DNA of 64,000 bases, from the NCBI GenBank assembly GCA_011390155.1, contig JAABSW010000001.1:122953-186952 (forward strand), given 5' to 3'. Shown here piece after piece: positions 1-64,000 of this stretch (the first letter of the stretch is position 1; the number at the start of each line of letters is the position of its first letter). The stretch comes from Clostridiaceae bacterium (GTDB lineage: Bacteria > Bacillota > Clostridia > Peptostreptococcales > Tindalliaceae). The notes beneath the pieces are model-generated. The model was not told the DNA's origin and did not search any database. It saw nothing but the letters and a program-made list of their open reading frames with translations. A program made the translations under genes and the position numbers.

Positions 1-2
1 AT

Positions 3-149
3 ACCATTGATTTCATGTTGGAAGAAAGGGAAATGAAAGCCAAACTCCGGCGAAGTGGAGGACGGACGAAAGGTCCTGCAAAAAGAACTGCTGAAGAAGA
101 CCAACAGTTTAGAAACACACTGCACCGGATATTGGAAGAAGCAGTATGA
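3..149 (+). CDS. C-terminal end of an unidentified protein (partial)
   Basis: An open frame enters from the left edge and ends at TGA 147-149, giving 48 residues. The tail is highly charged (Lys/Arg/Glu rich) and ends in a predicted helix, LHRILEEAV. No domain can be recognised from this fragment, so I assign no function. Its stop lies about 75 bases before the msrA start on the same strand, so the two may be co-transcribed. The main alternative is that the frame is not coding, but it stays open to the edge and its composition looks like protein. Confidence 0.45.
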
Positions 150-223
150 ATCTTATTAGCATTGATCTTATTGATGATCATTGTTATGATTGTAGTATAA
201 AGAATGGAGAGGAAGTGTCAGAA

Positions 224-781
224 ATGAGCGAGAAAACAAAAGAAATTGCCTATTTTGCTGGAGGTTGTTTTTGGTGCATGGTATCGCCTTTTGATGTACT
301 GGCGGGTATAGAAGAAGTGAGGTCTGGATACATGGGCGGACACCTTGACGATCCCAGGTATGAAGATGTTAAGGGACAAAAATCGGGTCATTATGAGATT
401 GTTAGAATCATTTATGATCCCGGTGTCATAACGTATGAGAAATTGTTGGAAGCCTTCTGGCGCCAGGTGGACCCTACGGATGATGAAGGACAGTTTCAGG
501 ACAGAGGACCTTCTTACCGCACAGCCATCTTCTACACGAATGAAGAACAAAAAATGGCAGCTGAACAATCGAAAAAAGAGCTTGATAAATCAGGTCGTTT
601 TCCAGATCCGGTGATCACACCAATCATCCCTGCCAGCAAATATTATGATGCAGAGGAATATCACCAGGATTTCTATAAAAAAAGTCCGGATGAATATAAA
701 TTGGATCGAACAAAATCTGGTCGCGATGAATTCATTAAAAAATACTGGGGCGACGATTACTACGCTATTTATGAAGAGTAG
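224..781 (+). CDS. msrA: Peptide methionine sulfoxide reductase MsrA
   Basis: Cytoplasmic repair enzyme that reduces methionine-S-sulfoxide in proteins and free methionine. The 185-residue product carries the catalytic GGCFWC motif near residue 13, then SGYMGG, the SGHYEIV segment (usually TGHAE), YDP and QFQDRGPSYRTAIFY, in the family order and at normal length. The catalytic residue is an ordinary cysteine codon, not UGA. The frame is open from 146, but ATG 224 is preferred because GGAGAGGAAG lies just upstream and the family starts near here. The second, resolving cysteine often found near the C-terminus is not evident. The regulator gene follows 17 bases after the stop. Confidence 0.93.
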   Translation: MSEKTKEIAYFAGGCFWCMVSPFDVLAGIEEVRSGYMGGHLDDPRYEDVKGQKSGHYEIVRIIYDPGVITYEKLLEAFWRQVDPTDDEGQFQDRGPSYRTAIFYTNEEQKMAAEQSKKELDKSGRFPDPVITPIIPASKYYDAEEYHQDFYKKSPDEYKLDRTKSGRDEFIKKYWGDDYYAIYEE

Positions 782-798
782 CCAGGGTAATGTGAAAA

Positions 799-3759
799 GT
801 GGGTGCGGGCATGACATTGATCAAAGGGACTCTGCTGGATTTTCCAATGGCGACGTTGGATGACCGTCATATAAAACTGCCTTATCGAAAAGCTGAGGCA
901 GCTTTTTATTATTTGCTTGTGGAGAAAAGGACCACAAGAGACGAGCTTATCGGCCTTTTGTGGCCAGATTTCCCGGAATGTGCAGCCAGAAAAAATTTAA
1001 GGAACGCTTTATATCAGATTAGAAAAAGCTTAGGACCTAATGTCATTCTCACACCGGGGCAGACAGAAGTATTCTTTGCCCCAGAGGTCATCGTCAACAC
1101 TGACCTGGATCAGTTTTTGTCGGATGATGGTCAGGGTTACGCCTCTTACATAAATGGGTTTCTATCGGGTTTTACAGTAAAAGATGCCCCTGATTTTGAA
1201 AATTGGATGCAGGTGTATAGACATCGATTAGAGGATCGTTTTACTAGGGTCTTAGGACAGAGGATCCATGAGGCTGAAGTAGCAAGTGATCATCATAAAA
1301 CCATCGACATAGCAGAACGGCTTCTGGTAGAAAACCCCTACGATGAAAAATCATGTAGATCGATAATGAAAAGCTATTCATCCCTGGGAGATTACCATCA
1401 GTCCATTCAATTCTATGAATCATTTTGCCAGATGTTGAAAATTGAACTGGGAATACAACCGGAAATAGAAACACAGCAGCTTTTTAAAGAGATAATGGAA
1501 GAACGAAACGTGAAATATTCAGCTAATACAATCGATAATGTTGTCTCCAGGGAGTTACAGGGTTTTTACGGAAGAAAAAAAGAGTTGGTTTGGATGGAGG
1601 AAGTTTACACACAAAGTTTGAGACACTTGAGCCCTCAGATGGTTTTACTTTCCGGTGAGGCAGGGGTCGGTAAAACCATGTTACTCCAATACTTCCTTGC
1701 GAAACAAAAAATCACTGAAATCGGGCTGATTACTGCCAATTGTTACCAACAGGAAGAAAGCTATTTGTTGAGACCCTGGCAGCCGGTTTTTTCTTCATTG
1801 GTTGAAATTTTGGAAAGACAAAAGATTTTCATACCCAGTGGATGGATTTATCAAATGATGAAGCAGTTCCCCTCTTTTGAACTACTCTACCACAGGCTTA
1901 ACCTTGAAAAAGATCAGAAAGCATGGGAAGCCTCACTTCATCAACCATTGGTGGAAGCAGCGGTGGGTATCATTAAACGAATCACATCCGTCAATAAAAT
2001 TGTGCTGTCCTTTGAAGACATTCACTGGATGGACCAGGTCAGCCAGCAACTTTTAATTCGGATTTTGCAGGAACCTTCCCTGAATGTGTTGGTCATGGCA
2101 ACGGCAAGGGATGGTTATGAGAATAAGATAAACGATCTGAAATCAATTGCTGGCAGAAAAGGCAGTCTAAAACACTTGGAAATTAACCGGTTTAATCAGG
2201 AAGAAACCTTGCAATGGATTAACGCCACCTTGCAAAATCTGACTCTTACCAGTGAAGAATTGGAATTGGTCTTTGAAGAAACGGGGGGCAATCCATTCTT
2301 TATTTCAGAATACATGAATGCACTTAATACCCATGGGGATATCAGAAAACTATCTGTTAAGGCGAAAGACATATTACAGAGTCGCCTGACGGAGTTGTCG
2401 AAAGAGGTTCAAAAATTGCTTGAACTCATATCTCTTTTCTTTCACCGAGTGTCATTGTCACTGATTATAGAGGTGAGCAGTGAGGATGAAGACCAGGTGA
2501 TTGAGATGCTCCAGCAGCTATTTAATCAGGGAATTCTTCGAGAAGTATGGGATTCTGGCAAAATTAGCCTTCAGTTTGTTCACCACAAGTTTCGGGAATT
2601 TGTTTACGAAAACCAATCAGAAAGCAAAAAACGTCAGCTTCACCACCGGGTGGGTGTTCAGTTGGAGAAAGATTTAACGGGTAAAAATGCTGATTTGCTT
2701 CGGTACACTGATCTGATTCACCATTTTAAAGCAAGTGGGGAATATGCCAAAGCCTTAACATATTCAATGTTATACCTTAATGGCCATTTAGATTATTACC
2801 ATGAGTTGTTCCCCAGCACCATACAGCCTGAACACCTGTTGCGTCAGTCTTTGTATATGGATCGTCAAGAAATTGACGAGTATTTTGATGATGTGGAAAA
2901 CATTTTGGCATTGATGACACCTGATGAATTCAATCATAATGATGTCATCATGTGTAAAATATCCTACCTTTACCTGAAAGGCAGACTTTTGATTCGTGAA
3001 GGAGACTACGAACATGGTGTTCCAATTATCAAAGAAATGGTCGTTCTGGCTGGAACAGTTGAAAAATGGGATTATGGAGTTTATGGACACCAGCAATTAA
3101 CGAACTATGGCATCCAAACACAGCAGCCTGAGATTATGAAAGAGCATATCAACGAAGCCATGAGAATCGCTGTCACTTATTCTCTGGCGGATTTGATACC
3201 GGTGCTGTTACGGTTGAAAGGACTCTACCAATTAATGGTGCATGACTTCAATGAAGCAGAAAGAACTTTGCTGCTGTCTGTTGAAGGAGTTGTAGCACTT
3301 CAGGATCCACATCGTCAATATGGCGTTCACATGGCGGCTTGCCAGTACTACCTGGGTGAAATTAGAAGAAACCAGGAGAAGCATGAAGAAGCATTATTGT
3401 ATTATCAAAAGGCGGTGGATACTTTTAAGGAAAACCATCTGGAACACCATGCCGTTGCAGTTTTTTACACTGGCATGGGACAGGCTTACATGGAACTGAA
3501 AGATTTACAGAAAGCTGAAAGATGTTTGCAATGCGCCATGGCATATTACCGTAAGTATGATGTATACTGGCGACGATCCATTGCCAGCGTTTATTTAGGA
3601 TTGATAAATGCCACGAAGGGTGATATCTTGCAAGCATCAAATTTCATGAAGCAAGCAGCCTCCCACGCAAACTTGATAAAGAACCCTTATGAAATAGGTG
3701 TGGTTGAACGAATATCAGAAGACATAAAAATAAAAATTGATGATAAGAAGTCACAATGA
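799..3759 (+). CDS. SARP/BTAD-type transcriptional regulator with AAA ATPase and TPR-like repeats
   Basis: A 986-residue multidomain regulator. Residues about 5-95 form an OmpR/SARP-like winged helix (RDELIGLLWPD, then a NALYQIRKSLG segment). Residues about 100-245 form the bacterial transcriptional activator (BTAD) helical repeat. A STAND-like ATPase follows, with Walker A GEAGVGKT near residue 287 and a Walker B-like stretch ending FEDIHWMD. The C-terminal third consists of TPR-like helical repeats. No membrane segment is seen. The start is uncertain: GTG 799 or ATG 811, neither with a strong Shine-Dalgarno. A terminator follows, then hutH on the same strand. 11-base-phased repeats before hutH make the hut operon its likely target; that is inference. 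The inducer is unknown. Confidence 0.85.
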   Translation: MGAGMTLIKGTLLDFPMATLDDRHIKLPYRKAEAAFYYLLVEKRTTRDELIGLLWPDFPECAARKNLRNALYQIRKSLGPNVILTPGQTEVFFAPEVIVNTDLDQFLSDDGQGYASYINGFLSGFTVKDAPDFENWMQVYRHRLEDRFTRVLGQRIHEAEVASDHHKTIDIAERLLVENPYDEKSCRSIMKSYSSLGDYHQSIQFYESFCQMLKIELGIQPEIETQQLFKEIMEERNVKYSANTIDNVVSRELQGFYGRKKELVWMEEVYTQSLRHLSPQMVLLSGEAGVGKTMLLQYFLAKQKITEIGLITANCYQQEESYLLRPWQPVFSSLVEILERQKIFIPSGWIYQMMKQFPSFELLYHRLNLEKDQKAWEASLHQPLVEAAVGIIKRITSVNKIVLSFEDIHWMDQVSQQLLIRILQEPSLNVLVMATARDGYENKINDLKSIAGRKGSLKHLEINRFNQEETLQWINATLQNLTLTSEELELVFEETGGNPFFISEYMNALNTHGDIRKLSVKAKDILQSRLTELSKEVQKLLELISLFFHRVSLSLIIEVSSEDEDQVIEMLQQLFNQGILREVWDSGKISLQFVHHKFREFVYENQSESKKRQLHHRVGVQLEKDLTGKNADLLRYTDLIHHFKASGEYAKALTYSMLYLNGHLDYYHELFPSTIQPEHLLRQSLYMDRQEIDEYFDDVENILALMTPDEFNHNDVIMCKISYLYLKGRLLIREGDYEHGVPIIKEMVVLAGTVEKWDYGVYGHQQLTNYGIQTQQPEIMKEHINEAMRIAVTYSLADLIPVLLRLKGLYQLMVHDFNEAERTLLLSVEGVVALQDPHRQYGVHMAACQYYLGEIRRNQEKHEEALLYYQKAVDTFKENHLEHHAVAVFYTGMGQAYMELKDLQKAERCLQCAMAYYRKYDVYWRRSIASVYLGLINATKGDILQASNFMKQAASHANLIKNPYEIGVVERISEDIKIKIDDKKSQ

Positions 3760-3762
3760 ATG

Positions 3763-3795
3763 AACCGTCAAATAAATATTTGGCGGGTTTTTTTT
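3763..3795 (+). terminator. Rho-independent terminator after the BTAD regulator
   Basis: An AACC..GTCAAAT / ATTTGGC.GGGTT stem-loop (with a bulge and one G-T pair) is followed directly by eight T residues. It separates the regulator gene from the hut operon. Confidence 0.8.
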
Positions 3796-3798
3796 ATG

Positions 3799-3842
3799 GA
3801 CGTTTTAATGACGTTTCATTGATAAACTGTAGATAACAAATA
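3799..3842 (+). promoter_or_regulatory. Direct repeats with 11-base period upstream of hutH (candidate SARP box)
   Basis: Two pairs of heptamer-like direct repeats, each pair spaced 11 bases: GACGTTT at 3799 and 3810, and GATAAAC/GATAACA at 3821 and 3832. A weaker pair, AACGTTG/AACGGTA at 3845 and 3856, continues with the same spacing. SARP-family activators are known to bind heptamers in 11-base register. A SARP-type gene lies immediately upstream. The link is inference. Confidence 0.45.
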
Positions 3843-3848
3843 AAAACG

Positions 3849-3877
3849 TTGTATTAACGGTAATGCGCCAGTATAAG
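3849..3877 (+). promoter_or_regulatory. Sigma-A-type promoter for the hut operon
   Basis: TTGTAT at 3849-3854 and TATAAG at 3872-3877 are separated by 17 bases. They lie just ahead of the hutH ribosome binding site AGGAGGGG near 3889. The -35 region overlaps the phased repeats. Confidence 0.55.
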
Positions 3878-3900
3878 AATGGATCATAGGAGGGGTTTGA

Positions 3901-5427
3901 TTGAAGACATTAATGATTGACGGTAACCATTTAACCATCGAAGAAGTGAGGGAGACAGCCAGAAAAGGTGCCATGGTTCGACTGACAGATGAATCAGCAC
4001 AAAAAGTGATTGCCTCCCGAAAAGTGGTGGAGACCTTTGTGGATAAGGAAAAAGTGGTTTATGGGATTACCACAGGCTTTGGGAAATTCAGTGATGTATT
4101 GATCTCAAAGGAAGAAGCAAAAGAACTGCAAAGAAACCTGATCATGAGCCATGCCTGTGGTGTGGGGGAATCCTTGCCGGAGGAAGTCGTGCGGGCCATC
4201 ATGTTGCTCAGGGCCAACGCCCTGTCAAAGGGCTTTTCCGGGGTTCGTCTGGAAACCATCGAAACCCTCTTACACATGTTAAACAAAGGTGTTCACCCAG
4301 TCATTCCAGAAAAGGGTTCATTGGGTGCCAGCGGAGATTTAGCACCCCTGGCGCACATGGTGCTGGTCATGATGGGTGAAGGAGAAGCCTATTATGAAGG
4401 ACAGCGTCTGTCAGGTAAGGCAGCCATGGAAAAAGCTGGCATAACAACCATTGTATTAACCAGTAAGGAAGGACTTGGGTTAATCAACGGTACCCAGGTT
4501 ATGACCGCCATCGGTGCTCTTTGTGTGGCAGACGCCATTGCCCTTATTAAAACTGCAGATGTTGCAGGGGCATTAACCCTCGAAGCACTGAAGGGGATTA
4601 CAGATGCATTTGATCCCAGGGTACATCAATTAAGGCCTCACCAGGGCCAGATCAGAAGTGCTGCCAATATTCTTAAGTTGGTGGAAGGCAGTCATCGAAC
4701 CACGCGACAGGGGGACATACGGGTACAGGATGCGTATACACTTCGATGTATACCACAAATACATGGTGCTTCATGGGATGCCATTATGTATGTTAAAGAA
4801 AAACTGGACATTGAAATCAATGCTGTCACCGATAATCCGCTGATCTTCGCAAATGGAGAAAACGTGGCCATATCCGGAGGGAACTTCCATGGGCAGCCGG
4901 TGGCACTGGCCTTTGACTTGTTGGGTATTGCTCTTGCAGAAATTGCCAATGTATCAGAACGTCGGATTGAGCGATTGGTTAATCCTCAATTAAGTGGTTT
5001 GCCCGCGTTTCTAACGAAAAATGGAGGGCTGCATTCAGGTTTGATGATTGCCCAGTATGCAGCCGCAGCCTTGGTATCAGAAAACAAGGTACTGTCTCAT
5101 CCAGCCAGCGTTGATTCCATACCTTCATCGGCGAACCAGGAAGATCATGTGAGTATGGGAACCATTGGGGCACGTAAAGCCCGCAGTATATTGGATAATG
5201 CACAGCATGTTGTCGGGGTGGAACTAATGGCTGCCTGTCAGGCGATTGACCTTGCTTCAGAAGGTCAATTGGGTAAGGGGACATTTGCAGCTTATGAAAC
5301 AGTGCGCCAGCATCTGACCATGCTTGAGGAAGACAGAATTTTACACAAAGACATTGAACTCTGTGCCCATATGATTCGGAATGAAGAAATTTTGATGGCT
5401 GTTGAAAAAGCTATTGGTGAACTTTAG
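3901..5427 (+). CDS. hutH: Histidine ammonia-lyase
   Basis: First step of histidine catabolism, histidine to urocanate plus ammonia, in the cytoplasm. The 508-residue protein has the full-length lyase fold. It carries the GSLGASGDLAPLAH segment near residues 140-153, whose Ala-Ser-Gly cyclises into the MIO prosthetic group. Other family blocks include YGITTGFG near residue 53, QDAYTLRC and SSANQEDHVSMG. TTG 3901 is chosen as the start because AGGAGGGG lies at the right distance and the family begins here. It is the first gene of hutH-hutU-ftcD-hutI. Confidence 0.97.
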   Translation: MKTLMIDGNHLTIEEVRETARKGAMVRLTDESAQKVIASRKVVETFVDKEKVVYGITTGFGKFSDVLISKEEAKELQRNLIMSHACGVGESLPEEVVRAIMLLRANALSKGFSGVRLETIETLLHMLNKGVHPVIPEKGSLGASGDLAPLAHMVLVMMGEGEAYYEGQRLSGKAAMEKAGITTIVLTSKEGLGLINGTQVMTAIGALCVADAIALIKTADVAGALTLEALKGITDAFDPRVHQLRPHQGQIRSAANILKLVEGSHRTTRQGDIRVQDAYTLRCIPQIHGASWDAIMYVKEKLDIEINAVTDNPLIFANGENVAISGGNFHGQPVALAFDLLGIALAEIANVSERRIERLVNPQLSGLPAFLTKNGGLHSGLMIAQYAAAALVSENKVLSHPASVDSIPSSANQEDHVSMGTIGARKARSILDNAQHVVGVELMAACQAIDLASEGQLGKGTFAAYETVRQHLTMLEEDRILHKDIELCAHMIRNEEILMAVEKAIGEL

Positions 5428-5493
5428 AGCGAAATGTTGAATAGAAAATGAACAGTAGCATAAAGACTGATGAAAAGATAGGAGTGATGCACA

Positions 5494-7539
5494 ATGCTAA
5501 AAGTAGAAGCTGAAATGAAAGAAATTAGGTTAACTGGTCCACTGCCTTCAAAGAAGCCATTTATTGAAAGTGTACGGCGAGCCCCTGACAGAGGGTTTAA
5601 ACTGACGCAGGCACAGACAGAAACGGCATTAAAAAATGCATTACGGTATATCCCGGAGGAATACCATGAAGAAGTGGCACCTGAATTTTTGGATGAGCTA
5701 ATGACCATGGGACGGATTTATGGTTACCGGTTTAGGCCTGAAGGAAGCATTAGCGCCAGGCCAGTTCTCGAATATGAAGGTAAGTGTATCGAAGGAAAGG
5801 CATTCCAGCTGATGATGGATAACAACCTGGATTTTGATGTGGCCTTGTACCCATATGAACTGGTGACCTATGGCGAAACAGGAAAAGTATGCCAGAATTG
5901 GATGCAATACCTTTTGATACAAAAATACTTGCGTCAGTTAACCCAGGACCAGACACTAGTGGTGTCTTCCGGTCATCCTGTGGGTCTCTTTCGCTCGAAG
6001 CCGGACAGCCCACGGGTCATCATCACCAACTCACTTATGGTGGGCCTTTTTGACAATCCCAGGGACCAGGACATTGCCGAACAGATGGGGGTGGCCAACT
6101 ATGGCCAGATGACGGCCGGCGGCTGGATGTACATTGGGCCTCAGGGCATTGTTCACGGCACCTTTAATACATTGTTGAACGCTGCCAGGCAAAAAATGGG
6201 CATCGCCCATGACCAGGACTTGGCCGGTGTCCTTTTTGTGTCCTCTGGACTGGGTGGTATGAGTGGCGCACAGCCAAAAGCGGTGGAAATTGCCTGTGGT
6301 GTGGGTATCATTGCAGAAGTGGATCTTTCCCGCATTAAGACCAGGCATGACCAGGGATGGGTAACTGAGGTCAGTGATGACCTGGTAAAAGTATTCCAGA
6401 TTGCAAAGAAAGCCCAGGCGGATAGAAAAGCAGTTTCCATCGCCTATCACGGTAACATTGTGGATTTGCTGGCCTATGCAGTGGAAAGTGACATTAAGAT
6501 CGACTTGTTGTCTGACCAAACGTCCTGCCATGCGGTCTACGAGGGCGGTTATTGTCCCCAGGGGTTAACCTTTCAGGAGCGGACTGAAATGTTGAAAAAG
6601 GATCGCAAACAATTTGCAATGAGAGTGGATGAAACCCTGAAAACTCATTTTGAAATGATTAAAAAACTTTCAGAAAAAGGCACCTATTTTTTTGATTATG
6701 GTAATGCTTTCTTAAAATCTGTTTATGACGCTGGTGTCCAGGAAGTTTCCAAGAACGGTATCGATGATAAAGATGGCTTCATTTTTCCCTCCTATGTGGA
6801 AGACATCATGGGGCCTGAGCTCTTTGACTACGGGTATGGCCCCTTCCGATGGGTTTGCCTGAGTGGTGATCCTGAAGACCTGCGTAAAACCGACCAGACT
6901 GCCATGGCATGCATTGACCCGGATCGCCGCGGACAGGACAGGGATAACTATGTGTGGATACGGGATGCTGAGAAAAACAAAATGGTGGTGGGCAGTCAGG
7001 CGCGCATTCTATACCAGGATGCCTACGGCAGGTTGAAAATTGCTTTAAAGTTTAATGACATGGTGCGCAGGGGCGACGTGGGCCCTATCATGTTGGGCAG
7101 AGATCATCATGATGTCAGCGGAACAGATTCTCCCTTTCGAGAAACGTCAAACATTAAGGATGGCAGCAACATCATGGCAGACATGGCCACCCAGTGTTTT
7201 GCAGGTAACGCTGCCAGGGGCATGAGCCTTGTCGCCCTTCACAATGGAGGTGGAGTGGGTATTGGTAAATCCATTAACGGTGGTTTTGGCATGGTGCTGG
7301 ATGGCAGCAAGCGTGTGGATGAGATACTGGAATCCGCCATGCTGTGGGATGTCATGGGCGGTGTAGCCCGCCGGGCCTGGGCGCGAAACGAAAATGCCAT
7401 CAGCACCAGTGAAGAGTATAACCGTTTAAATGAAGGCAAAGACCATATTACACTTCCTTATGTGGCCAATGAAGACATCGTCAAGTCAATGGTGCAGGAA
7501 AAATGGAACCAGGTTCAAACGAAAGGCGGGTTGGCGTAA
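5494..7539 (+). CDS. hutU: Urocanate hydratase (long form)
   Basis: Converts urocanate to 4-imidazolone-5-propanoate with tightly bound NAD. At 681 residues it belongs to the longer urocanase type rather than the roughly 555-residue type. The NAD-binding stretch SSGLGGMSGAQPKA lies near residues 250-263. The DQTSCHAVYEGGYCPQG block near residue 342 matches the region after the Rossmann part. The C-terminus contains LHNGGGVGIGKSINGG. ATG 5494 follows GATAGGAGTG; ATG 5515 is possible. The ftcD start codon directly abuts the stop codon, which indicates translational coupling. Confidence 0.95.
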   Translation: MLKVEAEMKEIRLTGPLPSKKPFIESVRRAPDRGFKLTQAQTETALKNALRYIPEEYHEEVAPEFLDELMTMGRIYGYRFRPEGSISARPVLEYEGKCIEGKAFQLMMDNNLDFDVALYPYELVTYGETGKVCQNWMQYLLIQKYLRQLTQDQTLVVSSGHPVGLFRSKPDSPRVIITNSLMVGLFDNPRDQDIAEQMGVANYGQMTAGGWMYIGPQGIVHGTFNTLLNAARQKMGIAHDQDLAGVLFVSSGLGGMSGAQPKAVEIACGVGIIAEVDLSRIKTRHDQGWVTEVSDDLVKVFQIAKKAQADRKAVSIAYHGNIVDLLAYAVESDIKIDLLSDQTSCHAVYEGGYCPQGLTFQERTEMLKKDRKQFAMRVDETLKTHFEMIKKLSEKGTYFFDYGNAFLKSVYDAGVQEVSKNGIDDKDGFIFPSYVEDIMGPELFDYGYGPFRWVCLSGDPEDLRKTDQTAMACIDPDRRGQDRDNYVWIRDAEKNKMVVGSQARILYQDAYGRLKIALKFNDMVRRGDVGPIMLGRDHHDVSGTDSPFRETSNIKDGSNIMADMATQCFAGNAARGMSLVALHNGGGVGIGKSINGGFGMVLDGSKRVDEILESAMLWDVMGGVARRAWARNENAISTSEEYNRLNEGKDHITLPYVANEDIVKSMVQEKWNQVQTKGGLA

Positions 7540-8433
7540 ATGAAGCAGATTCTTCAGTGCATTCCCAATTACAGTGAAGGCCGGGATTTAGATAAGGTGG
7601 AAAAGATTGTCCAGGCATTCAGGGGAAAAGAAGGCGTTAAGTTGTTGGATTACAGTCGCGATGAAGACCATAACAGAATGGTTGTCACAGTGGTGGGAGA
7701 ATTGGAGCCTTTGAAAGAAGCTGTCATTGAGTCGGTTAAAACAGCTATCGATCTCATTGATCTCACCACTCACCAGGGTCAGCATCCCCGCATGGGAGCC
7801 GTGGATGTGATCCCTTTTGTACCCATCAAAAATGTGACCATGGATGAGGCAACAGAAGTGGCTAAAGAAATTGGAGAGACATTGTGGGAAAATTTTCAAC
7901 TCCCCATCTTTCTGTATGAGAAAGCCGCCACTGCTTCACACCGGGAAAACCTGGCAGCCCTTCGAAAAGGTCAGTTTGAAGGCATGTTCGAAAAAATCAA
8001 AGAACCAGAATGGACTCCGGATTACGGTCAACAGGTGCATCCCACTGCAGGGATCACTGCGGTGGGAGCGCGTATGCCACTGGTGGCGTTCAATGTAAAC
8101 CTGGACACCAATGACATTGATTTTGCCAACCAGATTGCCCGGAATGTGAGGCATTTGAGCGGTGGACTCCGGTTCTGCAAGGGTATCGGCATTGAACTGA
8201 AAGACAGGGGCATTGTGCAGGTTTCCATGAACATGACAGACTATAGCAAAACAGCCTTATACAGGGTATTTGAACTGATTAGGATCGAAGCACGCCGCTA
8301 TGGGGTTAACATTATTGGCAGTGAAATCATAGGGATGATTCCCATGGAAGCCCTCATCGACACTGCAGTTTATTACTTGGGAGTTGAAGATTTTTCCATG
8401 GAGCAGGTGCTGGAAAAAAGGATCATGGAATGA
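7540..8433 (+). CDS. ftcD: Glutamate formimidoyltransferase (histidine pathway)
   Basis: Transfers the formimino group of N-formiminoglutamate to tetrahydrofolate, giving glutamate and 5-formimino-THF. The 297 residues correspond to the formiminotransferase domains only; the cyclodeaminase domain of the animal fusion is absent. The catalytic-region motif HPRMGAVD lies near residues 82-89, with HPTAGITAVGAR near 168 and VSMNMTDY near 228. The start codon follows the hutU stop with no gap. A second homologue at 42825 differs in the presumed substrate loop: GGLRFCKGIG here, GGFSTVRAVG there. That suggests different acceptor amino acids. No cyclodeaminase gene lies in the window. Confidence 0.93.
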   Translation: MKQILQCIPNYSEGRDLDKVEKIVQAFRGKEGVKLLDYSRDEDHNRMVVTVVGELEPLKEAVIESVKTAIDLIDLTTHQGQHPRMGAVDVIPFVPIKNVTMDEATEVAKEIGETLWENFQLPIFLYEKAATASHRENLAALRKGQFEGMFEKIKEPEWTPDYGQQVHPTAGITAVGARMPLVAFNVNLDTNDIDFANQIARNVRHLSGGLRFCKGIGIELKDRGIVQVSMNMTDYSKTALYRVFELIRIEARRYGVNIIGSEIIGMIPMEALIDTAVYYLGVEDFSMEQVLEKRIME

Positions 8434-8489
8434 CCCTGTGATTTACTGCAGTTATGAATCAGTAGATAATAAGTGGAAAGGAGCGTATC

Positions 8490-9761
8490 ATGACTGAAGG
8501 AAATATCATTATAAAAAACGCAGCACAATTGGTGACATGCAGTGGAAATGAAGCCAAAAAAGGCCTTCAAATGAATGAATTGGATATTGTGGAAAATGGA
8601 ACCATTGTGATTGAAGATGGTGTCATCACCCGAGTGGGAAAAACAGATGAAGTGCTTAAAACGGTTAATGAAGAGGGGTTTCAAGTGATTGATGCCCGAG
8701 GAAAAGCCGTATTACCTGGTTTTGTAGATTCTCACACTCATTTTGTCTTTGGTGGTAACAGGGCAGAAGAATATTCCTGGCGTCTTAAGGGCGTCGATTA
8801 CATGGAGATAATGAAAAAGGGCGGGGGGATTTTATCCACCGTGAAAGCCACAAGGAATGAAACAGAAGAAGTTCTCTATGAAAAAGCATATGAACGGCTA
8901 ACTTCCATGATGTCCTTTGGCGTCACCACTGTGGAAGGGAAAAGTGGTTATGGCCTGGATACAGAGACGGAATTAAAACAACTGAGGGTAATGAAAAAAA
9001 CAAACGATCATCATCCCATGGACGTGGTCTCCACCTATATGGGAGCCCATGCTGTTCCTCCGGAATATGAAGGACAGGAAGACAGAATGATTGAGGACAT
9101 CATCCAACATGTATTACCCCGGGTTCAACAGGAAGGTTTGGCAGAATTCTGCGATGTTTTTACAGAGAAAAATGTTTTTTCCATCGAACAGTCCAGAAAA
9201 CTGCTAATGGCCGCTGCTGTCATGGGGTTTAAGCTTAAAATGCACGCAGATGAAATTGTGCCTCTTGGGGGCGCAGAACTGGCAGCTGAGATGGGAGCCG
9301 TTTCTGCAGACCATTTGCTGCAGGTTTCTGAGAAGGGCATGAAAGCATTGGCAGATGAAAATGTGGTGGCAACCTTGCTGCCAGGGACTGCCTTCAGCCT
9401 TAAAGCATCCTATGCCCCAGCCCGAGCTTTGCTGGATGCCGGTTGTGCTGTTGCCTTGGCTTCCGATTTTAATCCGGGAAGCTGTCACACAGAATCTCTA
9501 CCTCTGATTATTGCATTGGCAACATTGTACATGGGATTAACCCCGGAAGAAACTGTCACCGCCTTGACCCTTAATGGTGCAGCAGCCATTGGCAGGGAAA
9601 AGGAGATTGGGAGCTTGGATGTGGGAAAAAAAGGTGACGTGGTCATCCTGAAAGTTCCTTCCTACCATTTTCTATCGTATCACATTGGCGTGAACACGGT
9701 TGAACAGGTTGTTAAGAATGGACAACTGGTGCTGAACAATCGCCATTTGTTGATGAAATAA
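8490..9761 (+). CDS. hutI: Imidazolonepropionase
   Basis: Metal-dependent amidohydrolase that opens 4-imidazolone-5-propanoate to formiminoglutamate. The 423-residue protein starts at ATG 8490 after AAAGGAG. The metal-binding DSHTHFVFGG motif is near residue 80, with KMHADEI near residue 250 and the ALASDFNPGS block near residue 327, all as in HutI. The substrate-contact stretch GGGILSTVKATR is present. It closes the hut operon and is followed by a perfect 12-base-pair hairpin. Confidence 0.96.
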   Translation: MTEGNIIIKNAAQLVTCSGNEAKKGLQMNELDIVENGTIVIEDGVITRVGKTDEVLKTVNEEGFQVIDARGKAVLPGFVDSHTHFVFGGNRAEEYSWRLKGVDYMEIMKKGGGILSTVKATRNETEEVLYEKAYERLTSMMSFGVTTVEGKSGYGLDTETELKQLRVMKKTNDHHPMDVVSTYMGAHAVPPEYEGQEDRMIEDIIQHVLPRVQQEGLAEFCDVFTEKNVFSIEQSRKLLMAAAVMGFKLKMHADEIVPLGGAELAAEMGAVSADHLLQVSEKGMKALADENVVATLLPGTAFSLKASYAPARALLDAGCAVALASDFNPGSCHTESLPLIIALATLYMGLTPEETVTALTLNGAAAIGREKEIGSLDVGKKGDVVILKVPSYHFLSYHIGVNTVEQVVKNGQLVLNNRHLLMK

Positions 9762-9775
9762 TCCTCAGGACAACA

Positions 9776-9803
9776 TAAACACCCTGCTTTCGCAGGGTGT
9801 TTA
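9776..9803. terminator. Hairpin between hutI and the convergent metal-transport gene
   Basis: A perfect 12-bp stem (TAAACACCCTGC with its complement) closes a TTTC loop. It lies between two convergent genes and probably serves both, although no long T-tract follows on either side. Confidence 0.6.
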
Positions 9804-9906
9804 TGACTGTAGATCAATGTAAAGATTATGATGATACTTCTGCAGGCACGGTGCAACAATCGTCAATGACTTCTGTGAAATCATCCAGTTGCGCGTCAAT
9901 GGAAGG

Positions 9907-11283
9907 TTATTCTGTTGATGTGGCAGGGGCAAAAGCATTGACATTTTCCACCACTTCAATGGAGCTTCGAATCATACCCATCCAGCAGGAATATGCGACG
10001 GTCCCGGTTTCAGTGGGCGTGAATTCAAAAATGTTTTCGCCTGCTATGATATTGTCCTGCAAATCATAGGCTGGGATGACGATGGCGTTGTTACAACCAT
10101 TGATGTTGGATTGTTCTGCTTCGATGATGAACGTAACAGGTATGCCTACCTGTACCACGATTGGTTCGTAATAATATGGTTCCAATTGAATTTTGACAAT
10201 TTGATGATTGTCTTCTATAACAGCCACATTGCTGTAATTTATCGGAGTGATGGAGGGGGCCACAGTACCGGTGAGGCTTAAGCCCCGGGATATCATGACA
10301 ACGCCAAGTACCATGACTAAGAGACCGCTGGCTGCCAGCATTTTTCGATTGAATTTTTGACTGACCAGAGTGCTTAAGGCTCCAAGTGCAAAAAGCAGAG
10401 GGACGGTACCCAGGCTAAAGAAAAACATGGAGGAAGCACCTGCAACAAAACTTCCTGTTCCAAGGGCATACAACTGCATGGTCTGCAGTGGGCCGCAGGG
10501 CATGAAACCATTGATCAATCCCACCATGAAAGGACCTTTTCCCTGTCGTTTGTTAGAAAGTGTCTCAGTTAATCCTTTGGGCAGATGGGGTGTCAGCCGT
10601 CGCAGAAAGGGGAATAGACCCAAAAGATTAAGACCCATCAGAATCATGAAAATTCCTGCCACGATGATAATGATTCCCTGGGATTTAAAGGTCATACTGA
10701 TGACAGAGCCGGCAGCACCAATGATGCCACCAATAATGGTGTAGGAGACAACCCTTCCTCCGTTATACAACAGACTTGGCCGTAAGCGTCCTGAGAGGGA
10801 AGGGGCTTCGCCGGCACCCAAACATTGGCTCATGGCAATGCCTCCGCACATGGTAACACAATGCAGTGACGTAAGAAGGCCTATGAGGAATAGTATGCCG
10901 TAGCTGGCCTGGCTGGTTAGCGCTGGCAGGGTTACTGCCTGGTCCAACCTTTGAATTACCTGGTATGCCATTAGCATAACAATCAACAAAACAATCCAGC
11001 GAAGCCAGGAAGTGGTTTTCTTTGCCTTAGGCTGATCAGGAAGCAGTTCAGGTTGGGCTACGGCTTCATATCCCGCCGTTGTTACGATTTCAATGATTTG
11101 ATTTAAAGAGATACCTTGTTCGTGGTCGATGGTAACCGTGCCAGCAATATGGTCGGCGGTAGTCTTGATAACACCAGGTATTGATGTGATCTTTTTTTCC
11201 AATAGGCTTTCACATCCAGTGCAGGTCATTCCGGATACTTGGACAATGGTCCTGCTATTTGACTGATCATGGCTGTTGTTCAT
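9907..11283 (-). CDS. HMA-domain / TauE-SafE-like membrane / cupredoxin-like fusion protein
   Basis: A 458-residue protein probably involved in copper or other soft-metal handling. Residues about 10-75 form a heavy-metal-associated domain with MTCTGC. A hydrophobic segment near 93-110 and six or so membrane spans (about 130-350) of the SafE/UreH-like type follow, containing LHCVTMCGGIAMSQ and NGFMPCGPLQTMQLYALG. The C-terminus (about 365-450) looks like a cupredoxin fold with INGCNNAIVIP and YSCWMGMI as possible ligands. Similar fusions are annotated as sulfite exporter TauE/SafE family proteins, but sulfite transport is not implied. The frame stays open for 26 codons beyond the stop at 9907 and contains a CC pair. 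Confidence 0.85.
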   Translation of the reverse strand: MNNSHDQSNSRTIVQVSGMTCTGCESLLEKKITSIPGVIKTTADHIAGTVTIDHEQGISLNQIIEIVTTAGYEAVAQPELLPDQPKAKKTTSWLRWIVLLIVMLMAYQVIQRLDQAVTLPALTSQASYGILFLIGLLTSLHCVTMCGGIAMSQCLGAGEAPSLSGRLRPSLLYNGGRVVSYTIIGGIIGAAGSVISMTFKSQGIIIIVAGIFMILMGLNLLGLFPFLRRLTPHLPKGLTETLSNKRQGKGPFMVGLINGFMPCGPLQTMQLYALGTGSFVAGASSMFFFSLGTVPLLFALGALSTLVSQKFNRKMLAASGLLVMVLGVVMISRGLSLTGTVAPSITPINYSNVAVIEDNHQIVKIQLEPYYYEPIVVQVGIPVTFIIEAEQSNINGCNNAIVIPAYDLQDNIIAGENIFEFTPTETGTVAYSCWMGMIRSSIEVVENVNAFAPATSTE

Positions 11284-11495
11284 GGTAGAACCTCCTCATA
11301 ACAAATAGAACATATTCAATGTTTGTATCCATTATACTTAATCAACAAAAAAAGGCAAGAAAATGTTTTAATAATGCAGGAATTGTAATGGAATTTACGT
11401 AGATGTCTGGGATTTAAAATGGCAAACGATTGGGTATGTAATAGTCAGTCAGGGCTATATGAATTTAGCAAATATTGACAGAGAAGGAGAAAATC

Positions 11496-12731
11496 ATGGA
11501 ACAAACAAGACTTGTTAAATATGCAGATTTAATCATTAAAGCAGGCATTAACCTGCAAGAGAATCAAACAGTGGTCATTTCTTCACCCATTGAAACAGCA
11601 GGGTTTGCCAGAGTTTTGTCTGAAGCGGCGTATGACAAAGGTGCAAGGGAAGTGGTAATTGACTGGAACGATGAACTGTCAAAGCGAATCAGATATATGA
11701 AAGCACCTTCAGAAATCTTTGACGAATATCCAGAATGGAAGAAGCAATTTTATCAGTTTTACGCAGATGGCGGGGCTGCTTACATTAGTATTGCTGCAGA
11801 GGACCCTGAGCTCATGAAAGAAGTAGATCCTGAACGAATCATGAGAGCCCAGAAAGTGGCCAACAAGGCAAATAAAAAATTTCGCGACCGATTAATGAGC
11901 AATGAAAACACTTGGAATGTGGTATCTGTTCCCACTGTAAGCTGGGCCAAAAAAGTGTTTCCTGATCTTACCCAGGAAAAGGCAGTTGAATCTTTATGGG
12001 AAGCCATTCTCACCTCAGTGAGAGTGGATACTTCTGACCCTGTTAGAGCGTGGCAGGAACACAAGAAAAACCTTGAACAGGCCATTGATTGGTTGAACAA
12101 GGAAAGGTTTCAGCAACTACATTTTGAAAACAGCCTGGGTACTGATTTATTCATTACTCTACCAAAAGGACATATTTGGACAGGTGGCGCCGAAGTTTCT
12201 CAGCAAGGTGTTGATTTCATTGCCAACATGCCCACAGAAGAAGTTTTTACATTACCCCATAAGCGTGGTGTGAACGGCAAAGTGGTAAGCTCTATGCCGT
12301 TACAATACAATGGTAATTTGATTGAAAACTTTAGCATGATATTTGAAGAAGGAAAAATTGTTGACTTCTCTGCGGAGAAAGGTTATGAGTCGTTAAAAGG
12401 GTTAATTCAAACAGATGCCGGGTCAGCTTATCTGGGTGAAGTAGCCCTGGTGCCACATGATTCACCTATTTCAAACACGGGTATTCTTTTTTACAATACC
12501 CTGTTCGACGAAAATGCCTCTTGCCACTTGGCTTTAGGAAAGGCCTATCCAGTGTGCCTGGAAAATGGTACGGCATTAGGAGAAACTGAGCTGGATAAGG
12601 CAGGGGTCAATGATTCCTTGATTCATGAAGATTTTATGATTGGTACTGGTGATTTGACAATAACGGGTATTAAAGAAAATGGACATCAAGTGCCAGTGTT
12701 TACAAAAGGCAATTACGCTATGAAGTGGTAA
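11496..12731 (+). CDS. Aminopeptidase, peptidase family M29 (AmpS-like)
   Basis: Metal-dependent cytoplasmic aminopeptidase that trims N-terminal residues. The 411-residue length is typical of AmpS/PepS. C-terminal blocks with presumed metal ligands are visible: YLGEVALVPHDSPI, NTLFDENASCHLALGKAY and IHEDFMIGTGDLTI. ATG 11496 is preferred to the in-frame 11475 start because AAGGAGAA is well placed before it. It is a monocistronic unit with its own terminator. The 210 bases upstream, shared with the divergent metal gene, show no operator I can name. Confidence 0.92.
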   Translation: MEQTRLVKYADLIIKAGINLQENQTVVISSPIETAGFARVLSEAAYDKGAREVVIDWNDELSKRIRYMKAPSEIFDEYPEWKKQFYQFYADGGAAYISIAAEDPELMKEVDPERIMRAQKVANKANKKFRDRLMSNENTWNVVSVPTVSWAKKVFPDLTQEKAVESLWEAILTSVRVDTSDPVRAWQEHKKNLEQAIDWLNKERFQQLHFENSLGTDLFITLPKGHIWTGGAEVSQQGVDFIANMPTEEVFTLPHKRGVNGKVVSSMPLQYNGNLIENFSMIFEEGKIVDFSAEKGYESLKGLIQTDAGSAYLGEVALVPHDSPISNTGILFYNTLFDENASCHLALGKAYPVCLENGTALGETELDKAGVNDSLIHEDFMIGTGDLTITGIKENGHQVPVFTKGNYAMKW

Positions 12732-12759
12732 CCATACTGTAAAATATTTTCACAGTTTG

Positions 12760-12786
12760 CCGGCGAAGAAATTTCGCCGGTTTTTT
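12760..12786 (+). terminator. Rho-independent terminator after the M29 aminopeptidase
   Basis: CCGGCGAA pairs with TTCGCCGG around a five-base loop, followed by TTTTTT. Confidence 0.9.
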
Positions 12787-12864
12787 GTAGCTGATACAGT
12801 GCTTGAATGATTTCAAAAAGGGTACCTAGAAAATAACAATATGACATATTGGGGAGGGAACCTC

Positions 12865-14670
12865 ATGAAAATTCGTTACATTAATGGAAATCGAATCTAT
12901 TACGCTTTTATGGCTGGTGCAAGGGAAGTGACACAACAGCGAATTCATTTGAATAAAATCAACGTATTTCCAGTGGCAGACGGTGATACCGGAAGTAATC
13001 TTGTGTCAACATTGAATCATATTCTGCAATCAGTTACACCCAGCGTTTCCATCAATGAAACCCTTCAATCCATTGCCGACGCTTCCCTGGCGGGTGCCAG
13101 GGGAAATTCTGGTATTATCTTTGCACAGTTTATCAATGGCGTGGCTGCTGAGGTTAAACAACATCAGGTGATGACAGCACAAACCTTTGGTCAGACGCTG
13201 GTTAATTCGGTGCCCTATGCTTATGAATCAATGGCTAATCCGGTAGAAGGAACCATGTTGACAGTTATTAAAATTTGGGCTGAAGCCTTCCAGGAAGCTG
13301 GTAAAAAAAGCAATGATTTTGTAGAGATACTGAACCAGTCACTGGAACAAGCACGGGATGCACTGATGAAAACACCGGAGAAACTGGAAATACTAAAAAA
13401 ATCCAAGGTAGTGGACTCTGGGGCTCAGGGATTTGTCCATTTTCTCGAAGGGATTACACATTTGATACAGTCTGGAAACGTACGACAATACCTTCAACAG
13501 CAATTTGTTCTCAAAGAAGATTATCAACTCACTGAAACCATAACCCCTGGGGATGTTAACTTCCGGTATTGTACAGAAGGCATGATCAAAGGATCGAGCA
13601 TTCCACTGAATGAAATTAAGAATAAATTGATGGAGTTGGGTGACTCTGTCATAGTAGCAGGAAGTGAAAAACTATGTCGTTTTCATTTTCACACAAATGA
13701 ACCAGATCAAGTATTCCTTGATCTGCGTAAGTATGGTCTTATCACTGAACAAAAGGTGGATGACATGGTACGTCAACAAGACGCTCTTTTCAAGAGGAAA
13801 TCAGACATAGCACTGGTAACAGATTCCATCGCTGATTTGCCACCTGATTTTCTCGATGAAATGCAGGTTTTTCGTATACCCTTACAGGTGATGGTCGAAG
13901 GAGCCCCTTTTTTAGACCAGGTTACCTTGACGACACCATTTTTATTTCAGCTGTTGAACCAGGTGGAAGAATACCCCACCTCATCACAACCACCCATAAA
14001 AAGAGTGATTGACACACTTTCATTCTTGCTGCAACAATATGAAAAGATTTTAATGTTGTCGGTTTCAGGTCAAAACAGCGGAACATGGCAGACTTTTCGA
14101 CAAGCCGCTAAAGAGATAGATCCTGAAGGTGAGCGGGTGGCGGTCATTGACACAAGAAAGAACTCTGGAGCAGAAGGGCTTTTGGTCATGAAAGCGGCAG
14201 AAGCCATCGAAGCCGGGAAGACTTTGGAGGAAGTCGTTGAAATGGTCAATGAGTGGATTCCACGGACCCATATCTATGTTTCGGTGGCTACCTTTGAATA
14301 CATGGTGAGGGGTGGCAGGGTGAGCCCGATGAAGGGAAAGTTAGGTAAATGGCTCAACCTTAAACCTATTGTATCCTTGGATGAAAATGGCAAGGGAATT
14401 GCTTTTGGAAGCGCCTTTAGCCAGAAGGCCAACACAAAAAAAATACTGGGAATTGTTGAAAAACACCATCAGGAAGCAGCCATTGAAAAGTATTGTGTTG
14501 TTCATGCGGATGCTGCTGAAAAAGCAAGAGAATATGCAAGAGAATTGGAAAAAATCACAGGAAAATCACCAGAATATATTACCGAAATATCTCCAATTGT
14601 GGCGTTAAATGCCGGACGTGGTGCTGTAGCAGTAGCATTAATACAATCTTCACCAGAAAAACGACATTAA
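12865..14670 (+). CDS. DAK2-domain / DegV fusion, fatty-acid-binding (FakA/FakB-like)
   Basis: A 601-residue fusion. Residues about 1-200 are a DAK2/DhaL nucleotide-binding domain with NVFPVADGDTGSNL, LAGARGNSG and the ADASLAGAR segment. Residues about 310-600 are a DegV domain with ALVTDSIADLP and a SVSGQNSGTW motif typical of lipid-carboxylate binding. The middle part resembles the FakA linker domain. By analogy with FakA/FakB it may phosphorylate a bound fatty acid, with kinase and carrier on one chain. The start ATG 12865 follows GGGGAGGG. A stand-alone DegV lies at 29452. The assignment is from domain architecture; substrate and activity are inference. Confidence 0.85.
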   Translation: MKIRYINGNRIYYAFMAGAREVTQQRIHLNKINVFPVADGDTGSNLVSTLNHILQSVTPSVSINETLQSIADASLAGARGNSGIIFAQFINGVAAEVKQHQVMTAQTFGQTLVNSVPYAYESMANPVEGTMLTVIKIWAEAFQEAGKKSNDFVEILNQSLEQARDALMKTPEKLEILKKSKVVDSGAQGFVHFLEGITHLIQSGNVRQYLQQQFVLKEDYQLTETITPGDVNFRYCTEGMIKGSSIPLNEIKNKLMELGDSVIVAGSEKLCRFHFHTNEPDQVFLDLRKYGLITEQKVDDMVRQQDALFKRKSDIALVTDSIADLPPDFLDEMQVFRIPLQVMVEGAPFLDQVTLTTPFLFQLLNQVEEYPTSSQPPIKRVIDTLSFLLQQYEKILMLSVSGQNSGTWQTFRQAAKEIDPEGERVAVIDTRKNSGAEGLLVMKAAEAIEAGKTLEEVVEMVNEWIPRTHIYVSVATFEYMVRGGRVSPMKGKLGKWLNLKPIVSLDENGKGIAFGSAFSQKANTKKILGIVEKHHQEAAIEKYCVVHADAAEKAREYARELEKITGKSPEYITEISPIVALNAGRGAVAVALIQSSPEKRH

Positions 14671-14696
14671 GATCAATTACTTGGAAAGAAGGTAAG

Positions 14697-15470
14697 ATGA
14701 TGGCAAAAGACTTATTACAACCGTTCATAATCATTTTAGTGTATTTTATACTTTTGTTTATTGTGGCGACTGTCATAAAAAATAATTCAATTGTGGATAT
14801 GGGATGGGGATTGGGTTTTGTCCTGGTAACAGCCTATGCCTATGTCAGTGCTGGACATTTTACAACCAGGGGTACGGTGACCCTGATCCTAGTAGCTATA
14901 TGGGGATTGCGTCTGGCCAAACATATTTTCCAGAGAAATTTTGGTAAACCGGAAGATTTTCGTTATGCCAATTGGCGGAAAGAATGGGGTAAGTGGGTGG
15001 TGCCCAGGGCATTTTTTCAGATTTTCATGTTGCAAGGTTTTTTCATGTACATTGTAGTGCTGCCTGCATTGTTAATTCAACGATCAAATCTTCCTGGATT
15101 TGGATTGTTTGAGGTTACCGGGTTGATACTCTGGTGCATTGGGTTTTATTTTGAGGCAGTGGGTGATTGGCAATTAAAAGAGTTTAAAGCTGATTCTGAA
15201 AATAAAGGGAAAATCATTACAACTGGATTGTGGAAATTCACACGTCATCCCAATTATTTTGGAGAAGCCCTCATGTGGTGGGGTATTTGGATTATCGCAC
15301 TTTCTGTTCCCATGGGGTGGTTAGGAGTGGTCAGTCCCTTGGTGATTACCTATTTGCTTCGTTTTGTATCAGGCGTTCCCATGTTGGAGAAAAAATACAA
15401 AGAAAGAGAAGACTTCAAAGAATATGCTGCAAAAACCAATGCCTTTATCCCTTGGTTCCCTAAAGAATAG
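14697..15470 (+). CDS. DUF1295 / steroid 5-alpha-reductase-like membrane protein
   Basis: A 257-residue integral membrane protein with about six hydrophobic segments. It carries the family signature FTRHPNYFGEALMWWGIW near residues 180-197, typical of DUF1295 and isoprenylcysteine-methyltransferase-like enzymes, plus NSIVDMGWGLGF near residue 29. The substrate is unknown; family members act on lipids or isoprenoids. The start ATG 14697 follows GAAAGAAGG, 26 bases after the DAK2-DegV gene, so the two are probably one transcript. A bidirectional terminator follows. Confidence 0.85.
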   Translation: MMAKDLLQPFIIILVYFILLFIVATVIKNNSIVDMGWGLGFVLVTAYAYVSAGHFTTRGTVTLILVAIWGLRLAKHIFQRNFGKPEDFRYANWRKEWGKWVVPRAFFQIFMLQGFFMYIVVLPALLIQRSNLPGFGLFEVTGLILWCIGFYFEAVGDWQLKEFKADSENKGKIITTGLWKFTRHPNYFGEALMWWGIWIIALSVPMGWLGVVSPLVITYLLRFVSGVPMLEKKYKEREDFKEYAAKTNAFIPWFPKE

Positions 15471-15510
15471 AAACGGATCATTAAACCAACTGAAACTTTT
15501 TGTGTCGATA

Positions 15511-15556
15511 AAAAAAGTACTGAATGTGAGCAAAAGGCTCAGTTCAGTACTTTTTT
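15511..15556. terminator. Bidirectional terminator
   Basis: AAAAAAGTACTGAA...GAGC pairs with GCTC..TTCAGTACTTTTTT, with two mismatched positions, between convergent genes. A/T tracts on both sides allow termination in both directions. Confidence 0.9.
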
Positions 15557-15578
15557 ATTTTTACCCGGGCCACAATCA

Positions 15579-16325
15579 TTATTCTTTAAGTTTAACGTAT
15601 ACACTGCTGGGGCCTACGTCGTCCAGACGTTTGAGTTCACAGTGGTCAGGAAATGCTTCAATCAACTGGGAAAGCTGTCGAAAGCCATAGGTTCTGGGGT
15701 CAAATCCAGGGTCTAACTGTAGCAGGGCTTTCCCCAAAGAACCAAGGTGGGTCCACCCATCTTCCTGCACCACCATTTCAAAGGCTTCCTTCAACAAGGC
15801 AATAAGAATGGTTTCTTTGGATTTTTCTTTCTTCTTACCAGGTGAAGGCTTTACTGGTGGTTTTGATTCCTTCGGCACAATGTTTTCAGTGTAAATGAAT
15901 ATGTCACAGGCATTTACAAATGCTTTCGATGTTTTTTGCTCACCAATGCCCATTACAAAAGTACCATTTTCCCTAATGCGGGTTGCCAGGCGAGTGAAAT
16001 CACTATCGCTGGACACGATGCTAAATCCGTCTACCAGTTCACCATGAAGAATGTCCATTGCATCAATGATCAAGGCACTATCGGTGGCATTTTTACCGAC
16101 GGTGTACCGAAATTGCTGGATTGGTTGGATGGCATAATTATTCAACGCATCTTTCCAACCCTTCATATTAGGTGTAGTCCAGTCACCATAAATACGTTTA
16201 ATGGTGACTGATCCATACTTACCCGTTTCTGATAACATCTTTGTAATGAGTGATGGTTGAGCATTATCACCATCAATTAGCATGGCCATTTTATGTTCTT
16301 TAGAACTGTTCTCTTTTTTATTCAC
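15579..16325 (-). CDS. NYN-domain (LabA/DUF88) protein with C-terminal LOTUS-like domain
   Basis: A 248-residue protein. Residues about 12-150 form a PIN-like NYN nuclease domain: AMLIDGDNAQPS near residue 14, KNATDSALIIDAMD near 77 and FSIVSSDSDFTRLATRIRE near 100 supply the expected acidic residues. A Lys/Pro-rich linker (about 155-172) leads to a C-terminal domain (about 172-245) resembling OST-HTH/LOTUS RNA-binding modules. RNA cleavage or binding is the likely role, with target unknown. The start is GTG, preceded by AGGAAGGGG. It is transcribed with, or just after, the XRE-B12 regulator upstream. Confidence 0.82.
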   Translation of the reverse strand: MNKKENSSKEHKMAMLIDGDNAQPSLITKMLSETGKYGSVTIKRIYGDWTTPNMKGWKDALNNYAIQPIQQFRYTVGKNATDSALIIDAMDILHGELVDGFSIVSSDSDFTRLATRIRENGTFVMGIGEQKTSKAFVNACDIFIYTENIVPKESKPPVKPSPGKKKEKSKETILIALLKEAFEMVVQEDGWTHLGSLGKALLQLDPGFDPRTYGFRQLSQLIEAFPDHCELKRLDDVGPSSVYVKLKE

Positions 16326-16412
16326 AGATGAAATCCCCTTCCTGAGGGTTAATGGATGGCATATAATGTCTTCGACAGAAAAGGTGAAATTCCTGCTGAA
16401 TTTTAAAGATTT

Positions 16413-17318
16413 TTATTGGCCTAGTAAAGCTGACACCAATTTAACGGCAGTGCTGGCGTCTTCGCCATAAGCATCTGATCCAATTTCTTTCCACAGATCT
16501 GGTTTGCCATGAAAACCCTGTCCTCCGACTATCACACTGATATGATCGTAAGACGAGTGTTCTCTCATGTTATTGATCATAAAAGTAATGTTGTTAACAT
16601 AAACTGGATGAGATGCAGACATAGCCACCACTTTTACTGGATACTGGTTAAGGATAAAACGAAGGCTGTTGAAAGGCAGCTGGTTTCCTAGAAACATCAC
16701 ATTATACCCAGCTTCTTCAAGGGCTGAACTAACCATTCTAACCCCCAGGGTGTGACGGTCATCATCAGCGGCAAAGGTCACCACAAGTGGTCCAGGAGTA
16801 ATGGTTGATGGTTTTTTGCGCAGAAGGGAAATAAAACGTTCAGTTTCTGAGGTAATGAAGTGTTCCTGTGCCACATCAAGCTTTCCTGTTTGCCACAGCA
16901 CGCCTGCTTTGTATAAAGCCGGTTTCAGAATTTTATCATACACAGTTTCAAGAGTATGTCCCATTTGAGAGGCCAACTCCAGTACACGCCACGCTTCTTT
17001 AAAGTCAGTTCGAATAAGTGCTTCAAGATACCGACCACTCCACCCTTCATCAACGCTGTGCGCTTTGTTGATATTTTTTGACTTTTGATTCGGTGGGATA
17101 AATGGGCTTGAATCATCCGTTCTTCCAAGTAAATAGTCCAAGCTGACATGAAAATAGTCAGCCAGATTAATAAGTGTAGTATCGTTGGGAAAACGGGAAT
17201 TGTTTTCATAGTTGGCGATGGTGGTTTGGGATAATCCCAAATAAGAGGCTAATTCTTTCTGATTTTTTTTTCTTCCTCGTCGAAGACCTTTAATTCGCTC
17301 TCCAAAAGTAGCGTTCAT
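16413..17318 (-). CDS. XRE-type regulator with cobalamin-binding (CarH-like) sensor
   Basis: A 301-residue regulator. Residues 1-68 are an XRE/Cro helix-turn-helix (QKELASYLGLSQTTIANYE). Residues about 85-170 form a B12-binding helical cap containing LWQTGKLDVAQEH, a Wx9EH motif. Residues about 178-300 form a Rossmann-type B12 domain with DRHTLG (DxHxxG, the lower axial histidine) and VIVGGQGF. This is the sensor architecture of CarH/LitR photoreceptors, but with an XRE instead of a MerR DNA-binding domain. The residue after the Trp is Gln, where Thermus CarH, as I recall, has a light-state His ligand. Its ligand response, to B12 or light, is therefore open. Targets are unknown. Confidence 0.88.
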   Translation of the reverse strand: MNATFGERIKGLRRGRKKNQKELASYLGLSQTTIANYENNSRFPNDTTLINLADYFHVSLDYLLGRTDDSSPFIPPNQKSKNINKAHSVDEGWSGRYLEALIRTDFKEAWRVLELASQMGHTLETVYDKILKPALYKAGVLWQTGKLDVAQEHFITSETERFISLLRKKPSTITPGPLVVTFAADDDRHTLGVRMVSSALEEAGYNVMFLGNQLPFNSLRFILNQYPVKVVAMSASHPVYVNNITFMINNMREHSSYDHISVIVGGQGFHGKPDLWKEIGSDAYGEDASTAVKLVSALLGQ

Positions 17319-17396
17319 ATAACAACATCCTTTCAGGACACAAAAAATCCTTCTATATTATTCAAACATTAACCCATTGGGATGATGGTCAGTGAC

Positions 17397-18047
17397 TCAT
17401 TCAACAGAAGGCAGGCATTCATGAGCAATTAATTCGGTCACCTGGTCAATAGAGTTATCAGATGTGTCAATGACCAGAGTAGGCAGTGATGATCTTTTAG
17501 CCAGTTCTAATGCCAGTTGCTGGCGACGCATTAAGGTGTCAACGATTTCGGCAGGTGTGTTACCATATTGTTTCAAGTAGTTCAACCAGCATTCATGTTT
17601 TCGGGAAAAGAGACGTTTTTCCAGATTTTCTGCATTGACAGTCAGTAGACATATTACTGCTCCCAGTGTGCTGAGTCGATGATCGATATTGGCAACCTGA
17701 GACCAGTTCATATGTGCAAACCTAAAAACATGGGTTAAGTGAAATCGTTCAAAAAGGTAGAACAGGTCTTGTTCCTGAACACGATCACTGTACCATCCCC
17801 TATGGGAAGTCCGATTGCTTAGAATCTCCACAAAGGTAACCAGCTGGTTCATTAACTCCAGATGGTGTTGGGGTGTAAGCAACCCCTTTTGTTCTTCGAG
17901 TTCCAATATACGCTGTGTGTGGTGTTCGGATAGCAGCAGCCTGGATTTTGCGGGTACCAACTGCATGCTTCTGTGAGTGGCAAGGGCTTCAAAGACTGAG
18001 GTTTTTCCAGTACCTGATATACCTTCAAGTATTAATCCCTGATACAA
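17397..18047 (-). CDS. P-loop nucleoside/nucleotide kinase-like protein
   Basis: A 216-residue cytoplasmic protein with an N-terminal P-loop, LEGISGTGKTS (residues 7-17). It carries a DRVQEQD stretch near residue 88, in the place of the DR(S/Y) substrate-base motif of deoxynucleoside and thymidylate kinases, and an Arg-containing lid region near 140-170. The start is TTG, with AAAGGAATG upstream; no ATG fits. The substrate cannot be told. Thymidylate kinase proper is less likely because the family TMP-binding motifs are not evident. Confidence 0.65.
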   Translation of the reverse strand: MYQGLILEGISGTGKTSVFEALATHRSMQLVPAKSRLLLSEHHTQRILELEEQKGLLTPQHHLELMNQLVTFVEILSNRTSHRGWYSDRVQEQDLFYLFERFHLTHVFRFAHMNWSQVANIDHRLSTLGAVICLLTVNAENLEKRLFSRKHECWLNYLKQYGNTPAEIVDTLMRRQQLALELAKRSSLPTLVIDTSDNSIDQVTELIAHECLPSVE

Positions 18048-18069
18048 TGCACAACATTCCTTTCTATAA

Positions 18070-18117
18070 AATAACCCCTGATCCAGCAGTGCAGACTGCC
18101 TGCCACCAGGGGTTATT
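18070..18117 (-). terminator. Terminator after the PerR-like gene
   Basis: AATAACCCCTG pairs perfectly with CAGGGGTTATT around a 26-base loop, just beyond the stop of the minus-strand regulator gene. The following T-tract is short and interrupted. Confidence 0.65.
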
Positions 18118-18124
18118 GCTAATA

Positions 18125-18571
18125 CTAATGTTGATCAGATGCTGAAAGGCATTTGCTGCAAACACCTTGAAAGTGTATATTTTTTTCTTTTATAAGAAAA
18201 GTTTTCAAAAAATCACTTTTAAATTCGCTCATGTCTAACTCAAAATCATAGATGTGTCCGCATTTTTCACATTTGAAATGTCCATGGGTGCTTAAATCTA
18301 CATCAAATCTGGCCTCATGTTCTTCAATGTTAACCATACGTACCAGTTGGGCATCCATAAAAGCTTTTAAAGTATTATAGACAGTTGTTTTGGAAAGAGT
18401 GGGAATTTGATCTGCCAGTGCCTGGTATATTTCATCGACGGTTGGATGTGTCATGTGATTCAGCAGGTATTCATAGATGCGAGTACGCTGGTATGAGGGT
18501 TTTACACCATGTTCCTGTAAAAAAAGATTTAATTCTTCCATTGATTTACCCTGGGTGTTTGGATTTTGCAT
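18125..18571 (-). CDS. Fur-family regulator, PerR-like
   Basis: Metal-dependent repressor of 148 residues. The winged helix is at about 10-85 (SYQRTRIYEYL, HPTVDEIYQAL, LSKTTVYNTLKAF). The regulatory half contains EARFDVDLSTHGHFKC and CGHIYDFELD, matching the His/Asp regulatory-site ligands of PerR. CEKC and CSKC form the structural zinc site. Peroxide sensing is therefore favoured over iron or zinc sensing, but not proven. The start ATG 18571 follows AGGTGG; a second Met at residue 11 is possible. An AT-rich inverted repeat upstream suggests autoregulation. Confidence 0.82.
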   Translation of the reverse strand: MQNPNTQGKSMEELNLFLQEHGVKPSYQRTRIYEYLLNHMTHPTVDEIYQALADQIPTLSKTTVYNTLKAFMDAQLVRMVNIEEHEARFDVDLSTHGHFKCEKCGHIYDFELDMSEFKSDFLKTFLIKEKNIHFQGVCSKCLSASDQH

Positions 18572-18595
18572 AATATTCCACCTGCTTTCAACGTG

Positions 18596-18631
18596 TAATC
18601 ATTATAATATGAATATAAGTTTAAATGATTA
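18596..18631. promoter_or_regulatory. Candidate Per/Fur box upstream of the PerR-like gene
   Basis: TAATCATT at 18596-18603 and AATGATTA at 18624-18631 form an inverted repeat in very AT-rich DNA containing ATTATAAT-like elements. Position and composition fit Fur-family operators. Specificity is inferred. Confidence 0.4.
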
Positions 18632-18652
18632 TTGAAAATATGTCAACATGTG

Positions 18653-18689
18653 TTCAAAAAAACAATTCCTCAGCTGAACTCAGCTGAGG
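18653..18689 (-). terminator. Rho-independent terminator after speE
   Basis: CCTCAGCTGA and TCAGCTGAGG (18668-18689) form a 10-bp inverted repeat with a minimal loop. On the minus strand it is followed by a run of seven T residues. Confidence 0.85.
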
Positions 18690-18698
18690 AGTGATAAA

Positions 18699-19535
18699 TT
18701 ATTCCATGGGTAAACCAGTAAGGTCGTACCAGAAAGCCGGTAAAACAAAAGCCGCACGATGGAAGCGGGTGTGATAGTACCTGCCTTTGAATTCGCCATG
18801 TGGCTCATTGACAGGGCTACCGTCTTTTGAAGCAATAACAAAGGCCATGTCACCACCATAAACGGGTACAACACCTCGATATACCTGTACCAAAGGAAAT
18901 GATAACGTAATATGTTCCACAGCTTCTGTTAATTCAGGGGCCTGAAAAACGGGGACACCTGCCTGTCGAACCATAATTCCGTCATCGTTTAGGCAATCTT
19001 TAATATTCTTATAAAAAGGAGCTTCAAATAATACGCGGGCAGGACCAACAGGGTCTGGAGAATCAACGATAACCACATCAAACTTTTTAGTTTGTGCTTC
19101 TTCGCTGGCAACATAAGCTGCTCCGTCACCCACAATCAGCTCCAAACGTTGGTCAGTGAACCCTTCTTTGAAAAATAGCATTTCCTTGCTGACATCAATA
19201 ACTCTCCCGTCGATGTCTACCATTGTAACCCTCTCAATACTCTCATGACGTAAGCATTGCTGAAGAATTCCCCCATCGCCTCCACCGATGATCAAGACGC
19301 TTTTCGCTGGTCTTGACAAGGCGAGAATTGGAACATGAGACATCATTTCATGGTAAATAAATTCATCTCTTTCTGTCGTTTGCACAACATTATCCAGAAT
19401 CATCATTCTACCAAAATGTTCATGATCAACAATCTGAAGTTCCTGAAAATTAGTCTTCTCCTCATGAACTGGAGTTACATGATAACCATAAACAGTTTCA
19501 GGACTCATTTTTTCGTAAAACCATTTTTTTTCCAC
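18699..19535 (-). CDS. speE: Polyamine aminopropyltransferase (spermidine synthase)
   Basis: Transfers the aminopropyl group of decarboxylated S-adenosylmethionine to putrescine. The 278-residue protein is full length. It has the Rossmann motif VLIIGGGDGG near residue 80, the YHEMMSHVP block near 61 and VDSPDPVGPA near 156, which contains the catalytic Asp. It is a single-gene unit on the minus strand between its own terminator and purL. No adenosylmethionine decarboxylase gene is nearby. Confidence 0.94.
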   Translation of the reverse strand: MEKKWFYEKMSPETVYGYHVTPVHEEKTNFQELQIVDHEHFGRMMILDNVVQTTERDEFIYHEMMSHVPILALSRPAKSVLIIGGGDGGILQQCLRHESIERVTMVDIDGRVIDVSKEMLFFKEGFTDQRLELIVGDGAAYVASEEAQTKKFDVVIVDSPDPVGPARVLFEAPFYKNIKDCLNDDGIMVRQAGVPVFQAPELTEAVEHITLSFPLVQVYRGVVPVYGGDMAFVIASKDGSPVNEPHGEFKGRYYHTRFHRAAFVLPAFWYDLTGLPME

Positions 19536-19617
19536 GCGTCAACCCTCCATACTTTCTTGTTCATATTTTTTCCCTTTATAAAAAGGCCAATCCAAAGTAT
19601 ATCATAATCCTAACCGT

Positions 19618-22600
19618 TTAACGATAGTATGAAACACCGGATTCAAATATTTTTTGGTTTTTATTCCCCTCAACATTATTAAATAGCCCGGGTACCCATC
19701 GTTCAGAATGTGCCATTTTGCCTAGCACTCGTCCATCCGGGCTTGTGAGGGCTTCAACAGCTCCCATGGAACCATTGGGGTTGTATGGCATTTCCATGAT
19801 CGGATGACCATCCGGATCGACATACTGTGCCGCGATTTGTCCATTTTTCAACCAATGAGTCAAATCGCGTTGGGTGGCAACAAACCTGCCTTCGCCATGT
19901 GAGACGGCTACCGTGTGTATATCTCCTGGATTTATTTGAGAAAACCAGGGTGACTGGTTAGAAACAATTTTGGTTCTTATAAGGCCTGAAACATGGCGGC
20001 CAATGGCATTATAGGTTAATGTGGGAGCATCTGGATGTGGATCTCTAATTTCGCCATAAGGTACTAAGCCCAGTTTGATTAATGCCTGAAAACCGTTACA
20101 TATACCTAAAATCAACCCGTCACGGTGGTGAAGCAATTCATTGACGGCCTCCTGAATCCGAGGGTTTCGTAATATGATGGTGATGAACTTACCTGAGCCA
20201 TCAGGTTCATCACCGGCACTGAATCCGCCAGGCAGCATCAATATTTGTGATTGTTTGATGGCAGCAGTCAGTGCAATAACACTTTCTTCAATGGACGAAG
20301 GCGTTACATTTCTGAACACCAATAGGCTGGTTAAGGCACCTGCTCGGGCAAAAGCCCGTTCAGAGTCAACCTCACAGTTGGTGCCGGGAAATACGGGTAT
20401 GATGACACGCGGCTGACTGATTTTTTTGGTGGAACTAAGTGTGGTTGAAGCATAATGTTTATTTGTTTCAACTTTTCCAGAATCAGTTGTTTTTGTGGGA
20501 AATATTTTTTCCAGGGGCCGCTGCCATCTTTTCTTAAGTTCTTTCAATTCCATAGACAGTCCCATTATTTCTACAGAGGGAGTACTTATGGTTTGACCAA
20601 TGAGAAAACCGGGTACTTGGTTCAATAGAGAATCTGCAGTTTCTTTATCTTTCACCTCAAGCAGAAAACTGCCATAATAAGGAATAAACAAATCGTTAAA
20701 GCTGAATGATAGATCATCAAGGTTAACACCAATGTCATTGCCGAAACACATGACAGAAAGGGCGGAAGCGACACCTCCTATTCCAACAGTTTTTACTGCT
20801 TTGATAGTATCATCGATAATACCATGATGAATGATTCTGTTAATAGTCAACAAATCTTTCTGGTTCAATGTAAAATCTTCCTTTAGATGTGGCTTAAGCC
20901 AAACAATGGGGTTTCCGGCTGTCTTAAACTCGGGTGAACAAAGGTGGTGTTCCTGACCGACTGATACTGCGAAAGAAACCAATGTGGGTGGGACATCAAG
21001 TTCTTTGAAGGTACCGGACATGCTGTCTTTGCCACCGATTGCTGGGGTTTGGAAGATTTTTTGAACAGTGAAAGCACCAAGGAGGGCAGAAAGAGGCTTT
21101 CCCCAACGTGCTGGATCATTTCCTGGTTTCTCAAAATATTCCTGAAGGGAAAGACGCGCTTGTGATGCATCAAAACCCATGGCCGTTAACCGGCTGATGG
21201 AATTGATAACGGCAAAATAGCCGCCGTGGTAAGGACTCCAACAAGCCATTTCTGGATCGTATCCGGCCGACATGCCTGTCACTGTGTCTGTTTCACCATA
21301 AAGAACGGGTATGCGGGCAACCATGCCTTCCATGGCTGTTAACTGGTTTTTGCCCCCCAGCGGCATCATGGATGACCCTGTTCCCACAGTACTGTCAAAC
21401 TTTTCAATGAGTCCTTTTTGACTGCAGACATTCAGTTTTTCAAGGTTGCTTTTCCACAGTTCAGAAAGAGTCTCAGATGAGCTATTACCTTCCAGGTATT
21501 TATACATAAAGGGAGAATCTGCTGCCTTAGGTGAAGCAATGAACATACTGGTCTGCTGCTTGGCACCGTTGCTATCCAAAAAAGAGCGACTGAGGTCCAC
21601 AATACTGTCACCTTGCCATTTCATCACCAAACGAGGCGCGTCGGTGACATGAGCTACTTTGACCGCTTCCAGGTTTTCCTTATCTGCAGCTTGAATAAAG
21701 ACCTCTTCATCAGCTGGCGACAATACGACGGCCATCCGTTCCTGGGATTCAGAGATGGCTAATTCAGTGCCGTCCAGTCCTTCATATTTTTTTGGAATTT
21801 TATCAAGGTCGATAAATAGTCCATCAGCCAGTTCGCCAATGGCAACGGATACCCCGCCTGCTCCAAAATCGTTACACTTTTTGATGAGACGGCTTACACT
21901 GGGGTTTCGGAACAGTCGTTGGATTTTTCGTTCGGTGGGTGCATTGCCTTTTTGCACCTCTGAACCACAGGTGAAAAGAGAGGTTTCATCATGTTCTTTG
22001 GACGAACCCGTGGCGCCGCCACATCCATCTCTGCCGGTTCGTCCGCCGACAAGTACGATAACGTCACCCGGAGCAGAGCTTTTGCGCATTACCTGATTGC
22101 GGGGAGCTGCACCAATCACTGCACCCAATTCCATTCGTTTGGCAACAAATCGGTCATGATAATACTCGCGAACGTACCCGGTGGCTAACCCTATCTGATT
22201 TCCATAAGAACTGTAACCATTAGCTGCTTCCTGGGTGATGCGCTTCTGTGGGAGTTTGCCGGGTAATGTGTCAGTAAGAGAAGTCAGAGGGTTGCCGCTG
22301 CCAGTAATGCGCATGGCCTGGTAAACATAAGACCTTCCTGAAAGTGGGTCTCTTATAGCACCACCCAGACAGGTTGCTGCTCCACCGAATGGTTCTATCT
22401 CTGTGGGGTGATTATGGGTTTCGTTTTTAAACATTACCAGCCACTCTTCCTGTTGACCGTCATGGTTAACGGGTACAATGATGCTACAGGCATTGATTTC
22501 TTCAGACACTTCCAAATCATCCAACGTGCCGTTTTGTCGCATTTCTTTCATGGCAATAACGGCCAAATCCATAAGACACAAGGGTTTATCCTTCTGACCT

Positions 22601-23397
22601 GCTGCATACACTTTTTCTCTCGTGTTCTTGTACAGGTTCCAAGCGTCAATGGCAGGCCGATTTAGAGTGGTTTTTTCAATTTCAACATCAGTGATTTCTG
22701 TCAGGAAGGTTGTGTGACGGCAATGATCAGACCAGTAAGTATCAATCATTCGTATTTCTGTGACTGTGGGATCGCGTTTTTCGGTTTCCACAAAGTACTG
22801 TTGGCAAAGGAGCAAGTCATCCAGGGTCATGGCAAGACCATTATCTTTAATAAAATTTTGCAGGGCAGTTTGATCCATGGATCGAAACGAGGTGTAACGT
22901 TTGATGAAGTTCGGTGGGGTTAAATGCAGTTTTAATGACTGTGGTTTCTCAAGAAAAGCTTCTCTGGATTCGATGGGATTTATCAGGTGCTTTTTAATGC
23001 GTTGCAGGTCATTGGAATGAAAAGTACCTTCAAGGATAATGATCTGGGCGTAGGAAACTTCCAGCCGTTGTTCCTGGGTTAAAAGTTGAATACATTGGGC
23101 AGCTGAATCTGCACGTTGGTCATATTGTCCTGGTAGCAGTTCGATGGCGATAACATGTTCGTCAGGTTTAATGGGCAGGTTTTCTTCATAAACAATATCA
23201 ACCATTGGTTCAGCGAAAATGGTGTCCCTTGCTTTTATAAACACTGCTTCGCTCAGGTCTTCAATGTCATATCGATTAACGATGCGCACGTCAACAAGTT
23301 GAGTAAGTTCAAGATTTGATTCCAAGTCTAACTTCAGTTGCCTGGCCTCAGAACGAAATGGCTCCTTTTTTTCAACAAAAATCCTGGTTACACCCAT
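19618..23397 (-). CDS. purL: Phosphoribosylformylglycinamidine synthase, single-chain
   Basis: Fourth step of purine synthesis: FGAR plus glutamine and ATP to FGAM. At 1259 residues it is the fused large form. The N-terminal part is PurS-like, the two PurL halves occupy about 170-960 (including FKNETHNHPTEIEPFGGAATC and GAGGVSVAIGELADG), and a C-terminal glutaminase domain begins near 1000. The glutaminase domain has LPGGFSAGDE, the nucleophile in LGICNGFQALI and VSHGEGRF. The start ATG 23397 follows AGGAGG. It stands alone here, away from other pur genes. It is purine biosynthesis and functionally opposite to the catabolic locus downstream. Confidence 0.95.
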   Translation of the reverse strand: MGVTRIFVEKKEPFRSEARQLKLDLESNLELTQLVDVRIVNRYDIEDLSEAVFIKARDTIFAEPMVDIVYEENLPIKPDEHVIAIELLPGQYDQRADSAAQCIQLLTQEQRLEVSYAQIIILEGTFHSNDLQRIKKHLINPIESREAFLEKPQSLKLHLTPPNFIKRYTSFRSMDQTALQNFIKDNGLAMTLDDLLLCQQYFVETEKRDPTVTEIRMIDTYWSDHCRHTTFLTEITDVEIEKTTLNRPAIDAWNLYKNTREKVYAAGQKDKPLCLMDLAVIAMKEMRQNGTLDDLEVSEEINACSIIVPVNHDGQQEEWLVMFKNETHNHPTEIEPFGGAATCLGGAIRDPLSGRSYVYQAMRITGSGNPLTSLTDTLPGKLPQKRITQEAANGYSSYGNQIGLATGYVREYYHDRFVAKRMELGAVIGAAPRNQVMRKSSAPGDVIVLVGGRTGRDGCGGATGSSKEHDETSLFTCGSEVQKGNAPTERKIQRLFRNPSVSRLIKKCNDFGAGGVSVAIGELADGLFIDLDKIPKKYEGLDGTELAISESQERMAVVLSPADEEVFIQAADKENLEAVKVAHVTDAPRLVMKWQGDSIVDLSRSFLDSNGAKQQTSMFIASPKAADSPFMYKYLEGNSSSETLSELWKSNLEKLNVCSQKGLIEKFDSTVGTGSSMMPLGGKNQLTAMEGMVARIPVLYGETDTVTGMSAGYDPEMACWSPYHGGYFAVINSISRLTAMGFDASQARLSLQEYFEKPGNDPARWGKPLSALLGAFTVQKIFQTPAIGGKDSMSGTFKELDVPPTLVSFAVSVGQEHHLCSPEFKTAGNPIVWLKPHLKEDFTLNQKDLLTINRIIHHGIIDDTIKAVKTVGIGGVASALSVMCFGNDIGVNLDDLSFSFNDLFIPYYGSFLLEVKDKETADSLLNQVPGFLIGQTISTPSVEIMGLSMELKELKKRWQRPLEKIFPTKTTDSGKVETNKHYASTTLSSTKKISQPRVIIPVFPGTNCEVDSERAFARAGALTSLLVFRNVTPSSIEESVIALTAAIKQSQILMLPGGFSAGDEPDGSGKFITIILRNPRIQEAVNELLHHRDGLILGICNGFQALIKLGLVPYGEIRDPHPDAPTLTYNAIGRHVSGLIRTKIVSNQSPWFSQINPGDIHTVAVSHGEGRFVATQRDLTHWLKNGQIAAQYVDPDGHPIMEMPYNPNGSMGAVEALTSPDGRVLGKMAHSERWVPGLFNNVEGNKNQKIFESGVSYYR

Positions 23398-23512
23398 TCA
23401 GATTGATCCTCCTTTAAAATCCTTTTTATTAATTATAGCAGATAAGAAATAGGCGTGCAGAATGACGATGTGATAAAATGATGACAGAATCTTTTGCGAA
23501 AGGAGTTAAACG

Positions 23513-24115
23513 ATGAAACTGATTTTGGCTTCATCATCACCCAGAAGAAGTGAGATACTGGAAACGTTAAACATGAAGTTTGTAGTTGTGAAGAGTTGTG
23601 TGGACGAAGAGAAAATTCAGGCAGAAATGTATAAAAATACACCTGCAGAATTGGTTGGTGCGCTGAGCAAGGCAAAATCACATGATGTAGCACTTCAGCA
23701 GAAAGATGGATTTGTGATTGGGGCAGACACTGTGGTGGTGCTGGACAATAAAATATATGGAAAACCTGCCGATTCAACAGCTTTGCGGGAGATGTTAACC
23801 GCATTTTCGGGCAGAACTCACCAAGTACTCACGGGTGTTACTATAACGGAAGCATCAAGTGGAAAATTTGTCTCATCAGTAGCGATGACAGAGGTCTCGT
23901 TTCGCAAAGTTGAAAATGAGGAAATGATTTGGTATGAGAAAAATGCCAATTACAGGGATAAAGCTGGTGGATATGCAATACAGGAGCATGCAGCACTTTT
24001 TATTACCGGAATCAACGGATGTTATTATAATGTGGTAGGTTTACCGATTCATGAAACGCTGAAATTGTTTCATCAACTGGATATTGATTGGAAAGAATTC
24101 CTTTTGAACGGTTAA
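23513..24115 (+). CDS. maf: Maf-family nucleotide pyrophosphatase
   Basis: Hydrolyses non-canonical or modified nucleoside triphosphates (dTTP/UTP-type pyrophosphatase family). The 200-residue product carries the N-terminal signature LASSSPRRSEILE at residues 4-16, GADTVVVLD near residue 70, and the DKAGGYAIQ block near residue 147. The ATG follows AAAGGAG. Confidence 0.93.
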   Translation: MKLILASSSPRRSEILETLNMKFVVVKSCVDEEKIQAEMYKNTPAELVGALSKAKSHDVALQQKDGFVIGADTVVVLDNKIYGKPADSTALREMLTAFSGRTHQVLTGVTITEASSGKFVSSVAMTEVSFRKVENEEMIWYEKNANYRDKAGGYAIQEHAALFITGINGCYYNVVGLPIHETLKLFHQLDIDWKEFLLNG

Positions 24116-24208
24116 AATGAAATAAACAGGGTAAAATAGGCTGGGAGCGTATAACTTTTTTGATGCCGCACCTGTGAAAGAAAGCGAGTAAGGAGAAGAT
24201 GTTTTCCT

Positions 24209-25801
24209 ATGCAACCTAATGAAAACAATGATCAAACAAAAATACAACGTTATCGGGAACATTTGCTGAACAATATCATGAAATCAGCGCATGATGCTGT
24301 TGTATTAATGGACGAAGAAGGAAAAATTATTGAATGGAATCCAGCAGCCGAACGAATATTTGGTTATTCCAGGCAAGATGCCATTGGGTCTGATTTACAT
24401 GAGTTGGTATGTCAAAAATCTGAAAGGCTTTTATTCAGAGAGGCTTTTCCGGATTTTTTGAAGACGGGGACGGGTCCCGCTGTTGGGAAAATCGTTGAAA
24501 TGATGGCGAAAGATAAGCAAGGACGTTTAGTACCCATTGAGCTGTCTCTCTCTGCCTTCAATAGTGAAGGAAAATGGCATTCAATGGGCATTGTCAGGGA
24601 TATTACCGAGCGAAAAGCTGCAGAGGAAACACTGAGAATTGCAAAGGACGAAGCTGAAAAAGCTAGTGCTGCAAGGGCTTCTTTTGTGGCGAATATGAGC
24701 CATGAGTTGCGCACACCATTGCATGGAATGATTGGCATGCAATCTCTCCTTGAAAGAACTGAATTAGATGGAGAACAAACAGAATGTCTTCAGTACATGA
24801 AAGATGCATCAGAAAAATTACTTCATCTTGTGGATGATTTGTTGGATATGAATAAGTTGGAAAAAGGGGTTAAGCAATTAAACGAAGAATTTTTTTATTA
24901 TGGGGAAGAGCTTTACAATACGATGGAATCTTTTGCTAAAATGGCCTCAATAAAAGGATTGTCTTGGCAATTTGACAATGAATTAGGTAGAAAAGTAAAA
25001 GTTAGAGGTGATCGGGAAAAACTAGTGCGTGCAGCATGTCACTTAATTACCAATGCATTAAAGTTTACTGCAACTGGAACAATAACACTGAAAGCTGAAT
25101 TGAAGAGTATTTATGAGGATATTGGCATTTTTTCATTTACCGTTTCCGACACAGGCATAGGCATTGAAGAAAAAGACCAGTCGTATCTGTTTGACCAGTT
25201 CTATCAAAAAGACACAAGTACTACGAGATTGTATGATGGCGCAGGAGTGGGTCTTCAACTGGTGAAACGTTTTGTAGAAATTATGGGCGGGAATGTTCAG
25301 GTAACCAGCCAGGTTGGCGTTGGGAGTTCTTTTACCCTGGAAATGCCATTAAAAATAATTGAAATTGATCAAGAGTTGACAGAAAAGTTTCAAACAGTAT
25401 CAAAATCAGATGGAAAAGGAATTTTTCAACAAGGCATTAAAATTTTAATAGCAGAAGACGACCAGGCTACCAGAGTGCTTATGAGGAAAATTCTAAAAAC
25501 CTTTGGCATAGAAGCGGATATCGTTGAAAATGGACTGGATGCCATCAATTATTATACCAGCAGAAAATATGATCTGGTAATCATGGACATACAAATGCCA
25601 ATCATGGATGGGTTTGAAACAGTGCAGATGATTCGAGAATATGAAAAAGAGTCAAAATCAAGAACACCTGTGGTGGCACTCACTGCCTATGTCAGTGAAC
25701 AAGACCATGCCATGTGCTTGAACTATGGCATGGATGATGTGTTAACTAAACCCGTTGATTTAGAACAGATTTATGAAATGATACGAAAATGGACAAAATA
25801 A
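24209..25801 (+). CDS. Soluble PAS-histidine kinase-receiver hybrid
   Basis: A 530-residue hybrid two-component protein without membrane segments. A PAS domain (about 20-140) contains IIEWNPAAERIFGYS. The HisKA domain (about 160-225) has the phospho-acceptor in MSHELRTPLHGM. The ATPase domain (about 270-395) has N-box NALKFTATG, DTGIGI and a GAGVGLQLVKR G-box. A C-terminal receiver (about 410-530) has AEDDQATR, the phospho-acceptor Asp in VIMDIQMPIMDG, and LTKPVD. A cytoplasmic signal is implied. No output domain or partner regulator lies next to it. An AAGGAG element lies about 12 bases before the ATG. Confidence 0.92.
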   Translation: MQPNENNDQTKIQRYREHLLNNIMKSAHDAVVLMDEEGKIIEWNPAAERIFGYSRQDAIGSDLHELVCQKSERLLFREAFPDFLKTGTGPAVGKIVEMMAKDKQGRLVPIELSLSAFNSEGKWHSMGIVRDITERKAAEETLRIAKDEAEKASAARASFVANMSHELRTPLHGMIGMQSLLERTELDGEQTECLQYMKDASEKLLHLVDDLLDMNKLEKGVKQLNEEFFYYGEELYNTMESFAKMASIKGLSWQFDNELGRKVKVRGDREKLVRAACHLITNALKFTATGTITLKAELKSIYEDIGIFSFTVSDTGIGIEEKDQSYLFDQFYQKDTSTTRLYDGAGVGLQLVKRFVEIMGGNVQVTSQVGVGSSFTLEMPLKIIEIDQELTEKFQTVSKSDGKGIFQQGIKILIAEDDQATRVLMRKILKTFGIEADIVENGLDAINYYTSRKYDLVIMDIQMPIMDGFETVQMIREYEKESKSRTPVVALTAYVSEQDHAMCLNYGMDDVLTKPVDLEQIYEMIRKWTK

Positions 25802-25815
25802 TATGGGATGACATT

Positions 25816-25851
25816 ACTTGTGGAGAGATGAACTTTTCACAAGTTCTTTTT
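25816..25851 (+). terminator. Probable terminator after the hybrid kinase
   Basis: Either ACTTGTG/CACAAGT or the inner GAACTT/AAGTTC stem can form, followed by TTTTT. It separates the kinase gene from the structured RNA region. Confidence 0.6.
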
Positions 25852-26040
25852 ATCCGATGACTACCACCGCTAAGACTCCTTCTTCTGCAAAAAGGAGATA
25901 AGCGGTGCTACGTCCCTGGTGAACAAACTTAGTATCTGCCACCAAATGGTACATTTGGGACATCTACTTATGGATAACACATTCTAACCTTCTGATGGCG
26001 TTAAAACTCCACCAGAAGCTAAGAATCCTGTTGATTAGCA
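25852..26040 (+). ncRNA. Structured non-coding RNA (raiA-motif-like)
   Basis: About 190 bases without a reading frame that fold into several helices. CACCGCT/AGCGGTG (25865-25907) has an inner CTCCTT/AAGGAG stem. GTCCC/GGGAC (25912-25961) encloses CCAAAT/ATTTGG. CTTCTGATGG/CCACCAGAAG (25989-26018) has one mismatch, and GCTAA/TTAGC follows. The sequence feels like a widely conserved clostridial RNA, and my best guess is the raiA motif, from memory and unverified. An IS605-type transposon end is the main alternative. It is followed within 22 bases by the Nudix gene. The strand is inferred from the position of the terminator. Confidence 0.55.
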
Positions 26041-26061
26041 AAGGCAAATGGGGTGATCATT

Positions 26062-26451
26062 ATGTTGGAAGTAGTTGTGGCGATTATTATCAAAGATGGC
26101 AAAACACTGATTGCTAAAAGAAAACAGGGGAAAATGATGGGTGGGAGTTGGGAATTTCCAGGAGGAAAAACTGAAACTGGTGAAACCCTGGAGCATAGCG
26201 TCATTCGTGAATTAAAAGAAGAAATGGATGTTGATGTCAGGGTAGGAGAGCTGATTGCTGAAATTGACTACAACTATGAGTGGGGGGATGTTCATTTAAT
26301 TGCTTTCCACACTGAAATTATTGGAGGACAAATTAAACTGCTGGAACATGATGAGATGGCGTGGGTAACCATGAATCAAATGAGTGAGTATGGTATGACT
26401 CCTGCAGATGAACCTCTGATTGAAATGATTAAGAAATGGTTAGATAGATAA
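26062..26451 (+). CDS. Nudix (MutT-like) hydrolase
   Basis: A 129-residue pyrophosphohydrolase. The Nudix box begins at GGKTETGETLE and continues through the RELKEEM core (about residues 39-60), with Asp in place of the usual Gly in EExG. FPGG precedes it. Such short MutT homologues sanitise nucleotide pools, acting on 8-oxo-dGTP or CTP. The ATG at 26062 is preferred over GTG 26053 because GGGGTG sits at Shine-Dalgarno distance. It is the first gene after the structured RNA. Confidence 0.88.
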   Translation: MLEVVVAIIIKDGKTLIAKRKQGKMMGGSWEFPGGKTETGETLEHSVIRELKEEMDVDVRVGELIAEIDYNYEWGDVHLIAFHTEIIGGQIKLLEHDEMAWVTMNQMSEYGMTPADEPLIEMIKKWLDR

Positions 26452-26497
26452 GAGTTTTAGTGGGGATAGTTATTGGAGAACAATGATTTTAGTATAC

Positions 26498-26526
26498 TCG
26501 ACAGATTGTGTTAATCAGCATATAAT
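26498..26526 (+). promoter_or_regulatory. Sigma-A-type promoter
   Basis: TCGACA at 26498-26503 and TATAAT at 26521-26526 are spaced 17 bases apart, about 50 bases before the five-gene operon starting at 26576. Confidence 0.65.
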
Positions 26527-26575
26527 AAATGTAGGCGTTGGCCTTTCATTATTCTAAATGTCAGAGGTGAATCAA

Positions 26576-26842
26576 ATGAAAGTCAAGACAAAATACAATG
26601 GGCACACCCTTGAGCTGCATCGTGCACTTGGGGGAATCAGTTTTGTTGTTAACGGAGAAATAAAAAGCATGGTGGGAGGAAAACTTTTCAATCATAAGGT
26701 GAACCAAACTTTTTCTTGTGAAATCGAGGGAGACAAGGACCAGGGCGTACCCGTTCGTGCCGAATTAAAGCTCGGATGGTTGGTGGATAAAGTTTTCTTT
26801 TATTACCAAGATCAGCTCATTGATGAAAAAGTCCTCTTATAG
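26576..26842 (+). CDS. Small protein of unknown function
   Basis: An 88-residue protein with no family I recognise. It has a regular beta-rich pattern with alternating hydrophobic residues (FVVNGEIK, VRAELKLGWLVDKVFFYY), no signal peptide and no membrane segment. ATG 26576 is chosen over the in-frame ATG 26558 because AGAGGTGA lies six bases before it. It is first in an operon with lysE-, yciI-, baiN- and thioredoxin-like genes. Confidence 0.7.
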   Translation: MKVKTKYNGHTLELHRALGGISFVVNGEIKSMVGGKLFNHKVNQTFSCEIEGDKDQGVPVRAELKLGWLVDKVFFYYQDQLIDEKVLL

Positions 26843-26857
26843 CAATGGGGTGTTAAG

Positions 26858-27508
26858 ATGTGGAACGCATTGGTTAATGGGATCACCACGGGGATGATTT
26901 TACAGCTGGCAATTGGACCAATATTTTTATACATTGCAGGGTTAACCACATATCATTCAACAGCGAATGGCTTTGCCGCCGTGGCAGCGGTGTCCGTTGT
27001 GGACTATTTATTTATTGTGCTGGCAATCATGGGCGTTGGAAAATTACTCGAACGGAAACGCATAAAAAAGGTGATGGCAGTTGGTAGCTCTGTCGTTCTC
27101 ATTATATTTGGATACATGATGATTAAAGATGCTATAACAAGTTTTTCTGCCTCTTTATCCATGAATCAGGGAAGTGCAGGTTTGGTAAACAGCTTTAGTA
27201 AAGCTTTTCTTTTAACGGCCTCAAGTCCACTGACCATCGTTTTTTGGACTGGAATTTTCACAGCCAGATCAATTGAAAAGGGCTTCAACAGGAAGCAGTT
27301 ATGGGTTTTTGGAATTGCTGCCGGTTCCACCACGCCTCTGTTTTTAGGAGGTACAGTTGTGGTGTTTTCTTTGTTGAGAAATACAATATCATTCGGTTTT
27401 GCACCATGGTTAAACCTTGGTGTAGGAATTGTTTTAATAACTTATGGTTGTGTAAGACTGGTACAGATGTTACGACATAAACAAATTGATGATGGAGGGA
27501 TTCTATGA
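26858..27508 (+). CDS. LysE-family amino-acid/metabolite exporter
   Basis: A 216-residue membrane protein with about six hydrophobic segments. It has the LysE/RhtB layout: a short N-terminal helix containing GMILQLAIGPIFLY, a central charged loop near residue 70 (LLERKRIKK), and LLTASSPLTIVFWTGIF near residue 120. It probably exports an amino acid or related solute; the substrate is unknown. Its stop overlaps the next start as ATGA. Confidence 0.85.
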   Translation: MWNALVNGITTGMILQLAIGPIFLYIAGLTTYHSTANGFAAVAAVSVVDYLFIVLAIMGVGKLLERKRIKKVMAVGSSVVLIIFGYMMIKDAITSFSASLSMNQGSAGLVNSFSKAFLLTASSPLTIVFWTGIFTARSIEKGFNRKQLWVFGIAAGSTTPLFLGGTVVVFSLLRNTISFGFAPWLNLGVGIVLITYGCVRLVQMLRHKQIDDGGIL

Positions 27509-27768
27509 TTTTATATGCCGCATTGCTTGAAATGGTGGACAAGGAACATGACGAAAAAATATTGGAAATACATAAAGCATACCTCCAGAAGCACATTGAG
27601 AATGGAAATATATATGCAAAAGGACCTTTCACAGATCACAGCGGAGGATTAGTGATTTATAAGGCGTCTTCATACAATGATGCAATGGAACTGGCTACCA
27701 ATGATCCTGCAGTGATTCAGGGCACAAGAAAACTAACCCTTAAAGAATGGCGAAGTAATTTGGAGTAG
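27505..27768 (+). CDS. YciI-like protein
   Basis: An 87-residue ferredoxin-like-fold protein of the YciI/YCII family. It has an N-terminal beta strand (MILYAALLE), a helix with HKAYLQKHIENG, then GPFTDHSGGLVIY and a NDPAVIQG stretch in the place of the family DPF motif. The His and Asp proposed as active-site residues are at His25 and the D-H pair near residue 43. It overlaps the lysE-like gene by four bases, so translation is coupled. Physiological role unknown. Confidence 0.8.
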   Translation: MILYAALLEMVDKEHDEKILEIHKAYLQKHIENGNIYAKGPFTDHSGGLVIYKASSYNDAMELATNDPAVIQGTRKLTLKEWRSNLE

Positions 27769-27778
27769 GAGAGAAATA

Positions 27779-29029
27779 ATGGTTTCAAAAAAAATGTTCG
27801 ACTTAATCATTATTGGTGGAGGCCCTGGAGGCTTAATGGCTGCCGCAGAAGCATCGAAGTATGGCTTGTCATTTTTAGTATTGGAAAAAAATGACAGGCC
27901 AGGAAAAAAACTCTTGGTCACTGGCGGAGGACAGTGTAATCTTACACATGTCCAGCCGATAAAGGATTTTTTAAGCCATTATCATGAAAAAGCAAAATTT
28001 GCAGGAAAGGCAATTAGATTATTTCCGCCTAATGATTTGATAAAATGGTTCCAGGATCAAGGCGTTCAAATGGAAGTAACTGAACAGGGCAAAGTTTTTC
28101 CCAAGTCAAGGAAAGCTTCGGATATATTGATGGCATTAATCAAAAGAATCCATAGTAAGGATGAACATATTCTGTGTGGTGTAACAGTAAATTCCATCGT
28201 AAAAAAAGCCGACTTCTTTCAGGTGATTTCTGCAAATGAATCATGGAATGCCTATAATATTATGATTGCAACGGGAGGCAGGTCCTACCCCTCTCTGGGC
28301 ACAACGGGGGATGGGTACCAGTTAGCAGAAAGGATGGGACATCGCATCGTTGAAACTCAACCAGCGCTGGCAGCCGTTGAAATCAATGATTTTATACTTG
28401 ATGGTTTGGCTGGAATCTCTTTGGAAAATATTTCCATAACCCTGTGGAGAGATGGAAAAAAATCTGGAGAATACAAAGGTGATTTTCTGATTACCCATGA
28501 TGGTATCAGTGGACCGGTTATATTGAACCATGCACGGTACTTTAAAACGAATGATGTGTTAACAGTGAATCTGACAAAATGTAGCCACCAGGAAGCGTAT
28601 CAAAAGCATCTTCAACAGCTGGTGAATCTTAGTGGGAAAAAGGCTGTTCGTTCCATTATTAAACAGGAAGGTGTGCCTCAGCGCTTGATTGATCGTTTAC
28701 TTGAATTGTCGGGGATAACACCAAGTCTTATATGTGGAAATCTAACCCGTGATCAGCGAAAAGAGATTATCAAATACTTGACGGCGCTTCCTTTGGAGAT
28801 CAAACAGGTAAAAGGTTATGAAACAGCCATGGCGACAGCCGGTGGTGTGGCAACGGAAGAAGTGGTTGGCACTTCCATGTCATCCTGTCTCATAGAAGGG
28901 CTGTATTTTGCGGGTGAAGTATTGGATGTGGATGGTATGACTGGTGGGTACAATCTGCAATTTGCCTTTTCTTCTGGATTTGCAGCAGCTGCAGATGTTT
29001 ATAAACAAGTGAAATGTAGAGGAGTATAA
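27779..29029 (+). CDS. BaiN/HI0933-family NAD(P)/FAD-dependent oxidoreductase
   Basis: A 416-residue flavoprotein. The FAD-binding IIGGGPGGLMAA lies at residues 9-20, GKKLLVTGGGQCNLTH near 42, IATGGRSYPSLGTTGDGY near 162, and a C-terminal ATAGGVATEEV then YFAGEVLDVDGMTGGYNLQ. These are diagnostic of the HI0933/BaiN family. The substrate is unknown. A thioredoxin-like gene begins two bases after the stop, suggesting a redox partnership. Confidence 0.9.
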   Translation: MVSKKMFDLIIIGGGPGGLMAAAEASKYGLSFLVLEKNDRPGKKLLVTGGGQCNLTHVQPIKDFLSHYHEKAKFAGKAIRLFPPNDLIKWFQDQGVQMEVTEQGKVFPKSRKASDILMALIKRIHSKDEHILCGVTVNSIVKKADFFQVISANESWNAYNIMIATGGRSYPSLGTTGDGYQLAERMGHRIVETQPALAAVEINDFILDGLAGISLENISITLWRDGKKSGEYKGDFLITHDGISGPVILNHARYFKTNDVLTVNLTKCSHQEAYQKHLQQLVNLSGKKAVRSIIKQEGVPQRLIDRLLELSGITPSLICGNLTRDQRKEIIKYLTALPLEIKQVKGYETAMATAGGVATEEVVGTSMSSCLIEGLYFAGEVLDVDGMTGGYNLQFAFSSGFAAAADVYKQVKCRGV

Positions 29030-29030
29030 C

Positions 29031-29363
29031 ATGGAAAACATCAGATCCATGGAAGAATTCAATGACTCGCGGTACAATGAACCGATCATGTTGGCCTATT
29101 TTGGGACAGACATTTGTTCAGTGTGTCATGCCACTAAACCAAAAGTGGAGGCTCTAATGAAAAAGTTCCCTACGGTTTCAACATATTATTGTCCTGCAGA
29201 TAAGATCCCCCAACTGTCAGGCCAATGTTTAATATTTTCAGTACCAGCTGTACTTGTTTTCAATCAAGGCAAAGAAATTTTCAGAAGTGCCAGGTTTATC
29301 GACCTGCTTAAGTTGGAAGCAGTCATGAAGGAACTGGAAGATAATGGTGAGATCGTCTTTTAA
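29031..29363 (+). CDS. Thioredoxin-like protein
   Basis: A 110-residue thioredoxin-fold protein. The active site is ICSVC at about residues 28-32 (CxxC, atypical for the usual CGPC), preceded by MLAYFGTD. The cis-proline region is FSVPAVLVF near residue 78. It ends the small operon and starts two bases after the flavoprotein stop. It may serve that flavoprotein as a disulfide partner; that is inference from position. Confidence 0.85.
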   Translation: MENIRSMEEFNDSRYNEPIMLAYFGTDICSVCHATKPKVEALMKKFPTVSTYYCPADKIPQLSGQCLIFSVPAVLVFNQGKEIFRSARFIDLLKLEAVMKELEDNGEIVF

Positions 29364-29451
29364 CTGTAAATAGTAATGTTATTGCGAATTAAAGATGATA
29401 TAATAAAACAAGAGAGAGTTGATGCCTAACAATATTTGAGGAGGATAAAAT

Positions 29452-30276
29452 ATGCAAATTGTGACAGATAGTTCCTGTGATCTGCCTCGTGAGTTGATCG
29501 AGAAGTTGGGTATTTTGGTAGTACCCCTGCAAATTGAAATAGACGGCAGGCAATACATTGATGGGGTTGACTTGACGCATCATGAGTTTTTTGAAAAAAT
29601 GGCAGCTTCACCAACATTACCCAAGACATCACAACCATCACCGCAGAGTTATATTGATGCTTTTCGTGAAGGAATTCGTCAACATGGAGAAGTACTTAGC
29701 ATCCACCTTTCATCGAAATTAAGCGGTACCATAGAGGGTGCTCTGATGGTGAAAGAAGAAATAGGTAATAACATCGAGGTTTTTGATACACTTTCAGGAT
29801 CAATTGGTGTTGGCATGCAGGTGCTGAAAGCCTATGAATTGATGAAAGAAGACATGCAAACAGCTGCCATTGTTGACAGGTTGAAAGAGTACCGAGATCA
29901 GATGAGGGTGGTTGTATACCTGGAAACCCTTGAGAACGCGGTGAAAGGTGGAAGAGTAAGTAAGCCTAAGGAGTTTGTGGCTAATCTGTTAAACCTTAAG
30001 CCAGTGGTTCATGTGGAAGATGGTTATGTGAAAATCTTAAAAACCATCAGGGGAAAGAAAAAGGCAATTCGTTTATTGCTTGAAGAAATGGAAAAAAAAC
30101 AAAAGGACTATCATGATCAAGTTGTTGCCATAACACATTGTGATTGTCTTGATGAAGCACTTGCTTTAAAAGAGGAGATCATTAATAAGTTCAACCCAAA
30201 AGAAGTGATGTTAACAACCATGGGACCTGTTATCGGCACTCACGCTGGTACAGGTGGATTATTGGTTTGTTTCTAA
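29452..30276 (+). CDS. DegV-family fatty-acid-binding protein
   Basis: A 274-residue DegV (FakB-like) lipid-carboxylate binder. It shows VTDSSCDLP at residues 4-12, PTLPKTSQPSPQ near 57, HLSSKLSGTIEGA near 88, and the late GPVIGTHAGTGGL motif near 256. It binds a fatty acid for presentation to a kinase. A DAK2-DegV fusion at 12865 could be that kinase; the pairing is inference. The start follows GAGGAGG. Confidence 0.92.
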   Translation: MQIVTDSSCDLPRELIEKLGILVVPLQIEIDGRQYIDGVDLTHHEFFEKMAASPTLPKTSQPSPQSYIDAFREGIRQHGEVLSIHLSSKLSGTIEGALMVKEEIGNNIEVFDTLSGSIGVGMQVLKAYELMKEDMQTAAIVDRLKEYRDQMRVVVYLETLENAVKGGRVSKPKEFVANLLNLKPVVHVEDGYVKILKTIRGKKKAIRLLLEEMEKKQKDYHDQVVAITHCDCLDEALALKEEIINKFNPKEVMLTTMGPVIGTHAGTGGLLVCF

Positions 30277-30297
30277 ATTAAATCTGTACAAATGATA

Positions 30298-30336
30298 AGA
30301 CACAGCGGTTCAATTCCATATTGAACCGCTGTGTCT
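30298..30336. terminator. Bidirectional terminator
   Basis: A perfect 16-bp stem (AGACACAGCGGTTCAA and its complement) with a seven-base loop, between convergent genes. A T-rich stretch follows on the plus strand. Confidence 0.9.
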
Positions 30337-30364
30337 ATTTGTTTTTCGAATTGCATTACTTGAG

Positions 30365-31351
30365 TTACTGTTGATTGTTGCTATCAGATGTCTTTTTCTT
30401 GTTCTTTCTGTTCCGGTATAGGTTATAGAGTTTTTGCATTATTATAAATACGGGAATGAATACCAATGCAAACGGTACTGCCATAATGAGCAATATGACA
30501 ATGTTCTGTAATGTTTTGATAACAGCCAACACGGAATCCTTAAATGCTTCACCGATTTCGTCAAACCAGCTGGCTGTCTCGGGATCTGTTGTTACCTGGT
30601 CAACTTCTCGAACTTCTACACGAATGGTTGAAAATTGTACCAGGTTATCCCATTTCTGAAGTGTACCAGTAAGGTTTTCAATTTGGTAGCGCAAGTTTGC
30701 CAATTCAGATTCGATTCGCAATATGTCTTCGATATTTTCAGCTCTTTCAAGCAGATTTAACATTCTTTCTTCCTGAATGACTAAACTTTTCAGTCGTGCC
30801 TCAGTGTCAAAGTACTTTTCAGTAATGTTTTCTCCGTGGGTACTGGAAGATAGGACATTTCCATATTCCTTGAGGTTCTCTGAAAATGAGTGGAATTGCT
30901 GTTGAGGGATACGAAAGGTAAAAACCGCAGTTCTTCTGGATGGCTTTGAGGTCTCGCTAATACGTCGCCCTTCAATAAAGGAGGATTCAGCATAACCACC
31001 AATACCTTTAACGTAGCGCTGGATTTTCTCAACTGATTCTTCGAAAGAGAGTGTTTCCATCATCACTTCGCCGGAATAAATGATTTTATGGCCAATCTCC
31101 ACGGTTTCTCCCAGCGAAAACCCATCGTTTCCTAATGAAACGTCACTACCAGGAGCAGGTGAGGCTGGTTCAGCAGGTGCAATTTCAACATCCATGCTGC
31201 GATCAGCCGTTGATTCCTCACTATAGCTGCCTGCAACATCATTTTCATACGTTGCGCTGTCTTTGCTGCCACATCCGGTGATCATGACCAGCACAGATAT
31301 AATCAAAATATGGATAAGGATGAGTTTTACTGAACACAACTTATTTTTCAC
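30365..31351 (-). CDS. DUF4349 lipoprotein
   Basis: A 328-residue surface lipoprotein. An N-terminal hydrophobic signal (ILIISVLVMITGC) ends in a lipobox cysteine near residue 27. A Ser/Ala/Pro-rich spacer leads to the DUF4349 domain (about 80-270), containing a coiled-coil segment with ILRIESELANLRYQIENL. A transmembrane helix (about 285-310) and a basic tail close the protein. GTG 31351 is preferred because AGGAGG lies seven bases upstream. Function unknown; the layout suggests anchorage on the outer face of the membrane. Confidence 0.87.
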   Translation of the reverse strand: MKNKLCSVKLILIHILIISVLVMITGCGSKDSATYENDVAGSYSEESTADRSMDVEIAPAEPASPAPGSDVSLGNDGFSLGETVEIGHKIIYSGEVMMETLSFEESVEKIQRYVKGIGGYAESSFIEGRRISETSKPSRRTAVFTFRIPQQQFHSFSENLKEYGNVLSSSTHGENITEKYFDTEARLKSLVIQEERMLNLLERAENIEDILRIESELANLRYQIENLTGTLQKWDNLVQFSTIRVEVREVDQVTTDPETASWFDEIGEAFKDSVLAVIKTLQNIVILLIMAVPFALVFIPVFIIMQKLYNLYRNRKNKKKTSDSNNQQ

Positions 31352-31621
31352 ATGAAGCCCTCCTTTTAATGTCATTTTCTCTGATTTCTATTCATAAAGA
31401 CGAAACATGGTTTAAAAAGTTTCTTAAGCATATAATCAAAAATATATTCATAGCAAAAGCATTCAAACACATTTTTTGATACTTATGAAATATATTTGAA
31501 TTATATTTGAATTATTCAGATAATTGCGATATGATCATTATATTAAAATGTCAAAAAGAGAGAGGGGATATTCAATTCTTTTGTTGATGGGTATAGTGTA
31601 ATTTGTTATGAGGAGTGATAC

Positions 31622-32884
31622 ATGGATATGAAAAACTTATACATTGATGTTGCACGACTTGACGAAGTAAATCATTTTTTGCTGAACGCAAATAATCCAT
31701 TGACGCGAGACATTGAAAGGGTTATAGGCAAGTATGGAACGCCATCTGAAATCAATGAAATGGCCAGGGAGTCCAGAAAACTTGAGAATTTGATTAATCG
31801 GCTTGATCAGATGAATTCCCCCTATCTTGAAGACCTGGAATGGCTGACATTAAAAAGAGATCAGCAGGCGTTTATCTCAGTATCAGATTATCGCCAAAAA
31901 GTGTTTGGTGATGAGGCTGCCAGAAAGTATTTTAATGAAGCAAATGCCGTCACACTGGAGATAAGTGCGTTGCAGTATTTTCCCTGGTTAATTGAAGAAG
32001 CAAAGTCTGCTATCGAGAATGGGGAAATCATGCCGGGTAGGTACATTCGCGTAAGAAACATGAAAGAGCAGGAACAAGACCAGGGTGACACATTGGCCAT
32101 CGCTGCTGCAATGCAAATTGTCGGTGCCAGTTATGTGGAAACATTGGACACCAAAGGAACGGATGGTTCGAATATTCATTTAAACGGTCCTGAAACAATC
32201 ACCGGCTATTTTGGAGGCATCGGTCAACCCAATGATCATCCTTTGAAATGGGTTGATGAATACCTCTACTATTATACAAACTACGGCATTAAGCAAGTGT
32301 TAAACATTAATCCTGGAACAGTATTTGTTGCTTATATTCTTCATAAACTAGGCATTGACATTGAATTTAAGATTTCAGTGTTTATGGGCAATGATAATCC
32401 GTATTCCGTTTTATGGACATTGTTAATGGCAAAACTGTTTTCCAGGGACGATGGCACTACCCCATTAGTGGGATTTAACCTAAGTAACGCTGTCGATAAC
32501 AAAACCATCGAACTCAGCAGTTTAATTCGCAACCAGTTGGACCTGGAAAACAATGTGCGGATAGAACATCATATTACCGAAACATACCAGGCCATAGTAA
32601 AACAACCATATAATCGCAGGGATGAGCTGATTGAACTGGCAAAAAGTGTTCCAAACATTGCGGCAAAACATGAAGGTGGAGACCCTGATGTGGAGATCAC
32701 AAGAGAGCACCCTTCCAGTATCCTCGATTATTTCCGTATGAAGGAGGAAATTATCGAAGCTGGAGATATGGCGAACCTTCAACAAAATTACATGGATAAA
32801 CACCAGGCTGTTAATAACACAGCACGAGCACTGACAGAAAACGGGTTATCATTCATTGCTGCACCAAGATTACATCTTCGCTAA
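31622..32884 (+). CDS. Uncharacterised 420-residue protein
   Basis: A soluble protein that I cannot assign to a family. It has well-ordered mixed alpha/beta character and motif-like stretches that suggest a conserved enzyme: GTDGSNIHLNGPETITGYFG near residues 180-199, INPGTVFVAYILHKLGIDIE near 225, and VFMGNDNPYSVLWTLLMAK near 250. No P-loop, Rossmann GxGxxG, CxxC or metal-hydrolase motif is evident. The start ATG 31622 follows GAGGAGTGA. It is monocistronic, with an AT-rich upstream region of 270 bases and a terminator downstream. Confidence 0.8.
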   Translation: MDMKNLYIDVARLDEVNHFLLNANNPLTRDIERVIGKYGTPSEINEMARESRKLENLINRLDQMNSPYLEDLEWLTLKRDQQAFISVSDYRQKVFGDEAARKYFNEANAVTLEISALQYFPWLIEEAKSAIENGEIMPGRYIRVRNMKEQEQDQGDTLAIAAAMQIVGASYVETLDTKGTDGSNIHLNGPETITGYFGGIGQPNDHPLKWVDEYLYYYTNYGIKQVLNINPGTVFVAYILHKLGIDIEFKISVFMGNDNPYSVLWTLLMAKLFSRDDGTTPLVGFNLSNAVDNKTIELSSLIRNQLDLENNVRIEHHITETYQAIVKQPYNRRDELIELAKSVPNIAAKHEGGDPDVEITREHPSSILDYFRMKEEIIEAGDMANLQQNYMDKHQAVNNTARALTENGLSFIAAPRLHLR

Positions 32885-32899
32885 CAGAATAGTAAGAAC

Positions 32900-32937
32900 A
32901 CCTTCCTATTATCACATTTTATGGGAAGGTTTTTTTG
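32900..32937 (+). terminator. Rho-independent terminator
   Basis: ACCTTCC pairs with GGAAGGT around a 17-base loop, followed by a run of T residues. Confidence 0.75.
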
Positions 32938-32949
32938 TAGGTGTTTTTG

Positions 32950-32982
32950 TATGTGTTTGTTGCATGTATGTGTTTGTTGCAT
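32950..32982 (+). repeat. 17-base tandem duplication
   Basis: TATGTGTTTGTTGCATG occurs twice in tandem, the second copy complete except for its last base. It lies in the leader between a terminator and the ABC exporter gene. Confidence 0.8.
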
Positions 32983-33074
32983 TGCCCGTCAAAAGAATCT
33001 ATGTTACAATCATTTGAGTTAATAACACATGTTTATATGTAAGATAGATTAATTTAACGGAAGGTGAAATTCCT

Positions 33075-34808
33075 ATGATACGCAAATTTATCAGTTATTA
33101 CCGTCCTCACCTACCTTTGTTCTCATTGGATTTTGGGTGTGCATTCCTGACTGCCTTGATGGATTTGGTGTTTCCTTTTGTGGTTCAAAAAATGATCGAT
33201 GAGGTATTGCCAAGTGGAAACATCCGATTGTTGTTGATGATCTCGGGAGGTATGTTATTATTCTTTGTGTTGCGAAGCATACTACAGTTTGTTGTTGATT
33301 ACTGGGGGCATGTACTGGGAATCAGGATGGAATACCACATGCGAAAGGATTTGTTTCAACATTTACAAACACTATCATTCAATTATTTTGACAACACCAG
33401 AACCGGGCATGTCATGTCAAGACTGGTGAATGATTTGAATGAGATCTCTGAGCTTGCGCATCACGGCCCTGAAGATTTGTTCATCGCATTTGTGACCTTG
33501 GCAGGTTCATTCTTCATCATGGCATCCATTCATTTGCCATTAACACTCATCACCTTTATTCTTATTCCAATTGTCATGACCTTTACCATGAAAAAAAATA
33601 AACGTATGCAGGAAGCTTTCCGAAATATGAGGCAAAAACTGGCGGATATAAACGCCCAGGTTGAAGACAGCATATCAGGCGTAAGAGTGGTTAAATCCTT
33701 TACAAATGAGGCTTACGAAGAGAAAAAGTTTAAAAAAGGAAACGAAGAATTCAGAACTTCAAAGGAAAATGCATTGAAAGTGATGGCGGGGTTTTTTGCG
33801 GGTATTAATTTTTTTACCAATGGCATAAACCTCTCAGTGCTAACTTTCGGCGGTATTTTTATTTATCAGGGGTCCATGTCCATTGGTCAGCTAGTCGGAT
33901 TTCTTTTGTATGTGTCAATGTTTTTACAACCCATGAGAAAACTAACCATCTTGGTTGAAAACTATCAAAAAGGAATGGCTGGATTTCATCGGTTTGTGGA
34001 GACGCTTGAAATTGAACCAGACATTAAAGACCAGCCGGGTGCCAAAACCATGAAAGACGTTGAAGGTGACATTGAGTTTCATAATGTAACATTTAGTTAC
34101 AACAACAGGGAACATGTGCTGAAAAACATCAGTTTTACAGCCAAGCCAGGGGAAACAGTGGCGCTGGTTGGTCCTTCCGGTGGTGGTAAAACAACATTAT
34201 GCAATCTGATTCCTCGGTTCTATGAAGTGGAAACGGGGTTGATCACCATTGACCACAGAGATATAAAAAGCTTCACGCAGCGCTCATTGAGAAAACACAT
34301 CGGAATTGTGCAGCAAGATGTATTCTTATTTTCAGGGACAGTCATGGACAATATAGCTTATGCAAACCTGGATGCTACAGAAGATGAAATTATGGAAGCA
34401 GCAAAAAAAGCAAACGCACATGAATTTATTAATCAACTGGAAAACGGGTATAACACGTATATAGGTGAACGGGGCATTATGTTATCAGGAGGACAAAAGC
34501 AAAGGTTATCAATCGCCCGCATCTTCCTGAAGAATCCACCCATACTGATCCTGGATGAAGCAACATCGGCCCTTGATAACGAAACGGAAAAACTAATCCA
34601 AAAATCCTTGGAAGCTTTGTCGTCACAAAGAACAACACTGGTGATTGCTCACCGGCTAGCCACAATCCAAAACGCAGATAAAATCATGGTACTAACAGAT
34701 GAAGGAATTGTTGAAGAAGGAAGTCATGAGGCATTACTTGAGCTGAACGGTTATTACACACGTTTGTACAAGGCTCAGTTCAGCAAAGTGTCTGAGGTAG
34801 TTGCATAA
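33075..34808 (+). CDS. ABC exporter, fused membrane and ATPase domains (MsbA/LmrA-like)
   Basis: A 577-residue half-transporter that should work as a homodimer or with a partner. Six membrane helices lie at about 15-310. The ATPase domain at about 335-570 has Walker A GPSGGGKTT near residue 371, the Q-loop in IVQQDVFLFSGT, signature LSGGQKQR near 475, Walker B ILILDEATSALD and the H-loop VIAHRLATI. The substrate is unknown; lipids, drugs or peptides are typical. The ATG follows GGAAGGTG. It is probably co-transcribed with the DJ-1-like gene 17 bases on. Confidence 0.93.
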   Translation: MIRKFISYYRPHLPLFSLDFGCAFLTALMDLVFPFVVQKMIDEVLPSGNIRLLLMISGGMLLFFVLRSILQFVVDYWGHVLGIRMEYHMRKDLFQHLQTLSFNYFDNTRTGHVMSRLVNDLNEISELAHHGPEDLFIAFVTLAGSFFIMASIHLPLTLITFILIPIVMTFTMKKNKRMQEAFRNMRQKLADINAQVEDSISGVRVVKSFTNEAYEEKKFKKGNEEFRTSKENALKVMAGFFAGINFFTNGINLSVLTFGGIFIYQGSMSIGQLVGFLLYVSMFLQPMRKLTILVENYQKGMAGFHRFVETLEIEPDIKDQPGAKTMKDVEGDIEFHNVTFSYNNREHVLKNISFTAKPGETVALVGPSGGGKTTLCNLIPRFYEVETGLITIDHRDIKSFTQRSLRKHIGIVQQDVFLFSGTVMDNIAYANLDATEDEIMEAAKKANAHEFINQLENGYNTYIGERGIMLSGGQKQRLSIARIFLKNPPILILDEATSALDNETEKLIQKSLEALSSQRTTLVIAHRLATIQNADKIMVLTDEGIVEEGSHEALLELNGYYTRLYKAQFSKVSEVVA

Positions 34809-34825
34809 TGATGGGGAGTGATTAT

Positions 34826-35443
34826 ATGGATAAGTCAGAACAAAACACAGAACATGGTTTGTTGACAGTTGGGATTTATTTATTCAACAAAGTGGAACTT
34901 CTGGATTTTGCCGGTCCATATGAAGTGTTTTCTGTTACAGCTGAATTAAACCAATATCGTATGTTCCAAGTGTTTACACTAAGCGAAGACGGGCGTCCGA
35001 TTCAGACCATTAATGGTTTGAAAGTTATGGTGGACTACAGCTTCGATAATCACCCGCCAATTGATCTTCTGGTCGTTCCCGGAGGTGTGGGCACGCGAAA
35101 TGAAATTAACAATGAAAAGGTGATTCAATGGATTCAAAAGGTATACAGAAATACTGACATAACAATGTCTGTTTGCAGCGGTTCAATTCTTTTGGGCAAG
35201 GCTGGTTTGTTGGAAGATGTGGAAGCGGTGACACATCATGAAGTGTTGCATCTTCTTGAAAAAGCGTCTCCAAGAACCCTCATTAACCGGGAGAAGCGAT
35301 GGATTGATAACGGTAGGGTTATGACCTCTGCCGGCATTTCTGCTGGCATTGATTTAAGCTTACATGTTGTTGAAAAAATATACGGTGCGAATATAAAGAA
35401 GAAAACGGTCACTTACATGGAATATGGTGACTGGAGAGCATGA
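34826..35443 (+). CDS. DJ-1/PfpI-family protein
   Basis: A 205-residue protein of the DJ-1/PfpI superfamily, resembling the N-terminal domain of GlxA-type regulators but without a DNA-binding domain. The nucleophile-elbow Cys is in SVCSGSILLGKAG near residue 122. It also has DFAGPYEVF near residue 32, VVPGGVGTRNE near 83 and a C-terminal SAGISAGIDLSLHVV. ATG 34826 is chosen because GGGGAGTGA precedes it. Activity unknown; isonitrile hydratases belong to this group. Confidence 0.87.
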   Translation: MDKSEQNTEHGLLTVGIYLFNKVELLDFAGPYEVFSVTAELNQYRMFQVFTLSEDGRPIQTINGLKVMVDYSFDNHPPIDLLVVPGGVGTRNEINNEKVIQWIQKVYRNTDITMSVCSGSILLGKAGLLEDVEAVTHHEVLHLLEKASPRTLINREKRWIDNGRVMTSAGISAGIDLSLHVVEKIYGANIKKKTVTYMEYGDWRA

Positions 35444-35465
35444 GTTAAAAAGATCTTTACATTAA

Positions 35466-35508
35466 AATACAACCCCTTCCTGTTGACCAAATAGGAAGGG
35501 GTTGTATT
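35466..35508. terminator. Bidirectional terminator
   Basis: A perfect 16-bp stem, AATACAACCCCTTCCT with its complement, closes an 11-base loop between convergent genes. T/A tracts flank it. It overlaps the stop codon of the racemase gene by two bases. Confidence 0.9.
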
Positions 35509-36217
35509 AAATTTTTGGATTTGTGGCAATGCGATGAGCCTCAGCTGCCATCAGATCCAGTGGATCGATCACAGGCAAAGACATTACCTGGTTTTTTAAG
35601 GCAAGGCCAATTTCAGTACATCCTGCGATAATAATGTCAGCACCTGCCATTTTGCAATGGTATATCAAGTTTTCTAACCTTCTTACATTTTGTGTTGTTA
35701 CTCCAGCTGCTTTAATACCCTTACTTCCAAAAATAACATCCATTACTTGGGTTGTTTGAACGTCTTCAGGTGGTATGTATAGGTTGTAATCAGATAAGTA
35801 TTTTTCATAAAGTCCAGACTTCAAACTGCCACTGGTGGCCAACACTGCAATTTTGTTTGGTTGTATAGAAAGTGAATGAATATATGCTTTTGTTAATGAA
35901 AAAGCATTAATAATAGGAATGGAAAGCGCCTCTCTTATTGGTTCAATAAAATAATGGGCCGTCATGCAGGGTATAAGGATAATTGAAGCACCTGCCTGCT
36001 CCAAGCGCTTTCCTGTTGCAATCATTTCATTCACAGGGCTTATCCCAGTTCCCATAATTGCTTGAGTGCGGTCAGGGATTTTACTGTTACTGTCGATGAT
36101 GATGTGATGATGATCAGAATCTTTTCTCGCGGGCGTTAATCGAAGGATTCGTCCGAATAAATCCCAGGTGGCTTCTGGTCCCATTCCACCTAAAATGCCG
36201 ATAATTGTATCTGACAC
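35507..36217 (-). CDS. Aspartate/glutamate racemase family protein
   Basis: A 236-residue PLP-independent racemase. The N-terminal signature GILGGMGPEAT is at residues 6-16. The two catalytic cysteines are visible in LIPCMTAHY near residue 82 and IIAGCTEIGLAL near residue 190. The frame is open further upstream, but GTG 36217 is preferred because AGGAGGTGA precedes it and family members start just before this signature. It probably interconverts D- and L-aspartate. Single gene. Confidence 0.9.
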   Translation of the reverse strand: MSDTIIGILGGMGPEATWDLFGRILRLTPARKDSDHHHIIIDSNSKIPDRTQAIMGTGISPVNEMIATGKRLEQAGASIILIPCMTAHYFIEPIREALSIPIINAFSLTKAYIHSLSIQPNKIAVLATSGSLKSGLYEKYLSDYNLYIPPEDVQTTQVMDVIFGSKGIKAAGVTTQNVRRLENLIYHCKMAGADIIIAGCTEIGLALKNQVMSLPVIDPLDLMAAEAHRIATNPKI

Positions 36218-36391
36218 CGTTTCACCTCCTGAGTAGAGTTGGATTAATCTTATATATATCTTATAAAATAAATTATATCTGAACTGTTTTAGCTGCACAA
36301 GTTAAGATGGTTTTGTTTTTGCTTGAGTTTGGAGTAAGAATATGGTAGCCTTCTTGATATAAACAAATAAATTGAGTTCAGGAGGATTGTT

Positions 36392-38080
36392 ATGAGTACC
36401 ATAAATCGATATACTTGCCAGGAAGATTTTGACAAAATAAAATCCCAGATGCGTACAACAATTCAAACTGCGTTTTATCAAAACAATGTTGAAAATGTTA
36501 AAACAGTTGCTTATGCCTACGAACGAGCTCGTCAAAGTCCGGGAACCATCGAATTGACAGGCATACCTGTGAGTGAAGCAGAGAAACAAGGTTTGCCGGA
36601 AAATGCCCATGCTTTACTGTTCAATGATGGAAATACCTTTGGCAGGGCTGCTGCCGCCCGAAAGATTGTGGGGCAGGAAGGCGTTGATTTGGTTAAGTAC
36701 TCGGCCATTATTCGTGATGCCATTTATGACACTAGAATGAAAAAAATGTACCAGGGTGAGGTCATCATAGGTCTTCACCGTAATTTCATGATTAAAGCCC
36801 ACATCCTGATACCTGAAAAGCATGAAAATATTTTATACAGCTGGATGTTAAACTTTCAATATGTGAATGAAATTTATTCGGAAATCTATAAGTATTCAAA
36901 GAAAATCCCAGAGGGAGATATTCTGGTTTTTACAGATCCGGATTGGAACCACCCGGATCATCCAATGGGGTTGGCATTTTTTGATCCAACACATAATTGT
37001 GCGGCAATTTTAGGAATGAAGTATTTTGGGGAATTTAAGAAAGGCACTCTGACGTTGGCATGGGGCACTGCTGCAAGAAATGGGTATGCAGCTTGTCACG
37101 GCGGACTTAAAAGTTATAATTTACCAGGTAAAAAACATACCATTGCTGTTTTTGGTCTTTCTGGGTCAGGAAAATCCACCATAACACACGCTAAACATGA
37201 CAATAAATATAACATTACTGTCTTGCATGATGATGCATTTATTATCAATACTGAAGATAAATCATCCATTGCCCTTGAGCCTGCATATTTTGACAAAACG
37301 CAGGATTATCCTATGAACAGTCCGGACAATAAGTATATATTAACGATTCAAAACAACGGTGCGATTATGCATACAGATGGAAAGATTTACCCTGTTACAG
37401 AAGATCTTCGAAATGGTAATGGAAGGGCTATAAAATCAAGGCTTTGGACGCCAGACAGGGTTGATAAAATTGACGACCCCATCAACTCCATTTTCTGGAT
37501 TATGAAAGACCCAACCATGCCGCCAATCATTAAAATTAAAGGATCTGCCCTTGGGTCTGTTATGGGTGCTACTTTGGCCACAAAAAGAACATCAGCGGAA
37601 AAACTTGCGGAAGGTGTTGATCCTGATCAATTGGTGGTGGAACCCTACGCGAATCCTTTTAGAACATATCCCTTAAGTGTGGACTATAAACTTTTCAAAA
37701 CATTGTTTGATGACGGAGTGGACTGCTATGTGCTTAATACAGGTCATTTTATGGGCAAGAAAGTTGAACCTCAACACACTCTGGGAGCCATTGAATCTAT
37801 TGTTGATGGAAGCGCAAACTTTAGACAATGGGCCCCGTTTGAAGATCTTGAAATTATGGATGTTGAGGGATTTGACACTGATTTGGAGAAGACAGACTAT
37901 AGGCAGTCTTTCATAAAGTATTTTGTCCAACGCATTCAGTTTATTGAGAGCAGACAGTCTCAAAATAGTGGTATCGACGCATTGCCTGCAGAAGCGGTTA
38001 AATCACTTTACTCGCTGATATCTCAGTTGCACAGCACTTTATCTGAACAAGAAATTTCAGCAATGAAGGTGGCTGAGTAA
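36392..38080 (+). CDS. Phosphoenolpyruvate carboxykinase (ATP)-like protein, divergent
   Basis: A 562-residue PEPCK-fold protein, slightly longer than the 520-540 typical of the ATP family. The P-loop reads GLSGSGKSTITH (near residue 254) where classical enzymes have GLSGTGKTTLS. The metal site reads VLHDDAFIIN in place of the usual GDDEHGW type. VLNTGHFMGKKVEPQHT near 450 matches the C-terminal adenine/phosphate-binding region. These deviations suggest a PEPCK-like subfamily that may use another substrate or direction. The start follows CAGGAGG. It is monocistronic with a strong palindromic terminator. Confidence 0.8.
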   Translation: MSTINRYTCQEDFDKIKSQMRTTIQTAFYQNNVENVKTVAYAYERARQSPGTIELTGIPVSEAEKQGLPENAHALLFNDGNTFGRAAAARKIVGQEGVDLVKYSAIIRDAIYDTRMKKMYQGEVIIGLHRNFMIKAHILIPEKHENILYSWMLNFQYVNEIYSEIYKYSKKIPEGDILVFTDPDWNHPDHPMGLAFFDPTHNCAAILGMKYFGEFKKGTLTLAWGTAARNGYAACHGGLKSYNLPGKKHTIAVFGLSGSGKSTITHAKHDNKYNITVLHDDAFIINTEDKSSIALEPAYFDKTQDYPMNSPDNKYILTIQNNGAIMHTDGKIYPVTEDLRNGNGRAIKSRLWTPDRVDKIDDPINSIFWIMKDPTMPPIIKIKGSALGSVMGATLATKRTSAEKLAEGVDPDQLVVEPYANPFRTYPLSVDYKLFKTLFDDGVDCYVLNTGHFMGKKVEPQHTLGAIESIVDGSANFRQWAPFEDLEIMDVEGFDTDLEKTDYRQSFIKYFVQRIQFIESRQSQNSGIDALPAEAVKSLYSLISQLHSTLSEQEISAMKVAE

Positions 38081-38111
38081 TATTCAACTTGAAATAGGTC
38101 CGCCTCAATAA

Positions 38112-38141
38112 AAAAGGCCTGCGTTGCAACGCAGGCCTTTT
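38112..38141. terminator. Perfect palindromic bidirectional terminator
   Basis: A 30-base perfect palindrome: AAAAGGCCTGCGTTG followed by its complement. It lies between convergent genes, with A/T tracts on both flanks. Confidence 0.9.
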
Positions 38142-38162
38142 CTTAGATTTTTTTATAGTCTG

Positions 38163-39662
38163 TTAATCAGCCATGACGGCCACATTTTCTTCAGGATTTG
38201 TTCGGCTGAAGACAAAAAACATGATGGCCATGATCACATACCCTGCCACAAACTTATAATCATAAAAGAGCGTTAACTTTGGTGCATGCATAAATCCAGT
38301 GGCGGCAAGGGCTGCAGCAATAAGAGCTGTATAGGCAGCTTTATTAAATTCATTGTCAATGATGTAGACCACAATGGCACCCCAGATTAATCCTGCAAAC
38401 ATAGCACCCTGACCAAGGGGGACAATGCCTGAGGAAATTCCTGCCACCACTTCACCAGCGGCGTTGTTGAATCGTGTCATCACATAGTTGCCAAGATAAG
38501 GGAACATGGCAATAACAACTGCTGGAAAATGTCTTTGTGGAACGGCTGCGAATGTCTGTGCAACCATTGATATGCCAACGAACACCAGAATAGGTGCAAT
38601 CACTGGTACAGGGATGATTTTGGAGATGGCTGCAACAATTCCAAATAAAGAAGCTATCATAAAGACGCCTCCATTGAGGATGGAGTATCCTCTTCCTGCA
38701 TTCATCCATTTGGAGCCGACTGAAGCGATATAAACAGTTGTTGGGAAAACGCCGCCAAACAGGCTGCCCAACATAATGCCACAACCATCCACCAACATAC
38801 ATTCTTTAGCACTGTAGTCATCTCCGGCTGAAGCCATGGCTTCAACGTTGTTCATGGTTTCTATGAAATTGTAAATTGAGATTGGGAGCAAAATGGCGAT
38901 TAAACCCACCATTGGTCCCGCTAAGAATTGAAAGCCTTCAATAAATCCAAGGGTGGGTAAAAAGGGATAAATTCCTACAGTACTCATGCCTTCTGCAATT
39001 TGGCTAAAATCAACTTCTCGTAAACTGTAAGCCAGGACTGTTCCGATGATGATGGCAAAAAGTGAAGCAGGTAGTCTAAAAGGCATGGTTTTTTTAGCAA
39101 TAAGGCCAACGATAATGATGGCAAGTACAATCATTCCGATCATAGGCATTTCATATACTCTAAAGAAAAGCTCTCCGCCTATAAATGTAAAGGCAACCCC
39201 TGCCAGGGCACCAAGCATAGAGGCCCGGGGCAAGGTTTTTCGAACCCAGTTGCCAACAAAGCTTCCAACCACTTCAACCACACCACCGAAGAAACAGGCA
39301 GCTAAGCCAATACGCCAGGCTATTTCAGGATCTCCGGTAAAAGCTAAGGCTGGAGCCATGACACCAAACAGGTATACAAACATAACCGGGGTACTAATGC
39401 CGTAAGATAATGCAGTGACATCGGATCGGCCTTCCTTTTGAGCTAAACGGTTAGCCATATAGGCATAGTATACATTTCCGAACAGAACTGAAACAGCTGC
39501 TCCTGGTATGACCCTGCCATAAACAATACTAGTGGGATAACCCATTCCTATAAGTGCAACTGCAATTAAAACAAAGTTAGCCAAGTTGTTTTGAAACAAT
39601 GAAAAAAATCCATCAATGTCTTCCTTTTTAAACCAGGGGTAGTGCACCTTTTGTTCCGCCAT
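38163..39662 (-). CDS. NCS2-family purine/xanthine-type permease
   Basis: A 499-residue polytopic membrane protein with 12 or more hydrophobic segments, of the NCS2-like (xanthine/uracil/AzgA-related) permease group. Characteristic parts are ALSYGISTPVMFVYLFG near residue 75, GPMVGLIAILLPISIYNFIE near 245, and ECMLVDGCGIMLGSLFGGVFPTTVYI near 285. The start at 39662 follows AGGAGG; the longer frame from 39716 would include the cre-like site. It is divergent from pucR, so purine uptake is the likely role. The exact substrate is uncertain. Confidence 0.85.
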   Translation of the reverse strand: MAEQKVHYPWFKKEDIDGFFSLFQNNLANFVLIAVALIGMGYPTSIVYGRVIPGAAVSVLFGNVYYAYMANRLAQKEGRSDVTALSYGISTPVMFVYLFGVMAPALAFTGDPEIAWRIGLAACFFGGVVEVVGSFVGNWVRKTLPRASMLGALAGVAFTFIGGELFFRVYEMPMIGMIVLAIIIVGLIAKKTMPFRLPASLFAIIIGTVLAYSLREVDFSQIAEGMSTVGIYPFLPTLGFIEGFQFLAGPMVGLIAILLPISIYNFIETMNNVEAMASAGDDYSAKECMLVDGCGIMLGSLFGGVFPTTVYIASVGSKWMNAGRGYSILNGGVFMIASLFGIVAAISKIIPVPVIAPILVFVGISMVAQTFAAVPQRHFPAVVIAMFPYLGNYVMTRFNNAAGEVVAGISSGIVPLGQGAMFAGLIWGAIVVYIIDNEFNKAAYTALIAAALAATGFMHAPKLTLFYDYKFVAGYVIMAIMFFVFSRTNPEENVAVMAD

Positions 39663-39682
39663 TTGATAACCTCCTAGAAATT

Positions 39683-39696
39683 TGATAACGTTTTCC
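39683..39696 (-). promoter_or_regulatory. cre-like operator before the permease gene
   Basis: On the minus strand the site reads GGAAAACGTTATCA, matching the CcpA cre consensus TGWAANCGNTNWCA at 13 of 14 positions. It lies about 20 bases upstream of the start codon, next to the ribosome binding site. It resembles the palindrome at 42688. Confidence 0.5.
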
Positions 39697-39942
39697 TGGG
39701 ATAGAAACAGGTACATGGTGACTATCTCTCAATAAAGATACTAATTGGCCCCCCTTCGTTTCAGTTTTAATATCAATACATTTACATACATTCTGTAAGA
39801 TTAGCTAATCTCCTTTGTGGAAGATCTACAGAATTCTTTGAAAAATCCTTCGTATAAAGTATGAGAAGTGACTAAAATAAGTGGTAAAGCAGGAAAATAG
39901 TAAAGTAAATTCCGGCAGCCTTTATGGGTCCTCGGGTAAAAG

Positions 39943-39963
39943 ATTTGTGTATGTTACACAAAT
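39943..39963. promoter_or_regulatory. Inverted repeat operator upstream of pucR
   Basis: ATTTGTGTA and TACACAAAT form perfect 9-base arms around TGT. The site sits just upstream of the pucR -35 element in the divergent pucR-permease region, where an autoregulatory or PucR-controlled site would be expected. The rest of the roughly 400-base gap (39663-40062) holds the cre-like site and promoters; nothing else is evident. Confidence 0.6.
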
Positions 39964-39966
39964 TAA

Positions 39967-39994
39967 TTTACATTCACGTAAATGAAGATATAAT
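39967..39994 (+). promoter_or_regulatory. Promoter of pucR with overlapping inverted repeat
   Basis: TTTACA (39967-39972) and TATAAT (39989-39994) are spaced 16 bases apart. A second inverted repeat, ATTTAC/GTAAAT with a six-base spacer (39966-39983), covers the -35 element and could be a repressor site. Confidence 0.6.
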
Positions 39995-40062
39995 AGTATG
40001 AAAGAATATTGAAGCTGAGTCATATGAAGATAAAGTGCATATTAACATCAAGGAGGGATCAT

Positions 40063-41718
40063 ATGCGAAGAAGTAATGGCATTTCCATAGAGGATGTTTT
40101 GAAAATGGATTGCATGAAAAAGTGTAAACTCATTGCAGGTTTTGGAGGTGTTCGAAACACTGTTTCTAATGTAAACATTATGGCAGATCCAGACATCTTA
40201 AACTGGGTAGAAGCTGGTGAGTTATTGTTGACCACCGCTTATTCCTTCAAACAGGATGAAATAGAGGAACAGAAACGCCTTGTTAGTAAATCGGCGGAAA
40301 TGGGACTTGCGGGCATAGGTATTAAATTGCAACCCTACCTTAAAAATCTGCATCCGGAAATTATTGAGATGGCAAACAGTAAAAATTTTCCGATTATTGA
40401 GCTCCATGATTCAATGCCATTTTCTGAGATCATGACGCCAATATTTCAGGAAATATTTAATAAACAAGCCTCGCTGTTAAAAAGAATAGAAAAGATTCAC
40501 GAACAACTGATGAATGTAATGCTGGAGGGCGGCGGGATCCGGGAAGTACTGCATGTTGTATCTGAAAACATTCAAAATCCTGTGTTGGTAAGCATGATGG
40601 AGACAGATGAAACCCTTGTTGAGTTCGAACAGGTATCTGATGAAATGCGCCGGCTTCTCATGGAAAATGCGCAGCGTTTTTTGAAACAGGCTAAGCGAAA
40701 AGGAGAAGAAAACCGATTTATAGAATCCGAGGTTTCATTGGAAAACAAGCAAATACGCAGAATGATTATGCCACTGTTGGTTAAAAATCAGGTAGCAGGT
40801 TATTTAATGGCTTGGTCCGTTGAAACACCATTAGGTGGGTTTGACTTATCTGTGATTGAATCTGCTTCTACAACCATGGCGTTGGAAATATTGAGACAAA
40901 TGTCCGTTCGAGATGTTGAAAACCGTTATCGGGCAGAATTCTTTGAAGATCTGATTTCGATGGATGAAAAAAGAAAAGAAAAAGCACTGGAAAAAGCAGG
41001 GCGATTTAAGCTCAACAGGAACGATTATTATATAGTAGTTGTGTTACAATTAGTTCGGTTAGAAGCTGATCTGTCTGATAATCTTATCCATAAAATGAAT
41101 TGGTTGACCAGAGAAACTGAACTGTTTGTTCGAGACCATTTTGTTCAAACGCTGTTAGTGGGAAAAACGGACAGCCTTCACATTCTCTTCTCCGATTCCG
41201 GAGAAGAGAATGTGAAGGAGATTGTGGATATATTTGGGCAGTATATGAACCTAAAAAAACATGATTACCCGGTTGGAATAGATTTTAGAATAGGAATTGG
41301 GCGCTGTTACACAGATCTTCAGAATGCAGGGGAAAGCTATGTTGATGCCATCAGGGCCATTCAGCATGGCCCCTTGGTTGAAGAACACGAACTGGCCTAC
41401 TTTGAGCGGTTGGGTATTTATAAAATTTTATGTCAGCCTTCACTTCAGGATGAATTGCTTAAATTCTACAAGGGCACAATACAGCCACTTGTTGAATACG
41501 ATGAAAAAAAATCCACTGAGTTGGTTAGAACCCTTGAGTGTTACTATGAACAAAGCGGAAATCTGAGAAAAACAGCTGACTCACTTTTCACTCACTACAA
41601 CACCACTCTATACAGAATGGAAAGCATCCAACGAATAACAGGTATGCAGTTGAGCAATCATAAGGACAGATTGAACCTGGAAGTGGCCCTTAAGATTAAG
41701 AAATTACTCCATAAATAA
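40063..41718 (+). CDS. pucR: PucR-family purine catabolism regulator
   Basis: A 551-residue transcription factor. The N-terminal PucR domain (about 5-125) is followed by a central CdaR/GGDEF-like region (about 150-430). A C-terminal helix-turn-helix of the PucR type (about 480-545) has LRKTADSLFTHYNTTLYRMESI. Family members sense purine breakdown intermediates and activate ureide or purine catabolic genes. ATG 40063 is chosen for its AGGAGGG. It lies between a purine permease and the BMC purine operon, their likely targets. Codons near residues 372-386 form a perfect 20-bp hairpin. Confidence 0.9.
   Translation: MRRSNGISIEDVLKMDCMKKCKLIAGFGGVRNTVSNVNIMADPDILNWVEAGELLLTTAYSFKQDEIEEQKRLVSKSAEMGLAGIGIKLQPYLKNLHPEIIEMANSKNFPIIELHDSMPFSEIMTPIFQEIFNKQASLLKRIEKIHEQLMNVMLEGGGIREVLHVVSENIQNPVLVSMMETDETLVEFEQVSDEMRRLLMENAQRFLKQAKRKGEENRFIESEVSLENKQIRRMIMPLLVKNQVAGYLMAWSVETPLGGFDLSVIESASTTMALEILRQMSVRDVENRYRAEFFEDLISMDEKRKEKALEKAGRFKLNRNDYYIVVVLQLVRLEADLSDNLIHKMNWLTRETELFVRDHFVQTLLVGKTDSLHILFSDSGEENVKEIVDIFGQYMNLKKHDYPVGIDFRIGIGRCYTDLQNAGESYVDAIRAIQHGPLVEEHELAYFERLGIYKILCQPSLQDELLKFYKGTIQPLVEYDEKKSTELVRTLECYYEQSGNLRKTADSLFTHYNTTLYRMESIQRITGMQLSNHKDRLNLEVALKIKKLLHK
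41175..41218. repeat. Perfect 20-bp inverted repeat inside pucR
   Basis: Left arm 41175-41194 begins CCTTCACATTC. The right arm 41199-41218 is its exact reverse complement, and the loop is ATTC. The hairpin lies wholly inside coding sequence and keeps the frame open. Confidence 0.95.
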
Positions 41719-41752
41719 ACCTCTTCAGAAACCGTAGGTTTTCTGAAGAGGT
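41719..41752. terminator. Bidirectional terminator between pucR and the cyclase-family gene
   Basis: ACCTCTTCAGAAACC pairs with GGTTTTCTGAAGAGGT (one bulged base) around GTA, between convergent genes. No long T-run follows. Confidence 0.7.
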
Positions 41753-41770
41753 CATTGTAAGTGAAGCAGG

Positions 41771-42463
41771 TTAATCTTCTAAAAGAGCTACCGCTCTTAT
41801 AGGTGAACCGGAACCATCCCTGATACGTAAGGGCAACCCCATGTACAAGAAGCGCCGATTAACAACAAGGTTGAGGTTGCATAGGTTTTCGGTGTTTGTT
41901 ATGTCATATTCACCACACACCAAGTGCCCTGAAAAATCAATGTCTTCCGGATGATCTATGGCAGGTGCATCAACGCCGATGTTGACAACACCCTGATCAG
42001 CAAGCCATTTGGCACCGTCATAACTTAAACCGCTGTAGGTGGTCTGCCACTGGTCAGTTCCAAAATGGCGGTCAAAATGCCCAGTATACAGCAAAACAAT
42101 ATCTCCAGCATGAAGACTTTGTCCTGATTTTCTGACTGCCTCCTGCAAATCGCGAGGTTCTATGCGCCGACTGGGTGGAATATGAGAAACATCAATGCAA
42201 ATTGCACTGCCCCAAAAATGTGTCATGGGCATTTTATCAATGGTTGCCCCTTCTGGCTTGTATTCCCATACCGCATCGGAGTGAGTGCCTCCGTGTTCGC
42301 TGATTAACAGATTTCGGGCTGAGAAACCAACTTTTTGACTGCCGGTAGCCTCTTTATTTGATTCATGGGTCATGTTCGTCATAATAAAGGTGGGTTGATG
42401 CATGGGAAAAACAGACATGCCTTGAAAAATTTCCTGGGAAAGATCAATTAAGCGAAGCGCCAT
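41771..42463 (-). CDS. Cyclase-family (KynB-like) metal-dependent amide hydrolase; candidate 4-imidazolonase
   Basis: A 230-residue protein of the cyclase/kynurenine formamidase fold. The metal-binding motif EHGGTHSDAVWEY lies near residues 52-64, a variant of HxGTHxDxPxH. DIVLLYTGHFDRHFG lies near residue 113 and NIGVDAPAIDHPED near 160. Family enzymes hydrolyse amide or cyclic amide C-N bonds. ATG 42463 follows AGGAGG. It is divergent from the BMC operon and shares its control region. In the proposed xanthine pathway the unassigned step is opening of 4-imidazolone to formiminoglycine, which fits this chemistry. That role is inference. Confidence 0.85.
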   Translation of the reverse strand: MALRLIDLSQEIFQGMSVFPMHQPTFIMTNMTHESNKEATGSQKVGFSARNLLISEHGGTHSDAVWEYKPEGATIDKMPMTHFWGSAICIDVSHIPPSRRIEPRDLQEAVRKSGQSLHAGDIVLLYTGHFDRHFGTDQWQTTYSGLSYDGAKWLADQGVVNIGVDAPAIDHPEDIDFSGHLVCGEYDITNTENLCNLNLVVNRRFLYMGLPLRIRDGSGSPIRAVALLED

Positions 42464-42824
42464 TGTTATACCTCCTTGGAATAATCGTTCTAATGAGTGC
42501 TGCTTACAAACAGTATACACGCAGGACTAGTAAAGTACAACTAAGACTAAACCATGGCCAGAGTCTGTGAATGTTGATCAAATCCATGCGTCATTTATTG
42601 GAACTTGGCATAAATTCATGAATGTAAGCAGAACCATAGTTCCGACAGACAACGCTAAACAGCAAAAATATGTAAGTAAATTACAAAATGATAACGTTAT
42701 CATTGTTATTTGTTAGAATAATTTCGTTAATAATTAATAAAGGAATTTTCCTTAATCTGTTGAAAAATAGAACTAAGCAACAGAAATGGTATGCAGAAGT
42801 GGTATAGATGAAGGAGGCGGTTTG
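42464..42824. promoter_or_regulatory. Divergent control region of the BMC purine operon
   Basis: About 360 bases without a gene. It contains the 18-base perfect palindrome at 42688-42705 and a small AAGGAA/TTCCTT inverted repeat near 42741. Its right half is very AT-rich. I see no riboswitch-like conserved core and could not fix a convincing -35/-10 pair. Confidence 0.5.
42688..42705. promoter_or_regulatory. 18-base perfect palindrome, cre/LacI-type operator
   Basis: AATGATAACGTTATCATT. Its core TGATAACGTTATCA matches the cre consensus at 13 of 14 positions and has the central CG typical of LacI/CcpA-family operators. It lies about 120 bases before the second formiminotransferase gene, which opens the BMC operon. 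Confidence 0.6.
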
Positions 42825-43733
42825 ATGTCTATTGAAAAAAAATATGTGTTAGCTGTTCCAAATTTTAGTGACGGCAGAAGAAAAGAGGTAATCGAAGCAG
42901 TGGCGGGCACCTTGAAGAACAAAGAAGGTGTGATGTTGGTAAGTGTTGAACCAGAGCATGATTTTAATCGAACAGTCATCACTGTGATTGGCGAACCTGT
43001 TCCCCTAAAGGAAGCGCTGTTGGAAATGGCAGGCAAGAGTTATGAACTTATCAACATGGAAGAACAACAGGGTAGTCACCCGCGCATTGGAGCCCAGGAT
43101 ACTATTCCCCTCTTCCCCTTTAAGAATATCACACTGGAAGAATGTGTAACCATGGCAGAAGAAATAGGACAGGAAGTATTCGATCGTTACGATGTACCTG
43201 TTTTTTTCTCTGGTGGAAATGCCAGGAACGAAGACCGAAAGGCCTTGTCATTTATTCGAAAGGGTCAGTACGAAGGTCTTAAAGAGGTGGCCCACACCGA
43301 TGAAAGAAAGCCTGACCTTGGCCCAGCTGCTTTGCATCCAACGGCTGGCGCTACAATTGTAAGTGCCGATGTTGAAGGTTTGACAGCTTACAATGTATTT
43401 TTAGCAACAGAAGATGTGTCCATTGCAAAGGCCATTGCAAAAGGTGTTCGAGGCCCAAGCGGCGGATTTTCAACTGTTCGGGCGGTAGGCATCAAATTTC
43501 CTGAACATGCAGGTGTTGTGGTCTCCATGAATATGTTTGACTGCAGTGTAACACCATTATACAGAACCTTTAATTTTGTGAAACAAGAGGCTGCAAGGTA
43601 TGGTGTTGCGGTGACAGGGTCGGAAATTGTCGGACCTGTTAAACTGGACCATTTATTAAATTCCCTTGAATTTTTCCTGGGATTGGAAGGATTCAGGAAA
43701 GAACAAATTCTTGAAACCCACCTGATGAAGTAA
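42825..43733 (+). CDS. Formimidoyltransferase; candidate glycine formimidoyltransferase
   Basis: A 302-residue paralogue of the hut formiminotransferase at 7540, again without a cyclodeaminase domain. HPRIGAQDTIPLF lies near residues 85-97, HPTAGATIVSAD near 173 and VSMNMFDC near 231. In the presumed substrate loop it reads GGFSTVRAVG, where the hut enzyme has GGLRFCKGIG. ATG 42825 follows AAGGAGG. It opens the BMC operon. The expected reaction is N-formiminoglycine plus THF to glycine plus 5-formimino-THF (EC 2.1.2.4), the last step of clostridial purine fermentation. Family membership is clear; glycine specificity is inferred. Confidence 0.88.
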   Translation: MSIEKKYVLAVPNFSDGRRKEVIEAVAGTLKNKEGVMLVSVEPEHDFNRTVITVIGEPVPLKEALLEMAGKSYELINMEEQQGSHPRIGAQDTIPLFPFKNITLEECVTMAEEIGQEVFDRYDVPVFFSGGNARNEDRKALSFIRKGQYEGLKEVAHTDERKPDLGPAALHPTAGATIVSADVEGLTAYNVFLATEDVSIAKAIAKGVRGPSGGFSTVRAVGIKFPEHAGVVVSMNMFDCSVTPLYRTFNFVKQEAARYGVAVTGSEIVGPVKLDHLLNSLEFFLGLEGFRKEQILETHLMK

Positions 43734-43812
43734 GCGGCGCAAAGACCAAATGCTGGCAATGCTTATGATGTATGTATAACCAGATCAGTATACTATGATA
43801 GGAGGAGAAAAG

Positions 43813-45261
43813 ATGAAAGTAGATGTTGTTGTTAAGAATGCACGAATCCCTCAGGGAGATGACACAGTATTAACAAACATCCTTGTAAAGGATGAAAAAG
43901 TGGCGGGTTTTGTGACTGAGCTAGACGGTGTTGAATATGAGAGAGAAATCGACGCCAAAGGACATTTAACCATTCCAGGTTGTTTTGATTCCCACACCCA
44001 TTTTATGGACCCCGGTTTTGAGCACAGGGAAAACTTTTTAACAGGCACCCAGTCTGCAGCAGCCGGCGGATTAACCACCATCATGGATATGCCTTGTTGT
44101 TCAAAACCATCAGTAAGAAGTATTCCTGAGTTAGAGAGCAAATTAAATAGAATCAAAGACAAAGCCGTGATTGACTTTGCCTTCTGGGGTGGTGTCACTG
44201 GTGAAGATATTCGTGATGGAAAGTATGACATTGTCAAAGAACAGGCTGACTACGGTGTGTGTGCGTTTAAAGTTTACATGACACCATCTGTGCCCACTTA
44301 TGAAAGAGTAACAGACCCAGAAATGCTGGAAGCCTTTAAACTTGTTGCTGAAACCGGGCTGGTTGTAGGTATTCATGCTGAAAATTATGCCATGTGCGAC
44401 TATTATGTGAAAAAATTTGAAGCTGAAGGCCGCACGGATGGACCAGCATGGGCAGAAGCCAGGTTAGAACTGGCAGAGAAGGCTGCCATTCAGCTGGGAA
44501 TCAGTTTTGCAGAAGAAACAGGAGCTCGTTTACACATTGTACACATGAGTACAGGTATTGGTGCAAAACTTGTTGGAGAGGCTAAAAAGAAAGGTTTGGA
44601 TGTTACTTCTGAGACATGCCCGCATTACCTGATGCTTAACTACCAGGACGCAATGACTGAACACAAACAGTTTGCTAAGATTGCACCGCCACTAAGAACA
44701 ACAAAGGACAATGAAGAGTTATGGGAAGGACTTCGAAATGGAAGTGTTGATTTTATGGGTACAGACCATGCGCCTTATGAAATCGCCACTGAAAAAGAAG
44801 GTAAAGTAGGCGACTTAGAACTTGATATTTGGTCTGCGTTCCCAGGGATTCCAGGAGTTGAAACCCTTGTGCCGATTATGGTAAGTGAAGGTTATAATAA
44901 AGGACGAATTTCCCTTAGCCGAATGGTAGAAGTGTTGAGTACCAACGCTGCAAAGCAATATGGTATTTATCCCAAAAAAGGTGCAATGCACATTGGTTCA
45001 GACGCTGACTTCACGATCATTGATTTGGATAAAGAATGGACCATCGACCAAAAGAAAACCTACTCCATGGCTAAGTACAACCCGCTACACGGCATAAAAT
45101 TGAAAGGAAAGCCTGTTAAGACCGTTGTTCGTGGCACGGTGGTGTATGATGATGATAAAGGCGTTGTTGGCCAACCTGGATTCGGTCAGTTTGTTAAGCG
45201 ACAAAGTATCCAGAAACTGGATCGCACCATTACTTTTACAGGCGTGGATTTCCGCTCATAG
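43813..45261 (+). CDS. Dihydropyrimidinase/allantoinase-like amidohydrolase; candidate xanthine amidohydrolase
   Basis: A 482-residue cyclic amidohydrolase. Metal ligands are visible: DSHTHF near residue 59, the carboxylated-lysine position in CAFKVYMTP near 153, GIHAEN near 190, LHIVHMSTG near 245 and GTDHAPY near 317. Relatives open hydantoins, dihydropyrimidines and allantoin. ATG 43813 follows GGAGGAGA; no other plausible start lies upstream. Between a formiminotransferase and a cysteine hydrolase, it is the best candidate for hydrolytic opening of the xanthine pyrimidine ring to 4-ureido-5-imidazolecarboxylate. Allantoinase is the alternative, but no uricase, allantoate or ureidoglycolate gene is present. 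Confidence 0.87.
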   Translation: MKVDVVVKNARIPQGDDTVLTNILVKDEKVAGFVTELDGVEYEREIDAKGHLTIPGCFDSHTHFMDPGFEHRENFLTGTQSAAAGGLTTIMDMPCCSKPSVRSIPELESKLNRIKDKAVIDFAFWGGVTGEDIRDGKYDIVKEQADYGVCAFKVYMTPSVPTYERVTDPEMLEAFKLVAETGLVVGIHAENYAMCDYYVKKFEAEGRTDGPAWAEARLELAEKAAIQLGISFAEETGARLHIVHMSTGIGAKLVGEAKKKGLDVTSETCPHYLMLNYQDAMTEHKQFAKIAPPLRTTKDNEELWEGLRNGSVDFMGTDHAPYEIATEKEGKVGDLELDIWSAFPGIPGVETLVPIMVSEGYNKGRISLSRMVEVLSTNAAKQYGIYPKKGAMHIGSDADFTIIDLDKEWTIDQKKTYSMAKYNPLHGIKLKGKPVKTVVRGTVVYDDDKGVVGQPGFGQFVKRQSIQKLDRTITFTGVDFRS

Positions 45262-45330
45262 CGTAAAGAGTATCTAAATGAATACTGATGATTAATAATA
45301 TGAAGAAAGTATAAACAAGGAGGAGTAAGA

Positions 45331-45933
45331 ATGCCAAGACATGCGATTTTAGTGATTGATATGTTGAATGACTTTATTGGAGAAAAGGCTTCACTGAGAT
45401 GCCCGGGTGGAGATGACATCATCGAACCTTTGCAGAAACTGTTTAAATGGGTGCGGGAACGTGAGGGTGATGACATTCATTTAGTGCACATTCAGGAAGC
45501 TCACCGCAAGCATGATGCAGATTTTCGGGTTCGTCCCAGACATGCTGTTGATGGTACCTGGGGCTCAGATTTCATACCTGAACTCTATCCAGAAGGTGAT
45601 GAATACATTATTAAAAAGAGAAGACACAGTGGATTTGCTCACACAGATCTGGACCTGTATTTAAAAGAGGAAAACATTGACACTGTCGTAGTCACAGGTG
45701 TTTGGACCAACGTTTGCGTTAGAAGCACTGCCACCGACGCCCTGGCCAATGCTTATAAAGTCATTACCCTTAGTGATGGTTGCGCTTCAAAAACCCAGGC
45801 CATGCACGAACATGGTTTGGTTGACCTCAGTATTTTTACCAAGGTAATGGAACTTGATGAATATATTGATGCCTGGGAAAAAGGCGAAGACCCTTGGTTG
45901 GGTGGCGGAGACGCGGAAAATAAAGTAGAATAG
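45331..45933 (+). CDS. Isochorismatase-family cysteine hydrolase; candidate ureido-imidazolecarboxylate amidohydrolase
   Basis: A 200-residue hydrolase with the Asp-Lys-Cys catalytic triad: Asp in LVIDMLNDF near residue 10, Lys in YIIKKRRHSGF near 93, and Cys in TGVWTNVCVRSTATDA near 131. Relatives such as N-carbamoylsarcosine, ureidoacrylate and biuret hydrolases remove carbamoyl groups from ureido compounds. That is the chemistry needed to convert 4-ureido-5-imidazolecarboxylate to 4-amino-5-imidazolecarboxylate, CO2 and NH3. It follows the amidohydrolase by 70 bases with a good AAGGAGGAG. The specific substrate is inferred. Confidence 0.87.
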   Translation: MPRHAILVIDMLNDFIGEKASLRCPGGDDIIEPLQKLFKWVREREGDDIHLVHIQEAHRKHDADFRVRPRHAVDGTWGSDFIPELYPEGDEYIIKKRRHSGFAHTDLDLYLKEENIDTVVVTGVWTNVCVRSTATDALANAYKVITLSDGCASKTQAMHEHGLVDLSIFTKVMELDEYIDAWEKGEDPWLGGGDAENKVE

Positions 45934-45951
45934 AGCCATAAGTAATGAAGA

Positions 45952-45997
45952 AGGGAAGTCTTTCATAAGCTCAAACTGCAGCTTTCAAGACTTCCCT
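45952..45997 (+). repeat. Intercistronic hairpin between the cysteine hydrolase and ubiX
   Basis: AGGGAAGTCTT pairs perfectly with AAGACTTCCCT around a 24-base loop that itself contains AAGCT/AGCTT. No T-run follows, so an mRNA-processing or stability element is more likely than a full terminator. Confidence 0.6.
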
Positions 45998-46033
45998 GAT
46001 TTTCACACCATGCATGAGAGAAGAGGTGGCACT

Positions 46034-46591
46034 ATGAAAATCATTGTAGGGGTATCAGGAGGAAGTTGCGCCATCTATGGTGTTGCACTCTTGCAGGTAT
46101 TGAAGCAACTTAACATTGAGACTCACTTAGTGGTCTCTACCATGGGAGAATATGTAGTACAGCATGAATGCGGCATGAACCTGGAAGAGTTAAGTGATTT
46201 AGCCTCGGTTACTCACAACAATAAAGACCTTGCCGCACCTATATCCAGTGGATCTTTTAAAACAGACGGAATGATCATCATTCCCTGTTCTATGCGAACC
46301 TTGGCTGCAGTAGCCAATGGCGTATCAGATAATTTACTGACCCGTGCTGCAGATGTGGTCATCAAAGAAAAAAGAAAACTGGTGATGGTAGCCAGAGAAA
46401 CACCGCTGAGCATAATACACCTTGAGAATATGTTAAAGCTGGCAAAAATGGGTGTTACCATTATGCCTGCCTCGCCAGGTTTTTATCATCATCCTGAAAC
46501 CATGGAAGATATCATTTCAATTATGGTGGGCCGTTCACTGGATCAGCTTGGTATTGATCATCAGCTTTTTAAACCTTGGGGTACTGTGTGA
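46034..46591 (+). CDS. ubiX: UbiX-family flavin prenyltransferase
   Basis: A 185-residue flavoprotein that makes prenylated FMN from FMN and dimethylallyl phosphate for a UbiD-type decarboxylase. It has IIVGVSGGSCAIYG at residues 3-16 (a variant of GASGA), the IIIPCSMRTLAAVANGVSDN block near residue 84, and KRKLVMVARETPLS near residue 115, as in UbiX. ATG 46034 follows GAGGTGG. It directly precedes ubiD, so its product is probably dedicated to that enzyme. Confidence 0.92.
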   Translation: MKIIVGVSGGSCAIYGVALLQVLKQLNIETHLVVSTMGEYVVQHECGMNLEELSDLASVTHNNKDLAAPISSGSFKTDGMIIIPCSMRTLAAVANGVSDNLLTRAADVVIKEKRKLVMVARETPLSIIHLENMLKLAKMGVTIMPASPGFYHHPETMEDIISIMVGRSLDQLGIDHQLFKPWGTV

Positions 46592-46627
46592 GAAGTTTAG
46601 TTTGTGAGATAATTCGTGCTCATCCTA

Positions 46628-46636
46628 TGGTATAAT
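46628..46636 (+). promoter_or_regulatory. Extended -10 promoter element before ubiD
   Basis: TGGTATAAT is a perfect extended -10 (TGnTATAAT) in the short ubiX-ubiD gap. No good -35 is seen at 17 bases. It could give extra transcription of ubiD and the shell genes. Confidence 0.5.
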
Positions 46637-46686
46637 GAGGCATGTGTATTCATCGCATTTCATCTTTCATGGAAAGGAGGGACTCT

Positions 46687-48045
46687 GTGGAAAAACAAAT
46701 GCTTCGGGCAACGCTTAATGCGCTGAAAAATAAAGGAAATCTTAAAACATGCGATGTTGAAGTTGACCCTGTGTATGAACTGGGAGCTGTGCTAAAACAT
46801 TATAGTAATGAAGTGCCTGTTATATTTGAAAAAGTGAAAGGTCACCGTATGCCAGTGGCAGGAGCACTCTTTGGTGATCGAGAAATCTATTACGATGTAA
46901 TGGGTATGACGAAAGAAGACAGGTTGTTTCAGATGATGGCGGCAGTGGCGAATCCTCAGCCGACAAAGCTCTTAAACAAAGGACCTGTTACTGAAAACAT
47001 TGTCACAAGTCGTATTGATTTGCAGCGCATGTTTCCAATTCCTAAATTTCATGAATTGGATTCTTCAACTTACATCACCTCAGGTATTGTTGTGTTGAAG
47101 GACCCAGAGACAAAAAAGACACATATTTCCGTGAGACGCCTTCAAATCAATGGTGGTAATGAAATCAGTGTGCTGGCAGCTTCACCGCTGGCGCAACAGC
47201 AATACAGCGAGATGGAAGAGTTGAACAAACCACTTGAAATTGCTGTTGTATTGGGCTATGACCATAGCCTGCTGCTGGCGTCACAGATAAGCAGCGCTAT
47301 CTATGGAGTTGATAAATATCAGGTAGACAGTGCTTTGCGGGGAGAACCTCTTGAACTGGTTAAATGTACCAGTGTTGACTTGGAAGTGCCCGCATATGCT
47401 GAAATTGTTTTGGAGGGAATTATGCCCCCTCACAAGCGTAAAGTAGAAGGACCTTTTGGTGAATTGATGGGATACTATGGTGGAGTGGCGCCCCATCCCA
47501 TCGCAGAAATCAAAACTGTCATGCACCGTAATAATCCTATTTTTCAGGTTGCATTTCCATGTAGAGAAGAACACTTATCCAATGGGTTAATCAGGGAAAT
47601 GGAGTTATATGGTGCCTTGAAAAACATTGTGGATGTGGTAGACGTGAATGTAACGGTATCGGGGGGATGCAGGTTCCATGCTGTGGTATCCATCAGACAA
47701 AAATCACAGGGACAGGCGAAAAGTGCCATCATAACAGCGCTTGGAAATAATAAGGATTTGAAACATGTGGTCATCGTTGATGATGATGTGGATATCTACA
47801 GTCATGATGAGGTGGAATGGGCTATTGCCACGCGTTTCCAGGCTGGCCAGGACCTGGTGGTCATACCGGGTGCTGTGGGATCTGTACTGGATCCATCCAA
47901 TGGTTTGCGGGGCGTAACGGACAAAATGGGTTTGGATGCAACAAGACCCACAGGTGAACAGGGAGAGAAGTTTTACAAGGCAGTGATCCCGGGATACAAA
48001 AAAGTAAGTATTGATCGGTATTTTCCAAACAAGGATAAAAAGTAA
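46687..48045 (+). CDS. ubiD: UbiD-family prFMN decarboxylase; candidate 4-amino-5-imidazolecarboxylate decarboxylase
   Basis: A 452-residue UbiD-family enzyme. The conserved EGPFGELMGYYGG near residue 252 supplies the two catalytic glutamates. The catalytic Arg is probably in SVRRLQINGGNEIS near residue 142. GTG 46687 follows AAGGAGG; upstream in-frame codons lack a Shine-Dalgarno. UbiD enzymes decarboxylate unsaturated or (hetero)aromatic acids using the UbiX product. Between the ureido hydrolase and the shell genes, the natural substrate is 4-amino-5-imidazolecarboxylate, giving 4-aminoimidazole. Family assignment is firm; substrate inferred. Confidence 0.9.
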   Translation: MEKQMLRATLNALKNKGNLKTCDVEVDPVYELGAVLKHYSNEVPVIFEKVKGHRMPVAGALFGDREIYYDVMGMTKEDRLFQMMAAVANPQPTKLLNKGPVTENIVTSRIDLQRMFPIPKFHELDSSTYITSGIVVLKDPETKKTHISVRRLQINGGNEISVLAASPLAQQQYSEMEELNKPLEIAVVLGYDHSLLLASQISSAIYGVDKYQVDSALRGEPLELVKCTSVDLEVPAYAEIVLEGIMPPHKRKVEGPFGELMGYYGGVAPHPIAEIKTVMHRNNPIFQVAFPCREEHLSNGLIREMELYGALKNIVDVVDVNVTVSGGCRFHAVVSIRQKSQGQAKSAIITALGNNKDLKHVVIVDDDVDIYSHDEVEWAIATRFQAGQDLVVIPGAVGSVLDPSNGLRGVTDKMGLDATRPTGEQGEKFYKAVIPGYKKVSIDRYFPNKDKK

Positions 48046-48063
48046 GGATGGTGATCACAGCAT

Positions 48064-48327
48064 ATGCAAGCAATCGGATTTGTAGAAACAAGAAGCCTGG
48101 TAGCTGCGATACAGGCCGCTGATACCATGGTGAAGTCGGCTAACGTTAAAATTATTGATTTCAATTATGTTGGCTCAGGTATTGTGGCAGTCATTATCGA
48201 AGGTGAGGTCGCCGCTGTTCAGGCTGCTGTGGATCATGGTCGTCTTGAAGCGGAAAAATTGGCGGAAATCATATCTGTTAATGTCATTGCAAGACCTCAT
48301 GAAGAGCTGGAAGCGTTAATGGAATAA
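48064..48327 (+). CDS. BMC-H shell protein (hexamer), VGSG pore
   Basis: An 87-residue single-domain microcompartment shell protein of the PduA/EutM/CcmK class. It opens with AIGFVETRSLVAAIQAAD, has the conserved lysine at residue 24 and ends in the typical VIARPHEELE. The central pore loop is VGSG at residues 36-39, close to the common GSG of metabolite-permeable pores. It is the first of three BMC-H genes, 18 bases after ubiD, and is probably translated from GGATGGTGATC. Confidence 0.95.
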   Translation: MQAIGFVETRSLVAAIQAADTMVKSANVKIIDFNYVGSGIVAVIIEGEVAAVQAAVDHGRLEAEKLAEIISVNVIARPHEELEALME

Positions 48328-48340
48328 AGGTGGTGAAATC

Positions 48341-48616
48341 ATGGCAAACCAACTCGCTCAGCAAATGTTAAAGAATTTGGCAGAAAAAGCGGGTCAACAT
48401 GTTGGTCAGGAATATAAAACGGTGAATGACGAATCTCCGGTGAATGTTAACCCACAGGAAGAACAAACGCTCATCGATTTGATTCACTTAAGGAATAATC
48501 TTTATCCGGACAAGTCATTGGTGAAATCAAAAAAAGTTGAACATAAAAATACACCAGTCAGTGATTCAACAGATAGAATGATTTCGCTGTCTGAGTTGGC
48601 GCATAAAGCCAGATAA
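48341..48616 (+). CDS. Small unknown protein within the shell-gene cluster
   Basis: A 91-residue protein with no family I recognise. The N-terminus (residues 4-18, QLAQQMLKNLAEKAG) can form an amphipathic helix with Leu/Met spaced as in encapsulation peptides. A polar, probably disordered middle and a short C-terminal helix (MISLSELAHKAR) follow. AAAGGTGGTG precedes the ATG. It lies between two BMC-H genes. A cargo-tethering or scaffold role is a reasonable guess from position and helix pattern only. Confidence 0.75.
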   Translation: MANQLAQQMLKNLAEKAGQHVGQEYKTVNDESPVNVNPQEEQTLIDLIHLRNNLYPDKSLVKSKKVEHKNTPVSDSTDRMISLSELAHKAR

Positions 48617-48646
48617 AGTGTGTCGCAGGAGCAGGGAGGTGTGTAG

Positions 48647-49012
48647 ATGAGATCAGCAGTAGGATTGATGGAAGCCATCGGATTAACATCAGCTATGGCA
48701 GCTTTGGATGCAGCCTGTAAAGCTGCAGAAGTTACCTTGGTGGGGCTTGAAAAAGTCATCGGCGCAGGTAAGGCTGTAACAGTAACAGTCCATATTGCAG
48801 GTGAGGTTGCAGCTGTGCAGGCAGGCGTTGATGCAGGGGTAGCGGCTGCATCAAAATCTGGGAGAATTTTAGCGTACCATGTGATACCAAGACCCCATGA
48901 AGAAGTGGAAAAATTGATTCAATCCTTTAAGAAGGATCAGTCAACAAACGCAGGTAAAAAGCAAAACAAACCTAAATCATCAACACAGGGTAAGAGTTCA
49001 AAAGAAAAATAG
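48647..49012 (+). CDS. BMC-H shell protein with basic C-terminal tail, IGAG pore
   Basis: A 121-residue shell protein. Residues 1-92 form a BMC domain (AVGLMEAIGLTSAMAALDAA, conserved Lys25, VIPRPHEEVEKL). The pore loop is IGAG at residues 38-41. A 29-residue Lys/Ser/Gln-rich tail follows, probably disordered, and could contact cargo or another shell face. The first helix carries an extra Ala/Leu-rich face (AALDAACKAA) relative to its neighbours. GGGAGGTG precedes the ATG. Confidence 0.93.
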   Translation: MRSAVGLMEAIGLTSAMAALDAACKAAEVTLVGLEKVIGAGKAVTVTVHIAGEVAAVQAGVDAGVAAASKSGRILAYHVIPRPHEEVEKLIQSFKKDQSTNAGKKQNKPKSSTQGKSSKEK

Positions 49013-49040
49013 AACGATATGAGAAAAGGAGGCATTTTAA

Positions 49041-49319
49041 ATGAGTCAAGCATTAGGATTAGTTGAAACAAAAGGTTTAGTAGGTGCCATTGAAGCGGCC
49101 GATGCCATGGTTAAGGCGGCAAGTGTTACCATCGAGGGGTACGAAAAAATTGGTTTTGGTTTAGTAACCGTAATGGTTCGAGGTGATGTAGGTGCTGTCA
49201 AAGCAGCCACTGACGCAGGTGCTGAAGCAGCACGAGCAGTAGGCGAACTGCATTCTGTACACGTCATTCCTCGTCCTCACGCAGAAGTTGAGCGGGTTAT
49301 TTTAAACAAAACTGAGTAA
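49041..49319 (+). CDS. BMC-H shell protein, IGFG pore
   Basis: A 92-residue canonical BMC-H protein ([24 protein letters not shown], then [12 protein letters not shown]). The pore loop is IGFG at residues 37-40, so a bulky aromatic residue lines the pore, unlike the other two paralogues. Strong AAAGGAGG precedes the ATG; it may be the major shell component. The three genes thus offer three different pore chemistries. Confidence 0.95.
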
Positions 49320-49362
49320 ACGATCTGGTTGATCAGCAGTCTAGGTCTGGAGGGAGTTGCGT

Positions 49363-50151
49363 ATGAATCAATCGAATCAGACCCGGCAAATATTGGCTCA
49401 TTTATCAGCGCAGGTGGGAAGTTTGCCTGGTGAAAAGGTTCCGGACAGAAATCCATCAAAGGGTCCTTCGATGCTGGTTTTGTTTGCAGGTAATCCCATT
49501 GGTCTTAATGAAACATTACACGATTTGGCAGTGCTGAAAAAAGCCGGTTGGTGTTTCGATTTGGCTTTTTCTGCCAATGCTGAAGCATTGATGAACACTG
49601 ACATGATCATGAGTCAGTTAAATCCCAGGCAGTTCATAGAACGGGACATGAACCAGCTGAAGAGGTACACAATGGGACATCTAAATTGTGTCATTGCACC
49701 GATGATTACACATAATACCGCAAGAAAGTTGGTTATGGGAATCCAGGACGGCCTGATTCCAAATTTGCTTTGGCAGGCCCTTTGGGACGGCATCCCAGTA
49801 TATATGGACATGGAGAGTCTTCGCACCTACCATGGCAGACCAACATTAAACCCACATTTGAATCGATTCATGGAAGAAACCATAAGCCAGTTATTAAAGT
49901 TGGGCGTTAAAAACATGGTGCGACCGACTGAGTTAATGACCGAAGGATTACGAGAAAATTACACAAATAAGTCTGATGTCATGGTTGGTGGTGGCAATGC
50001 GGATCGTGACATAAAAAAAGTCATCACCGAAAAAGATATTCTGGCGTTATCGCTTCATGAGTCTGTATTGAACATACCACAAGGATCTATTGTTACGCCT
50101 TTAGCGAGAGACACCGCTGTTGCCCGTGGAATAAAATTTCACTGGAAATAG
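49363..50151 (+). CDS. BMC-associated flavoprotein-fold protein with putative encapsulation peptide
   Basis: A 262-residue protein. Residues 5-22 form an amphipathic helix (NQTRQILAHLSAQVGSL), followed by a Pro/Gly-rich linker (about 23-36), the usual layout of encapsulation peptides. Residues about 37-190 resemble the flavoprotein/UbiX-like fold (MLVLFAGNPIG, then NTARKLVMGIQDGLIPNLL). The C-terminus ends in NIPQGSIVTPLARDTA, a motif I recall from other BMC-associated proteins. ATG 49363 is chosen over TTG 49357, which abuts GGAGGGAG. Likely luminal cargo; reaction unknown. Confidence 0.7.
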   Translation: MNQSNQTRQILAHLSAQVGSLPGEKVPDRNPSKGPSMLVLFAGNPIGLNETLHDLAVLKKAGWCFDLAFSANAEALMNTDMIMSQLNPRQFIERDMNQLKRYTMGHLNCVIAPMITHNTARKLVMGIQDGLIPNLLWQALWDGIPVYMDMESLRTYHGRPTLNPHLNRFMEETISQLLKLGVKNMVRPTELMTEGLRENYTNKSDVMVGGGNADRDIKKVITEKDILALSLHESVLNIPQGSIVTPLARDTAVARGIKFHWK

Positions 50152-50178
50152 CCGGGCAATTGGCAGGGAGAGATGAAT

Positions 50179-50445
50179 ATGCGCATTGGAAAAATTATTG
50201 GAACAGTCACTGCAACTCGAAAGGATGAACGCCTTGTCGGGTTTAAACTGCTTTTAACGCAACCCTATGTTAATGGACAGGCAAAAGGAGAACCACTGGT
50301 TGCTGTTGATACTGTTGGCGCTGGTATAGGCGAAATCGTGCTTTATGCAACAGGAAGTGCGTCACGACATGCAGCTAACAAACCGCAATCTCCTATTGAT
50401 GCCTCAATTGTTGGGATTATTGATTCCATTGATGTGGCAGACTGA
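50179..50445 (+). CDS. BMC-P vertex protein (EutN/CcmL family)
   Basis: An 88-residue pentameric shell protein that caps the vertices of the compartment. It shows the family N-terminus MRIGKIIGTVTATRKDE, LLLTQPYVNG near residue 26, and VAVDTVGAGIGEIVLYATGSASR near 42-64. ATG 50179 has better spacing from GGGAG than ATG 50173. Together with three BMC-H genes it makes a minimal but complete shell set; no BMC-T gene is present in the window. Confidence 0.95.
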   Translation: MRIGKIIGTVTATRKDERLVGFKLLLTQPYVNGQAKGEPLVAVDTVGAGIGEIVLYATGSASRHAANKPQSPIDASIVGIIDSIDVAD

Positions 50446-50473
50446 TCATGGAAAGGAGGGAATGAACATATAG

Positions 50474-52285
50474 ATGAGTGCTAAATGGATGAAACAAGCA
50501 ATGGAATATCGTCAGTTGGTTGATGTGTTAATGTCGGACCGTGACCATGCAGACATTGTGTTGCATGGTGGTCAGGTGGTGAATGTCCTCACAGCAGAGA
50601 TCTACCAAGCTGATGTTGCCATTAAAGGTAAGTACATTTTGTTGGTGGGTGATGCAGCCTCCCTGATTGGACCAAATACTATTACGGTGGATGTTAGAGG
50701 GAAGACATTGTCTCCGGGGTTTATGGATTCACATATGCATTTTGAAAGCAGTATGTTGACGATCACGGAATTTTCACGATTGTCAATTCCATCAGGTACA
50801 ACTACGCTGATTGCTGATCCTCATGAAATTGGGAATGCCTTGGGCCCTGTTGGAATGAAAGCCATGGCTGAAGAAGCTAGTTTGGTTCCCAATCATGTAA
50901 GTCTGGTGGTGCCATCACTGACACCGGACTGTCCCGGTTTGGAAACAGCAGGCTACGATGTAAGTTCGAAGGATATGGAAGAGCTGCTTCATTATCCTAA
51001 CGTAATTGGTATTGGAGAGCTTCAGGGTTTTAGTAATGCTGCTCATGTGTATCGAAATACACCGGACATTGTGACTGACCTGCTGGCTTCTTCAACCTAC
51101 GCCAGGAGTATAGGTAAAATCGTAGATGGTAATGCGCCGGATCTCTTTGGGGCAGAATTGGCTGCACATATTATTGCAGCAGGTGGTATATGTTCTTGCC
51201 ATGAGACCACCACAAAAGAAGAATGTGTGGAAAAACTTCGACAAGGTGTTTATGTTTTCATGCGTGAAGGATCAACCCAGCGTAATATGGCCGAATGCAT
51301 TCGGGCAGTAACGGAGGATAAGCTGGACTCAAGGCGTTGTATCCTTGCAACAGATGATATGGTAGCAGAAGACCTGGAAAAACTTGGACACATGAATGAA
51401 ATTGTAAAAAGAACCATTGCGGAAGGCGTAGATCCGGCAATAGCGATTCAAATGGTTACAATTAACCCTGCAACCTATTTTGGTTTTCAGGACAGAGGAG
51501 TTTTATCACCTGGAATGTTGGCTGACATAGCTGTCATTGGTGATTTGAATGATATGACCGTAGAGGCAGTTTTTCTGGAAGGTAAACTTGTGGCGTCCCA
51601 GGGAGAGTTGTTGATTGAACTTCCGGAATACACTTATCCGGAAACGGTTAAAAATTCTGTCAAGAGAAAACCATTAATCGAAGATGACTTAGCCATTGGG
51701 AGTGCAAACCAGGACGCAACTGTACGTTGTATTGGATTGATACCTGATCAGAACTTATCTGAGTCTATGGAATTTACTGTAAGAGCGCAACAAGGCGTTG
51801 TACTTCCCGATGTGAAGCAAGATGTGCTGGAAATTGCTTGCATCGAACGATATGGTCGAAACGGAAGTATAGGCAAGGCATTTGTTCAGGGCTTTGGTCT
51901 TGAACAGGGGGCTTTTGCTGAGAGTGTTGCCCATGACACCCATAATATTATGGTCGTGGGTACAAGCTTGAAAGACATGGTAACAGCAGTGAATCATGTG
52001 ATTGAGATGGGGGGCGGTATAGCAGTAGTGAAGAACAGCAGGGTGATTGATGACATGCGGTTGCCGGTGGGAGGATTGATCACCGACGAACTGAATGCTC
52101 ATGAAGTCAGTCAGAAGATTGCCTCATTGGAGAAAACAGTGAAAGATCAATTAGGCTGTAAAGTGCATGCGCCGTTTATGCATCTTTCGTTTTTGGCCTT
52201 GTCCACCAGTCCAAAGTGGAAGATTACAGACCAGGGTCTAGTTGATGTAAACAACTTCACAATTTTACCTCCAGTGGTGGAGTAA
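50474..52285 (+). CDS. Adenine-deaminase-like amidohydrolase, divergent; candidate 4-aminoimidazole deaminase
   Basis: A 603-residue member of the adenine deaminase (AdeC/Ade) family. It has the metal motif DSHMHFESSML near residue 85, the family hallmark IADPHEIGN near 111, SCHETT near residue 235, LATDDM near 290 and a C-terminal half with HDTHNIMVVGT. It is about 25 residues longer than the canonical paralogue at 58763 and differs at many aligned positions (for example GEGSTQRN-like REGSTQRN against REGSAAMN). It sits directly after the shell genes rather than with the purine funnel genes. I infer deamination of 4-aminoimidazole to 4-imidazolone (EC 3.5.4.8). Plain adenine deamination is the alternative. 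Confidence 0.87.
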   Translation: MSAKWMKQAMEYRQLVDVLMSDRDHADIVLHGGQVVNVLTAEIYQADVAIKGKYILLVGDAASLIGPNTITVDVRGKTLSPGFMDSHMHFESSMLTITEFSRLSIPSGTTTLIADPHEIGNALGPVGMKAMAEEASLVPNHVSLVVPSLTPDCPGLETAGYDVSSKDMEELLHYPNVIGIGELQGFSNAAHVYRNTPDIVTDLLASSTYARSIGKIVDGNAPDLFGAELAAHIIAAGGICSCHETTTKEECVEKLRQGVYVFMREGSTQRNMAECIRAVTEDKLDSRRCILATDDMVAEDLEKLGHMNEIVKRTIAEGVDPAIAIQMVTINPATYFGFQDRGVLSPGMLADIAVIGDLNDMTVEAVFLEGKLVASQGELLIELPEYTYPETVKNSVKRKPLIEDDLAIGSANQDATVRCIGLIPDQNLSESMEFTVRAQQGVVLPDVKQDVLEIACIERYGRNGSIGKAFVQGFGLEQGAFAESVAHDTHNIMVVGTSLKDMVTAVNHVIEMGGGIAVVKNSRVIDDMRLPVGGLITDELNAHEVSQKIASLEKTVKDQLGCKVHAPFMHLSFLALSTSPKWKITDQGLVDVNNFTILPPVVE

Positions 52286-52315
52286 GACGAATTACAACTT
52301 TAAGGAGGCGTCAAT

Positions 52316-53626
52316 GTGAGCACAAATGAAGGTTTTTTGGAAAAGAGATTTAAACTGAAAGAACATGGAACTGACACGAAAACTGAAGTGCTGGCGGGAA
52401 TCACCACGTTTATGACAATGGCTTATATATTAATTGTAAACCCATTGATTTTATCAGATGCAGGCATGGATTTTGGAGCTGTATTCACCGCTACTGCAGT
52501 CTCATCTATTATTGCAACACTGGTCATGGCCTTTTATGCTAATTATCCATTTGCGCTTGCTCCAGGTATGGGATTAAATGCATTCTTTGCGTATGGCATT
52601 GTACTGGGTATGGGATACTCCTGGCAGATGGCATTGGCAGCCGTGTTTATTGAAGGTTTGATTTTCATTGCCTTAACACTGCTAAATGTACGGGAAGCCA
52701 TCGTTAAAGCAATCCCCATGAATCTGAAGCATGCTGTTTCAGTGGGTATAGGATTATTTATTGCCTTTATTGGTTTTAGCAACGCCGGAGTGATTGTAGC
52801 AGATCCGGCCACCACAGTAGCCCTGGGCGATATGACTTCTCCTGGCGCTATCATTGCATTGCTTGGTTTGGTCATCACAGGCATTTTGCTTGCCAAAGGG
52901 ATCAGGGGCGCACTGCTTATTGGAATCTTTATTACAACCATCATAGGTATTCCCTTAGGACTAACACAACTCCCAGCTTCCATTATTTCTGCTCCACCGT
53001 CATTATCACCGATCCTCTTTCAATTCGATTTTTCAAGGGTTTTCTCATTGGACATGGTGATCATTCTCTTTACCTTGTTGTTTGTCGACATGTTTGATAC
53101 CATTGGCACACTGGTTGGTGTAGCTGACAAAGCAGACATGTTGGATGAAAGCGGCAACCTACCCAAAGCAAAGCAGGCTCTCTTTGCAGATGCTGTCGGT
53201 ACAACAGCGGGTGCCTGTCTTGGAACCAGTACTGTTACCACTTATGTCGAAAGTGCTGCTGGTGTGGCCGAAGGTGGACGTACAGGTTTGACGGCACTGT
53301 CAACAGCAGGTATGTTTGTAATCGCACTATTATTATCACCGCTGTTTATCATGATTCCTGGAGCAGCCACAGCACCTGCGTTGGTATTGGTGGGACTCTT
53401 CATGATGACACCGATTAAGAAACTGAACTTTGATGATTACACTGAGTCGATTCCGGCCTTCCTGACCATCATTATGATGCCTTTGACTTACAGTATCGCA
53501 GAAGGTATTGTCTTCGGTATGGTTTCCTACACAGCCTTGAAAATATTAACCGGGAAACTGAAAGATGTATCTATCATTATGATTATATTATCTGTTTTAT
53601 TTATTTTAAAATTCATCGTGGGATAA
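52316..53626 (+). CDS. NCS2/AzgA-type purine permease (adenine/guanine/hypoxanthine)
   Basis: A 436-residue membrane protein with about 12-14 spans, of the PbuG/AzgA type. The N-terminus has TEVLAGITTFMTMAYILIVNP near residues 22-42, then ALAPGMGLNAFFAYGI near 82, and DMFDTIGTLVGVADKA near 255, all diagnostic. The start is GTG 52316, after AAGGAGG. It lies between the BMC operon and the deaminase/hydroxylase operon, supplying purine bases to both. Confidence 0.93.
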   Translation: MSTNEGFLEKRFKLKEHGTDTKTEVLAGITTFMTMAYILIVNPLILSDAGMDFGAVFTATAVSSIIATLVMAFYANYPFALAPGMGLNAFFAYGIVLGMGYSWQMALAAVFIEGLIFIALTLLNVREAIVKAIPMNLKHAVSVGIGLFIAFIGFSNAGVIVADPATTVALGDMTSPGAIIALLGLVITGILLAKGIRGALLIGIFITTIIGIPLGLTQLPASIISAPPSLSPILFQFDFSRVFSLDMVIILFTLLFVDMFDTIGTLVGVADKADMLDESGNLPKAKQALFADAVGTTAGACLGTSTVTTYVESAAGVAEGGRTGLTALSTAGMFVIALLLSPLFIMIPGAATAPALVLVGLFMMTPIKKLNFDDYTESIPAFLTIIMMPLTYSIAEGIVFGMVSYTALKILTGKLKDVSIIMIILSVLFILKFIVG

Positions 53627-53654
53627 CCTAGGTCAGACAATCTGACAGAAACCC

Positions 53655-53688
53655 AGTGCCCTAAGGATCTTATGATTCTTGGGGCATT
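53655..53688. repeat. Hairpin after the purine permease gene
   Basis: AGTGCCCTAAGGATC can pair with GATTCTTGGGGCATT around TTAT, with a few G-T pairs. No T-tract follows, so a partial terminator or an mRNA stabiliser is likely. A smaller GTCAGA/TCTGAC repeat lies at 53632-53646. Confidence 0.5.
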
Positions 53689-53716
53689 GTCCCATCCACG
53701 AACCATTTAAGTTGAT

Positions 53717-53757
53717 CAGCTGTAATCAGTTAATAAAAATGCAACTGATTATTGCTG
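53717..53757. promoter_or_regulatory. Inverted repeat upstream of the guanine-deaminase-like gene
   Basis: CAGCTGTAATCAGTT and AACTGATTATTGCTG form 15-base arms matching at 13 positions, with an 11-base spacer. The site ends about 30 bases before the start codon, so it may be an operator or a leader hairpin. Confidence 0.5.
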
Positions 53758-53788
53758 CTGAGTTTAAATTGAAAGGGGTCACTTTATC

Positions 53789-55126
53789 ATGAAACGACTG
53801 TTGATAAAAAATGGGCAGTTAGTCACAATGAATCGCAAACGAGATGTTTTTAGGGGCGATTTGTTAATTGAAGGTAATCGCATTTCATCCATAGCACCTG
53901 AAATCAAAGCAGAGAATTGCGAAGTGATTGACGCCACTGGCCTGGTTTTGATTCCGGGGCTGATACAAACACATATTCATCTAACACAAACATTGTTACG
54001 AGGCCAGGCGGATGATCTTGAATTACTGGATTGGTTAAAGAAGCGGGTATGGCCGCTAGAGGGTGCTCACACGGCAGAATCCAACTATATCTCTGCAAAA
54101 TTGGGTATAGGTGAACTAATAAGGGGCGGCACCACATCAATTATTGACATGGAAACAGTGCATCATACAGACGCAGCCTTTGAAGCGTTGCAGGAAACAG
54201 GCTATCGCGCCATTTCAGGTAAATGTATGATGGATTATGGAAACAGCGTGCCTGCATCACTAATGGAAGAAACCCAGGAATCAATCGCAGAAAGTGTGAA
54301 GCTGCTGAAAAAATGGCATGGTGCCGCCAATGGACGCATTGAGTACGCTTTTGCGCCGCGTTTTGTGGTTTCCTGCACAGACCAGCTCTTGAAGCGGGTG
54401 AAAGAGCTTTCTACTGAGTACGGTGTGAAGGTTCACACTCATGCTTCTGAAAATCGGGGAGAAATTGAACTGGTACAAAAGGACAGAGGCATGCGGAACA
54501 TCAATTACCTTCATAAACTTGGTTTAACAGGAGAAAATCTTGTGTTGGCCCACTGTATTTGGCTGGATGACGAAGAAATGAACATCCTGGCAGACACAGG
54601 CACTCACATAGCACACTGCCCGTCAAGTAACATGAAATTGGCATCTGGTATTGCAAAAATACCAGAGCTGTTGGAGATGGGTGCACAAGTATCGCTAGCA
54701 GCTGATGGAGCACCTTGTAACAATAACATGGATATGTTCAGGGAAATGCGTCATGCAGCCCTCATACAGAAGGCTAGGTTATTGAGTCCGACAACCATGC
54801 CGGCAGCCACGGTATTTGAAATGGCAACCTTGGGTGGAGCAAAAGCCATGGGCAAAGAAAATGATCTTGGCAGCCTGGAAGTGGGAAAATTGGCAGACAT
54901 GGTACTAGTGAACCTTGGCGTTCCTCATAATGCACCATGGGAAGCTGGTGATATCGTGTCTCAATTGGTTTATTCAGCAACCTCAGCTGATGTTCACACT
55001 ACCATCATCGACGGTTACGTTGTCATGAAAAACCGTAAATTGACGACCATTGATGAAGATGCAGTCTTAAAAGACGCTAATCGAGTGATCAAGGAACAGA
55101 TCATAAAAGCTGGGGTCATTAAGTAA
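53789..55126 (+). CDS. Amidohydrolase (SsnA/guanine deaminase-like)
   Basis: A 445-residue metal-dependent deaminase of the COG0402 group. It has QTHIHLTQTLLRG at about residues 62-74, VHTHASEN near 216, VLAHCIWLDDEEM near 252, AHCPSSNMKLASG near 280 and SLAADGAPCNNNMDMF near 306. These fit guanine deaminase, SsnA and 5-deoxyadenosine/MTA deaminases alike. Its place before a molybdenum hydroxylase and an adenine deaminase favours guanine to xanthine. AAAGGGG precedes the ATG. The exact substrate is inferred. Confidence 0.85.
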   Translation: MKRLLIKNGQLVTMNRKRDVFRGDLLIEGNRISSIAPEIKAENCEVIDATGLVLIPGLIQTHIHLTQTLLRGQADDLELLDWLKKRVWPLEGAHTAESNYISAKLGIGELIRGGTTSIIDMETVHHTDAAFEALQETGYRAISGKCMMDYGNSVPASLMEETQESIAESVKLLKKWHGAANGRIEYAFAPRFVVSCTDQLLKRVKELSTEYGVKVHTHASENRGEIELVQKDRGMRNINYLHKLGLTGENLVLAHCIWLDDEEMNILADTGTHIAHCPSSNMKLASGIAKIPELLEMGAQVSLAADGAPCNNNMDMFREMRHAALIQKARLLSPTTMPAATVFEMATLGGAKAMGKENDLGSLEVGKLADMVLVNLGVPHNAPWEAGDIVSQLVYSATSADVHTTIIDGYVVMKNRKLTTIDEDAVLKDANRVIKEQIIKAGVIK

Positions 55127-55135
55127 CAGGGAAGG

Positions 55136-56020
55136 ATGAGGGATTTGGTACAAAATGTGTATCAGGCGAAGGACACAGAAACAGCACTCAATTTACTAAA
55201 TCAACATCAAAGTGAAGCTAAAATATTGGCTGGGGGAACTGACCTTATTATTCAAATGAGGGAAGGGAATGTATCACCACCAGTGCTCATCGATATTTCA
55301 TCAATACACGAAACAAGAGAAATAAAGGAGCAAAGCAATACCATTGAGCTGGGAAGTACCGCCACCTTTACAGACATCGAGAAACATATATTATTCAATC
55401 ACTGTTTATCCGCTATTGCCAAGGCGGCCAGGTCGATTGGTTCCCCTCAAATCAGGAACCGAGCAACCGTTGGTGGTAATCTTTGCAATGCTTCACCCGC
55501 TGCAGACATGTTGCCTCCTCTGTTGGCGATGGATGCCATGGTGGTACTGAAGAGCAAACATCAAACGAGGGTACTGCCATTATCAGAATTTGTCACTGGA
55601 AAAGAGCAAACCCTTTTACAGGTGGACGAGCTTCTTGAAAAGATCAGGTTTCAAAATCTCACATCCAATGAGGGATTGGGCTTTTCTAAACTAGGCATTA
55701 GAAATGCACTGGCCATTGCACGACTGTCAATGGCAGTTTACTTAGAATGGGATGAAAACCATATGTGTAAAAACGTACGAATTGCCAGTGGTGCTTTAGG
55801 GCTTAATGCACAACGAGAATGGGATGTGGAAAGGTTCATGAAAGGAAAGCACCTGAATAACAGCTTATTTGCCGAAGTGGCAGCGCTGTTGGAAGAAAGC
55901 ACTATGAAACGATTGGCCGGCAGAAATACGATGAATTTTAAGCGTTATGCTGTACAGGGTGTGTTTAAACAAGCTCTGGACGAGGCTCTGGAGGGCATGG
56001 ATAGGAGGAAAGATTCATGA
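55136..56020 (+). CDS. xdhB: Molybdenum hydroxylase FAD-binding subunit
   Basis: A 294-residue FAD subunit of a xanthine-dehydrogenase-type enzyme. The FAD-binding segment AKILAGGTDLIIQMREG lies near residues 28-44, and GSPQIRNRATVGGNLCNASPAADM near 101-124 holds the second FAD motif. The C-terminal part is the CO-dehydrogenase flavoprotein C-domain. It follows the deaminase by nine bases and overlaps the 2Fe-2S subunit start by four bases (ATGA), so the subunits are translationally coupled. Confidence 0.93.
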   Translation: MRDLVQNVYQAKDTETALNLLNQHQSEAKILAGGTDLIIQMREGNVSPPVLIDISSIHETREIKEQSNTIELGSTATFTDIEKHILFNHCLSAIAKAARSIGSPQIRNRATVGGNLCNASPAADMLPPLLAMDAMVVLKSKHQTRVLPLSEFVTGKEQTLLQVDELLEKIRFQNLTSNEGLGFSKLGIRNALAIARLSMAVYLEWDENHMCKNVRIASGALGLNAQREWDVERFMKGKHLNNSLFAEVAALLEESTMKRLAGRNTMNFKRYAVQGVFKQALDEALEGMDRRKDS

Positions 56021-56526
56021 AAAAAGCAGTTTTTAATGTAAACAACAAAGAGTACATGGTTGAGATAGAAGAAGACCTGAGGTTATTGGACCTGATTCGC
56101 AACACGCTTAATTTAACAGGCACAAAAGAAGGCTGCGGTGAAGGAGAATGTGGTGCCTGCACGGTGTTGATGGATGGAGAAGTTGTGAATTCATGCCTTG
56201 TGCTAGCATTTCAGGCTGAGGGCAAAAAGATAGAAACCATCGAAAACCTTGACCGTGAGGATGGAACACTGCATCCTATCCAGCAGGCTTTTCTAGAAGA
56301 AGGTGCTGTTCAATGTGGCTTTTGCACCCCGGGTATGGTGTTGTCAGCAAAATCACTTTTGGATAAAAACCCTGCACCCAGTAAACATGATATTCGCGAA
56401 TCAATATCAGGTAATTTGTGCCGATGCACAGGGTACAACAAAATCGCTGAGGCAATTGAAAAAGCAGCAGAAACACTGAAAAAGGAGGAATCTGACAGTG
56501 GCACTGCGCGTCGTGGGACAAAATGA
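56017..56526 (+). CDS. xdhC: Molybdenum hydroxylase 2Fe-2S subunit
   Basis: A 169-residue iron-sulfur subunit with both clusters. The plant-ferredoxin-type ligands are in GCGEGECGACTVLMDG near residues 40-55 plus a downstream Cys (NSCLV). The second cluster is in CGFCTPGM near residue 102 and CRCTGYN near 139. The last 29 bases overlap the next gene. The order FAD, Fe-S, Mo is that of many clostridial purine hydroxylases. Confidence 0.95.
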   Translation: MKKAVFNVNNKEYMVEIEEDLRLLDLIRNTLNLTGTKEGCGEGECGACTVLMDGEVVNSCLVLAFQAEGKKIETIENLDREDGTLHPIQQAFLEEGAVQCGFCTPGMVLSAKSLLDKNPAPSKHDIRESISGNLCRCTGYNKIAEAIEKAAETLKKEESDSGTARRGTK

Positions 56527-57769
56527 AATTAGAGTTGATGGACATTCTAAAGTAACAGGAAAAGCGTTGTACCCAGAAGACCTTCGCATGGACGGGATGG
56601 TGTATGGTAAGACCCTGCGTTCCACCCATGCCCACGCATTGTTTAGCCTGGATAAATCCAAAGCTGAAAAAATGGATGGGGTACTAAAGATTTTTACAGC
56701 TGCTGATGTGCCTCATAATGCTCATGGGGTTTTGTTTAAGGATCACGAAGTATTGAACGCTGCTAAAGCAAGGCGAATCGGAGATCCTTTGGCGTTTGTC
56801 GTTGCTGACACAGAAAAAAATGCTGAAAAAGCAGTGAAGGAAATTAAGGTTTCTTATGAGGATTTGCCGGCTGTTTTTGACCCGGAAGAGGCGATGCTCC
56901 CTGGAGCACCGAAGGTTCATGAGGGGGGCAATTTAGTCTATCATTTTAAGCTGAACAAAGGTGATGTCGAAGAAGGTTTTAAGCAAAGTCATGTGATTGT
57001 TGAGCAGGAGTACAGGACACCTATGGTGGATCACGCCTTTTTGCAGCCTGAATCCGGTATTGCTTATGAAGAAAGCGGAGGAAAAGTGGTGGTTTGTGCG
57101 GCTACACAATACCCTCATTTTGACCAGCTTGAAATCGCTGAAGCTTTAAAAATATCTGTCGACAAAGTTAAAGTGATCAATCCAGCTGTTGGTGGAGCTT
57201 TTGGCGGCCGAGAAGATGTCACCATGCAGATTCACCTGGCCATGGCAGCTAAATCACTTCAGAAGCCGGTTAAAACAACCTATTCCAGAGAAGAGTCATT
57301 TTACGCTCATGCAAAGCGGCATGCCATGACTATGCGTTTTAAAACCGGAGCAGATAAAAATGGAAAGTTACAGGCCACAGAGGTAATCATTTTTTCTGAC
57401 ACGGGAGCCTATGCCTCATGGGCCATCAATGTACTGCGAAAAGCAGGTGTTCATGCCACTGGACCCTATGAAATACCTAATGTGAAAATCAACGGGTACA
57501 GCCTTTACACCAACAACCCGTTTGCAGGGGCAATGAGAGGGTTTGGCGCCACTCAAGTGCCCATTGGTCACGAGATGCAAATGGACATGCTGGCTGAAAA
57601 ACTGGGTATGAGTCCAGTGGATTTTCGGTTGAGGAATATATTTAAAGTGGGATCTTCTACTGCCACAGGGCAAAAGCTCACTGAAAGTGTCCCCTTGGAA
57701 GAGTGCATCAAAGCTGTGGCTGAAAAAATGAACATAGCTTATGATGAAAAGTTGGGGGTGACAAAATGA
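56498..57769 (+). CDS. Molybdenum hydroxylase molybdopterin subunit, N-terminal half (split)
   Basis: A 423-residue protein equal to the first half of a roughly 760-residue XdhA-type subunit. It has the a/b hammerhead domain (VTGKALYPEDL near residue 20). The molybdopterin-binding motifs GGAFGGREDV near residue 230 and GAMRGFGATQVPIGHEMQMD near 345 follow. The start is GTG, with AAGGAGG upstream inside xdhC. It ends at TGA within an ATGA overlap with the second half. The sizes (423 plus 335) recall the split large and medium subunits of nicotinate dehydrogenase, so this may be a true four-subunit enzyme rather than a frameshift. Confidence 0.9.
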   Translation: MALRVVGQNEIRVDGHSKVTGKALYPEDLRMDGMVYGKTLRSTHAHALFSLDKSKAEKMDGVLKIFTAADVPHNAHGVLFKDHEVLNAAKARRIGDPLAFVVADTEKNAEKAVKEIKVSYEDLPAVFDPEEAMLPGAPKVHEGGNLVYHFKLNKGDVEEGFKQSHVIVEQEYRTPMVDHAFLQPESGIAYEESGGKVVVCAATQYPHFDQLEIAEALKISVDKVKVINPAVGGAFGGREDVTMQIHLAMAAKSLQKPVKTTYSREESFYAHAKRHAMTMRFKTGADKNGKLQATEVIIFSDTGAYASWAINVLRKAGVHATGPYEIPNVKINGYSLYTNNPFAGAMRGFGATQVPIGHEMQMDMLAEKLGMSPVDFRLRNIFKVGSSTATGQKLTESVPLEECIKAVAEKMNIAYDEKLGVTK

Positions 57770-58773
57770 AACAAAGAGGCAAGGGAATCGGCTGTACCTT
57801 TTATGGAACAGGTTATGGAAATGGATTTCCTGATGTTTCAAGAGCCCGGGTTCAGCTTGAGAAAGATGGAGCTGTAACCGTATATGTTGGAGCCACCGAA
57901 GTGGGCCAGGGAGCTAAAACAGTGCTAAGCCAAATTGCCGCGGAAGCCTTGGGTTTGTCCATGGAAGATGTCCGCTTTGTCTGCGAAAACACCGATGAAA
58001 CACCAGATGCCGGCACTGCAGCCGCCAGCCGACAAACCTATAACACAGGGAACGCAGTTAAGAGAACATCTGAGGCGCTGATTCGTGAAATAAAGAACGC
58101 GGTGGCGAATCACTGGCAGAAAGAAGATGTTCAACGCATAAAAGTAGATAGGGGTAAAGTATATCACCCGGATGATCAGGACAAAACCCTTAGTTTCAGG
58201 GAAGTAGCCTTATTGGCCGGAGAATCAAAAATAGTGGGTGAAGACAGCTTTACTGCCATGACCACGCAGCTGGACGATGAAACTGGCCAGGGTAACCCTT
58301 ACTGGCCATACACATTCAATGTATACGGCATCGAAGTGGAAGTTGACACAGACACTGGAAAAGTTGCCATCATCAAGGCAGTATGTGCCCAAGACGTGGG
58401 AAGGGCAGTGAACCCAAAACTCATCGAAGGCCAGATGGATGGAGGTTTTGCCATGGGGCTGGGGTATGCGTTAATGGAAGATATTAATCTTAGCAAAGGA
58501 AAAATGAAGCATGATCGATTTTCAAATTATTTAATCCCCACGGCCATGGACATTCCAGATCTAGAAAAACTCATTATAGAATCACCTGAATCAACAGCCC
58601 CCTATGGGGCTAAGGGAATTGGTGAACCAGTTATGCTAGGGGTGGCACCAGCTGTGCTCAATGCAATTTATGATGCGGTGGGGGTTCGCATGACAACAAT
58701 CCCTGTGACACCCGACAACTTACTGGTTGCCATAAAAGAGATGGATAGGAAGGGGCAACCGCATGAAAAATAA
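57766..58773 (+). CDS. Molybdenum hydroxylase molybdopterin subunit, C-terminal half (split)
   Basis: A 335-residue protein equal to the second half of XdhA. EVGQGAKTVLSQIAAEALG near residue 46 and GTAAASRQTYNTGNAV near 83 bind the cofactor. PYGAKGIGEPVMLGVAPA near 280 carries the catalytic glutamate. It lies in the -1 frame relative to the first half and begins in the ATGA overlap. The end overlaps the adenine deaminase gene by 11 bases. With YqeC and MocA downstream, the enzyme is probably a selenium-dependent purine or xanthine hydroxylase (inference). Confidence 0.9.
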   Translation: MKQRGKGIGCTFYGTGYGNGFPDVSRARVQLEKDGAVTVYVGATEVGQGAKTVLSQIAAEALGLSMEDVRFVCENTDETPDAGTAAASRQTYNTGNAVKRTSEALIREIKNAVANHWQKEDVQRIKVDRGKVYHPDDQDKTLSFREVALLAGESKIVGEDSFTAMTTQLDDETGQGNPYWPYTFNVYGIEVEVDTDTGKVAIIKAVCAQDVGRAVNPKLIEGQMDGGFAMGLGYALMEDINLSKGKMKHDRFSNYLIPTAMDIPDLEKLIIESPESTAPYGAKGIGEPVMLGVAPAVLNAIYDAVGVRMTTIPVTPDNLLVAIKEMDRKGQPHEK

Positions 58774-60493
58774 CATTAGAAATCGCATCCATGTCGCTTC
58801 TGGAAAGAAAAAAGCTGAACTAGTACTAAAAAATGCACGTGTCATTAACGTTTTTACCTCTGAAATTATAGAAGGGGATGTGGCCATTCAGGACGGATTT
58901 GTTGCCGGCGTTGGAAGTTATGAAGGTGAAACAGAAATTGATGTTAAGGGCAAATACCTTTCTCCAGGGCTCATTGACGGCCATGTACACTTGGAGTCAG
59001 CCATGGTGTCACCTGCTGAGTTTGCCAAAGCGGTGGTACCACTTGGCACCACTACGGTGATCGCTGACCCTCATGAAATTGCAAATGTGGCTGGGATTAA
59101 AGGTATTAACTATATATTGGAAGCCACTGAAAATCTGCCATTACAAGTTTACGTCATGCTTCCTTCCTGCGTTCCCGCCACTGGTTTTGAAAACGCAGGA
59201 GCAGTGTTAACAGCAAAAGAACTTGCGCCTCTTTATAAACATAAACGAGTACTGGGCTTGGGTGAAATGATGGACTATCCGGGTGTAATTAATGCGGATG
59301 AGTCAATATTGGAAAAAATAAAAGGGGCAGAAAACCGTGTGATAGACGGTCACGGTCCGAACCTTAAAGGGCATGAACTTAATGCCTATGTGGCTGCTGG
59401 CATCAAAACAGAACATGAATGCTCCACAAAAGAAGAAATGATAGATCGGTTACGACAAGGCATGTATATCCTGGTTAGAGAAGGATCAGCTGCCATGAAT
59501 CTGAAGGAATTGATACAGGTTGTTTCACGGGAAAATGTAAGGCGTTGCCTGTTTTGTACAGATGATAAACACCCTGAAGACTTGTTGAGACGTGGCCATA
59601 TTAATAATAACCTGCGTATGGCCGTTGAAGAAGGCATCGATCCTGTTGCAGCGATCAGTATGGCCACATTGAACGCAGCTGAATGCTACGGCTTGAAACA
59701 GATAGGTGCAGTGGCACCAGGGTATAAGGCTGATCTGGTTGTTTTTGATGACTTGGTTCATTTTGATGCAAAAATGGTGTTTAGAGAAGGCAACTTGGTA
59801 GCCGAGGACGGTAAACCATTGTTTGGCACACATCATCAAGAAGGATCCATGGTTGCAAACTCTGTTCATCTGCCGGAGATAAACAAGGATTCACTGGCGT
59901 TGAAACTCTCTTCAGACATTGTTAACGTCATCCAGCTTCAACCACACAGTCTGGTGACGTTAAAAACAATACGAAAAATCAATGTTGTTGATGGAGAGTT
60001 TACCTACCACAAACGATTGGATATTCTCAAGATGGCGGTGATCGAACGTCATCACGCTACAGGAAATATTGGACTGGGTCTTGTGGAAGGGTTTGGTTTA
60101 AAAAATGGAGCTATTGCATCTACAATAGGTCATGACTCACATAACCTGATAGTGATTGGAGATAACGATGAAGATATGTTGACAGCGATTAAAGAAATTA
60201 ACCGGGTAGGTGGCGGCATCACGATCTGCAGCCAGGACAAAGTGATAAAAACCTTGCCTTTGTCCATTGCAGGCTTAATGTCAAACAAATCGTTGGAAGA
60301 GGTCAATCATAAACTAAAAAATATGTTGGAAATTGCCTGGAATGAATTGTCTGTAAACAGGAACATTGATCCTTTTATGTTGTTGTCTTTCCTGGCCTTG
60401 CCGGTAATCCCACAGCTTAAACTAACTGATATGGGTTTGTTTGACGTGGATCGGTTTCAGTTCATCGATATTAATATCCGGGAAGAAGGATAG
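58763..60493 (+). CDS. ade: Adenine deaminase
   Basis: Converts adenine to hypoxanthine and ammonia. The 576-residue protein is of canonical Ade length and layout. It has ADLVLKN-like AELVLKNARVINVFTSEI near residue 19, the metal motif DGHVHLESAMV near 73, IADPHEIANVAG near 99, EHECSTKEE near 215 and FCTDDKHPEDLLRRGH near 268. The C-terminal half has IGHDSHNLIVIG near 450. The start ATG 58763 overlaps the preceding gene and follows AGGAAGGGGC. It should feed hypoxanthine to the adjacent hydroxylase. Confidence 0.93.
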   Translation: MKNNIRNRIHVASGKKKAELVLKNARVINVFTSEIIEGDVAIQDGFVAGVGSYEGETEIDVKGKYLSPGLIDGHVHLESAMVSPAEFAKAVVPLGTTTVIADPHEIANVAGIKGINYILEATENLPLQVYVMLPSCVPATGFENAGAVLTAKELAPLYKHKRVLGLGEMMDYPGVINADESILEKIKGAENRVIDGHGPNLKGHELNAYVAAGIKTEHECSTKEEMIDRLRQGMYILVREGSAAMNLKELIQVVSRENVRRCLFCTDDKHPEDLLRRGHINNNLRMAVEEGIDPVAAISMATLNAAECYGLKQIGAVAPGYKADLVVFDDLVHFDAKMVFREGNLVAEDGKPLFGTHHQEGSMVANSVHLPEINKDSLALKLSSDIVNVIQLQPHSLVTLKTIRKINVVDGEFTYHKRLDILKMAVIERHHATGNIGLGLVEGFGLKNGAIASTIGHDSHNLIVIGDNDEDMLTAIKEINRVGGGITICSQDKVIKTLPLSIAGLMSNKSLEEVNHKLKNMLEIAWNELSVNRNIDPFMLLSFLALPVIPQLKLTDMGLFDVDRFQFIDINIREEG

Positions 60494-60524
60494 GCCCTGA
60501 TGAGTTGTAAAGGAGAGGATACCT

Positions 60525-61286
60525 GTGTTCCGGGACCTACTAGGTGTTGGTAATACTGAGTCAAAAGTGATTTCCTTCGTCGGAGCTGGTGGTAAAACCA
60601 CCGCTTTATTTTCCTTAAGCCAGGAACTGAACCATACAAAAAGGCTTATAACAACAACAACCGCCATTTACCAACCAACACCATCTTTATGGGACACAAT
60701 GGTAATAAGACCAAATTATCTAAATACCCTTGAGGATAAAGGCGTTAAAACAAACACTGTAACAGTTTGGGGCCGACTTTTAAGCCCGGAACAAAAGCTG
60801 TTGGGCGTTTCAACAGACTGCTTAACAGAAGTGGTTCGAACAGCGTTGTTCGATACTATACTGATTGAGGCGGATGGTTCAAAAAGAAAACCAATTAAAG
60901 CACCGGCTGAGCATGAACCAGTAATTCCTGCGGAATCAACAACAGTCGTGGGTGTTATTGGATTAAGCTCATTAAATAAACCGATAAACAACCAATGGGT
61001 ACATAGAGTGGAGGAGTTTGCTGACCTAGTTCATGCTAATTCAGGTGATCCAATACAACCGGAACATCTTGTCAGGCTTATTAATGACCCCAGGGGGCTA
61101 TTTAAAGGGGCGCCTTCAAAGGCAAAAAAAATACTATTGTTGAACCAGGCGGATCATGAGTCTGATAAGATTCAAGGCAGTAAGATCATAGAAAAACTAA
61201 AGCAACAGAATGCAGGCATAGAAAAATTTGTTTTGACATCATTTAATCCTGCAACTTTTAAATTGGTATGGGGGGAACTGCTTTGA
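60525..61286 (+). CDS. yqeC: YqeC-like selenium-dependent hydroxylase accessory protein
   Basis: A 253-residue putative P-loop accessory protein. It has VISFVGAGGKTTALFSLSQEL near residues 14-34, LITTTTAIYQP near 40, and LIEADGSKRKPIKAPAEHEPVIP near 117, all typical of YqeC. This family is linked by gene context to maturation of selenium-dependent molybdenum hydroxylases, although its reaction is not settled to my knowledge. The start GTG 60525 follows AAAGGAGAGG. It overlaps mocA. Confidence 0.9.
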   Translation: MFRDLLGVGNTESKVISFVGAGGKTTALFSLSQELNHTKRLITTTTAIYQPTPSLWDTMVIRPNYLNTLEDKGVKTNTVTVWGRLLSPEQKLLGVSTDCLTEVVRTALFDTILIEADGSKRKPIKAPAEHEPVIPAESTTVVGVIGLSSLNKPINNQWVHRVEEFADLVHANSGDPIQPEHLVRLINDPRGLFKGAPSKAKKILLLNQADHESDKIQGSKIIEKLKQQNAGIEKFVLTSFNPATFKLVWGELL

Positions 61287-61888
61287 TATCTGGAATTTTG
61301 CTGGCTTCAGGGTTTTCAACCAGGATGGGTCAGGAAAAATTGTTGTTGCCGATAGATGGTGTTCCCATGATTGTTAGACTGGCCCAGGCTGTTTCAGAAT
61401 CTCAAGTGGAAGAACAGATTTTAGTATACCGAAAAAGCAAGATTAAGCAGTTGGTGCTCACCTATATTACCAAGGCAGTGCATAATCCATCTGCATCGCT
61501 GGGACAAAGTGAAGCAATCAAAGCAGGACTGCATCATATTGCTGAAAACAGTAAGTGCTGCCTCTTTTTTATGGGCGACCAGCCATATTTAACTGCGTCT
61601 GTGATAAATGAAATCATTGAAGCATGGAAACTCCAGCCAGATAAAATCATTGTACCTCGGTATGGCGAAAATTCAGGCAGCCCTGTGCTTTTTCCAAACC
61701 CTTACTATCAAGCCTTAATGCAAATAAAGGCAGATCAGGGAGGAAGGGAAGTTGTTAAAAAGCACTGGAATGAAGTTGTTTTTAAAGATATCAACGACTT
61801 GAAAGCAGGACTGGACGCAGATACCTATTCTGAATACAATAGCCTGGCAACAGGGAAAAGTCACAATGATCATTACTGTAATGAATAA
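61283..61888 (+). CDS. mocA: MocA-like molybdenum cofactor nucleotidyltransferase
   Basis: A 201-residue transferase of the MobA/MocA fold. It probably adds CMP to molybdopterin to make the cytosine dinucleotide cofactor of hydroxylases. The N-terminal ILLASGFSTRMGQEKLLLPI motif is followed by CLFFMGDQPYLT near residue 98 and YGENSGSPVLFP near 134. TTG 61283, four bases inside the yqeC stop (TTGA), gives the usual start just before the motif and has GGGGGA upstream. ATG 61268 is the alternative. Confidence 0.87.
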   Translation: MISGILLASGFSTRMGQEKLLLPIDGVPMIVRLAQAVSESQVEEQILVYRKSKIKQLVLTYITKAVHNPSASLGQSEAIKAGLHHIAENSKCCLFFMGDQPYLTASVINEIIEAWKLQPDKIIVPRYGENSGSPVLFPNPYYQALMQIKADQGGREVVKKHWNEVVFKDINDLKAGLDADTYSEYNSLATGKSHNDHYCNE

Positions 61889-61909
61889 CGGTGTCATTGT
61901 TATTTTTTT
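61884..61909 (+). terminator. Weak terminator after mocA
   Basis: AATAAC/GTTATT around a nine-base loop is followed by a T run. It overlaps the mocA stop. The stem is short, so read-through into the dehydrogenase gene is likely. Confidence 0.4.
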
Positions 61910-61953
61910 ACAGCGGAGTTACTGTTTTTGGAACAGTCCAAGGAGGGTTAAGG

Positions 61954-62928
61954 ATGAAAATTGTTGTCTTGGATGGATATGCGCTTAATCCCGGTGATAT
62001 TTCATGGGAAGAAATTGAAGCGTTTGGTGATCTGAAGGTTTATGATCGTACCGGTTATGATCAATCATCTCAGTCCTTGGTCATTGAAAGAGCTTCTGGA
62101 GCGGACATAATACTGACAAACAAGACGCCGGTTCAGGAGGAAGCCATGGCCGTACTGCCTGATTTGAAATACATTGGAGTACTGGCCACGGGCTATAACA
62201 TTGTTGATGTGGAAGCTGCAAAAAATAGAGGTATTATCGTTGCTAATATTCCCACCTATGGCACAGCGTCTGTTGCTCAGATGTCAATTGCCTTAATGCT
62301 GGAGTTGTGTCATCATGTGGGTGCCCATGATGAGGCTGTTAAGAATGGTGAATGGTCAGACAACCCCGATTGGAGTTTTTGGAAGTTTCCACTAATCGAA
62401 TTAGAGGGTAAAATATTGGGAATTGTAGGTTTTGGAAGAATTGGGCAAGCGACTGCCAGCATTGCCAAGGCATTGGGTATGAAGGTTCTGGTTCACACCC
62501 CTCATCCAAAGGTAGTGAAAGGGTTAGAGGATGTTCAGTATGTTTTATTGGATGAACTCTTTAAACAGTCGGATTTTATAAGTTTGCATTGTCCCCTAAG
62601 CGCTGAAACAACTGGAATGATAAACAGGGAGAGTCTTTTAATCATGAAAGATGGTGTAAGAATTATCAACACGTCAAGAGGACCACTCATTGTAGAAGAA
62701 GACCTTGTTCAGGCACTGGAAGACAATAAAGTTGGAGGTGCGGCCCTGGATGTGGTGTCTTCTGAACCAATTAAAGAAGATAATCCACTCTTAAGTGCAC
62801 CTAACTGTATTATTACACCGCATATATCCTGGGCTCCCATAGAAGCAAGAAGACGTCTGATGAGCTTGGCGGCTGACAACATTCGTCAATATCTTATGGA
62901 TGAACCCATAAATGTTGTAAATGCATAA
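61954..62928 (+). CDS. D-2-hydroxyacid dehydrogenase
   Basis: A 324-residue NAD-dependent dehydrogenase. The NAD motif GIVGFGRIGQATA lies near residue 150. The catalytic Arg is in INTSRGPLIVEEDL near 233, the Glu in DVVSSEPIKEDNPL near 262, and the His in ITPHISWAPIEARR near 285. The sequence resembles glycerate dehydrogenase/hydroxypyruvate reductase. ATG 61954 follows AAGGAGGG; the longer in-frame start lacks one. In this context it could handle glycine/serine-derived hydroxypyruvate or glyoxylate, but that is a guess. Confidence 0.9.
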   Translation: MKIVVLDGYALNPGDISWEEIEAFGDLKVYDRTGYDQSSQSLVIERASGADIILTNKTPVQEEAMAVLPDLKYIGVLATGYNIVDVEAAKNRGIIVANIPTYGTASVAQMSIALMLELCHHVGAHDEAVKNGEWSDNPDWSFWKFPLIELEGKILGIVGFGRIGQATASIAKALGMKVLVHTPHPKVVKGLEDVQYVLLDELFKQSDFISLHCPLSAETTGMINRESLLIMKDGVRIINTSRGPLIVEEDLVQALEDNKVGGAALDVVSSEPIKEDNPLLSAPNCIITPHISWAPIEARRRLMSLAADNIRQYLMDEPINVVNA

Positions 62929-62957
62929 AAAAAGATCCCTGGGGCAGGGATCTTTTT
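62929..62957. terminator. Bidirectional terminator
   Basis: AAAAAGATCCCTG pairs perfectly with CAGGGATCTTTTT around GGG, between convergent genes. Confidence 0.9.
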
Positions 62958-62970
62958 CTATGCATAGATT

Positions 62971-64000
62971 CTATTCGATGCTTAAGTCGCCCACCAAAAC
63001 ACCTTCCACTTTCCCGGAAGGGCTAACGATGGGAACGGCCAATGAGACACAATAGTGATAACTGACATTGGAGATGTATGGTTCAGAGACGTAATTTTTC
63101 CCGGATATGGATTCAATGAAATAGGGCCGATGGCTGTAATCAACTTTTTCAGAGGGTAACTGGACAGTAGCAGCAACCATGTACCCACTTTTTTCGATAA
63201 GACCAATGTTTTCAAATTGCTTGTACTGATTCATCATTTCTTTCAGGTAACCGGATGCATCCTTGAATGCAAGTTGTTTTTCATATAATCCCTTAGAGAT
63301 GTTTTGCAGGAGATCAAAGGTCTTTTTCAGTTCTCTGGTTTGGTCATCATTCATTTTTACAGAACCAATAAAATGATCTAAGTATGAATTAATACCTTCT
63401 GCGTTTGTTTTCATTTGATTTATGCCACCTAACACTTCATGCATCAGAGCGGATTGTTCCTGTGCGCCGGCAGAGACTTCTTCAGTAAATGCTGCAGAAT
63501 TTTCAGTACTACCCGCGATACTGTCCATAAGCTGGTTGGTGCGGTTTGACAATGTGGTGGTACCTGAGGCCAATTGCTGAATCTCTCCGATGGCATCATG
63601 GGTTTCCTGTGTTGCCTGTAAAACCTGGAGGAAAGCTGATTTTGAATGATCTGCATATTTAATGTCTTCTGCCGTTTTTTTGGTTTCCATATCGGCAGCC
63701 TCAGAAATTTCCTTTATCGCATGACTGATGGTATCAATCAATGATTGAATTTCTGATGTTGATTCAGCCGTTTGTTCTGCCAGTTTTCTTACTTCGTCTG
63801 CTACAACGGCAAAACCTCGGCCTTGTTCACCAGCACGTGCTGCTTCAATGGCTGCATTTAAAGCCAATAAATTTGTTTTTTCACTGATTTCTGTAACAAC
63901 AGCCGTAATCTCATAAATACGTTTTGCTTCTTCATGGAGATTGTTGATTTTGTGGGCAGCTTCCTGGTTTGAGGAGGCATTATCCTTCATTTTTTGAATA
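62971..64000 (-). CDS. Methyl-accepting chemotaxis protein with C-terminal Cache-like sensor (partial)
   Basis: The frame is open to the window edge, so the N-terminus is missing; about 343 residues are visible. The first part is the MCP signalling hairpin, with the tip [20 protein letters not shown] and [14 protein letters not shown], then a long coiled coil with [15 protein letters not shown]. Unusually, a sensor-like domain follows it: [20 protein letters not shown] and a final [17 protein letters not shown] resemble a PDC/Cache domain, and no membrane helix separates the two. The visible part would therefore be cytoplasmic. What lies upstream is unknown. Confidence 0.85.

Follow-up and report, generated by a model that had tools for sequence, protein, structure and literature searches.

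A gene cluster for xanthine degradation was described by Ravcheev et al. (2019) as the Xau (xanthine utilisation) microcompartment, in which XauD (Amet_4581 of Alkaliphilus metalliredigens), being the sole decarboxylase present, was assigned the decarboxylation step (PMC6620236). According to a 2025 paper, which cites Tong et al. 2023 (PMID 37164019), the xanthinase-pathway gene cluster has recently been identified in both Clostridia and Bacilli (PMC12507026). Beyond the 2019 and 2023 studies, our literature search on prFMN together with the xanthine pathway found nothing. The abstract of the 2023 study reportedly names a decarboxylase dependent on prenyl-FMN alongside four hydrolases, which belong to different families. 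For the decarboxylase analysed here, the nearest relative with a solved structure is HmfF, a furan-2,5-dicarboxylate decarboxylase. A chemical precedent for imidazole acids is provided by HudA (PA0254), a pyrrole-2-carboxylate decarboxylase that binds imidazole, forms a covalent imidazole adduct and slightly decarboxylates imidazole-4-carboxylate, with 1.3% conversion (PMC7976604). HudA is likewise a prFMN decarboxylase of five-membered N-heteroaromatic acids, but within the family it falls on the Fdc1 side, and it is about 25% identical to our UbiD in a structural alignment.

The window, that is, the whole stretch of 64,000 nucleotides analysed here (G000:C1:122953-186952), comes from a 97%-complete draft genome (2.7 Mb, 125 contigs). 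It contains a purine locus (Table 1), in which UbiX and UbiD sit between the isochorismatase-fold ureidohydrolase and three BMC-H genes, just as the sequence-only reading had placed them. A second adenine-deaminase-like ORF closes the row after the xanthine dehydrogenase subunits. The amidohydrolase proposed as xanthinase stays below every equivalog cut-off and matches only the broad pyrC_multi subfamily. The row of cyclase, FTCD, amidohydrolase, amidase, (UbiX) UbiD, shell genes, amidohydrolase and xanthine dehydrogenase follows the order of the Xau locus, and XauD and the window UbiD are predicted to catalyse the same decarboxylation step (PMC6620236). Judged by synteny, the window UbiD is the counterpart of XauD. 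In Alkaliphilus, three loci whose flanks are intact (L003, L004, L013) share the gene order of the window, and the UbiD orthologues from four Alkaliphilus loci other than that of A. metalliredigens are 66-71% identical to the window's. The Xau description differs from ours in that its main text contains no UbiX, UbiD or prenylated flavin, and in that the two ring hydrolases are assigned the opposite way round (PMC6620236). The cluster of Tong et al. 2023 concerns the same pathway and the same taxonomic range (PMC12507026). The sequence-only reading had remarked that a prFMN mechanism for this step would be new to it. Since XauD was given the same step in 2019 (PMC6620236) and a xanthinase cluster was reported in 2023 (cited in PMC12507026), newness is not supported. 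The functional idea is very probably right but already known, and the locus in the window is one more example of a type described before.

Table 1. Coordinates of the purine-locus features in the window
Feature	Position	Strand	Basis or remark
PucR-type purine catabolism regulator	40009..41718	+	PF07905
Putative cyclase; proposed 4-imidazolone hydrolase or other ring hydrolase	41771..42520	-	PF04199, synteny
Formimidoyltransferase, FTCD N-terminal type; proposed formiminoglycine formimidoyltransferase	42786..43733	+	TIGR02024 above cut-off
Dihydropyrimidinase/allantoinase-like amidohydrolase; proposed xanthine amidohydrolase (xanthinase)	43795..45261	+	PF01979, synteny
Isochorismatase-fold amidohydrolase; proposed 4-ureido-5-imidazolecarboxylate hydrolase (ureidohydrolase), supplier of the UbiD substrate	45331..45933	+	PF00857, co-occurrence
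UbiX-type flavin prenyltransferase; proposed to make prFMN from FMNH2 and dimethylallyl phosphate	46034..46591	+	PF02441, NCBIfam
UbiD-type prFMN decarboxylase, XauD-like; proposed 4-amino-5-imidazolecarboxylate decarboxylase	46687..48045	+	GTG start; longer ORF from ATG 46642
BMC-H shell protein	48064..48327	+	PF00936
ORF of 91 residues, no family	48341-48616		between shell genes
BMC-H shell protein with C-terminal extension	48647..49012	+	PF00936
BMC-H shell protein	49041..49319	+	PF00936
BMC-locus flavoprotein, UbiX/EpiD/DmrB fold	49357..50151	+	predicted fold
EutN/CcmL shell vertex protein	50173..50445	+	PF03319
Adenine-deaminase family protein; candidate 4-aminoimidazole deaminase	50474..52285	+	PF13382, synteny
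Purine permease	52316..53626	+	PF00860
Amidohydrolase, 5'-deoxyadenosine deaminase equivalog; position of Ravcheev's XauE	53789..55126	+
Xanthine dehydrogenase subunits: FAD, Fe-S, molybdopterin in two ORFs	55136..58773	+	second molybdopterin ORF from sequence reading

The identity of the two genes is clear. UbiX matches PF02441 with an E-value of 1.8e-48 and scores 255 bits against the NCBIfam model "UbiX family flavin prenyltransferase" (curated cut-off 188). No other UbiX match was found in its own, 97%-complete genome, in agreement with the earlier claim that the prenyltransferase is a dedicated one. UbiD exceeds the cut-offs of all three UbiD domains, PF20695 (N-terminal), PF01977 (Rift-related) and PF20696 (C-terminal), and reaches 326 bits against TIGR00148 "UbiD family decarboxylase" (cut-off 245). 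The EGPFGE motif noticed before was confirmed, as was an intact E-R-E triad (R151, E254 and E259, numbered from the GTG start); the same three residues are kept across the purine-locus UbiD clade described below and in HmfF relatives. The AlphaFold2 model of the window UbiD (mean pLDDT 90.9) can be superimposed on UbiD-family structures with TM-scores of 0.83-0.94, and its best matches in the PDB are HmfF structures (6h6v, TM 0.94, r.m.s.d. 1.6). HmfF was also the best sequence match in a phmmer search of the PDB (E 6e-113). A solved structure from the purine-locus clade was not found.

The UbiX start at ATG 46034 given by the sequence-only reading fits, whereas its UbiD start at ATG 46642 is probably not the true one. 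We prefer GTG 46687, because in orthologues (L005, L011, L013, L040/G269) a stop codon directly precedes the equivalent position and because a GGAGG-type ribosome site, GGAAAGGAGGGA, lies upstream of this GTG. Two other interpretations of this short region were rejected. The in-frame TGA in the UbiD relatives L005 and G269 does not point to selenocysteine, since it precedes the likely start. The 15 extra residues of the longer reading were dismissed as an N-terminal encapsulation peptide, as they lie ahead of the probable GTG start, at a place where orthologues carry a stop codon.

Among the 51 UbiD proteins in a maximum-likelihood tree, all 33 purine-locus UbiDs fall on one side of a single branch with a support of 100/99. 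This clade is sister to a ten-member HmfF clade (support for the pair 99/97). Placement of the window UbiD inside the HmfF clade was rejected, as the two are separate sister clades, each supported at 100/99. In plasmid records, relatives were found at 40% identity or less only. All 33 clade members are located in xanthine-degradation loci. The ureidohydrolase lies immediately upstream of UbiD, directly or with UbiX in between, in 31 of the 33; in the two exceptions, UbiD is at a contig edge (L005) or the hydrolase is about 16 kb away (G604). UbiX adjoins UbiD in 30 members, and a shell gene follows 3' of UbiD in 31. Because the row is conserved in many genera, it is not a product of chance.

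The co-occurrence of the two enzymes was examined in 398 genomes drawn evenly from the phylum, with the ureidohydrolase called at E <= 1e-40. The ten genomes with the ureidohydrolase are exactly the ten with a purine-clade UbiD; they are related organisms spanning seven families and not independent trials. In the nine other genomes with a UbiD match, which is of the HmfF type or another UbiD, the ureidohydrolase is absent. Two genomes of one genus (G551 and G623), 99-100% complete, encode no PF00936 protein anywhere, and they keep the row of amidohydrolase (71-72% identity to the window's), ureidohydrolase (64%) and UbiD (45%), with UbiX elsewhere in the genome. The retention of this row in shell-free genomes indicates that UbiD follows the xanthine pathway and not the shell. 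In G623, the formimidoyltransferase and cyclase lie side by side on another contig. Both shell-free genomes also contain a second pair of amidohydrolase and isochorismatase-fold genes without UbiD (L106, L107). The comparison confirms independently that the anaerobic purine pathway includes the prFMN decarboxylase, also in genomes without a microcompartment. This is relevant to purine breakdown by gut anaerobes and sharpens the question of what the shell is for.

The UbiX-UbiD pair very likely serves as step four of the anaerobic xanthinase pathway, the conversion of 4-amino-5-imidazolecarboxylate to 4-aminoimidazole. The prediction made for the pair as the missing decarboxylase is thus supported in its function, though not in its newness, by the clade, the synteny, the exact co-occurrence with the ureidohydrolase and the persistence in shell-free genomes. 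From these comparisons we infer the following substrate, cofactor state and chemistry. The xanthinase would open the xanthine ring to give 4-ureido-5-imidazolecarboxylate, from which the ureidohydrolase would take off the carbamoyl group, leaving 4-amino-5-imidazolecarboxylate. UbiX would prenylate FMN, and UbiD would oxidise the prenylated flavin to prFMN-iminium. The electron-rich C5 of 4-amino-5-imidazolecarboxylate could then attack C1' of prFMN, upon which CO2 would leave. The carbon would be re-protonated by the catalytic glutamate of UbiD, and 4-aminoimidazole would be released and then deaminated.

Steps three and four might be swapped, with UbiD decarboxylating 4-ureido-5-imidazolecarboxylate before the carbamoyl group is removed. 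The gene context is equal for both orders, and both substrates share the imidazolecarboxylate. Nevertheless, we consider the swapped order very unlikely. In the classical work on clostridial enzymes by Pricer and Rabinowitz (1956), taken up in PMC6620236 and the basis of the order adopted here, ureido hydrolysis comes first and decarboxylation second; a free 4-amino group makes C5 more electron-rich; and the extra xanthinase-ureidohydrolase pairs without an adjoining UbiD in G551 and G623 fit a hydrolase that acts directly on the xanthinase product.

It is still less probable that the substrate of UbiD is an unrelated aromatic or furan acid and that the enzyme is present in the locus by accident. 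Such a reading could draw on the wide substrate variety of the UbiD family and on HmfF, the closest characterised enzyme, which is 43% identical and has the same fold and triad. This level of identity does not fix the substrate of the window UbiD, a limit on the main assignment as well. The sister clades differ in conserved residues near the triad. The purine-locus clade is set apart by F121, S126, R150, S166, K210, G262 and N299, of which R150 adjoins the catalytic R151. Its full support as a separate clade with conserved residues of its own (those listed, leaving aside S126) argues against an unrelated substrate, as does its occurrence strictly alongside the purine pathway in seven families of one sample. 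Unlike the window UbiD locus, the loci of the HmfF clade that were examined lack purine-pathway and Xau shell genes in their vicinity. Class II PurE catalyses the interconversion of AIR and CAIR, which are ribotides of this same substrate-product pair. A PurE-like enzyme could by this analogy decarboxylate the imidazole acid and leave UbiD another role, but the likelihood is slight, because the catabolic locus has no extra AIRC gene, the single copy in the genome lies in the de novo pur operon, followed by purC, purF, purM and purN (names read from the ORFs), and is thus biosynthetic, and every sampled genome with the ureidohydrolase has a purine-clade UbiD.

UbiD has no terminal extension, N- or C-terminal, compared with HmfF or the protein of the shell-free locus L080, and the two hydrolases preceding it have no obvious extension compared with shell-free relatives; the sequences therefore give no sign of which enzymes are cargo. 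The BMC-locus flavoprotein encoded downstream of the BMC-H genes has no Pfam match and matches weakly a general ethanolamine-locus family. It is predicted to adopt a UbiX/EpiD/DmrB-like flavoprotein fold with a separate N-terminal helix, and it carries a strongly conserved C-terminal motif, VITEKDIL...GxIxTPLAKDxA. Because it occurs in most shell-bearing loci and its match to the ethanolamine-locus family is weak, a specific role in prFMN chemistry is speculative. We regard it as unlikely that UbiD works inside the shell and that this protein helps to deliver or mature the prenylated flavin there; if so, the microcompartment would be built around prFMN chemistry.

The 91-residue ORF between the shell genes has a helical-looking N terminus (MANQLAQQMLKNLAEKAG), which could be an encapsulation or scaffold peptide; the ORF is detectable in the near relatives L002 and L040 only. 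In loci from other classes of the phylum (L074-L078, L081), an extra ORF of about 325-345 residues lies between the shell genes. It has weak tandem BMC domains in most of them and represents a shell part absent from the window.

The adenine-deaminase family gene always adjoins the EutN gene in Xau clusters whose contig reaches that far, but the shell-free G623 has no better than a 35% match to its protein. The amidohydrolase at the XauE position has no close relative (>40% identity) in the locus-bearing genomes G141, G064 and G337. The former is our candidate for the 4-aminoimidazole deaminase, and the earlier assignment of this activity to the XauE position may need revision. The window also contains a histidine degradation operon (3901-9761) with histidase, urocanase, a second formimidoyltransferase and imidazolonepropionase, and this formimidoyltransferase is a useful paralogue for comparison with that of the purine locus.
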